From contig JAEEXH010000019.1 of assembly GCA_016291435.1 (NCBI GenBank), positions 1 to 39,265 of the forward strand: a stretch of DNA of 39,265 nucleotides, read 5' to 3'. The translations under genes and the position numbers were made by a program. The DNA is from Oscillospiraceae bacterium. Its GTDB lineage: Bacteria; Bacillota; Clostridia; Oscillospirales; Ruminococcaceae. The notes beneath the pieces are model-generated. The model had not been told where the DNA came from. It saw nothing but the letters and a program-made list of their open reading frames with translations, and made no database searches. Below are positions 1 to 39,265 of the stretch, piece by piece (position 1 is the first letter of the stretch; every line of letters begins with the position of its first letter).

Positions 1-251
1 AAAGGCTTGCGAGAGTCCAGAGGCGAGCAGCCTCTGTGTCGCTTCGCTATGCAAGCATAGCTAACCGCAGAGGGCGAAATCCCTTGACTTTAGGAGCTCG
101 GCAGGGGTGAATCGAGCAAAACGATCCAGTGGATCGTTTTGCCGAGAGGGGGAGCCTGCGATAGAGGCTCCCCCTAGGCGAATCGCCCTGCGATTCGCGA
201 TCTCTGGACTTTAGCGACAGACTGACGGGCTCTGCTTTTGACAGAGCCCGT
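1..251. repeat. Palindrome-dense intergenic element (six hairpins)
   Basis: This non-coding stretch is almost wholly inverted repeats. Arms seen: 18-24 with 30-36; 46-52 with 55-61; 116-127 with 131-142 (12 bp, loop AGT); 148-156 with 166-174 (9 bp); 178-186 with 190-198 (9 bp); and 225-234 with 242-251 (10 bp). AGTCCAGAG at 14-22 can also pair with CTCTGGACT at 202-210 and enclose most of the element. The octamer GACTTTAG occurs twice (86-93 and 207-214, approximately). It could be a dispersed palindromic repeat, a structured RNA or the debris of a mobile element. No reading frame fits it, and the strand is unknown. Confidence 0.7.
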
Positions 252-420
252 TCACTGTTTCATCGCAAGGATCAGAGATCCTGTTTTTTGCGGCGGAGCG
301 CGCCGGATGCAAAGACTGCTGCCGCTCCCGTGCCGATCAGCAGGAATTCCTTTTGTCCATTTCATATGCAATACCTCCAATGTTGTGATCTATCAGGCTG
401 CGTACAGCCGGATATTCTTG
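252..420. other. Intergenic stretch with nothing recognised
   Basis: Between the palindromic element and the stop codon of the first minus-strand reading frame I see no convincing gene, promoter or RNA. A short frame on the plus strand crosses it but has no ribosome-binding site and no recognisable protein sequence. Confidence 0.4.
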
Positions 421-822
421 TTAATTCACGCCCGCTTCCCTGAGCTTTTCTTCGCAGAATCGTATGGATACTTCCTTTGAGAGAAGTACGCTGTAGCGCT
501 GCATGATCTGAAACCAGCGGATAATTTCCTGCACGATCTCCGGCTCATGCAGCGTCAGCAGATAATACCGGCTTTCCGTGTTCAGCATCACGAGCATTCT
601 GCCGACCGTCCAGATATTGATGCCCAGACAATTTGTGTTCTTCGGATAGCTGAGCCACAGCATCCCGTACTGAAACAAGACCCGTGCTTTGTCTGGACTG
701 CGGCAAACCGCCGCCTGCAAAACGCAGACGACGGTTTCTCTGTATGCACTTCCCGATGTACCGTTCCGCAGCGGATTCCGCACGCATGCGGAAGGGAGAT
801 TTTTCCGTGTTGCAGGGATCAT
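421..822 (-). CDS. Hypothetical protein, possibly a degraded gene
   Basis: A 133-residue frame on the minus strand, starting 10 bases after the stop of the upstream 266-residue protein. I do not recognise it. The C-terminal half (from about residue 50) looks protein-like, with hydrophobic beta-strand stretches followed by a helix rich in I, W, F and charged residues. The first 45 residues look like random translation, with many R, C, S and T, and there is no clear ribosome-binding site before the ATG. It may be the end of a larger gene broken by a frameshift, which would fit the neighbouring response-regulator remnant. Confidence 0.35.
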   Translation of the reverse strand: MIPATRKNLPSACVRNPLRNGTSGSAYRETVVCVLQAAVCRSPDKARVLFQYGMLWLSYPKNTNCLGINIWTVGRMLVMLNTESRYYLLTLHEPEIVQEIIRWFQIMQRYSVLLSKEVSIRFCEEKLREAGVN

Positions 823-832
823 TCAGGCAGGA

Positions 833-1633
833 TTATTCAGATACAGGCTTTATTCGCCACATGAGCCCCATGCTCTTGAAATATATCCCTTTATCGGTTT
901 CCTCTGCCGTATCAGTGTCAGAATCATAAAAATACACCATCTGATCTTTCAGAATGATGGATGCCCCCGTCAGCGTTGAAAGATATTTTTCTTCTCCCGG
1001 TGTGAAATGAACAATACGCGGAGCAAGAAGAATCATCTCCAATTCCTCTGCCCGGTCATTATTGAAAACTACTTTTACTTGTTTGGAGCCTGCCGGTTTC
1101 AGATACATTATTTTTTGTCCGGCATCATAATACTCGCCGGAAATATACGACATTTCCTTGATGACAGCATCATGGAAACCGCTGTATAATTCCGTCAGCT
1201 CGTCTATATCATCATCGTTTTCAATATAATGCCATCCCGAAAGTTTGGTGGACAATTCCGGCACAGCGAGTGATGCTTTATCAGCTGATCCCGTTTCAAG
1301 CAGGGAAATAAGTGCATCGCCCGCATTCCAGATTGACGCAAAGCCACGATAATAGTGCAGAGGCTGACTGTTCTTTCGCCGGATGTTGATTTCATCCATA
1401 GCTGAATGATCGAGAAACAGCCATGTTTCCGATTTGAACGGATTTGCGTCTATGATCTCAACATTCACCTCATACGGTGCCGGTGTATTCATATTCAGAT
1501 ATTCGACAAGAATAACCTGTTGCTTGTCAGAAGGATGATCGACTATATACCAATCTCCGGCTCTGTTCAGAATACCGTAGACTTCAGAAATGTAATAAAA
1601 ATTATGCAGTCTGTCATATACCCTTGCTCTCAT
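833..1633 (-). CDS. Hypothetical protein, 266 aa
   Basis: Unrecognised soluble protein with no signal peptide and no membrane segment. The start is supported by a GGAG sequence a few bases upstream of the ATG and by a good promoter on the same strand at 1701-1730. The sequence alternates aromatic-rich beta strands with acidic loops. An FHDA motif near residue 153, followed by beta strands, recalls small domains seen in many uncharacterised or immunity-like Firmicute proteins, but I cannot name the family. It could be cotranscribed with the doubtful frame at 421-822. Codon use is less GC-rich than in the metabolic genes on the right, which fits an accessory gene. Confidence 0.65.
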   Translation of the reverse strand: MRARVYDRLHNFYYISEVYGILNRAGDWYIVDHPSDKQQVILVEYLNMNTPAPYEVNVEIIDANPFKSETWLFLDHSAMDEINIRRKNSQPLHYYRGFASIWNAGDALISLLETGSADKASLAVPELSTKLSGWHYIENDDDIDELTELYSGFHDAVIKEMSYISGEYYDAGQKIMYLKPAGSKQVKVVFNNDRAEELEMILLAPRIVHFTPGEEKYLSTLTGASIILKDQMVYFYDSDTDTAEETDKGIYFKSMGLMWRIKPVSE

Positions 1634-1700
1634 AATCCATCTCCGGCTTTTTACATTTTTTTATATTTCCGATATGATAGAACATTATTTGCTTTCCCAT

Positions 1701-1730
1701 ATTATAGCATAAGCCCGCAGAAAAAGTCAA
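1701..1730 (-). promoter_or_regulatory. Sigma-A promoter of the 266-aa gene
   Basis: On the minus strand, TTGACT (1725-1730) and TATAAT (1701-1706) are 18 bases apart, with an extended -10 TG. The 16-base -10 region (1701-1716) is identical to that of the scaffoldin promoter at 6097-6112. Confidence 0.75.
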
Positions 1731-1748
1731 CTGAAAAGGCGGGAATGC

Positions 1749-2120
1749 GCAGAGGATTTCGCTGTATCAGACAGCATATCGCTGTGATTTGCCGCGGAGT
1801 TTACGCTTTCAGGATCGGTCGGATCTGCTGCGGGAGCGATCGCGCACTGCGCGGCAAATCATGTGGATCTGGTGCTCATGGATGTGGTCATGGGCGCAGA
1901 TGAAGACGGCATCCGGGCGGCTCAGCAAATCAAGCAGCTCAGCCCGGAAACGAAAATTGTAATTGTGACCTCCATGCCGGAAGTCACGTTCATAAAGCGT
2001 GCAAGGGAAGCCGGTATTGAGAGCTTCTGGCACAAGGAGATTCAGGAGCAGCCCATACTGGAGATCATGCGCCGGACAATGGCGGAAGAATCCGTCTATC
2101 CGCTGAAGCAGCCGCAGTAT
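1749..2120 (+). pseudogene. Remnant of a NarL/LuxR-type response regulator (receiver only)
   Basis: Reading in one frame from 1749 gives a receiver domain: the acidic pocket AED (codons 1749-1757), then the phospho-acceptor stretch VLMDVVM near 1875-1895, the conserved T/S region VTSMPE near 1966 and the final Lys in WHKE near 2030. The frame has a TGA at 1785-1787 where Arg would be expected (CGA to TGA), lacks an initiator Met and the first beta strand, and ends about 15 residues after the receiver with no HTH output domain. A GTG at 1863 opens a frame but sits in the middle of the domain. I read this as a dead gene truncated at both ends. Confidence 0.75.
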
Positions 2121-2227
2121 TCTGTTATTGTTAGACGCACAGGACTATACAGAAATATGATATCATGCTCCCGCCGCGGCTGTCTACGTCCTTCCGTACA
2201 GGTTTGCCGGATTAAGGGTGTCCGGAA

Positions 2228-2258
2228 AACGGGAGCCGGCGCTGAACCGGTTCCCGTT
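2228..2258 (-). terminator. Rho-independent terminator of the pit operon
   Basis: A 12-bp stem (2228-2239 with 2247-2258, one mismatch) with a 7-base loop, followed on the minus strand by TTTTCC, 32 bases after the DUF47 stop. Confidence 0.75.
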
Positions 2259-2289
2259 CTTTTCATACTCAATATCAGTCAGGGTAGCG

Positions 2290-2919
2290 TCAGGTGTTTT
2301 TCATAACCACGGCTTCGACGGTATCCGCGACATCCTCGCAGGCATCGGCACATTCCTCGAGCTCCCAGTAAATCTCCCGCCACGCTGTCACATCCAGCGG
2401 ATTCTGACCGTCCCAGTTCTTGCGACAGTTGTATGCAGCCTGAAGATACAGCGCATCGCATTCTTCCTCGGCAGCATTCACATCAATGATGAGCCTGTGC
2501 AGCTGCTCGGACTTCCGAAAATTCGGCAGCTCCGTCAGCATCGCTTTCATTTTCGCGGTACAGACACAGATTTTCCCGGCAAATCCGATGGCTTCATCGG
2601 AAATCTTCGTGACATTATTGATATAGATTGCCTGGAGAACTTCCTCGATGCTGTCGATCACATGATCAAGTCTCTGGCACAGCTCCGCCATGTCTTCACG
2701 GTCAATCGGCGTGACAAAAGACTTGGCGAGCGCTTCCGTCATTTCGTGCCGCAGCGAATCGCCCTTATGCTCAAATTCGTGCATTTTCGTCAGCATTTCG
2801 TTCAGCTTTTCCTCGTGAAAATCCCGCAGACATTCGAGCAGATAATCAGCGGCACTGCAAGCGGTATCCGCTGCTGCGATGTAGTTGTTCCAGTAAAAAT
2901 CGTTCTTTTTGTTTGCCAT
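2290..2919 (-). CDS. DUF47 / PhoU-like phosphate transport accessory protein
   Basis: A 209-residue all-helical cytoplasmic protein of the DUF47 (Pit accessory, PhoU-like) family. Family hallmarks seen are the H-E-F-E-H-K-G-D segment near residue 46, the P-I-D-R-E-D segment near residue 73, and repeated acidic helices. Family members usually sit next to PiT transporters and are thought to modulate phosphate uptake. Here the gene starts 13 bases after the PiT stop, so the two form one operon. I chose ATG at 2919 because GGAGG lies 7 bases upstream; a TTG 12 bases further up overlaps that ribosome-binding site. Confidence 0.9.
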   Translation of the reverse strand: MANKKNDFYWNNYIAAADTACSAADYLLECLRDFHEEKLNEMLTKMHEFEHKGDSLRHEMTEALAKSFVTPIDREDMAELCQRLDHVIDSIEEVLQAIYINNVTKISDEAIGFAGKICVCTAKMKAMLTELPNFRKSEQLHRLIIDVNAAEEECDALYLQAAYNCRKNWDGQNPLDVTAWREIYWELEECADACEDVADTVEAVVMKNT

Positions 2920-2932
2920 ATTATCCTCCAAA

Positions 2933-3985
2933 TCAGAAAATCACCATAAAGATTTTCGTTGTAATAAATCCGATCAATCCGCAGCCGGGAAATGTCAGAA
3001 TCCATGTCATCATGAGATTCTTGACGACGCCGAGATTGACCGCAGATGGGCGCTTCACAGCGCCGACGCCCATAATCGCTGTCGTTTTCGCATGTGTTGT
3101 CGAGACCGGAATACCAAAGAGCGAGCTGATGAGCAGTGCCGCGGAAGCTGCCATATCCGCCGAAAATCCCTGGTATTTTTCCAGCTTCACCATATCCATG
3201 CCGATGGATTTGATGATCTTCTTGCCGCCGATCGACGTTCCGACCGACATGATGACAGAGCAGAGCAGCATGATCCATACCGGCATTTTGACTGCCTCGC
3301 CCTCTCCGCCGCCGTTTGAAAGCAGCAGGCACATCAGAATGACGCCCATGAATTTCTGGCCGTCCTGTGCGCCGTGCATGAAGCTCATCGCACAGGCTGC
3401 GCCGATCTGACCGTTCCGGAAGATGCCTTCCGTTTTTCGCCGGTCAACATTGAAGAAGATGACGGTCACCAGCTTGCAGACCGCATAGCCGAGGATAAAG
3501 CCGAGCACGACCGAGATCACAAGTCCGTAGACTACTTTTATCCACTCGTGCCCGTTCACGCCGGAAAGACCGCCGTGCATCGCGATTGCCGCACCGGTCA
3601 GTCCCGCAATCAGCGCGTGGCTTTCGCTGGTCGGTATCCCGAAATACCATGCGAGCACTGCCCAGATCACGATTGAAAGCAAAGCCGCTGACAGCGCCAC
3701 AATCGCATCATGTGAGTTTGTGCCGAAATCGACCATATGGGCGATCGTCTGCGCGACTGTCGCATTGACTGAGCTCATGACGAACACGCCGAGAAAATTG
3801 AAGAATGCGGACATCAGAATCGCCGGCCGCGCCTCCATACAGCGTGTTGTCACGCAGGTTGCGATCGCATTCGGGCAATCTGTCCAGCCGTTGACGAAAA
3901 TGACGCCGAGGGTCAGACCGACCGCCAGCATCAGAAGCGGGTTGGATGTCACCTGCTCCCAGAAATACATAAATGACAGATCCAT
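2933..3985 (-). CDS. pit: PiT-family inorganic phosphate transporter
   Basis: A polytopic membrane protein of 350 residues with about ten hydrophobic segments, arranged as two inverted halves. Each half carries the PiT signature: N-G-W-T-D-C-P-N-A near residue 31 and H-G-A-Q-D-G-Q-K in the second half. The family takes up phosphate by symport with H+ or Na+. The start at 3985 is preceded by AAGGAA, and a very good promoter lies at 4032-4060. Longer frames upstream cross that promoter and are unlikely to be translated. The downstream partner is the DUF47 protein. Divergence of the first signature from the canonical GANDVANA may matter for substrate handling, but the assignment is firm. Confidence 0.93.
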   Translation of the reverse strand: MDLSFMYFWEQVTSNPLLMLAVGLTLGVIFVNGWTDCPNAIATCVTTRCMEARPAILMSAFFNFLGVFVMSSVNATVAQTIAHMVDFGTNSHDAIVALSAALLSIVIWAVLAWYFGIPTSESHALIAGLTGAAIAMHGGLSGVNGHEWIKVVYGLVISVVLGFILGYAVCKLVTVIFFNVDRRKTEGIFRNGQIGAACAMSFMHGAQDGQKFMGVILMCLLLSNGGGEGEAVKMPVWIMLLCSVIMSVGTSIGGKKIIKSIGMDMVKLEKYQGFSADMAASAALLISSLFGIPVSTTHAKTTAIMGVGAVKRPSAVNLGVVKNLMMTWILTFPGCGLIGFITTKIFMVIF

Positions 3986-4031
3986 AGTTTCCTTCTTTCC
4001 GATATTCCTTTCTAAGCATTGTGCTGTGTAT

Positions 4032-4060
4032 AGTATAGCATGGAACGCGGTTGATTTCAA
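4032..4060 (-). promoter_or_regulatory. Promoter of the pit operon
   Basis: Minus strand TTGAAA (4055-4060) and TATACT (4032-4037) with a 17-base spacer and an extended -10 TG, 47 bases upstream of the pit start. Confidence 0.8.
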
Positions 4061-4254
4061 GTACAGTTTTCCGGTCTTCCGCAATGTAAATCGGCATTGT
4101 ACTGCACGCCGCATGATCAATTATATCACACGCAGGTAAATTTGAATGGTATCAGTATGTTAAACTTAGGTTAAGAAACGGGGGAACCGAATTACATTGC
4201 TGCGGTATTTCCCGCGCTGTGTCAGGGCGTGTTTGATTCATACTGTCAATATAA

Positions 4255-4300
4255 AACAGGCAGATGTTCATGTGTTGAAGCATCTGCCTGTTCTGTATAT
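4255..4300 (-). terminator. Terminator of the scaffoldin-like gene
   Basis: A perfect 12-bp stem (4255-4266 with 4281-4292) and a 14-base loop, followed on the minus strand by TTTTATATT. It lies just after the stop at 4310. Confidence 0.85.
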
Positions 4301-4309
4301 CGGTTTGAC

Positions 4310-6037
4310 TTATTCGGCTTCGATTGCTTTCAGCAGCGCACGGACATCCAGAAACGTCAGCATCCCGTCGCTGTTGAAATCAGGGACAGCGCTCACAATC
4401 TCTTCGGTCTCTGCGTCTGTCAGCGCAGTATCCTCTGCAAGGAACCGTGCCAGCATCACAGCATCCGCGACTGTGACATCCCCGTCCGCGTTGTAGTCGC
4501 CCGTCGATGTCTTGGTATCCGATCTCGTCGTGCCTGTCACGACGGGCGGCTCTCCTTCAGGATCTCCGACCTTGATATAGTTGTTCTCCACAACAATCTC
4601 GTCCATCAGATCAGTGCCGAGACCGTCATTCAGCTCGTTCACGGTGAGCTTGATCGGATAATATCCGGGTTCGGTATCCTCCGGAATATCCAGATAAATC
4701 ATCATCAGACTGCCGTCCAGCTGACCCCAATATTCGTCATAGTTTGAGGGAAGGCGGGGCTGATTTGTCGAAGCAGCAATGGAAAAACTTTTGTTGCTGA
4801 TTTCCATCTGCGTATCCATTCCGGCTCTGACCCAGCCGGGCTTGGGGGGATTTTCGGAAGATCTCGTAAAAGGCTCGAAATTCGCTGAGACATTGATCTT
4901 CGTCAGCCCCGGATTATTCTTCATGCTGATTACATACTCGACATTCTTGTCTCCGGGATTCGCCTCAACAGGAGCCGCATAGATCGTAGGCGGCATATAC
5001 GGATTCGGATTATTCACAATGAAATAAGTGCTGAAAACAGAAACCTGTCCGGCAGCATCTGCGCCCTCTCCGTCTGTGAACGAACTGAGCTGAATGTTCA
5101 CGGGGTAAACGCCGTCTTCCAGATCATCCGGAATATCGAAGTAACAGGTACAGAGCGCACCGTCCTTCGCGGCCGCGGTGCAGCCGGAGACGGAGACACC
5201 GAGCGTGTGCGTCGCAGGATAGACGGCAGAGAGCGTTTTTCCGTCAGCAATGATGTCACCGAAGTCACATTCCGGTGTATTGCCATTCCTGACAGGCAGC
5301 AGCACATCGCTGTAATCCAGCTGAACCTTCATGCCGCTGAACCCCGGATTATTCCGGATGCTGAGCGTAAAGGGGACATGACGCGCACCGGGAGCAACAT
5401 CGCAGAAGCTGCCGTAGATCTCCGGCGCATCCAGTGTCGGCGTATCCTCCACCTTGATGTAGCCGCTGTCAACGGCGAAGTCATCCACGATATTATTCGC
5501 ATGATACCCGAGAACACTGAGACAATCCAGGCAGAGCGGATAAATGCCTGCCGGTGTATCCTCAGGAATATCGAAATAGAAGGTCATAAGGGCGCCGTTC
5601 TGTATCTTGTCTTTATCCCGGATGCCGAGTGAAGCGGAACCAATGAGATTTTTTTGGGAGTTGTATCTGTTTATGATCATAAAGTCTGTGGCGTCTTCCA
5701 TCACCGTACCGCGTGTACTTTTCGGCGTGGAAAGTTCACTGTTCTCCGTGGGCACATCCGTCAGAACAACCTTGACCGCAGGATCGTGGTACAGTCTGAA
5801 CCCGTAGCTGAATGTGCAGGGGTTGTTTTCGATATAAATCGAGACAGGGACATTTTTGTCGCCCGGCTTTGCGCTGACACGCTCCGCATAAAGGCGGGGC
5901 TGCGCTTCCGATTCGGCTGCCGCTGTTTCCGCAGAAACCGAAAGCACAGACTGCTCCGGAATCCATGACAATGTGCTGAGCGTCGTCAGCACCGCGGCAC
6001 AGGCAACTGCCAGCAGGTTTTGCAGTTTCATTTTCAT
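4310..6037 (-). CDS. Scaffoldin-like protein: three cohesin-like modules plus C-terminal dockerin
   Basis: A secreted protein of 575 residues. A signal peptide covers about residues 1-36. Three similar modules of about 140 residues follow (roughly 48-200, 205-340 and 348-490). Each opens with a PGxKxV or PGARHV strand and a NNP(G) turn, and ends with a D-G-(A/S)-L then F-D-I-P-(E/D)-D then G-x-Y-P-(I/V/L) pattern, as in cohesins. A linker with Thr and Ser leads to a dockerin at 513-575, with Ca-binding loops starting DYNADGDV and DFNSDGML. Such a protein would bind dockerin enzymes through its cohesins and dock onto another scaffoldin. The cohesin assignment is by pattern; the modules could be non-binding beta-sandwiches. 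Start: 6037, or the Met codon at 6031, which has better spacing to AAAGGA. Confidence 0.75.
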   Translation of the reverse strand: MKMKLQNLLAVACAAVLTTLSTLSWIPEQSVLSVSAETAAAESEAQPRLYAERVSAKPGDKNVPVSIYIENNPCTFSYGFRLYHDPAVKVVLTDVPTENSELSTPKSTRGTVMEDATDFMIINRYNSQKNLIGSASLGIRDKDKIQNGALMTFYFDIPEDTPAGIYPLCLDCLSVLGYHANNIVDDFAVDSGYIKVEDTPTLDAPEIYGSFCDVAPGARHVPFTLSIRNNPGFSGMKVQLDYSDVLLPVRNGNTPECDFGDIIADGKTLSAVYPATHTLGVSVSGCTAAAKDGALCTCYFDIPDDLEDGVYPVNIQLSSFTDGEGADAAGQVSVFSTYFIVNNPNPYMPPTIYAAPVEANPGDKNVEYVISMKNNPGLTKINVSANFEPFTRSSENPPKPGWVRAGMDTQMEISNKSFSIAASTNQPRLPSNYDEYWGQLDGSLMMIYLDIPEDTEPGYYPIKLTVNELNDGLGTDLMDEIVVENNYIKVGDPEGEPPVVTGTTRSDTKTSTGDYNADGDVTVADAVMLARFLAEDTALTDAETEEIVSAVPDFNSDGMLTFLDVRALLKAIEAE

Positions 6038-6096
6038 TCATCCTTTCTGAATGATATTCATTCTGTCTGAAAACGCAGAGAGAATCTGCCATGGTT

Positions 6097-6125
6097 ATTA
6101 TAGCATAAGCCCAAACACAAAGCAA
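6097..6125 (-). promoter_or_regulatory. Promoter of the scaffoldin-like gene
   Basis: Minus strand TTGCTT (6120-6125) and TATAAT (6097-6102) with a 17-base spacer and an extended TGC -10. Confidence 0.8.
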
Positions 6126-6308
6126 TATAAACATCGGAAATTCGGATGAGTGCACAATTTCGGTGTTATCGCGGATATTTGCACAGATATATTGCTGAAA
6201 CGAAGCAGCAAATGCAAACGGTCTGCACGGCAGCCGCGACCGTATCATTTGTGAGACGTTTCAGCCAGTCTCCCCGAATGAACGGTGCTCACACCTGCTT
6301 TGACCGCA

Positions 6309-6743
6309 TTATTTTTCATATCGTCTTTTCAGCCGTTTCGGAATCTTTTTTGCTTTGAGGATCAGTGCACGGACCGGGAAGAAATCACACCACAGATGCA
6401 CATACAGCCTGTATCGCAGCGCTGTCACGGGGATTTCCCTGCCGTCCCGCACCACCACCGTCAGCACACCGATGATATGCCGGTCGGTGATGCCGTATTC
6501 CTTGTTGTACCGGTTATCTCCGCAGATCACATAATCGCTGTCACGGACTTTCAGCACCCGATGCAGGACATATTGTCCGCTGTCACGCCTGTAAAGCGGG
6601 ACATCGTATTTTTTCAGCCTGCCGTGCGGCTTTTCAATGATGAGCAAATCCCTGCCCTGCCGGATCAGCGGCAGCATGCTGTCCCCGACATTTGTGTAAA
6701 CTAGCCTGCCACCCTGTGCAATCACATCTTCAAATTTCGTCAT
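6309..6743 (-). CDS. S24/S26-family serine peptidase (signal-peptidase-like)
   Basis: A 144-residue protein with the S26-type motif GDSMLPL, in which Ser22 is the likely nucleophile. The usual general-base Lys region reads YVLHRV with His61, so it may use a Ser-His pair like archaeal, ER and SipW-type enzymes. CGDN near residue 75 matches the conserved GDN box of signal peptidases. No strong N-terminal membrane anchor is visible. The start overlaps the stop of the upstream kinase-like gene as ATGA, so the two are translationally coupled. As the last gene of a PqqD-NTase-kinase cassette it may cleave a modified peptide or leader, but no substrate is visible nearby. Confidence 0.8.
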   Translation of the reverse strand: MTKFEDVIAQGGRLVYTNVGDSMLPLIRQGRDLLIIEKPHGRLKKYDVPLYRRDSGQYVLHRVLKVRDSDYVICGDNRYNKEYGITDRHIIGVLTVVVRDGREIPVTALRYRLYVHLWCDFFPVRALILKAKKIPKRLKRRYEK

Positions 6744-7471
6744 TGCATTCCCTCAAATGCGACCTTTGCCGCCGAAATATCCATATTGCAGCCGAGCCGA
6801 TAGAGCTTGACGCTGTCTGCAAGCCTGTCCACCAGTTCAAGCGTTTTCGCCATTTTCAGCGTATCCGCAGGACGGTAGACCTGCTGCAAAAGCATCGGAT
6901 ACGCCTGCTCCCTTGTGATGGACACAATATGATTTTCGGCAGCTCTTGTCAGAATACAGATGGCTTTCAGCGGAACGGATATGTTCGCGCCGAGCCTGTG
7001 CTTGCCGTTATAGGGTGTGCCGTAGGCGGTCACAGTGCCGGCACCGATATGCAGCAGCGGCTTATCATCGTTCACCATGACTGCACGGTCTCCGAAATAT
7101 GCCCGCCAGAGCCCGGTATGCGTGGATTTGCCTGTGCCGGATTTCGCCGTAAAGAGATAACCCGCACCGTCCACCGCCACCGCAGAGCCGTGAAACAGTA
7201 CCGTGTCATAGTCTGTCATGCGCTCTGCGATCCTGCGGTAAACTGCCAGCTCTTCCAGATAGCTGTCCGGGAACTGCTGCGGCGGGATGCCCCGGAGCCG
7301 GAATTCCCGCGCAGATTTTTCCCGTTCAAGGTCAATATCCGCCTGTGTAACCGTCACAGAATAATCGGCAGGGGCGTCTGAGCGGTAATCGGCGCAGTAA
7401 TCGTGTACCTCCTGATACACAGATGTGATCTCGGCGACCTTATCCGCGATCAGATACTTTCGTGTGATCAT
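6740..7471 (-). CDS. HPr-kinase-like P-loop protein of a RiPP-type cassette
   Basis: A 243-residue protein with a P-loop at residues 109-117 (A-K-S-G-T-G-K-S-T) and a following V-N-D-D-K motif, both as in the HPr kinase/phosphorylase C-terminal fold. The N-terminal HPr-kinase domain is absent. Relatives of this type occur in lasso-peptide clusters, where the kinase phosphorylates the precursor C-terminus, and in HPr-rel-A-type cassettes. It overlaps the upstream nucleotidyltransferase by 32 bases and the downstream peptidase by 4. The phosphate acceptor is unknown. Because it stands beside a PqqD-like protein, a peptide substrate is my inference and sugar-metabolism regulation through HPr is less likely. 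Confidence 0.8.
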   Translation of the reverse strand: MITRKYLIADKVAEITSVYQEVHDYCADYRSDAPADYSVTVTQADIDLEREKSAREFRLRGIPPQQFPDSYLEELAVYRRIAERMTDYDTVLFHGSAVAVDGAGYLFTAKSGTGKSTHTGLWRAYFGDRAVMVNDDKPLLHIGAGTVTAYGTPYNGKHRLGANISVPLKAICILTRAAENHIVSITREQAYPMLLQQVYRPADTLKMAKTLELVDRLADSVKLYRLGCNMDISAAKVAFEGMQ

Positions 7472-8579
7472 GCTTCCACAACGCTTTCATTTCTGATTTG
7501 ATCGTATCTTTCTTTGCAAACGGCGCACGGATGAGCCGCCAGAGATAGCCGGCCGGGAGCAGCAGTCTGTGCTTTGCAAAAAACGGATACCATGTCTGCA
7601 TATGCTGAAAATCAGGGAACAGTCTTCTCAGGATATAGCCGGCTCTCGATCTGCTCCCCGATTCTGCAAAACCTCTTTCAACCTTATTTTCTCCGGCGCG
7701 TGTCAGTGTGCCGTAGGTGCCGGAGGTCAGAAAATAGGAGAGCAGTTCCTGCTCCCGCGCCGTAAGCTCCGGGTGTTTCTCTGCGGAAAAGACCTTCTCT
7801 GCAAGTGTCCGCTGCTCCTGTTCAAAATCAGCGATGCCAAGCTGCCTGCACTGCACCCCGATATAGTCCCAGGCAAGGGCATCCCCTTTGCTTTTGCAGA
7901 ATACATAGCAATCCAGAAGCGAGCGGAGCCCTGTGCCGCCGGAGGAAAAATGCTTGTATTCGTGCGCGAGCATATACACATAGAAATCTTCGTCGGAGAA
8001 ACAGCGGCCGAACCTGCTGTCCCCGTCCGGACGCATCAGCCGCTCCGGATCCTGATAGTATGAATAAAATGCACTTGACTGCTTAAACAGGGATTTATGC
8101 ATCTCGAAATTCAGAACCGGCGGCTTCATATACACATCATGATTCGATTTGCCGCTGCTCTCTTCCGTATAGCCCAGCGCACGCATGATCTCCCTGACCT
8201 CCGCCTGCTTTCCGGCATCGAACAGCACATCGTTGTCCGCCATTTCGCGCATACCGTTTTCGGGATACAGCGCCCGGAGGATCACGCCCTTCAGCGGCAT
8301 ATACCAGATGCCCCTGCGCTCAAATTCCGCGAAGATTTCTCTCCGCGCCGCATCGAGCAGAATGAGCTTTCGGACAGCCATAAAATATGCCTGCGAAAAC
8401 CGCCTGTCATCTGTGCCCGCATGCCGCAGGGCGATATAGGCAGCACCGCAGAGCGAATGTGTCTTTGCAAGCGGGAAGAGCTGTTCGGGATTCATTGCCT
8501 GCACGCGCACTGCATCGGGCGTGATGCCGTTTACCGCACAGGACAGCAGATAGATGAGGTCTTCGGCATTCTTATTCAT
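7440..8579 (-). CDS. Nucleotidyltransferase-family protein (NTP_transf_5-like)
   Basis: A 379-residue protein whose first third has the nucleotidyltransferase pattern: P-L-K-G near residue 96, then M-A-D-N-D-V-L-F in which the two Asp residues would bind metal. Downstream are helices with conserved H, E and Y (such as AHEYKHF). This family (PF14907-like) is found with PqqD-like and HPr-kinase-like genes in lasso-peptide and related clusters; its reaction there is not settled. I chose ATG 8579, which overlaps the PqqD stop by 8 bases and has GGAG within the end of the PqqD gene. A longer frame further upstream would run deep into PqqD. Confidence 0.8.
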   Translation of the reverse strand: MNKNAEDLIYLLSCAVNGITPDAVRVQAMNPEQLFPLAKTHSLCGAAYIALRHAGTDDRRFSQAYFMAVRKLILLDAARREIFAEFERRGIWYMPLKGVILRALYPENGMREMADNDVLFDAGKQAEVREIMRALGYTEESSGKSNHDVYMKPPVLNFEMHKSLFKQSSAFYSYYQDPERLMRPDGDSRFGRCFSDEDFYVYMLAHEYKHFSSGGTGLRSLLDCYVFCKSKGDALAWDYIGVQCRQLGIADFEQEQRTLAEKVFSAEKHPELTAREQELLSYFLTSGTYGTLTRAGENKVERGFAESGSRSRAGYILRRLFPDFQHMQTWYPFFAKHRLLLPAGYLWRLIRAPFAKKDTIKSEMKALWKHDHTKVSDRG

Positions 8580-8835
8580 CGGCGATCGCTCCGATCGAAC
8601 GCAGCCTGCCGATGATTCCGGCAACATCCTTTTCCGCAGTCAGGCGGTCAACTTCGTATTTTTCAAGGATCCGTTCGGTGATCTCATGCTCCGTTGTGTC
8701 TTGTTTCAGCAGTTCAATGATAAATGCGGCAGTCGGATTGCTGCGGATCAGCCCGTTGAACGCTGTCCCTGCCGTAGATACGGTGATGTGCTCACCCTTG
8801 CTCTCATGTGTCAAAAAAGACGGATTCAGTCTCAT
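8572..8835 (-). CDS. PqqD-family peptide-modification chaperone
   Basis: An 87-residue PqqD/RRE-type protein: an N-terminal beta hairpin with the G-x-A-F-N-G-L-I-x-S-N-P-T-A core, then E-L-L, a D-x-T-x-x-E-I segment, a charged helix and a V-x-x-I-I-x-x-L C-terminal helix. Such proteins bind the leader of a ribosomal peptide and present it to modifying enzymes. It is the first gene of the cassette, with AAGGAG 9 bases upstream and a promoter at 8912-8939. No radical SAM protein or lasso cyclase is present in this window, so its client is unknown. Confidence 0.85.
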   Translation of the reverse strand: MRLNPSFLTHESKGEHITVSTAGTAFNGLIRSNPTAAFIIELLKQDTTEHEITERILEKYEVDRLTAEKDVAGIIGRLRSIGAIADE

Positions 8836-8911
8836 GATCTGTGCTCCTTATCAATGTGCGCCGCCCTGCTCCGCGATTTCGGATACAGGCTTTGCGGCTG
8901 ATACGTCTATT

Positions 8912-8939
8912 TTATCATATTTTCGCTGATTTGTACAGA
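8912..8939 (-). promoter_or_regulatory. Likely promoter of the PqqD cassette
   Basis: On the minus strand an extended -10 of the form TGA-TAAAAT lies about 75 bases upstream of the PqqD start, with a weak TGTACA element 17 bases further up. Between it and the PqqD gene I see no precursor-like small gene. Confidence 0.5.
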
Positions 8940-9017
8940 GGGTGCGCATTATTTTTGGAGATCCGCTTTCGTCCGGCTCTTTCCGAAGCGAAAATCCTTT
9001 TGTTTTGCGGACAGGCT

Positions 9018-9050
9018 GAAACGGACCCTGCCAAAAGCAGAGCCCGTTTC
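9018..9050 (-). terminator. Hairpin downstream of the GH26 gene
   Basis: Arms 9018-9031 and 9037-9050 form a 14-bp imperfect stem. It has no long T-run, so it may be a weak terminator. Its loop and left arm share the string ACGGGCTCTGCTTTTG with the hairpin at 225-251. Confidence 0.5.
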
Positions 9051-9082
9051 GTTATGATCTGTATTTCCGGTTTGTATGCCTG

Positions 9083-11602
9083 TCACTCATGGAAGAAGTT
9101 CGGCAGGCAGTTATAGAGATACTGGCGGACATAGTTCCAGTCGTGCGAGCCGCCGTTCACATACATGAACCAGAGGTTGCCCTTCGAGAAATCGGAGGTG
9201 TACTCAAACATATCCATATTCTTCATCGCGTCGATCTGCGGGCAGAGATTGGTGTTTGCAAAGTCGGAGGTGCCGGTCGCAGACATGATGAAGAACTGAC
9301 GCTTATTGAGCCCTGCTTTCTTCACGGCGTTTGCCAGCGCGTTCGGATCCGCGTTGCCGGTGCCCCAGTGATGCGCACCGCTCAGCGGCATGAAATACGC
9401 GATCATATCCACGCAGTTTTCAAAGGTCGCCCAGGTCGAAACGCTGCCCATCGAGAAGCCGCCGTATGCTCTGTGCATTCTCGATGCCTTGAGATCTGCT
9501 TCCGAGTTCGATTTTGCGTAGGTCGCATACTTGCCCTCGACAAACGGAATCACGCTCTGACGGATTTCCTTCCAGACATTCTCCGCATTGTAGAAGGTGT
9601 TGTCGCTGACCTTGTTGAAGGTCGGGGTCACAATGATCATCGGCTCAATGTCGCCGTTTGCGATCATCGAATCAATCAGGCGCTTCGCCTGACCGTTGTC
9701 ATAGTAGAACAGCGAATCTTCACTGTCGCCCATGCCGTGCATAAAATAGAAGATATTGTACTGCTTGTTCTGATCGTAGCCGTAGGGCAGATAGACATTC
9801 AGCGAATTCCTGCCGTTGATGCCGTCATAGCTCTCCTTCACGACACTGCCCGCCTGAGAAGCACCGTTGTTATAGCTCTGCGGATATTCTCTGTACTGCT
9901 TCGCGGGATCATACTGATACGCCTGCTTCGGGGGTTCATCGGGGATCTGCGGTGTCGATTCGATCGCTTCCTTCAGCTCGCGCTTCATCATCACAAGATC
10001 CGCGGCATTCAGTCTGCCGTCTGCGCGGAGATCGCCCGCCTTCCAGTCGGCAAGCTCGGTGCCCGGCACTGCAAGGAGCCATTTTTGCAGAAGAATCACA
10101 TCAGCCATTGTAAATTCACCGTCTCCGTTCAGGTCGCCGCGGAGGGATTCCGGCGGTGCAATCTCAAACACAGGTGCGGAGTCGCCCTCGGAGGATGCGC
10201 TGCCGTAATGATAAATGTCAGGGAGCTCATCCAGCGTCAGCATATAGCTGCTGTTGTATGCTTTCTTGATATAGTCGGCGGTATTCTGCGCATTGCTGTC
10301 GATGAAGGAGGTGTGCCAGGTCATGAACCACAGCCATTTTGCGCCCTCAGACTTCATCTTCTCAGGATCCGGGATCGGACCGTTCTCATGCAGGCAGACC
10401 GGCTTCTGCGCGACCTGCGCAGTCTTGTTATAGAGACTTGCCAGCGAGCCCGTGTGATTGACATAGGTATCCGCGCCGATGATATCCACATACTGATCGC
10501 CGGGATACCAGCCGCCGTTGACATCGCCGCAGTAGCCGAGATTCCAGATCAGGTTGTCGAGCCCCCAGTAGTTGGTGTAGCGGTCATACATGATCTTCCA
10601 GAGCTTCTTGAAATTGTCGGCGCCGCCCTTGCCCCACCAGAACCACTTGCCGTCGAATTCATGGAAGGGGCGCCAGATCACCGGCACGCCTGCATCCTTG
10701 AGCTCCTTCAGCGCCTTTGCACCCTTATCCATGCCGGCGATCAGCTTGTTATACTCCGCCGTACCCTCAGTGAGTGCGACATTCCAGTTGAGATCGGTGT
10801 TCATGGCTTCGGTGTGGCTGCCCGAGAAATCGGAACCGCAGTGCCAGCAGATCGTCACGATGCCGCCCTGCTGATACCACGATTTCGCGCGGCGGTTGCA
10901 GCCGGAGAAATCGTCACCCATGTAATCAAGACCGCGGAGCGCAGGATTTTTTCCGCTCGCACGCTTGATGATGTCGAACTCATAGTTCTCGCTGCCCATC
11001 CATGTGGATTCCTGCTGCCCGGAGATCACATATTTCCCGTAGGTATCGCAGAGATAATTGTAAAGCGACTGCGCCTGCGCGGAGGCCTTCGGATTCGAGA
11101 GCCTGCCGCCGCCGGAATCATTCGTGAAATTGCCCTTTTCGATCAAGAGCGCATCCAGGAAGGTCCAGCCCCAGGAGGCTTCGACGGTGATGTCATTGCT
11201 GCCCTGCCTGAGATCGGCGTTGACGCTGGCAGTCTTGAACTCGCCTTCCTGCGTGTATTCACAGACGATCTCGCCGACATTTTTGCCGTTGACCAGCACA
11301 TTCTGAATCTTGCCCTGCTCGTCATAGGGCTGGCTGTACCGCAGTGTGATGCGGTGTGCGCCGCCCTCTGCCGCGCTGACATTCAGGCTGACCCTGTTGC
11401 CGCCGTCGCGGAGATTGACGGTTCTGCCGCCGCTCGCGCCCTTGACCGCAGCAAGCTCTGCCGCGTTCTCGCCGCTCCCTGTGATCGTTCCCTTTTCAAA
11501 TTCGTACTGCGTCCCTGCGGCGTCCGCGCTCAGAGATGCAAACGGCACGGCGCCCGCTGTCAGTGCAAGCGCCAGCATGAAAGAGACTGTCCTTTTTTTC
11601 AT
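9083..11602 (-). CDS. Cellulosomal mannanase: CBM35-like, GH26, dockerin, esterase
   Basis: A secreted protein of 839 residues. Signal peptide about 1-29; a CBM35-like beta-sandwich at about 30-155, opening with Y-E-F-E; GH26 at about 165-470 with the acid/base Glu in WRPFHEF (about 315) and the nucleophile Glu in CLHENG (about 404). A dockerin follows at about 488-547 (GDLNGDGEF and GDLRADGRLNAADL). An alpha/beta-hydrolase esterase of the CE1/esterase-D type fills about 565-839, with GFSMGS (about 717) as nucleophile elbow and the catalytic His in GSHDW (about 819). The enzyme should cut beta-mannan while the esterase removes acyl groups, docked on a scaffoldin. RBS is AGAGGGG; own promoter at 11672-11700. 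Confidence 0.93.
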   Translation of the reverse strand: MKKRTVSFMLALALTAGAVPFASLSADAAGTQYEFEKGTITGSGENAAELAAVKGASGGRTVNLRDGGNRVSLNVSAAEGGAHRITLRYSQPYDEQGKIQNVLVNGKNVGEIVCEYTQEGEFKTASVNADLRQGSNDITVEASWGWTFLDALLIEKGNFTNDSGGGRLSNPKASAQAQSLYNYLCDTYGKYVISGQQESTWMGSENYEFDIIKRASGKNPALRGLDYMGDDFSGCNRRAKSWYQQGGIVTICWHCGSDFSGSHTEAMNTDLNWNVALTEGTAEYNKLIAGMDKGAKALKELKDAGVPVIWRPFHEFDGKWFWWGKGGADNFKKLWKIMYDRYTNYWGLDNLIWNLGYCGDVNGGWYPGDQYVDIIGADTYVNHTGSLASLYNKTAQVAQKPVCLHENGPIPDPEKMKSEGAKWLWFMTWHTSFIDSNAQNTADYIKKAYNSSYMLTLDELPDIYHYGSASSEGDSAPVFEIAPPESLRGDLNGDGEFTMADVILLQKWLLAVPGTELADWKAGDLRADGRLNAADLVMMKRELKEAIESTPQIPDEPPKQAYQYDPAKQYREYPQSYNNGASQAGSVVKESYDGINGRNSLNVYLPYGYDQNKQYNIFYFMHGMGDSEDSLFYYDNGQAKRLIDSMIANGDIEPMIIVTPTFNKVSDNTFYNAENVWKEIRQSVIPFVEGKYATYAKSNSEADLKASRMHRAYGGFSMGSVSTWATFENCVDMIAYFMPLSGAHHWGTGNADPNALANAVKKAGLNKRQFFIMSATGTSDFANTNLCPQIDAMKNMDMFEYTSDFSKGNLWFMYVNGGSHDWNYVRQYLYNCLPNFFHE

Positions 11603-11671
11603 CTCAAATCACCCCTCTGTAAGATCCATACATCTTTGTCTGCGGTCCTTCCGCAGCACTTCTGTAATTGC

Positions 11672-11700
11672 ATTATAGCGCAAAATGGTCGGAATTTGAA
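11672..11700 (-). promoter_or_regulatory. Promoter of the GH26 gene
   Basis: Minus strand TATAAT (11672-11677), with TTCAAA (11695-11700) as a weak -35 at 17 bases. The following leader holds a small hairpin (TGCGG / CCGCA around 11641-11655). Confidence 0.6.
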
Positions 11701-11893
11701 TAACATTTTGCTTCAAACTCATGACATTTCTGCTCATTTTCCTCCGTATTGCGCTTGCCAGAGGAGAAAATCCGACGATAACGGTGCGCGGGCGGAACGG
11801 GCGGCAAAGATCGCACGAAAGTTATAATTACAGCAATTTTATTCTAATGCAGTTTGTTTTCAGCCTGAGCGTGATCTGCCCCCGCAGCAGAAA

Positions 11894-11921
11894 CCGCCGC
11901 CTGCATTGTCGCAGACGGCGG
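11894..11921 (-). terminator. Terminator of the flavoprotein gene
   Basis: An 11-bp stem (11894-11904 with 11911-11921, one wobble pair) with a 6-base loop, followed on the minus strand by TTT. Confidence 0.65.
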
Positions 11922-11944
11922 CTCACATATATTCGTTTTCCCGC

Positions 11945-12487
11945 TCAGAGCAGCGCTTTTCCGAAGGCATACGCGGCATCGAGATGCGCCGCTGCGGTTA
12001 AGGCTTCCCGCGCATCGGTCAGACCGCCGCAGAAGAGTGAATCGGTCAGCTCCGCCTTCTCAAAGCAATCGACCCAGCCCATAAGTCCGCTGAGGGCTTT
12101 CTCAGGCACAAACGCCTCATCCTCAGCCGCCGTGGACAGCAGATAGACCCGGCGGAACCGATAGTCTGCGGAATAAAGCGGATTCAGGCGGTCGAGCAGC
12201 GTCTTCATCTGCCCGCTCATCTCATAATAGTAGATCGGCGTCACGAACACCAGCGTATCCGCGTGCAGCACCTTGTCTGCGATTTCAGGTGCGTCATCCT
12301 TCTGCACGCAGCGCTGCGTCTTCTGGCAGGCAAGACATCCGATACAGAAGCGAATCTCCTTTCCCTTCAGCGAGATCAGCTCCGCATTGTGCCCGGCATC
12401 CTTTGCGCCGGCAGTCAGCCGCTCCGCAAGCACATCGGAATTGCTCCCCGTGCGCAGGCTCGTTGCGATTACCAAAACATTGCTCAT
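11945..12487 (-). CDS. Flavodoxin-fold iron-sulfur flavoprotein-like NAD(P)H reductase
   Basis: A 180-residue flavodoxin-fold protein. The N-terminus has the FMN phosphate-binding loop ATSLRTGSNSD, and the middle has the T-P-I-Y-Y-Y-E-M-S-G-Q-M-K segment of NADPH-dependent FMN reductases. Four Cys in the pattern CX2CX2CX5C (from FCIGC, near residue 45) match the compact cluster motif of iron-sulfur flavoproteins. It is therefore likely a two-electron to one-electron redox protein of an anaerobe; its partner is unknown. ATG 12487 is chosen because AGGAGG lies just upstream; a longer frame to 12697 has no ribosome-binding site and crosses the divergent promoter. Confidence 0.85.
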   Translation of the reverse strand: MSNVLVIATSLRTGSNSDVLAERLTAGAKDAGHNAELISLKGKEIRFCIGCLACQKTQRCVQKDDAPEIADKVLHADTLVFVTPIYYYEMSGQMKTLLDRLNPLYSADYRFRRVYLLSTAAEDEAFVPEKALSGLMGWVDCFEKAELTDSLFCGGLTDAREALTAAAHLDAAYAFGKALL

Positions 12488-12580
12488 GATGTACTTCCTC
12501 CTTTTTTCAGAACGCCGCCGGTTCGGGCAGCGTTTTCTGCTATTATAGCACATCTGACGGGAGAAAGCAAGCCCGTGCGC

Positions 12581-12609
12581 TTGACATTTTGCATAAATCA
12601 TGCTATGAT
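12581..12609 (+). promoter_or_regulatory. Promoter of the leucine-rich-repeat gene
   Basis: TTGACA (12581-12586), 17-base spacer, TATGAT (12604-12609) with an extended TGC. Near-consensus. Confidence 0.85.
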
Positions 12610-12657
12610 AAAGAAAGGCTTTTCGCCGAAACAGCATAACATAAAGGAGATTAAGAC

Positions 12658-14331
12658 ATGAACAGACCGGGACTTGTGAATCTTCCGCTGCGTGCAAGAG
12701 CCGCCTATGCGATCATGTGCTTTGAGCGTTATACGGCATTTGTGTATTCGGATGTGAACTTCAAGCCCGCCGCAGAAATCATGTGGCAGCTTCTCGACGG
12801 CAGAGATCCGCTGGGGGATTCGGGAAAGAAATTATGGGATACAATCCCGGAGCATCTGTTTGCATACACGACCTACGGCGCCTACTGTGCGGCAGGAAAC
12901 GGCAGCCTGACGGAGGATGAATTCCGTGCACTGTCCCGCATTCTGAATCCGCACGACCGCTCGCTCAATACCATGATGAAGCACATTTACACGCTCACGG
13001 CGGGACTGTACCGTCACCCGGATGAGGCGGAGACGGCACACGCCATGCCGGCATGCAGGACAAATGAGAATACAGAAATCACTGCAAACAGGCCGCAGGA
13101 ATCTTCGCAGCCGCTGCTGGAGGAGATCACGGCGATGCTGCGGGTGCGTGCGATCGAACTGCCGGATACGGAGCTGCTGGCGCAGTATGCTGTGCCGGAG
13201 GATGCAGCGATGCCCGACCTGATCGGCAGCCCGGTCGATCCGGGCCCGCTCTCGCAGCTCGGCATCACAGGGCGCAGTGCAGCACCTGTGCGCGCCGCAG
13301 TGCAGGAGGAATTTATCACACACAACGAGGATGCCGGACCGAATTACAGCGAGCAGGCTGCTGTCGGATATGACGGCTTCGAGCGCTCCTTTGCATTCGG
13401 CAAGGATGACCTCAGAGATATTTCCCCGTTCTTTGCCAATCCCGCAAAGCCCATCGTGGAAGCAAACGGCTGCGAGTGGGAGATCTTTGAGGAAGAGGAA
13501 GGCATCACCATTACAAAGTGCTTCAACCGCAGCTATCAGAAGGAGGTCACGATCCCCGCAGAGCTGCATGAAAAGCCCGTCATCGCGATTGAAGACGATG
13601 CCTTTTCCAATGAGCCGGAAGGTGCCTGCATGTTCATTGAAACGCTCATCATGCCGGACTCAGTCCGGCAGATCGGCAACCGCTTCTTCATGAACTGCAC
13701 GGGGCTCCGGCAGATCACACTGCCTGCCGCGCTCGAAAGCATCGGCGACGACGCCTTCCGCGGCGCCTCCAAGCTGGAAAGCCTTGCGGTCGGTGACAGC
13801 TGCCGCTTCATCGGCGACTTCTTCTGCGCGGATGCAGCAGCCCTGCGGAGCGTCACGATCGGCACCGGGATCGAGGAAATGGGGCAGTATTCATTCTATA
13901 ATACCCCCGCGATGGCAGTATTCCGCTGCGACGGATTTATCCGTCAGCTCGGCTACGGCTCCTTCTGGGTGAACCGCTTTGCGGATAAGGCGATCTTCCA
14001 CCCCGCTGCGGAGATGCTCCGCTTCTGCAGGGATGATGCCCTGCTCTACCGCTATGTCAAGCGCAATCCGCCCCCGCGTCTGTTCTTCGATGAGAGCATC
14101 CGCTATGTGTATGATTTCGCGTTCGGCGGCGATGCATGGAATTCCGGCGACGGCATCCGCGAGATCTATTTCCCCGGCGCGGAGATCATCGGCGTAAATG
14201 CTTTCAAAAAGGTGCCGCACGCAACGGTGCATCTGAGTGCCGCCCGCATGGCTGCTTCTTACGGCGAGGATTACGAATACACGCTCGCGCTGCTCTGTGA
14301 GCCTGCGAAGATCGTGTTTGACCTTCCGTAA
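12658..14331 (+). CDS. BspA-type leucine-rich-repeat protein, cytoplasmic
   Basis: A 557-residue protein. The C-terminal half (about 270-545) has LRR_5/BspA-type repeats, with phrases such as I-x-D-D-A-F, L-x-x-I-x-L-P, I-G-D-D-A-F and I-x-x-I-Y-F-P. The N-terminal 130 residues form a separate helical domain rich in aromatic residues that I cannot name, followed by a Pro/Glu-rich linker. There is no signal peptide, unlike many BspA-type surface proteins, so an intracellular role is likely. RBS AAAGGAGA is well spaced and a strong promoter precedes it. The gene is monocistronic, ending at a shared bidirectional terminator. Confidence 0.8.
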   Translation: MNRPGLVNLPLRARAAYAIMCFERYTAFVYSDVNFKPAAEIMWQLLDGRDPLGDSGKKLWDTIPEHLFAYTTYGAYCAAGNGSLTEDEFRALSRILNPHDRSLNTMMKHIYTLTAGLYRHPDEAETAHAMPACRTNENTEITANRPQESSQPLLEEITAMLRVRAIELPDTELLAQYAVPEDAAMPDLIGSPVDPGPLSQLGITGRSAAPVRAAVQEEFITHNEDAGPNYSEQAAVGYDGFERSFAFGKDDLRDISPFFANPAKPIVEANGCEWEIFEEEEGITITKCFNRSYQKEVTIPAELHEKPVIAIEDDAFSNEPEGACMFIETLIMPDSVRQIGNRFFMNCTGLRQITLPAALESIGDDAFRGASKLESLAVGDSCRFIGDFFCADAAALRSVTIGTGIEEMGQYSFYNTPAMAVFRCDGFIRQLGYGSFWVNRFADKAIFHPAAEMLRFCRDDALLYRYVKRNPPPRLFFDESIRYVYDFAFGGDAWNSGDGIREIYFPGAEIIGVNAFKKVPHATVHLSAARMAASYGEDYEYTLALLCEPAKIVFDLP

Positions 14332-14345
14332 CAGAATACAAAACA

Positions 14346-14381
14346 AAAGGCAGCGCAACTCCAGAAAGATGCGCTGCCTTT
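14346..14381. terminator. Bidirectional terminator between convergent genes
   Basis: A perfect 12-bp stem (14346-14357 with 14370-14381) flanked by A-run and T-run. It serves the leucine-rich-repeat gene on the plus strand and the HAD gene on the minus strand. Confidence 0.85.
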
Positions 14382-14394
14382 GCAGTCTTCCCGC

Positions 14395-14961
14395 TTAACG
14401 GATGCGGCGGATCTGCCCCTTCTTCACAAGATATACCCGCTCTGCAATATCCATCATCGCACGGTCGTTATAGGAATCCGTGTAGAAGGCCTCCGGCACC
14501 GTGTCACCGAATTTCTCACGGTAACGCCGGACCTTATGATCCCGGAAATTCAGATAGATGACCTTCTTCCGCTCAATATCGACCTCCGAGCAGATCAAAT
14601 GCGATGTGCCGAGCCGCTTTTGAATCGGCCGAAGAAGAAAATCCGGTCCCGCTGAGATAATGGCATCCTCCGGGCGCACTCTGCGGATCATGTCCGCATC
14701 GAGCTTGTGCCGGTTGTGCTTCCAGAAATCCCGCACATGCGCATAAAGCGCCTCCCGCGTCGGCATGCAGCTCCGCATGAAGCGCTCCACCTTCCGGGTC
14801 ATCGCCGACTTGCTGATCAGGCAGAGCTTATATTTCAGCAGATTCCAGAAAATATAAGGCACCCAGCGGATGATCCGCCGGTTGTGCCGGATCATATACA
14901 TCGCGAGATCCACTGCACTTTCCCCATGATACAGTGTGTTATCAAAATCAAATACTTTCAT
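14395..14961 (-). CDS. HAD-superfamily phosphatase (HAD-IB type)
   Basis: A 188-residue haloacid-dehalogenase-fold hydrolase. Motif I is DFDNT (Asp5 nucleophile, Asp7 acid/base). Motif II is probably the Ser in IISAGP; a Lys/Arg-rich stretch supplies motif III, and motif IV is DSYNDRAM. The helical cap between motifs I and II resembles phosphoserine-phosphatase-like HAD-IB members. The substrate is not evident and there is no operon partner. The start at 14961 begins the family's usual K-V-F-D-F-D-N-T sequence; 27 extra upstream codons overlap the promoter and are excluded. Confidence 0.85.
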   Translation of the reverse strand: MKVFDFDNTLYHGESAVDLAMYMIRHNRRIIRWVPYIFWNLLKYKLCLISKSAMTRKVERFMRSCMPTREALYAHVRDFWKHNRHKLDADMIRRVRPEDAIISAGPDFLLRPIQKRLGTSHLICSEVDIERKKVIYLNFRDHKVRRYREKFGDTVPEAFYTDSYNDRAMMDIAERVYLVKKGQIRRIR

Positions 14962-15013
14962 TTCTATACTCCTCTGCGGTGCAGAGTGTGCTCCCCTGCC
15001 GCATATACCTATT

Positions 15014-15042
15014 ATTATACCGCATGGCGCGGGAAAAGTCAA
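15014..15042 (-). promoter_or_regulatory. Promoter of the HAD gene
   Basis: Minus strand TTGACT (15037-15042), 17-base spacer, TATAAT (15014-15019). Confidence 0.8.
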
Positions 15043-15125
15043 TTCCCTAAACCCCCGTATTTTCCTTCCTGCGGTTTCACGCTTCCGAAGCAGAACTGCA
15101 CTGCAAATATTTTTTCAAAAAAGGC

Positions 15126-15154
15126 TTGCTTTTTTTGCAGAGATATGCTATAAT
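15126..15154 (+). promoter_or_regulatory. Promoter of secG
   Basis: TTGCTT (15126-15131), 17-base spacer, TATAAT (15149-15154) with an extended TGC. A short hairpin TGTCCG / CGGACA follows in the leader. Confidence 0.8.
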
Positions 15155-15224
15155 AAGACTAATCGCTCTTTCAGGGCATAGTATGTCCGGCTGCGGTTCG
15201 GACACAGAAAGGAACATCACATCC

Positions 15225-15494
15225 ATGGAAATGAATATTGTCGAACTGATCGGCGGCATCTGCCTGCTGATCGCATGCGTGCTTCTCGTGATCTTCTGCC
15301 TGATGCAGGATCAGAAGCAGGATCAGAACATGACCTCCGCGATCACCGGCGGCAGCTATGATTCCGCCTACAGCAAGAACGAGGGCAACACCAAGGAAGC
15401 GATCCTCAAGAAGTGGACCCTCTGGCTGTCCGTTCTGTTCTTTGTTGCAACGCTCGTTGTGACGATCGTTCCGGTCTATTTCGGCGGCGAATAA
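15225..15494 (+). CDS. secG: Preprotein translocase subunit SecG
   Basis: An 89-residue inner-membrane protein. It has two hydrophobic segments (about residues 4-25 and 63-84) separated by the conserved L-M-Q then I-T-G-G-S stretch of SecG and a Lys-rich L-K-K-W-T before the second segment. It assists SecYEA-driven export, which matters for the secreted cellulosomal proteins here. The start at 15225 has AAAGGAA at a spacing of 10; a second Met two codons later is possible. It lies upstream of rnr, the common Firmicute secG-rnr order, but a terminator separates them. Confidence 0.92.
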   Translation: MEMNIVELIGGICLLIACVLLVIFCLMQDQKQDQNMTSAITGGSYDSAYSKNEGNTKEAILKKWTLWLSVLFFVATLVVTIVPVYFGGE

Positions 15495-15510
15495 TCTGCT
15501 GAGAAATCTG

Positions 15511-15551
15511 CGCCCTGTGCTCTGCTTTCCTGTGGAGTACAGGGCGTTTTT
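15511..15551 (+). terminator. Terminator after secG
   Basis: CGCCCTGT (15511-15518) pairs with ACAGGGCG (15539-15546), with additional inner CTC/GAG pairs, followed by TTTTT. Read-through would feed rnr, for which no separate strong promoter is evident. Confidence 0.8.
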
Positions 15552-15587
15552 CATAGGCATCATCAACATGCAGGGGAGGTATCTCAC

Positions 15588-17786
15588 ATGAAACGCAGGG
15601 CAAAGATCCCGAAAACACACAGAAGTATCCCTTCGCCGAAGCGTGCGGCGAAGGAAGCACCCGCGAAGGACAGCGGCAAGCCCGTCGATCCCGAGCAGGT
15701 GCAGCATTTTGTCAACCGCATCACGACATTCTTACGCAAGACGGACGGCAGACCCGTCTCGCGCGCCGATCTCGCAGCGAAGTGCCGCGGAAAGGGCAAA
15801 GCCGCATATCTGCGTGCGCTGAAGGACATGCAGGCGCAGGGGCTTGTCGCCGAGCGCAGGACAGGCTATGTCTGGGCGGAGGCTGCGGGCTATTTCCGTG
15901 CGGTCATCACGCGAGTGAGCCGCACCTTCGGCTTTGCAAAGAACGAGCAGACCGGCGAGGAGAGCTTTGTCCCCGGGAGAGACCTGCTCGGCGCCATGCC
16001 CGGCGACCTCTGTCTGCTGCGCCCGAACGGGCTGCGGGACGGCAGACCCGAAGCGGAGGTCGTGACAGTCCTCGTGCCGGCAATGGTGCAGACCTCCGGC
16101 ATGCTCATCGAAGAGGACGGCGATCTGCGCTTCCTGCCCGATACGCTCTGCAAGCGCACCCTCACCGTTGTCAACGCCGAGGACTGGACGGCACATGCCG
16201 GCGAGAAGGTGCTCGCGACAGTCACTGTCCGCGGCAGCCGGCACTCGGAGCATCAGATGCGCATTGACGCCGCGCTCGGCAGTGCGGAATCCGCAAAGGC
16301 ATGTGCGCATGCCCTTGCCGCTGTGAGCGGTGCGCCGCTCGAATTCTCACAGGCAGCGCTGGATGCGGCATCGGAGCTCGAACAGCGCGGCATCACCGAA
16401 GCAGACCTCGCAGGCAGACTGGATCTGCGCGGCGGTGAGCCCGTCATCTTCACGATCGACGGCTTTGACGCAAAGGATCTCGATGACGCGGTCTCCATTG
16501 AAAAGACCGCAGGCGGTTACCGGCTCGGTGTCCATATCGCGGATGTCTCGCACTATGTCACGATGGATTCTGTCCTCGACACCGAAGCCATCGCACGCGG
16601 CACCAGCATCTATTTCGCCGATCAGGTGATCCCGATGCTGCCGAAGGCGCTGAGCAACGGCATCTGCTCGCTGCATCCCGATGCGGACAGGCTCGCCCTC
16701 TCCGCGCTGATGGAGCTCGATGCAGACGGCGAGCTGAAAAAATGGGAATTCCGCAAGACTGTGATCCGCTCGCAGGTCAAGGGCGTTTACCGCGAGGTGA
16801 ATGCGCTGCTCGGCGGGACGGCAGACGCGGAAATACAGGCAAAATATGCGGCGGTGCTCCCCTCTTTGCTGCTGCTCAATGAGCTGCGGGAGAAGCGGCG
16901 CATGCGGCGCATACAGCGCGGTGCACCCGCCATCGAAACGGAGGAAAGCGTATTTGCGCTCGATGAAAACGGCGTGTGTACGGAGATTCTGCCGCGAAAG
17001 AGCGGTCCGGGCGAGGAGCTGATCGAGGAGTGCATGCTGCTTGCAAATGAAGCTGCCGCACGCACGGCAAAGGCACAGCATATGCCGTTTGTCTACCGTG
17101 TGCACGCGGAGCCGCCCGCAGACAAGGCAATCCGTCTGGCGGAGATGCTCGATCTGCTCGGCGTGAAGCACCCTGCGCTCGACAAGCCGAAGCCGAAGGA
17201 TTACGCGCAGATTCTGAAAAATGCGAATGACACCCCGCTGAAAGCCGCTGTGCATCAGATGGTGCTGCGGAGCATGTCGAAAGCGGATTATGAGACCGAT
17301 CCGATCGGGCATTTCGGGCTGGCGCTCGCAGACTACGCACATTTCACCTCCCCGATCCGCCGCTATCCCGATCTGGCGGTACACCGCATTCTGTCGGCGT
17401 ATCTTGACGGTGAAAAAGTCACTGAAATGCGCGGATTTGCAGAGGCGGCAGCGCAGGCGGGCACTGCAACCGAGCAGCGGGCATTACAGCTTGAGCGCGA
17501 CTGCGACGACCGTTACAGAGCGGAATGGGCAAAGCAGCATCTCGGCGAAGACTTCGAGGGACAGGTCTCAGGCGTGTCCGATTACGGCATCTATGTCATG
17601 CTGCCGAACACCGCAGAGGGCATGATCGCAATGGAAATGCTGCCGGATGACGAATACACCTGCGACGGCTTCTACGCAGTCCGCGGCATCCGCACGGGGC
17701 AGACCTTCTCGCTCGGGCAGATGATGCGCGTGCGCTGTGTCCGCGCAGATGTCAACAGCGGACAGATCGACTTTGTGCCCATGTGA
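15588..17786 (+). CDS. rnr: Ribonuclease R
   Basis: A 732-residue RNase II/RNB-family 3'-5' exoribonuclease. A basic N-terminus and a winged-helix-like region (about 35-95) precede cold-shock-type domains. The RNB catalytic domain starts near residue 255 and shows D-G-F-D-A-K-D-L-D-D-A-V (about 291-302), whose Asp residues bind the metals. F-T-S-P-I-R-R-Y-P-D-L near 585 is also typical. An S1 domain ends the protein (about 650-732). It degrades structured RNA and takes part in quality control. RBS AGGGGAGG precedes ATG 15588. In many Firmicutes smpB follows rnr; here it does not. Confidence 0.95.
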   Translation: MKRRAKIPKTHRSIPSPKRAAKEAPAKDSGKPVDPEQVQHFVNRITTFLRKTDGRPVSRADLAAKCRGKGKAAYLRALKDMQAQGLVAERRTGYVWAEAAGYFRAVITRVSRTFGFAKNEQTGEESFVPGRDLLGAMPGDLCLLRPNGLRDGRPEAEVVTVLVPAMVQTSGMLIEEDGDLRFLPDTLCKRTLTVVNAEDWTAHAGEKVLATVTVRGSRHSEHQMRIDAALGSAESAKACAHALAAVSGAPLEFSQAALDAASELEQRGITEADLAGRLDLRGGEPVIFTIDGFDAKDLDDAVSIEKTAGGYRLGVHIADVSHYVTMDSVLDTEAIARGTSIYFADQVIPMLPKALSNGICSLHPDADRLALSALMELDADGELKKWEFRKTVIRSQVKGVYREVNALLGGTADAEIQAKYAAVLPSLLLLNELREKRRMRRIQRGAPAIETEESVFALDENGVCTEILPRKSGPGEELIEECMLLANEAAARTAKAQHMPFVYRVHAEPPADKAIRLAEMLDLLGVKHPALDKPKPKDYAQILKNANDTPLKAAVHQMVLRSMSKADYETDPIGHFGLALADYAHFTSPIRRYPDLAVHRILSAYLDGEKVTEMRGFAEAAAQAGTATEQRALQLERDCDDRYRAEWAKQHLGEDFEGQVSGVSDYGIYVMLPNTAEGMIAMEMLPDDEYTCDGFYAVRGIRTGQTFSLGQMMRVRCVRADVNSGQIDFVPM

Positions 17787-17819
17787 TGTGAACATTGCGT
17801 GAAACTTCTGCTGCGGCAC

Positions 17820-17848
17820 TTGTAAAACCGCAGAGAATATGGTACAAT
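17820..17848 (+). promoter_or_regulatory. Promoter of the RING-like gene
   Basis: TTGTAA (17820-17825), 17-base spacer, TACAAT (17843-17848), with an extended TGG. Confidence 0.7.
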
Positions 17849-17889
17849 AAAACAGTCAGATCAGACAATTTCCCGGAAGGAGTAAATAT

Positions 17890-18768
17890 ATGCAGGATTA
17901 TCAGGGTCAGCCCTGTCTCATCTGCGGACAGGCCTTCACCGAGACCGACGATATCGTCACCTGCCCCGAATGCGGCACACCCTATCACCGCGCATGCTGG
18001 AAGGAAACCGGCCGCTGCATCAATGCCCCGCTGCATGTCAGCGGCGGAAGCTGGCAGCTCGACCGGCAGCAGAAAGCGGCTGAAGAGCGCTCCGCAGAAA
18101 AGCGTGCTGAGGAAGCAGAGCAGGAAGCAGACCGCGAACGGAACGGCGACCGCATGATCAACGCCGGGCTCTATGACGGCGTGCGCCTGAATCCCGCAGA
18201 CCCCTGCATCGGGCTTGATCCGAATGAGCAGATCGGCGGTGCATCCATGCGCGATGTGGCAGAATTTGTCTCGACCAATAAATTCTATTATCTGCCGCTG
18301 TTCCACTTCATGCAGAAGACCGGAAAGAAATTTTCGTTCAATCTCGTCTGTCTGCTCTTCCCGGAATTTTATTTCGCAAACCGGAAGATGTGGCTGCTTT
18401 CGCTCGGCACGATGCTGCTGAATGTCGTGCTCAACATCCCGACGGCGATTCTCTATTTCGCGGAGTATATGAACATCTCGATCCCGTGGGCAGATGTGGA
18501 GACCGCGCTCTTTCAGCAGATATACAGCATCAGCGGCATCATCTGGATGATCTTCAAGACGGTTGCCTGCCTGTTTGCGAATTATCTCTATTTCCGCTTC
18601 GCCGCAAAGCGTGCGGGCAGAATCCGCAGCTCCGCATCCTCTGAGGCAGAGTATCACGCGCAGATGCACTCTGCGGGCGGCACAAGCGCCGTCAACATCG
18701 TGCTGGCGCTCGTCATCAAGGGTGCCATGCTCTTCACCATGATGGCAATGGTGCTGCTGGTGCGGTAA
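17890..18768 (+). CDS. RING-finger-like zinc-binding membrane protein
   Basis: A 292-residue protein. The N-terminus has a Cys/His array of RING-like spacing (Cys9, Cys12, Cys25, Cys28, His33, Cys36, Cys43), like the prokaryotic RING family (Prok-RING_1). A charged coiled-coil rich in E, R and K follows (about 60-90). The C-terminal half has three or four hydrophobic segments (about 155-180, 205-240 and 265-290) reminiscent of DUF2628-like membrane proteins. The function is unknown; ubiquitin-ligase activity should not be assumed. RBS GGAAGGAG precedes ATG 17890. It has its own promoter and terminator. Confidence 0.8.
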   Translation: MQDYQGQPCLICGQAFTETDDIVTCPECGTPYHRACWKETGRCINAPLHVSGGSWQLDRQQKAAEERSAEKRAEEAEQEADRERNGDRMINAGLYDGVRLNPADPCIGLDPNEQIGGASMRDVAEFVSTNKFYYLPLFHFMQKTGKKFSFNLVCLLFPEFYFANRKMWLLSLGTMLLNVVLNIPTAILYFAEYMNISIPWADVETALFQQIYSISGIIWMIFKTVACLFANYLYFRFAAKRAGRIRSSASSEAEYHAQMHSAGGTSAVNIVLALVIKGAMLFTMMAMVLLVR

Positions 18769-18779
18769 TCAGAACACAG

Positions 18780-18811
18780 TCCCCCGACGGTACAGACATC
18801 GGGGGATTTTT
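18780..18811 (+). terminator. Terminator of the RING-like gene
   Basis: An 8-bp stem (18780-18787 with 18799-18806) with an 11-base loop and a T-run. Confidence 0.85.
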
Positions 18812-18834
18812 CTGCGCCGAAAACGCGGCGAGGC

Positions 18835-18863
18835 TTGCGTTTTTGCGGAACATATGCTATACT
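18835..18863 (+). promoter_or_regulatory. Promoter of the exonuclease gene
   Basis: TTGCGT (18835-18840), 17-base spacer, TATACT (18858-18863) with an extended TGC. Confidence 0.75.
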
Positions 18864-18903
18864 GAGAGAAAAAGGATCAGGCGCACAGCGCAAAGGAGAC
18901 AGG

Positions 18904-19434
18904 ATGCGATACATTGTTTTTGATGTGGAAACGCCGAACCGCTATAACAACCGCATGAGCGCAATCGGCATCACCGTGATCGCGGACGGCAGGATCACGG
19001 ATTCCTTTTTTACATATGTGGACCCGGAGGCGCGGTTTGACCGCTTCAATACGGAACTCACGGGCATCAGCGCGGAAACCGTGCAGGGCGCGCCGAATTT
19101 CGCGGCGCTCTGGGCAGAGATCGAGCCGCTCATGAACAGCGGGATTCTGGTCGCGCACAACGCCGTATTTGATATGGGTGTGCTGAAAAAATGCCTGCAC
19201 GATTATCATATCACATGGAAGCCGGCTGCAAAATATCTCTGCACGGTGCAGGCGGGGCGGCGGCTTCTGCCGGGCATGCGGCACAATCTTGATGTGATGT
19301 GCGATTATTTCGGCATCGCGCTCGACCACCATCAGGCGGACAGCGACAGCCGTGCCTGCGCGGAAATCCTGCTGCGGTATATGCAGAGCGGCGCCGATGT
19401 GAATGCCTTTATCCGCACATACCGGCTGACATAG
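18904..19434 (+). CDS. DnaQ-like 3'-5' exonuclease (DEDDh)
   Basis: A 176-residue single-domain exonuclease. Motif I is FDVET (Asp7, Glu9), motif II is HNAVFDMGVL with the Asp near residue 89, and motif III is H-H-Q-A-D-S-D, giving the DEDDh set with His and Asp near 140-145. It resembles the proofreading epsilon domain of DNA polymerase III but stands alone, so it may act in repair or RNA/DNA trimming. AAAGGAG is well placed before ATG 18904. Frames starting further upstream overlap the promoter and are rejected. Confidence 0.9.
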   Translation: MRYIVFDVETPNRYNNRMSAIGITVIADGRITDSFFTYVDPEARFDRFNTELTGISAETVQGAPNFAALWAEIEPLMNSGILVAHNAVFDMGVLKKCLHDYHITWKPAAKYLCTVQAGRRLLPGMRHNLDVMCDYFGIALDHHQADSDSRACAEILLRYMQSGADVNAFIRTYRLT

Positions 19435-19464
19435 CCCGAGACTGTATAAAATTTCCCGATAGGC

Positions 19465-19493
19465 TTGACAAATTCGGGTAGATATGCTATAAT
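19465..19493 (+). promoter_or_regulatory. Strong promoter of the CE15/CotH leader
   Basis: TTGACA (19465-19470), 17-base spacer, TATAAT (19488-19493) with an extended TGC. This is the closest match to consensus in the window, and it lies about 345 bases upstream of the first coding start. Confidence 0.9.
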
Positions 19494-19499
19494 AATAGT

Positions 19500-19690
19500 G
19501 ACGTAAAATTATCCCGAGAGTATAAAATGGGATGACAGAATTTTTCTCTTGTTTGATGTTAGGGGAAACGCACGCAGAATCAACAGGATTGCTGCGCGGT
19601 GTTTCATGCCGTGAATCAGGTGAGGAGCAAATCCATCTGCCCTGAAACTGTCAGAAACAGCCGCACACGGAATCTGTGCGGCTGTTTTTA
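19500..19690 (+). ncRNA. Structured leader RNA or small RNA ending in a terminator
   Basis: Between the strong promoter and the CE15 gene lies about 190 bases of non-coding RNA with ordered pairing. TATCCC pairs with GGGAT near 19510-19534, TGACAG (19533-19538) can close on CTGTCA (19648-19653), and an imperfect hairpin spans 19565-19605. It ends in a 13-bp terminator (19655-19667 with 19675-19687) and a T-run. I compared it by eye with common riboswitches, T-boxes, SRP and 6S RNA and found no match. It is either a stand-alone small RNA or an attenuator of the cellulosomal operon. Confidence 0.6.
19655..19689 (+). terminator. Intrinsic terminator inside the CE15 leader
   Basis: A 13-bp perfect stem with a 7-base loop and TTTTT. 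GTGCGGCT of its right arm is repeated at 19696-19703, where it forms another hairpin (19694-19701 with 19718-19725), so competing structures are possible. Confidence 0.85.
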
Positions 19691-19838
19691 TATCCGTGCG
19701 GCTCTGTACCGGCACTGCCGCACGGGCAGTCATTCTACAAAACGGAAAGGGGGTTCAGGTCAGCATTTATCCCGCAGTCGCATACAAAAACAGATAAAAA
19801 CAGAAATAAGAAAACAGGAAACCGGGGAGGAATCTTAT

Positions 19839-21872
19839 ATGCTACTGTCAAACGCACGCAGGAGGTGTGCGCTGCTTGCTGCGGCAGCCTTTTTGCTGCC
19901 CGCCGCTGCCGGCGCATTTCCCGCAGCCGCGGAGGATACCGGCTATATCTTCTGCGACAGCTTTGAGGACGGTGCTTCCGGCTGGAGCGGGCGCGGCGCG
20001 GCAAAGACCGCCGTCTCGCACAGCACGGCTTATGAAGGCAGCGGGTCACTCTCTGTGACCGGGCGTTCCGCATCGTGGAACGGCGCCGCAAAGCCGCTCA
20101 GCACCGCCGAATTCAAGCCGGGCACGGCATACAGCTTCAGCGCAAATGTGCTGCATCAAGGGAGCAGCGGCACAACCCTCTGCCTGACGCTGGAATATGC
20201 CGACGCGGCAGGCAAGACGAACTACGCAGGCATCGCAAATGCTCCCGCGCCCGAGGACGGCTGGATCCAGCTCGCGAATACCGCCTATGAGATCCCGGCG
20301 GGCGCAACGGATCTGCTGCTCTATGTCGAGACAAAGGAAGACACGGCAGATTTCTATGTGGACGAGGTGATCGCGGCGCCGGAGGGCACTGTGATCGAGG
20401 GCGCAAAGCCGAAGCGCTTTGTACGCGGCGATCTGAACGGCGACGAGAAGATCAATGCGGCAGACCTTTCGCTGCTGAAGGCGGGGCTCATGAACGGCTT
20501 CTCTGACAGCAGCGTGAAAAAGAAAGCGGACATCAATCAGGACAGACAGTATACCGTGCGGGATGCGGAGCTGATGATGCAGTTTCTCACCGCAGAGATC
20601 GAAGAATTCCCGGCCGAGAAGGCGGAGATCGGACCGCTCACCGGCTTTGACCGCGACAGCATCGAGAAAAGCTATGCCTTCACGCCTGTCAGCGGGCTTC
20701 CAAAGAGCAGCGACATCCCCGACCCCTTTGTCTTTACGGACGGCTCTGAGGTCGCATCTGCCGCAGACTGGGTCGCACGGGCAAGCGAGATGAGCTGCCA
20801 GTACGAATACTACATGTACGGCAAATGGCGCGACGGCTCGGACGATGAGGTCACCTACTCGATCAGCGGCAACAAGATGACGGTCAAGATCAGGCGCATC
20901 AGCACAGGAAAGACCACATCCTTCCCGGCAAATATCAGCCTGCCGTCGAAGGTGCGGCATGAGGGCGGCGCGCCGGTCATCATCGGCATGCACTCGAACA
21001 TTTCCGAATCGACCGCGACCGCAAACGGCTATGCCGTCATCACGATCGGCGGGCTGATGGACAACTATGTCGCAGAGGACAGCAACGCGCACAAGGGTCC
21101 CTTCTATGACCTCTATCCCTACGGGAATACATGGGAGGAGCAGACCGGCGTGCTGATGGCGTGGAGCTGGGGATGCAGCAAGGTGCTCGATGCGCTCTAT
21201 AACGGCGCGGCAGAGGAGCTCAGCATCAATCCCGAAAGCGCAATCGTCACCGGCGTTTCCCGCTGGGGCAAGGCGGCAGCAGTCTGCGGCGCCTTCGACA
21301 CGCGCTTCAAGATGACAGCGCCCTCCTGCTCGGGTGCCGGCGGTCTCGCGCTCTACCGCTACAAATCCGAGGGCAAGACCTATGACTTCTCCTCGAAGGG
21401 CGGCAGCGCGTCATATACCTATGATGCGAACGAGCCGCTCAGCAACTTGCAGTCTTCCGGCGAACAGGGCTGGTTCAACACGCGCTTTCTCGAGTTCCGC
21501 GATCCGCAGCAGCTCCCGGTCGATCAGCATATGCTCGGCGCTCTCTGCGCAGACCCGAACCGCTATCTGTTCATCATCGCATCCTGTCAGGGCGAGAACT
21601 GGGTCAATGCGCCGTCGATGTGGATGAGCTATCTCGGGATGCGGCATGTCTGGGATTATCTCGGGCTCTCCGATCATCTCGCAATCAATGTCCACCTGAG
21701 CGGGCATGCGGTCATCGAGGAGGATATGAAATACATGTGTCAGTATTTCGACCGGCATGTATACGGCATTGAGCCGAAGGACGATCTCTCGAAGCTGCAA
21801 ACCTCAGTCTTCGCGCTTCCGAAGAACAGCGATCCCATCTGGAATACATTTACAAATAAATGGCTTTACTGA
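19839..21872 (+). CDS. Cellulosomal CE15 glucuronoyl esterase with internal dockerin
   Basis: A secreted protein of 677 residues. Signal peptide about 1-30; a CBM22/CBM4-like beta-sandwich at about 32-185; a dockerin at about 196-255; CE15 at about 265-677. The nucleophile elbow is G-V-S-R-W-G-K (Ser near 475), and His near 621 sits in L-S-G-H-A-V. CE15 enzymes cut ester bonds between lignin alcohols and glucuronoxylan. The canonical acid position after the elbow reads P-S-C-S-G-A-G-G, with Cys in place of Glu; a Glu in C-Q-G-E-N-W near 585 may replace it. GGGGAGG precedes ATG 19839, and longer frames run through the terminator. Confidence 0.9.
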   Translation: MLLSNARRRCALLAAAAFLLPAAAGAFPAAAEDTGYIFCDSFEDGASGWSGRGAAKTAVSHSTAYEGSGSLSVTGRSASWNGAAKPLSTAEFKPGTAYSFSANVLHQGSSGTTLCLTLEYADAAGKTNYAGIANAPAPEDGWIQLANTAYEIPAGATDLLLYVETKEDTADFYVDEVIAAPEGTVIEGAKPKRFVRGDLNGDEKINAADLSLLKAGLMNGFSDSSVKKKADINQDRQYTVRDAELMMQFLTAEIEEFPAEKAEIGPLTGFDRDSIEKSYAFTPVSGLPKSSDIPDPFVFTDGSEVASAADWVARASEMSCQYEYYMYGKWRDGSDDEVTYSISGNKMTVKIRRISTGKTTSFPANISLPSKVRHEGGAPVIIGMHSNISESTATANGYAVITIGGLMDNYVAEDSNAHKGPFYDLYPYGNTWEEQTGVLMAWSWGCSKVLDALYNGAAEELSINPESAIVTGVSRWGKAAAVCGAFDTRFKMTAPSCSGAGGLALYRYKSEGKTYDFSSKGGSASYTYDANEPLSNLQSSGEQGWFNTRFLEFRDPQQLPVDQHMLGALCADPNRYLFIIASCQGENWVNAPSMWMSYLGMRHVWDYLGLSDHLAINVHLSGHAVIEEDMKYMCQYFDRHVYGIEPKDDLSKLQTSVFALPKNSDPIWNTFTNKWLY

Positions 21873-21884
21873 GCCGAAAGAATC

Positions 21885-21935
21885 AAATCCGCACCGGCTG
21901 TGCCGCAGGATACAGCGCGGCACAGTCCGGCGCAA
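21885..21935 (+). other. Intercistronic hairpin between CE15 and CotH genes
   Basis: GGCTGTGCCGC pairs with GCGGCACAG and the following CC, around a 10-base loop. No T-run follows, so it looks like an mRNA-processing or stability element within an operon, not a terminator. Confidence 0.5.
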
Positions 21936-21950
21936 ACGGGGGGTAAACTC

Positions 21951-24512
21951 ATGCAAATCAGACAGATCAAATCAACTTGCTGCAAGGCGGCTGCCCTGCT
22001 TCTCTCAGCGGCTGCCGTGCAGGCTTTTCCGGGCGCCCTGCCCGCCGGGGCAGCGCTCACGGGCGATCTCAACGCAGACGGCAGCGTCAATGCTGCGGAT
22101 GCCCGGCTTTTGCAGTCGTGGCTGCTGCGGCAGACCGACACGCTCTCTGACTGGAAATCCGGCGATCTCAACGGCGACGGCAGGCTGAATGCCGCCGATC
22201 TCACGCTGCTGAAGCGCCTGCTGATGACTCAGCCGGAGGAGCCGCGCTATATTCATCTGAAGGACAGCGGCATCACCTATGAGGGCGACCACATCACCGT
22301 CAGCGGGAAGACTGCCGTCATCGACGCTTCCGGCACTTATTACATCGACGGCAGCATCACGGGCGGGCAGATTCTTGTGCAGGTTCCCGACGAGACCGTT
22401 GACACCAAAACCGTCAAGCTCTTCCTCAGCGGCGTCAGCATGACGAACCCGGACGCGCCCTGCATCATGGTCGAGAACGCGGAGAACACCTCCGTCAATC
22501 TCGTCGAAGGCAAGGAAAACACCCTCTCCGACGGCAAAGAGGCACCCGCCGCGGAGATCGAGCCGACATTTGCCGTGCTGCACGCAAAGGATGATCTCAC
22601 CGTCAAGGGCGAGGGCAGTCTCTCGATCAGCGCGGGTGACGCTTACGGCATCCACTGCAACAACGATCTCAAGCTGAACGGTGGCAGCGTCACCGTCACG
22701 ACCGAAAACGGCGATGCCGTCCGCGGCAGAACATCGGTCACCGTCAAGGACGGCAGCATCTTCATCGACACCGAGGGCGACGGCATCAAATCGACAAAGG
22801 GCACGCTCGCGGTCACAGGCGGCACCGTGCAGATCAAATCCGGCAAGGACGCTTTGCAGTCCGAGACAACGATGGATCTCACCGGCGGCACCGTGCAGGC
22901 ATGCGGCGACCGCAGCCTGAAAGCCGGCGGTGCGGTCACGCTCGACGGCTGCACGATTCTTGCAACCGCGACCGACGAGGCGTGCAAAAGCCTCGGCACA
23001 ACCGCACAGCCCTCCATGCAGGTGACCTTTGTCAAGGAATGGGCAAAGAACAATCCGATCGCGCTGACGGACGTTTCCGGCAAAACAGTCTATGACCTCA
23101 ACGCGCTGAAAAAATACCGCTATGCGATCATTTCCGCGCCCGGTCTCAGCGCAGGCACAGACTATGCGCTCTATGCGGGCGGCATCCGGGTCGAATACAG
23201 CGGCGGGCAGACCTTCCGTCTTTCGGGCAGCGCAGATTACACCGGCGTCAACAACACCGATCACGCGGATCTGCTCTACGGCGATTTCTTCAGCCAGCGT
23301 GAGGTACACAAGGTCGAAGTGACGATGCCCGATGCACAGTGGCAGGATTTCCTCGCACATTCGCAGGATGAGGAATACTATCCCTGCGATGTGACCATCG
23401 ACGGCGAGGTATACAAAAATGTCGGCATCCGCACAAAGGGGCACAGCTCCAATATGTTCATCTATCAGGCGGGCAAAGACAAATACAGCTTCCGCATCAA
23501 GATGGACAAATATGACAAGTATCAGAATTATCACGGGCTCACGGAATTCTGCATGAACAACATGTATTCGGACCCCTCCTGCATGCGTGATATTCTCTGC
23601 TACAACGCGATGGAGGAGCTGGAAGCCTATGCGCCTGTCTGCTCCTACACAGACATGTATCTGAACGGGAAGCTCTACAGCTTCTATTTCCTTGCAGAGC
23701 AGCCCGGCACCACGCTCGGCGAACGGCTCGCAACCGATGACGATGCCGTGCTCTACAAGGCGGCAGATGTCGGACAGAACTATGACTGCACCTTCGCACC
23801 GGACATGGCGCTCAACAATTTCGAGGTCAAATTCGGCACGGACTATGACCTTAAGCATATCTCCGATCTCGTGACGGCGATCAATCAGGTGACGCCGCAG
23901 AATTACAAATTCATCGAGGACTATATTGATGTGCCGAGCTTCCTCAAGGGCTTTGCCGTCAATGCGGCGCTCTGCAACTACGACAGCTACAACGGGCAGA
24001 TGCCGCACAACTACTATGTGGAGTATAACAAAGGAAAGCTGTATTATGTCGGCTGGGACTATAACCTCTCGCTCGGCAATTTCATGGATTACGGCGCATC
24101 GGTCAATTCCGATATCAACACCGGCATGTACCAGGCGGACGAAAACCGCCGTCCGCTGCTGACAAAGCTGCTTGCCGTGCCGGAATACAAGACGCTGTAT
24201 AACGGCTATGTGAATCAGATCATGCGCTTTTACAGTGACCCCGAAAAGACCGTGAACGGCTTTGCCTCCCTCATCCGCAGCCATGTGCAGGCTGACCCGC
24301 GCGGTCTCTTTACCGCAGACCAGTTCGAGAGCAACATCGCAAAGAGCCCGAACGGTTTACAGGTCGGCGGAGGCGACGGCGGCATGTGGGGCGGTATCTG
24401 GGGCGGCATGTGGGGCGGACAGGGCGGCCTGTTCTCCTACGGCGGCGACCAGGTCTCCATCGTCGATTTCATGATCAAGCGCAGCGAGGTCATCCGCTCG
24501 ACACTCCGATAA
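21951..24512 (+). CDS. Dockerin protein with beta-helix and CotH kinase-like domain
   Basis: A secreted protein of 853 residues. Signal peptide about 1-33; dockerin at about 36-93 right after it (GDLNADGSV and GDLNGDGRLNAADL). A repetitive beta-helix-like region (about 98-400) follows, with recurring V-x-G-x-x repeats like the Cthe_2159 carbohydrate-binding family. A CotH domain covers about 450-850, with the V-G-W-D-Y-N-L-S-L-G motif near 699. CotH-fold proteins include atypical protein kinases; in cellulosomal bacteria they are common dockerin proteins of unclear role. A Gly/Trp/Met-rich stretch lies near the C-terminus. The gene follows CE15 by 78 bases and ends at a strong terminator. Confidence 0.88.
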   Translation: MQIRQIKSTCCKAAALLLSAAAVQAFPGALPAGAALTGDLNADGSVNAADARLLQSWLLRQTDTLSDWKSGDLNGDGRLNAADLTLLKRLLMTQPEEPRYIHLKDSGITYEGDHITVSGKTAVIDASGTYYIDGSITGGQILVQVPDETVDTKTVKLFLSGVSMTNPDAPCIMVENAENTSVNLVEGKENTLSDGKEAPAAEIEPTFAVLHAKDDLTVKGEGSLSISAGDAYGIHCNNDLKLNGGSVTVTTENGDAVRGRTSVTVKDGSIFIDTEGDGIKSTKGTLAVTGGTVQIKSGKDALQSETTMDLTGGTVQACGDRSLKAGGAVTLDGCTILATATDEACKSLGTTAQPSMQVTFVKEWAKNNPIALTDVSGKTVYDLNALKKYRYAIISAPGLSAGTDYALYAGGIRVEYSGGQTFRLSGSADYTGVNNTDHADLLYGDFFSQREVHKVEVTMPDAQWQDFLAHSQDEEYYPCDVTIDGEVYKNVGIRTKGHSSNMFIYQAGKDKYSFRIKMDKYDKYQNYHGLTEFCMNNMYSDPSCMRDILCYNAMEELEAYAPVCSYTDMYLNGKLYSFYFLAEQPGTTLGERLATDDDAVLYKAADVGQNYDCTFAPDMALNNFEVKFGTDYDLKHISDLVTAINQVTPQNYKFIEDYIDVPSFLKGFAVNAALCNYDSYNGQMPHNYYVEYNKGKLYYVGWDYNLSLGNFMDYGASVNSDINTGMYQADENRRPLLTKLLAVPEYKTLYNGYVNQIMRFYSDPEKTVNGFASLIRSHVQADPRGLFTADQFESNIAKSPNGLQVGGGDGGMWGGIWGGMWGGQGGLFSYGGDQVSIVDFMIKRSEVIRSTLR

Positions 24513-24572
24513 CCGGACACGGATGCCGGAATCCCCTGCCGCGCATCCGCTGACAATGCCAAATCCCTCCCT

Positions 24573-24610
24573 GCCCGCTGTCTGCATCCTTGCAGGCGGC
24601 GGGCTTTTTT
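24573..24610 (+). terminator. Terminator of the CE15-CotH operon
   Basis: A 13-bp stem (24573-24585 with 24592-24604, two wobble pairs) with a 6-base loop and TTTTTT. Confidence 0.9.
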
Positions 24611-24654
24611 GACACGAACAATACAGAAAAAGAATTAAATTTCGATGAATTCTA

Positions 24655-24683
24655 TTGACTTGCACAGCATTCGGTGCTATAAT
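24655..24683 (+). promoter_or_regulatory. Promoter of the GH9-like gene
   Basis: TTGACT (24655-24660), 17-base spacer, TATAAT (24678-24683) with an extended TGC. The leader of about 100 bases contains GCATAGA / TCTATGC arms. Confidence 0.85.
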
Positions 24684-24791
24684 GGAGCATAGAGAAATTC
24701 GCAGTGACACCATGATTTCAGGGGAATCTATGCAGCCGGTGTTGTACCGCATCTGCTGCGTGAAACGATATGACAAATGGGAGGGAATTTT

Positions 24792-27659
24792 ATGCGTAAA
24801 CAAAATCTGAAACTCATTGCGGGCGTTCTGGCTGCCGCAATGGCTGTGCCGGCTGCTGTCAATCTGGCAGAGCCGCTCCGTGCCGGGGCATATGAGCTGC
24901 TCGGCGAAGGCAATTTTGACTTCAAGATCGCGCCCTGGCAGGCTGTGGGAACACTCCCGGCAAAGCAGCAGTTCGACATTGACGACGGAGCCGCACACAT
25001 CCGGATCATCACTTCACATGGCGCCGAATCGGCATACTGGGACTTGCAGTTCCGGCACAGAAATCTCGATTTCAAGCAGAAACATGTCTACAAGGTCAGC
25101 TTCAAGGCGAAGGCTTCGCGAAACGGTCTGGAGCTCCTTTCGCATATCAGCAATGTCCGGGACGATGCATGGTATTTCGTGCTGGACGGCTCCAGCATGG
25201 ATATGCACATGGGTCCCGATATGGGCGGACAGTGGCCCACTGAGGTCAAGCTCACAACGGAGTATCAGACCTTCACCGGCACCTTCACACCGACAGAGGA
25301 TATTGAGGCTGCCGTCTGGCGCTTCGCGTATGCAAATGACACACTCGGGCACGGCGGAAATGCGCAGGACGGCGATGAGATCTGGTTCGATGAAATGACA
25401 ATCGAGGACACCACCTCTGACGGTCCCTGCGGCACCGGATGGGATTTCGGCTACCGCACACGCGGAGAAAGCGACCTCCAAAACAACTATATCTCCGTCA
25501 ACCAGATCGGCTATTTCCCGCAGCTTGCAAAGATCGCGGTGCTGGGCGACAACGGCGGCGATCTCCTGCCCGATGCACCGTCGATCACGCTGGAGGGCAG
25601 ATACCAGTATGAGATCGTGCGGGTCTCCGACGGAAAGGCCGTGTATTCAAACTGGACCTCAAATCCGACGGAGGACAAGGATTCCGGCGACACAGTCTGC
25701 GAGATCGACTTCTCGAAATTCGATCAGCCGGGCGAATATTATATCCGCATCGTGGGCAAGGAATGGCAGTCGTATCCCTTCCGCATCGCCGATGATCTTT
25801 ACAGCGAATCGGGGCATGATCTGCTGACAAATGCGATCAACTATTTCTATCAGAGCCGCGCAAATGACGACATCAGCGCGGAATACATCACCTCCGGCAA
25901 TCGTTCTGAGCTTGCACATGCGGGCGACCTCACGGCTGTGACCGGCTATGTGCTGGACGGCTGGAAAAACACGGACACCATGACACCTTACGATGTCAAG
26001 ACCTTCAGCTCCGCCACGCTCCTCGGAAACGGCGGCTGGTATGAATCCGATTCCTACGACAAATCCGTGACAGAGGGCGGTCTCGCCGTCTGGACGCTCC
26101 AGAATATGTATGAGCGTGCGATCGGAACAGAGGACGGCAAGGCAAAATTTGCAGACGGCTCCGGCACGGTCGTCATCCCGGAGAACAAGAATCAGGTGCC
26201 CGATATTCTCGATGAATGCAGCCGGGAGCTGGACTTCATGTCCAAGCTGCGTGTGTCGTCTGACTCGAAGACATACGGCGATTACGCAGGGCTCTATTAT
26301 CACGGAATCTGCGGCGTCGGGATCGACCCCTACCGCTTTGCCTACGATCAGGATGAAGAAGCCGTGTATGCCGTGCTGCCGCCGACCTATGCCGCAACGC
26401 TCAGCTATGCAGCGGTCGCTGCACAGGCAGCAAGACTCTGGGCACCCTATGACGCGGACTATGCCGCAAAGCTCCTCGAAGGCGCAAGGGAAGCCTATCA
26501 TGCGTATCAGCGCAATTATGTGTATCTGGGCGCCGGCGATCAGATGAGCGCAATCCCGTTCTTCGCACCCGAATGGCTCCCGGACTATGACCCGGAGACT
26601 TGGGACGATGCCTACTGGGCAGCATGCGAGCTCTATCTCACCGCAAAGGCAATGAATGAGCAGGATGCAGATACCTACCTCACCGATCTCACCGGCTACT
26701 TAAAGGCGTTCGAGGTTCCGTTACGCTGCACCTATCTGAATGACAGCAATGATTTCCCAGACAATGGCTCCTATACGCCGTTCCGCAGAGAAAATACCGG
26801 CGCGATGGGCTCGCTCTCGCTGCTGCTGCACAAGGATCTGCTCCCCGCAGAGGAAGCCGCTTCGCTCAGAGATTCTCTGATCGCTGCCGCAGACGACTAC
26901 TCCTACACCGTGCGCACGCAGGGCTACGGCACACCGTACAAGTATGACGGCCCCGGCACCGGCTCCGGCGATCCCTCGGACCCGACGCAGATCGTCCTCT
27001 ACGGCTATGAATTTGACTCCAACACATTTGCACTCCGCAATATGATGGTGATGGCATATGCCTACGATGAAACCGCAAACACAGACTACCTGAACGGCGT
27101 TGTGAAGGGGCTTGACTATCTCTTCGGCTGCAACCCGCTCTCGTTCTCCTTTGTCACCGGATACGGCAGCTATCACGCGGAAAACCCGATGCACACATTC
27201 TGGGTGCATGCACTTTCCCCCGCATACCCGAAGGCACCCGACGGCGTGATCGTCAGCGGCCCGAACGGCAGTGCATTTGATCCTGCCATGAGAGCGCTCG
27301 GCCTGTACTACGCAGAGCCGGATGTTCCGTCTCAGCGCATCTATGCAGACAACCCGGAGGCATGGTCGGCGAATGCGGCATCGCTCAGCAGCAATGCGGC
27401 GCTCGCATGGGTCATCTCCTTCATGCAGGATGCAAATAACACGCCTGCCGTGCTGGCAACCGGCGATGTTGACGCAGACGGCGGTCTCTCCATCGCAGAT
27501 GCTGTCATCATGCACAGATGGCTGCTCGCTGATACTGACAGCAAGATGATTGACTGGAAAGCGGGCGACTTTGACGGCAACGGCAGACTGAATGCCGCCG
27601 ATCTGTCAAAGCTGAAGCATGTGCTGATCAACAGCTTCTTGGACGGCAGAGTCGGATAA
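24792..27659 (+). CDS. GH9-like dockerin protein with altered catalytic residues
   Basis: A secreted protein of 955 residues. Signal peptide about 1-32; CBM4-like module about 33-210; an Ig-like CelD_N module from about 231; a GH9 (alpha/alpha)6 domain about 335-880; dockerin about 890-950. The fold is clearly GH9: GGWY then E-G-G-L-A-V-W-T-L-Q-N-M-Y-E-R, F-V-T-G-Y-G and L-A-W-V-I-S-F. However, the DAGD base motif reads ESDS (418-421), HHR reads MHT (800-802) and the catalytic Glu of the W-S-T-N-E motif is Ala862. It may be a non-catalytic binder or a changed enzyme. ATG 24792 is preceded by GGGAGGG. Confidence 0.88.
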   Translation: MRKQNLKLIAGVLAAAMAVPAAVNLAEPLRAGAYELLGEGNFDFKIAPWQAVGTLPAKQQFDIDDGAAHIRIITSHGAESAYWDLQFRHRNLDFKQKHVYKVSFKAKASRNGLELLSHISNVRDDAWYFVLDGSSMDMHMGPDMGGQWPTEVKLTTEYQTFTGTFTPTEDIEAAVWRFAYANDTLGHGGNAQDGDEIWFDEMTIEDTTSDGPCGTGWDFGYRTRGESDLQNNYISVNQIGYFPQLAKIAVLGDNGGDLLPDAPSITLEGRYQYEIVRVSDGKAVYSNWTSNPTEDKDSGDTVCEIDFSKFDQPGEYYIRIVGKEWQSYPFRIADDLYSESGHDLLTNAINYFYQSRANDDISAEYITSGNRSELAHAGDLTAVTGYVLDGWKNTDTMTPYDVKTFSSATLLGNGGWYESDSYDKSVTEGGLAVWTLQNMYERAIGTEDGKAKFADGSGTVVIPENKNQVPDILDECSRELDFMSKLRVSSDSKTYGDYAGLYYHGICGVGIDPYRFAYDQDEEAVYAVLPPTYAATLSYAAVAAQAARLWAPYDADYAAKLLEGAREAYHAYQRNYVYLGAGDQMSAIPFFAPEWLPDYDPETWDDAYWAACELYLTAKAMNEQDADTYLTDLTGYLKAFEVPLRCTYLNDSNDFPDNGSYTPFRRENTGAMGSLSLLLHKDLLPAEEAASLRDSLIAAADDYSYTVRTQGYGTPYKYDGPGTGSGDPSDPTQIVLYGYEFDSNTFALRNMMVMAYAYDETANTDYLNGVVKGLDYLFGCNPLSFSFVTGYGSYHAENPMHTFWVHALSPAYPKAPDGVIVSGPNGSAFDPAMRALGLYYAEPDVPSQRIYADNPEAWSANAASLSSNAALAWVISFMQDANNTPAVLATGDVDADGGLSIADAVIMHRWLLADTDSKMIDWKAGDFDGNGRLNAADLSKLKHVLINSFLDGRVG

Positions 27660-27669
27660 CAGGAATCCC

Positions 27670-27701
27670 GCAGCGGACAGGTCAGCGCATCTGTCCGCTG
27701 C
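27670..27701 (+). terminator. Terminator of the GH9-like gene
   Basis: A perfect 11-bp stem (27670-27680 with 27691-27701) with a 10-base loop; the T-run after it is weak. Confidence 0.65.
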
Positions 27702-27825
27702 TTCCGTTTGCATCGTTTTTGCGGGCGTGTTGTGGAAACATACAGTTTTCTCTGCGCAAATTTGCGCCGATTCTGGTTTTCCCGCTGAAATCGTGCACCG
27801 GAAGCGGAAAACTGTCTGCCGGATA

Positions 27826-27854
27826 TTGACAAAACTTTCACAATGTGCTATAAT
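27826..27854 (+). promoter_or_regulatory. Promoter of the glutamate synthase operon
   Basis: TTGACA (27826-27831), 17-base spacer, TATAAT (27849-27854) with an extended TGC. Transcription should start near 27861. Confidence 0.9.
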
Positions 27855-27864
27855 ATCGACAATG

Positions 27865-27886
27865 AAATGAACAAGGGCGTTCATTT
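27865..27886 (+). promoter_or_regulatory. ANTAR-type hexaloop hairpin in the glutamate synthase leader
   Basis: An 8-bp perfect stem (27865-27872 with 27879-27886) closes the hexaloop AAGGGC, with A at position 1 and G at position 4, the signature of ANTAR RNA targets. Its loop and right arm are also the 5' strand of the terminator that follows, so the two folds exclude each other. No second upstream hairpin fits between it and the transcription start. Confidence 0.75.
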
Positions 27887-27927
27887 GAGGAACACGGACT
27901 CCGTGTCTTCAAATGGACGCCCTTTTT
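27873..27927 (+). terminator. Leader terminator before the glutamate synthase genes
   Basis: A 16-bp stem (27873-27888 with 27909-27924, one wobble) with an inner ACACGG / CCGTGT helix, then TTTTT. It ends 22 bases before the first start codon, so it must be bypassed for expression. Confidence 0.9.
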
Positions 27928-27948
27928 CTGTGCAAGGAGGAATTTGAG

Positions 27949-29043
27949 ATGATCCCACTGGAAGGTCAGGTGCGCATCCCCTCGGGCTGCGCGGTCTCTG
28001 CGATGATCTCACGCGACGGCAGACGCATGAACGGCGAGCAGATCATTCAGAGCATGGTGCCGATGCACGACCGCTCGAACGGTCTGGGCGGCGGCTTCGC
28101 GGCATACGGCATCTATCCCGAATACAAGGACTTCTATGCGCTGCATATCTTCTTCAATGACAAGTCATGTCAGAACGAGTGCATGACGCTGCTCAAGGAG
28201 TATTTCGAGATTGTGCAGGATGAGCACATCAAGGTGCGGAAGATTCCGCAGATCACCGATGAACCGATCATCCGCCGCGTGTTTGTCTCGCCGATGCAGT
28301 CTGTGCTGCGGCATTTGCAGATCGACGAAAAGGAGCTGGTTGTGCGCACCGTCAACCGCATCAATGCACAGCTCGACGGCAGCTATGTCTTCTCCTGCGG
28401 CAAGAATATGGGTGCGTTCAAGGCGGTCGGTTTCCCGGAGGATGTCGGCAGATATTACCGCCTTGAGGAATATGAAGCCTACTGCTGGACGGCGCACGGC
28501 AGATACCCCACAAATACGCCGGGCTGGTGGGGCGGTGCGCATCCGTTCTGCATGCTCGATTATTCCATCGTGCACAACGGCGAGATCTCGTCCTATGACG
28601 CGAACCGCCGCTTCATTGAGATGTACGGCTACAAATGCACCCTGCAAACGGATACAGAGGTCATCACATACATCGCAGATTATCTGCTGCGGCGGCAGGG
28701 GCTGACGCTAGAGGAAACCGCGGCTGTCATTGCGGCGCCGTTCTGGTCAACGATCGACGCAAAGCCGGAAGCCGAAAAGCAGATGTATACCTACCTGCGC
28801 AATGTGTTCCCGAGCCTGCTGGTCACGGGTCCGTTCTCGATCATCCTCGGCTTTGAGGGCGGTCTGATGGCGCTCAACGACAGACTGAAGCTGCGGTCTA
28901 TGGTGATCGGCGAACAGGATGATATGGTCTACATTGCCAGCGAGGAAGCCGCGATCCGCGTGATGGCGCCGGATATCAGGAACATCTGGTCGCCCGCGGG
29001 CGGTGAGCCGGTGATCGTAAGAGTGAAGGAGGGAGCGTTTTGA
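27949..29043 (+). CDS. Glutamate synthase glutaminase subunit (class II GATase, archaeal-type GltB1)
   Basis: A 364-residue class II glutamine amidotransferase. The nucleophile is Cys14 in S-G-C-A-V-S, so 13 residues would be removed on maturation. It also shows the class II features A-H-G-R-Y-P-T-N-T near residue 181 and V-H-N-G-E-I-S-S near 207. It supplies ammonia from glutamine to the FMN subunit encoded next. The start at 27949 has AAGGAGG at a good distance; an upstream in-frame ATG lies inside the terminator hairpin and is rejected. The stop overlaps the next start by 4 bases. Expression probably depends on antitermination in the leader. Confidence 0.9.
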   Translation: MIPLEGQVRIPSGCAVSAMISRDGRRMNGEQIIQSMVPMHDRSNGLGGGFAAYGIYPEYKDFYALHIFFNDKSCQNECMTLLKEYFEIVQDEHIKVRKIPQITDEPIIRRVFVSPMQSVLRHLQIDEKELVVRTVNRINAQLDGSYVFSCGKNMGAFKAVGFPEDVGRYYRLEEYEAYCWTAHGRYPTNTPGWWGGAHPFCMLDYSIVHNGEISSYDANRRFIEMYGYKCTLQTDTEVITYIADYLLRRQGLTLEETAAVIAAPFWSTIDAKPEAEKQMYTYLRNVFPSLLVTGPFSIILGFEGGLMALNDRLKLRSMVIGEQDDMVYIASEEAAIRVMAPDIRNIWSPAGGEPVIVRVKEGAF

Positions 29044-30536
29044 ACTTCTACCCGGAATTTGAAGTGGTGCGCAATGACAGCCGCTGCATCCGCTGCCGCG
29101 TATGTGAACGGCAGTGTGCAAATGAAGTGCATTGGTATGACGCAGACGGCAAGGTGATGCTCTCCGATGAATCGAAGTGCGTGAACTGCCAGCGCTGCGT
29201 GACACTGTGTCCGACGCGGGCGCTGAAAATCGTCAAGAGCGACTGCCGCCTGCGCGAGAACGCAAACTACTCCGATCAGACGATCAAGGAGATCTACCGG
29301 CAGGCGGAGACCGGCGGTGTGCTGCTCTCCTCGATGGGCAACCCGAACCCGCTGCCCGTTTACTGGGACAAGATCCTGATCAATGCCTCGCAGGTGACGA
29401 ACCCGCCGATCGACCCGCTCAGAGAGCCGATGGAAACGCGGGTGTTCCTCGGCAAAAAGCCCGAGCACATCACCCGCAATGCAGACGGCACGCTCAACAC
29501 GCAGCTCGCGCCGCAATTAACGCTCAGCATGCCGGTCATGTTCTCGGCGATGAGCTACGGCTCAATCAGCTACAACGCACACGCGAGCCTTGCACGCGCC
29601 GCCTCCGCGCTCGGCATCTGCTATAACACCGGCGAGGGCGGTCTGCACGAGGATTTCTACAAATACGGCAAGAATACAATCGTACAGGTCGCCTCGGGCA
29701 GATTCGGCGTACACAAGGATTATCTTGAGGCGGGCGCTGCCATCGAGATCAAGATGGGACAGGGCGCAAAGCCCGGCATCGGCGGACATCTGCCCGGCAC
29801 AAAAGCAGTCGGCGATGTTGCCAAGACGCGCATGATCCCCGAGGGCAGTGACGCAATCTCCCCTGCGCCGCATCACGATATTTATTCGATCGAGGATCTG
29901 CGGCAGCTTGTCTATTCGCTGAAGGAAGCGACGGAATACCGCCTGCCTGTCATCGTCAAGGTCGCGGCGGTGCATAATATTGCGGCAATCGCAAGCGGCA
30001 TCGCACGCAGCGGCGCGGATATCATCGCCATCGACGGCTTCCGCGGCGGCACCGGCGCAGCCCCGACAAGAATTCGCGACAATGACGGCATTCCGATTGA
30101 GCCCGCCCTCGCGGCAGTCGATAAGCGTCTGCGCGATGAGGGCATCCGCAACAATGTGTCGATCGTCTGCGGCGGCTCCGTGCGCTCCGCATCCGATGTG
30201 GTCAAGGCAATCGCGCTTGGTGCCGATGCCTGCTATATCGCGACCGCGGCATGTCTTGCGATGGGCTGCCACCTCTGCCGGAGCTGCCACACGGGCAAGT
30301 GCAACTGGGGCATTGCGACACAGCGCCCCGATCTGGTCAAGCGCCTGAATCCCGATATCGGCTCGCAGCGGCTCATCAACCTGATGGACGCCTGGCGGCA
30401 TGAGATCAAGGAACTGATGGGCGGCATGGGCATCAATTCCATCGAAGCCCTGCGCGGCAACCGCCTGATGCTGCGCGGCGTCGGGCTGACGGAAAAGGAA
30501 CTGGAAATACTCGGAATTGCACATGCGGGGGAATGA
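29040..30536 (+). CDS. gltB: Glutamate synthase FMN subunit with N-terminal ferredoxin domain (GltB2)
   Basis: A 498-residue protein. Two 4Fe-4S clusters lie near the N-terminus (C-I-R-C-R-V-C-E-R-Q-C and C-V-N-C-Q-R-C-V-T-L-C-P). The TIM-barrel FMN/2-oxoglutarate domain follows, with S-Y-G-S-I-S, I-K-M-G-Q-G-A-K-P-G-I-G-G near residue 240 and G-F-R-G-G-T-G-A-A-P near 335. A Cys cluster C-H-L-C-R-S-C-H-T-G-K-C near 420 matches the 3Fe-4S region of glutamate synthases. It turns 2-oxoglutarate plus ammonia into glutamate. The start is TTG 29040, overlapping the previous stop, with AAGGAGGGAG upstream. Confidence 0.93.
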   Translation: MNFYPEFEVVRNDSRCIRCRVCERQCANEVHWYDADGKVMLSDESKCVNCQRCVTLCPTRALKIVKSDCRLRENANYSDQTIKEIYRQAETGGVLLSSMGNPNPLPVYWDKILINASQVTNPPIDPLREPMETRVFLGKKPEHITRNADGTLNTQLAPQLTLSMPVMFSAMSYGSISYNAHASLARAASALGICYNTGEGGLHEDFYKYGKNTIVQVASGRFGVHKDYLEAGAAIEIKMGQGAKPGIGGHLPGTKAVGDVAKTRMIPEGSDAISPAPHHDIYSIEDLRQLVYSLKEATEYRLPVIVKVAAVHNIAAIASGIARSGADIIAIDGFRGGTGAAPTRIRDNDGIPIEPALAAVDKRLRDEGIRNNVSIVCGGSVRSASDVVKAIALGADACYIATAACLAMGCHLCRSCHTGKCNWGIATQRPDLVKRLNPDIGSQRLINLMDAWRHEIKELMGGMGINSIEALRGNRLMLRGVGLTEKELEILGIAHAGE

Positions 30537-30539
30537 GCC

Positions 30540-30983
30540 ATGAAACGAATCTATGTGAAAGAGGAATGGTGCCTCGGGTGCCGTCTCTGCGAATACAACT
30601 GCGCGTTTGCAAATTCCGGCATGACGGATATGGTGAAGGCGCTGCGCGGGAAGGAGATTCATCCGCGCATTCAGGTCGAAACGGATGCAGACGGCATCAC
30701 CTACGCGGTCTCCTGCCGCCACTGCACCGATCCGATCTGCGTGAAAAGCTGCATTGCGGGCGCGATCTCAAAGAAGGACGGCGTCATCGAAATTGATCAC
30801 AGCAAATGTGTCGGCTGCCTGACCTGCGTGCTGGTCTGTCCCTACGGCTGCGTTGTCGAGGACGAGGGCGGCGCGGCACAGAAATGCGAGCTCTGCATGA
30901 AGAATACCTGCGGTGCACCTGCCTGTGTCAAGGGCTGTCCGAACGGTGCGATCGTCTATGAGGAACGGGGGGAAGCGGAATGA
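30540..30983 (+). CDS. 4Fe-4S ferredoxin-type electron carrier of the glutamate synthase
   Basis: A 147-residue protein with four Cys-rich clusters: C-L-G-C-R-L-C-E-Y-N-C, C-R-H-C-T-D-P-I-C-V-K-S-C, C-V-G-C-L-T-C-V-L-V-C-P and C-E-L-C-M-K then C-V-K-G-C-P. This is the arrangement of CooF/HycB-like four-cluster electron carriers. Its place between the FMN subunit and the flavoprotein suggests it relays electrons from NAD(P)H to the synthase. It starts 3 bases after gltB and overlaps the next gene by 4 bases (ATGA). Confidence 0.9.
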   Translation: MKRIYVKEEWCLGCRLCEYNCAFANSGMTDMVKALRGKEIHPRIQVETDADGITYAVSCRHCTDPICVKSCIAGAISKKDGVIEIDHSKCVGCLTCVLVCPYGCVVEDEGGAAQKCELCMKNTCGAPACVKGCPNGAIVYEERGEAE

Positions 30984-32218
30984 AGCAGTATGTGATCATC
31001 GGCAACGGTGCTGCGGCGGCAGGCTGCATAGAAGGCATCCGTGCAGTCGATACAGCGGGCAGCATCACTGTCATTTCGGCGGAGCAGCACCCGGTCTACT
31101 GCCGCCCGCTGATCTCCTATTATCTGCAACATAAAACCGATTTGCAGCGCATGCGTTACCGCAGCGAAACATTCTATGCGGATAATCATGTCTCTGTCGC
31201 GTTTGGAAGAACGGCCATCGAAATTTCCGCAGATACGAAGGAAATCACACTGGACAGCGGCGAAATAATCGCATATGACGCGCTGTGCGTCTGCACGGGT
31301 TCTTCTCCGTTTGTGCCGCCGATGCAGGGACTGGAAACAGTGGAGAAACAGTTTGCATTCATGACCGTTGACGATGCACTGGCGATTGAACAGGCGGTCA
31401 CGCCGGAATCGAACGTGCTCATCATCGGCGCGGGACTGATCGGGCTGAAATGCGCAGAGGGCCTGCACGGTCGCGCCGGCAGCATCACCGTCTGCGACCT
31501 TGCGCCGCGTGTGCTCTCGTCGATTCTTGATGACAAATGCGCCGCGATGATGCAGAAGCATCTCGAAGCAAACGGCATCCGGTTTCTGCTCGGCACAAGC
31601 GCAAAGGAATTCCGCGGCAGCAAGGCGGTCATGCAAAGCGGCGAGACCGTTGACTTTGATGTGCTGGTGCTTGCGGTCGGCGTGCGGGCAAACACGGCAC
31701 TTGTAAAGAACGCGGGCGGCGATGTGAACCGCGGCATTCTGACCGATGATGCCTGCAAAACAAGCCTTCCGGATGTATACGCTGCGGGCGACTGCACGGA
31801 GTATCACGACATTTCCTCCGATTCCGTCAAGGTGATGGCGCTCATGCCGAATGCCTATATGCAGGGGCACACCGCAGGCGTCAATATGGCGGGCGGCGCG
31901 GCGGTCTTTGACAACGCGATCCCGATGAATTCCATCGGATTCTTCGGGCTGCACTGCCACACGGCAGGCACACAGCCGGATGGCTGCGAAATGTACGAAG
32001 AAGCGGACGAAACGCATATCAAGCGCCTCTTTGTGAAGAATGACAGACTGACGGGCTTCATGCTGATCGGTCACATGCACAGAACGGGCATTTACACCGC
32101 GCTGATCCGGAATCAGACACCGCTCTCGTCGGTGGATTTTGCGCGGCTGCGGATCGAGCCGCAGCTTGCGGCAATGGGTGCGGATTACCGCGAACATGTA
32201 CTGAAAGGAGCTGTCTGA
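30980..32218 (+). CDS. FAD/NAD(P)-dependent oxidoreductase of the glutamate synthase
   Basis: A 412-residue pyridine-nucleotide-disulfide-type flavoprotein without a redox-active CxxC. The FAD-binding N-terminus is I-I-G-N-G-A-A-A-A-G, the NAD(P) Rossmann motif is I-I-G-A-G-L-I-G-L-K near residue 150, and the second FAD motif is V-Y-A-A-G-D-C near 268. It resembles rubredoxin or nitrite-reductase-type NADH oxidoreductases. In this operon it probably feeds electrons from NAD(P)H via the ferredoxin to the synthase. The next gene starts directly after its stop (TGA-ATG). Confidence 0.9.
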   Translation: MKQYVIIGNGAAAAGCIEGIRAVDTAGSITVISAEQHPVYCRPLISYYLQHKTDLQRMRYRSETFYADNHVSVAFGRTAIEISADTKEITLDSGEIIAYDALCVCTGSSPFVPPMQGLETVEKQFAFMTVDDALAIEQAVTPESNVLIIGAGLIGLKCAEGLHGRAGSITVCDLAPRVLSSILDDKCAAMMQKHLEANGIRFLLGTSAKEFRGSKAVMQSGETVDFDVLVLAVGVRANTALVKNAGGDVNRGILTDDACKTSLPDVYAAGDCTEYHDISSDSVKVMALMPNAYMQGHTAGVNMAGGAAVFDNAIPMNSIGFFGLHCHTAGTQPDGCEMYEEADETHIKRLFVKNDRLTGFMLIGHMHRTGIYTALIRNQTPLSSVDFARLRIEPQLAAMGADYREHVLKGAV

Positions 32219-35966
<3,748 letters not shown>

Positions 35967-35970
<4 letters not shown>

Positions 35971-35996
35971 CAATCGCCCGCAGCATATGGTATGAT
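35967..35996 (+). promoter_or_regulatory. Promoter of glnA
   Basis: TTGACA (35967-35972, overlapping the purF stop), 18-base spacer, TATGAT (35991-35996). The leader is short and has no terminator hairpin, unlike the neighbouring nitrogen genes. Confidence 0.8.
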
Positions 35997-36023
35997 AGGA
36001 GCAATAAGAAAGGATGTGATCTC

Positions 36024-37250
36024 ATGCTGATTGTATCACAGCAAGAAGCCGCAGATCTGATCAAAAACAGCGATATCAAATTTGTGCGCCTTGCCTTCTG
36101 TGATGTCTACGGCGTACAGAAGAATATTTCGGTGCAGGCGGCGGAGCTTGAGCGCGCCTTCACACAGGGCATCGCGTTCGATGCATCGTCCATCGCAGGC
36201 TTCCGCGATCCCTCGCATTCCGATCTCTTTCTGTTTCCCGATCCGATGACAATGACACTGCTGCCGTGGAGACCCTCCAGAGGCGGCGTTGCGCGTTTTT
36301 TCTGCGAAATCCGCAACCCGGACGGCACGCCGTTCTCCGCAGACAGCCGCAGCTTCCTTGCGGCGACAGAGCAGCTGCTCGCAGAGCACGGTCTCCGCTG
36401 CGACATCGGCGCGGAATGTGAATTCTATCTCTTCAAGCTCGATGAAAACGGGAACCCCACGGATATCCCGCTCGACCGCGGCGGCTATTTTGACATTGCG
36501 CCGACGGACGGCGGCGAGAATGTCCGCCGTGAAATCTGTCAGACGCTTGAGGCGATGGGCATTCAGCCGGAGCGCTCGCACCACGAGCAGGGACCCGGTC
36601 AGAATGAAATTGATTTCCGCTATTCCAATGCCCTGAGCGCCGCCGACAATGTTGTGACATTCAAGCAGGTCGTCAGCACGGTTGCCGCACGCAACGGGCT
36701 CTGGGCATCCTTTGCGCCGAAGCCGCTCGCGGGCGAAGCCGGAAACGGGTTTCATATCAACTGTTCCCTTTCAAAATGCGATATCCGTGCGGATGTGAAT
36801 GAATCGCTGTTTCAGTCATTCATGGCGGGCGTGATGGAGCATACGCCCGAGATGACCGCCGTGCTGAATCCGCTTGCGGAATCCTATGCGCGGCTCGGCA
36901 GGGATAAGGCGCCCGGCCGTGTCTCATGGTCGCCCTCAAACCGCTCTCAGCTTATCCGGATCCCGGCAGCGGACGCCTCCCATCAGCGTATGGAGCTGCG
37001 CTCGCCGGATGCCTCCGCGAATCCGTATCTTGCCTTTGCGCTGGTCATGCGTGCCGGTCTCGACGGCATTCTCCGCGGTCTCACGCCGCCGCCCTCCTGC
37101 AACGAAAACCTGCTGGATGCGCCCGCGGAGACCGCAGCGCAGTATCCCGCGCTGCCCGCTGATCTGACTGCCGCACGCCGCCTCATGAAAGAAAGCACGT
37201 TCATGCAGCAGGCATTGCCTGCACATCTTTTTGCAGCCTATACGGAGTGA
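36024..37250 (+). CDS. glnA: Glutamine synthetase, GSI-type, short form
   Basis: A 408-residue GSI-family protein, a few dozen residues shorter than most GSI enzymes. Seen: F-D-A-S-S-I-A-G-F near residue 51, the metal-binding G-A-E-C-E-F-Y-L-F near 131, N-E-I-D-F near 194, the H-containing N-G-F-H-I-N near 245, N-R-S-Q-L-I-R-I-P near 308 and M-E-L-R-S-P-D-A-S-A-N-P-Y-L-A-F near 330. It should make glutamine from glutamate, ammonia and ATP, unless it acts on another amine like some GlnA paralogues. RBS AAAGGATG precedes ATG 36024. The ANTAR gene follows within 10 bases, so the two are cotranscribed. Confidence 0.9.
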   Translation: MLIVSQQEAADLIKNSDIKFVRLAFCDVYGVQKNISVQAAELERAFTQGIAFDASSIAGFRDPSHSDLFLFPDPMTMTLLPWRPSRGGVARFFCEIRNPDGTPFSADSRSFLAATEQLLAEHGLRCDIGAECEFYLFKLDENGNPTDIPLDRGGYFDIAPTDGGENVRREICQTLEAMGIQPERSHHEQGPGQNEIDFRYSNALSAADNVVTFKQVVSTVAARNGLWASFAPKPLAGEAGNGFHINCSLSKCDIRADVNESLFQSFMAGVMEHTPEMTAVLNPLAESYARLGRDKAPGRVSWSPSNRSQLIRIPAADASHQRMELRSPDASANPYLAFALVMRAGLDGILRGLTPPPSCNENLLDAPAETAAQYPALPADLTAARRLMKESTFMQQALPAHLFAAYTE

Positions 37251-37258
37251 CAGGAGCC

Positions 37259-37852
37259 ATGCTGACGCGCTTTGAGCAGAAAGAGGTTTTCGTCATTTCC
37301 TCGAACGAGAATTTTCATCGCTATGTACGGGACAATCTGCCGGAGGGTGACTTCATTGTGTCCGGCGGTGCGGATACCTGTACGGAAGCACGCCAAAAAA
37401 TGATGGGCAACCGCTCTGCGGTCGTCGTCATCAATATCCCGCTCTCGGATGAATGCGGCACCGAGCTTGCGGGCGATCTTGCAGAGAACGGCTCCGCATC
37501 GGTCATCGCCGTCGTGAAGAATGAGCAGGAGCCGGAATTCCGGCAGTCGCTGGAGCCCGCAGGCGTCTTTGTCCTCGGGAAGCCGTTTCCGCACAGCTCC
37601 TTTCACCAGGCGCTCTATGACGCCGCATCCGCTTATGCCAGAATGCAGATCATCTCACAGGAAAACCAGCGGTTACAGATCAAGCTGATCGACCTGCGGC
37701 TTGTCAACCGCGCAAAATATGCGCTGATTCAGTATCTCGGAATGACCGAGGAAGAAGCGCACAAATACATCGAGCACATGGCAATGGATCAGCGGATCTC
37801 CAAGCGGAAGGCTGCGGAAAATATTCTAAAAACCTATGAGAATCAGGGCTAG
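37259..37852 (+). CDS. ANTAR-domain antiterminator with a degenerate receiver
   Basis: A 197-residue protein. The N-terminal 120 residues have receiver topology, but the acidic pocket reads I-S-S-N-E and the phospho-acceptor position is Asn59 (V-V-I-N-I-P-L); Lys108 of G-K-P-F remains. A coiled-coil (about 125-145) leads to a C-terminal ANTAR three-helix RNA-binding domain (about 145-195, with A-K-Y-A-L-I-Q, M-T-E-E-E-A-H and the S-K-R-K-A-A-E-N-I end). ANTAR proteins bind hexaloop hairpins and prevent terminator formation. Two such leaders are close by. It probably senses something other than phosphorylation. The start at 37259 is tentative because GGAG is only 2 bases away; a GTG at 37247 is the alternative. 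Confidence 0.9.
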   Translation: MLTRFEQKEVFVISSNENFHRYVRDNLPEGDFIVSGGADTCTEARQKMMGNRSAVVVINIPLSDECGTELAGDLAENGSASVIAVVKNEQEPEFRQSLEPAGVFVLGKPFPHSSFHQALYDAASAYARMQIISQENQRLQIKLIDLRLVNRAKYALIQYLGMTEEEAHKYIEHMAMDQRISKRKAAENILKTYENQG

Positions 37853-37896
37853 AACATGGGCAAAGCGTCAAACCTTGTGAAATTTTTGTCAGGGTC

Positions 37897-37925
37897 TTGA
37901 CATTCGCCCGAAAATATGCTATCAT
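37897..37925 (+). promoter_or_regulatory. Promoter of the type III glutamine synthetase gene
   Basis: TTGACA (37897-37902), 17-base spacer, TATCAT (37920-37925) with an extended TGC. Start expected near 37932. Confidence 0.85.
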
Positions 37926-37936
37926 GTAACACAGAA

Positions 37937-37954
37937 AACAGCAACGGTGCTGTT
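37937..37954 (+). promoter_or_regulatory. ANTAR-type hexaloop hairpin in the glutamine synthetase leader
   Basis: A 6-bp stem AACAGC / GCTGTT closes the hexaloop AACGGT, with A at position 1 and G at position 4. It uses the 5' strand of the terminator, as in the glutamate synthase leader. It starts about 5 bases from the predicted transcription start, so there is no room for a second hairpin. Confidence 0.8.
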
Positions 37955-37989
37955 CGGGAATTTCCCGAAGTGCCGCTGCTGTTTTTTTT
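37937..37989 (+). terminator. Leader terminator before the type III glutamine synthetase
   Basis: A long imperfect stem (37937-37960 with 37962-37983) followed by eight T residues, 28 bases upstream of the start codon. Confidence 0.9.
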
Positions 37990-38017
37990 GTTTATTACAC
38001 AGAAAGGATGTATTTTT

Positions 38018-39265
38018 ATGAAACCGACAGATGTATTCGGAAGCCTTGTCTTCAACGACGCCGTCATGCAGGAGCGTCTCCCGAAGGCGGTCTACAAGTC
38101 TCTGCACGAGACCATTGCAAACGGAAAGGACATTGATCCGACCGTTGCCGATGTGGTCGCGAGTGCGATGCGTGAATGGGCAGCGGAGAACGGCTCCACA
38201 CACTACACCCACTGGTTCCAGCCGATGACCGGCATCACCGCAGAGAAGCACGACAGCTTCCTCTCCCCGGACGGAAACGGCGGCGCGATCCTCGAATTCT
38301 CCGGCAAGGAGCTCATCAAGGGCGAGCCGGATGCATCTTCGTTCCCGTCGGGCGGTCTGCGCGCAACCTTCGAGGCACGCGGCTACACCGCATGGGACCC
38401 GACCTCCTACGCATTCATCAAGGAGAACAGCCTGTGCATCCCGACCGCGTTTTATTCTTACAGCGGCGAGGCGCTCGACAAGAAGACCCCGCTTCTCCGC
38501 TCGATGGAAGCCGTCAGCGAGCAGGCAGTGAAGGTGCTGCATCTGCTGGGCTTTGACGATGTGCAGCGCGTCAGCGGAACCGTCGGTCCCGAGCAGGAAT
38601 ATTTCCTCATCGACCTCGAAATGGCAAAGCAGCGCAAGGACATTCTCTTCACCGGCAGAACGCTCTTCGGCGCAAAGGCACCGAAGGGGCAGGAGATGGA
38701 AGATCACTATTTCGGCGTGATCCGCCCGCGTGTGCAGGCATTCATGAAGGAGCTGAACGAGGAGCTCTGGAAGCTCGGCATCTACGCAAAGACCGAGCAC
38801 AATGAGGTCGCTCCCGCACAGCATGAGCTTGCACCGGTCTACACCACGATGAACATTGCCTGCGACCACAATCAGCTCACTATGGAGATCATGAAGAAGG
38901 TCGCTGAGCGCCACGGTCTCATGTGCCTGCTGCACGAAAAGCCCTTTGCCGGCGTCAACGGTTCCGGCAAGCACAACAACTGGTCGCTCTCGACCGACAC
39001 CGGCATCAATCTCTTTGCGCCGGGCAAGACGCCGGAGCGCAAGCGGCTCTTCCTGCTGATGGTCGCAGCGGTCGTTGCAGCCGTGGACGAGCATCAGGAT
39101 CTGCTCAGAATGTCGGTTGCCTCTGCGGGCAATGACCACCGTCTGGGCGCAAATGAAGCGCCGCCCGCCATCGTGTCCGTGTATCTCGGCGATGCCCTCC
39201 AGCTCCAGCTCGAAGCCGCCGCAGAGGGCAGAGATGAGCAGAAGCACCGCGAGACGCTGACCACC
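38018..39265 (+). CDS. glnN: Glutamine synthetase type III (partial, runs off the right edge)
   Basis: The first 416 residues of a GSIII protein (family length about 700). Family sequences seen are F-N-D-A-V-M-Q near the N-terminus, T-H-W-F-Q-P-M-T-G near residue 65, [16 protein letters not shown] near 109, G-P-E-Q-E-Y-F near 190, [11 protein letters not shown] near 265 and [10 protein letters not shown] near 312. It makes glutamine from glutamate and ammonia, and GSIII is a main ammonia-assimilating enzyme in ruminal Ruminococcus. RBS AAAGGATG precedes ATG 38018. Its leader carries the ANTAR-type hairpin and terminator. Confidence 0.95.

Follow-up and report, generated by a model that had tools for sequence, protein, structure and literature searches.

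ANTAR proteins have been described as binding RNA hexaloops with an A at position 1 and a G at position 4 (A1 and G4), thereby preventing terminators (PMC3369931, PMC8934654). The published model for EutV contains two hexaloops, both of which are required in vivo (PMC3369931, PMC8934654). According to the paper on the EutV crystal structure, the minimal ANTAR site is one hexaloop, yet both are obligatory for antitermination in vivo, and single hexaloops are stated to need further work (PMC8934654). A link to nitrogen metabolism, the same theme as at the locus analyzed here, was reported by Ramesh et al. (2012), who predicted ANTAR target RNAs before glutamate/glutamine synthase, ammonium transporter and PII genes, for example in Desulfotomaculum; their search is described as using a dual-hairpin model, and the leaders presented below may be among its hits (PMC3369931). 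In Clostridia, an antiterminator or ANTAR gene is tied to ammonia assimilation, as here, in the cases of NitR from Clostridium acetobutylicum and Clo1313_2030 from C. thermocellum, and the expression of the latter is reported to mirror its gene cluster with glutamate synthase; unlike for our leaders, the part of that account used here mentions no hexaloop (PMC4676874).

The leaders in the window, by which we mean the whole stretch of 39,265 nucleotides from a rumen bacterium that was analyzed, resemble the EutV/eut leaders of Enterococcus faecalis in their A1/G4 hexaloop, in the overlap with an intrinsic terminator and in the ANTAR protein counterparts of EutV residues K149, E160, M172 and R175 (PMC3369931, PMC8934654). 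Unlike the eut leaders, they contain one hexaloop, in a hairpin predicted to sit right at the 5' end of the transcript; unlike EutV, the ANTAR protein has a receiver domain that lacks the phospho-Asp, and the targeted genes belong to GS-GOGAT, ammonium uptake and biosynthesis that uses glutamine. We conclude, with a probability of roughly 80%, that the leader is an ANTAR-controlled transcription attenuator with a single hexaloop. The sequences, their conservation and covariation, the neighbouring genes and the conserved contact residues are observed, and from them we infer the protein dependence, the start sites, the direction of control and the signal.

Two leaders of the same design in a nitrogen gene cluster

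The gene order in the window is glutamate synthase, pyrG, a purF-like gene, glnA, antar, leader and glnN, with the following features:

27826 to 27854, plus strand: predicted promoter of the glutamate synthase operon, TTGACA-17-TATAAT, 12/12 match (promoter scan)
27865 to 27886, plus strand: putative antiterminator hairpin of the glutamate synthase operon, hexaloop AAGGGC (sequence)
27875 to 27927, plus strand: predicted intrinsic terminator that shares the loop and 3' arm with the AAGGGC hairpin (folding)
27949 to 32941, plus strand: split glutamate synthase genes with GATase, FMN domain, ferredoxin, FAD and GXGXG (Pfam)
32952 to 35970, plus strand: pyrG and the purF-like gene, encoding glutamine-using enzymes, downstream of the gltB leader (Pfam)
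35967 to 35996, plus strand: predicted promoter of glnA-antar, 11/12 match (promoter scan)
36024 to 37250, plus strand: glnA-type (type I) glutamine synthetase, overlapping the ANTAR ORF by 4 nt (Pfam)
37247 to 37852, plus strand: ANTAR protein with a pseudo-receiver domain, read from the GTG at 37247, proposed binder of both leaders (Pfam, alignment)
37897 to 37925, plus strand: predicted sigma-70 promoter of glnN, TTGACA-17-TATCAT, 11/12 match (promoter scan)
37937 to 37954, plus strand: putative antiterminator hairpin with one hexaloop, AACGGT (sequence, relatives, stem covariation)
37937 to 37989, plus strand: predicted intrinsic terminator using the same bases as the hexaloop hairpin (sequence, folding)
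38018 to 39265, plus strand: glnN, type III glutamine synthetase, running off the window (Pfam GSIII_N)

No hexaloop leader was seen after the glnA-antar promoter at 35967 to 35996. Elsewhere in the window, visual inspection of the translations revealed large ORFs with dockerin-like repeats (9083 to 11602, 19599 to 21872, 21900 to 24512 and 24777 to 27659), suggesting a possible cellulosome-type fibre degrader.

The hairpin of the glnN leader consists of the stem AACAGC (37937 to 37942), the loop AACGGT (37943 to 37948), in which A1 is at 37943 and G4 at 37946, and the stem GCTGTT (37949 to 37954). The terminator stem extends from 37937 to 37983 with a run of 8 T at 37982 to 37989, and the ATG of glnN is at 38018. 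Both arms of the hairpin are located inside the 5' arm of the terminator, which confirms at 37937 to 37989 the placement of the hexaloop in the 5' strand of an 8-T terminator by the preliminary description. That description had also pointed to a second leader with the same hexaloop-terminator design at 27861; this was borne out by the gltB leader, with the hairpin AAATGAAC-AAGGGC-GTTCATTT at 27865 to 27886 and a terminator stem at 27875 to 27922. Each of the two leaders follows its strong promoter match by about a dozen bases. The predicted fold of the glnN leader has an energy of -29.6 kcal/mol in the terminator form versus -14.6 kcal/mol with the hexaloop hairpin enforced. The same relation was predicted for all 27 leaders from the genus: each folds most stably into a terminator-like form and loses stability when the hexaloop hairpin is enforced.

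A scan of the window for hexaloops with A1 and G4 on a Watson-Crick stem of at least 6 bp, followed by 5 T within 70 nt, identified exactly two motifs on the plus strand, namely the glnN and gltB leaders, as compared to 0.05 expected from 60 dinucleotide shuffles of this strand. The same scan of the minus strand yielded no motif.

Conservation among genus relatives

ANTAR matches were obtained in 20 of the 30 genus genomes, and the order glnA-antar-glnN is present in 19 of these 20. The exception is G024, where glnN is absent from the vicinity of the sole ANTAR gene (L018), which is diverged. Amt or gltB leaders without any ANTAR match were noted in three genomes (G001, G013 and G018, with completeness 88, 76 and 77). 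A second, more distant glnA-antar pair with a diverged glnA was noted in G007 (L016 and L017, where L016 is apparently from the same genome).

The genus leaders were picked by gene position, which gave 18 distinct glnN and 9 distinct gltB leaders. A1 and G4 are invariant in all 27, and the core is missing in none. In the window, the two leaders are located at about -81 and -84 relative to the start codon, and an equal distance to the start had been put forward as a shared property of the two. This is a coincidence of this genome: in relatives anchored by gene position, the start of the glnN hairpin lies anywhere from 76 to 179 nt before the gene, and more than 190 nt before it in L020, while that of the gltB hairpin stays at 80 to 84 nt. 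The CAGC core follows the -10 box at a distance of 13 nt in 18/18 distinct glnN leaders and of 12 to 19 nt in 9/9 distinct gltB leaders. Thus, the constant quantity is the distance of the hairpin to the promoter, not to the start codon.

A single hexaloop close to the promoter

We compiled 119 unique leaders (18 glnN, 9 gltB, 68 from the family and 24 from the class). The loop contains A1 in 116, G5 in 112 and C6 in 105 of these; A2 and G4 were required when the leaders were picked, and their presence is thus no test. Position 1 is a G in two leaders, both with G4 kept (L153, GATGGC; L161, GAAGGT), and a C in one, the misregistered L202. A promoter with at least 10 of 12 matches within 45 nt before the stem was identified in 106 of the 115 leaders with enough flanking sequence, as compared to about 1.2% in shuffled upstream sequences. 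The median distance from the -10 box to the base of the stem is 9 nt, and of the 113 leaders in which a promoter was recognised, 103 have a gap of 3 to 16 nt here. Given these short gaps, transcription should begin no more than a few bases away from the stem.

The arrangement shares the A1/G4 hexaloop and the terminator overlap with the dual-hexaloop motif, and differs from it in that the two hairpins P1 and P2 are not both present. Another A1/G4 hexaloop ahead of the T run, on a stem of at least 4 bp (3-bp stems were not counted), was found in 6/115 leaders versus 3.6 expected from shuffles, and the two leaders of the window are not among the six. A full hexaloop hairpin that follows the -10 box but precedes the first hairpin was seen in 2/115 leaders. 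These counts, together with the short distance from the -10 box to the stem, argue against the alternative that the leaders are standard dual-hexaloop ANTAR targets, in which the second hairpin has gone unrecognised or P1 is located in longer read-through transcripts from antar. In favour of this alternative, read-through from antar into the glnN leader is possible, and L002 has a second A1/G4 hexaloop (CGGG ATTGCT CCCG) in an inner hairpin. The control for the dual-motif scanner was also weak: in five eut loci of the class, three of them with ANTAR proteins by profile, the strict dual-hexaloop scan gave no candidate and a relaxed scan gave three, of which one (L214 near 7046, with AACGGC and then AAAGCG before a terminator) resembles the published arrangement. 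On balance, we consider a hidden second hexaloop unlikely.

We set the leader apart as a variant because its RNA has one hexaloop, whereas two are among the features that define the published target motif. The leaders collected here are thus natural single-hexaloop candidates for testing whether one hexaloop suffices in vivo.

Covariation of the hairpin stem

Covariance model R1 is restricted to leaders of the gltB/glnA type and similar ones; aligning such leaders together with those of glnN put the 3' arms out of register, and the mixed alignment was not used for a model. Covariation was analyzed for 87 distinct hairpins (alignment A3), from which L202 was left out; L196 was the only locus dropped for having no core.

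In total, 93.5% of the cells in the alignment are paired. The stem displayed 33 two-sided changes as compared to 8.0 in shuffles, none of 500 shuffles reached 33, and these counts ignore kinship. The covariation score was 0.310 versus 0.176 in shuffles and 0.017 to 0.112 in slid structures, a comparison that favours the true structure over the controls because R1-derived hairpins were chosen with a stem of at least 4 bp, so that the completeness of the four inner pairs results from the selection. The two outer pairs, which were not selected, displayed 5 and 9 two-sided changes, but also 20 and 14 unpaired cells. The C-G pair that closes the hexaloop stem never varies.

The location of the glnN hairpin wholly within one arm of the terminator means that the terminator alone could create this hairpin. 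If so, the leader might be a constitutive attenuator or a plain terminator, and the hexaloop hairpin a by-product of the long inverted repeat. However, the gltB leaders, of which there are nine, mostly have the 5' arm of the hairpin outside the predicted terminator, and this arm is still paired, and the loop positions A1 and G5 and the closing C-G pair are kept while the stem pairs change. We consider a by-product less likely still than an overlooked second hexaloop, and the attenuator with a single, ANTAR-bound hexaloop remains the preferred reading.

The ANTAR protein and its proposed mode of action

The ANTAR domain (PF03861) of the protein encoded at 37247 to 37852 scored 48 bits versus the Pfam cut-off of 27.3. 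No other ANTAR match was obtained in the genome (completeness 92.7%), and the gene is located directly upstream of the glnN leader. Because ANTAR proteins bind A1/G4 hexaloops and prevent terminators, the regulator of the glnN leader, which the preliminary description did not name, is very probably the ANTAR protein encoded next door. The nearest solved chains by sequence are 1s8n (Rv1626), AmiR, 6wsh (EutV) and, weakly, 4akk, a nitrate regulator which we take to be NasR.

We compared the residues that contact the hexaloop in EutV, as defined in the structure paper (PMC8934654), in an alignment of 64 ANTAR rows, which were chosen as phmmer relatives of the window's protein and of which 63 are distinct, since this protein is included twice. 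The counterparts of K149, E160 and M172 are invariant (64/64), all 64 rows have R or K in place of K143 and K147, and the counterpart of R175 is kept in 57/64. The counterpart of Y164 is a His in 63/64 rows, as it is in AmiR. The contacts R142 and R177 are not kept in these 64 rows.

The phospho-Asp position of the receiver domain is an Asn in the window's protein and in 51/64 rows, and an Asp in 2/64. The protein thus lacks the phosphorylatable Asp of a two-component response regulator such as EutV, and the signal is therefore probably not phosphorylation. AmiR of Pseudomonas aeruginosa is described as a similar pseudo-receiver ANTAR protein, with a His at the Tyr164 position, that is controlled by a partner protein (PMC8934654). 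By analogy with AmiR, a nitrogen signal would probably reach the ANTAR protein of the window by protein-protein contact. The partner of AmiR is AmiC, whereas the gene beside antar in the window encodes glutamine synthetase, and our guess is that the co-encoded GlnA is the first candidate for the nitrogen sensor. The gene glnA is located upstream of antar in 20/30 family loci, and the 4-nt overlap of the two ORFs is absent from most genus relatives. The window's GlnA aligns over most of the known GS chains and ends about 27 residues before the best-matching solved chain; 21/25 of its family neighbours run on by at least 15 residues. The leaders also suggest a nitrogen-control circuit in rumen and gut Clostridia, with the regulator encoded beside glutamine synthetase and its receiver lacking the usual phosphorylation site.

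We propose the following mechanism. Transcription would start a few bases before the hairpin, so that the hexaloop hairpin would be the first structure to leave the RNA polymerase. An active ANTAR protein would grip the hexaloop, with G4 flipped against His172, the counterpart of EutV Tyr164, and hold the hairpin. The held hairpin would block the longer terminator, allowing glnN, the glutamate synthase operon and amtB-PII to be transcribed. With the ANTAR protein inactive, the more stable terminator would form and transcription would stop. The sole hexaloop would correspond to the one that overlaps the terminator, similar to P2, leaving no room for an upstream P1.

Target genes and distribution

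Leaders at other genes were sought by a pattern search over the 30 genus genomes, followed by inspection of 14 chosen regions. In the genome of the window itself, a gene encoding a fused ammonium transporter-PII protein (contig C64, L248) is preceded by a leader of the same design, and further amtB-PII leaders were located at L249, L250, L251, L252, L253 and L256. The Pfam domains Ammonium_transp and P-II were confirmed for 4/7 of these loci (L248, L250, L252 and L253), and the other three were assigned by their first residues. Many of the pattern-search matches were Shine-Dalgarno look-alikes (CAAAGGAG); among the 14 inspected regions, L254, L255 and L258 were false and L257 lacked the pattern, and the rest were amt or gltB leaders.

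In the window's genome, R1 recovered the gltB leader, its antisense and two weak matches (C23 and C57; E 0.013 and 0.029), and it misses the glnN and amtB leaders, so that counts obtained with R1 are lower bounds for the design. Matches were obtained in 96/198 family genomes at E<=0.1 and in 73/198 at E<=0.001, with 61/115 genera of the family represented at E<=0.1. At the class level, 70/343 genomes had matches at E<=0.001, under 30 family labels; outside the class loci read (see below), short matches may be plain terminators.

Downstream of the leader in the 70 family loci read, which include the window's own genome, we found gltB in 50, other nitrogen or nucleotide genes in 19 and a glycosidase in one. 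The gltB assignments are based on tblastn for 45 loci and, for five with a large GltB, on Pfam (L143, L169 and L170) or the first residues (L155 and L168). The other genes are glnA (8), pyrG (4), purA (4; L112, L136 and L148 by Pfam, L160 by first residues), purC (L117) and carA (L141 and L152), and the glycosidase gene is of type GH38 (L131, in G098). The 29 class loci read, three of which repeat family loci, gave 21 gltB, one glnA, two purC (L194 and L195), one asnB (L191) and one nadE (L208); L188 and L204 had no clear nitrogen gene, L204 also had no obvious promoter, and L196 was not registered.

An ANTAR match is present in 69/73 family genomes with a leader at E<=0.001. Put differently, such a leader was found in 69/150 family genomes with an ANTAR match versus 4/48 without one (Fisher p 7.7e-7, kinship ignored). 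The four leader-bearing genomes without an ANTAR match are G056 (L136, before purA), G098 (L131), G060 and G096; at E<=10, three of them still had none and G060 had weak ones only (best 0.6). Conversely, R1 gave no match at E<=0.001 in 81/150 ANTAR-containing family genomes, and six of ten family ANTAR loci that hold the gltB start have no leader there (L079, with a degenerate look-alike, L080, L083, L087, L089 and L103). A strict scan applied to 39 ANTAR loci from the family gave 11 with a leader that we judged credible (L075, L078, L081, L082, L084, L092, L095, L098, L102, L104 and L105), and several other candidates look spurious.

Rfam searches returned no family at the gathering score in the window and a tRNA as the sole family reaching the threshold in 20 leader loci, with weaker matches such as miRNA precursors, sRNAs and bglG-cis-reg (24 of 80 bits) below it. 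A metabolite-sensing riboswitch or another RNA-only regulator, which would also explain a leader RNA with two competing folds, is highly improbable in view of these searches, of the co-occurrence of the leaders with ANTAR genes and of the some 50 to 90 nt from the hairpin to the T run, which would leave little room for an aptamer.

Leaders upstream of amt, gln and glt genes, a covarying stem and the retention of A1 and G4 in 27/27 distinct genus leaders had been anticipated, and all were observed. The proposal of one regulon for glutamine and glutamate synthesis stands as far as glnN and gltB share the leader design, but proved too narrow, with ammonium uptake added in the window's own genome and purine, pyrimidine and asparagine synthesis in relatives. 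The regulon reading of the shared leaders is thus supported. More tentatively, and with slightly less than even confidence, we suggest that antitermination through one hexaloop occurs naturally and widely in Clostridia as a form of ANTAR control. In this view, the hexaloop at the 5' end takes the place of the P1 landing site, nitrogen status is read without phosphorylation by an ANTAR protein that has a pseudo-receiver and is coupled to a glutamine synthetase gene, and ammonium uptake, GS-GOGAT and glutamine-using nucleotide synthesis form one regulon.

Two minor observations were made. At about 7847 in L104, a GACAGC-AATGGG-GCTGTC hairpin with a terminator follows right after pyrG, with no obvious promoter, and could be either a terminator or an internal attenuator. 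The gltB promoter of the window (27826 to 27854) and the amtB promoters of L248, L249, L250, L251 and L256 have almost the whole spacer in common (TTGACAAAnCTTTCACAATGTGCTATAAT), which exceeds the needs of a sigma-70 promoter and points to a possible shared DNA-binding regulator.
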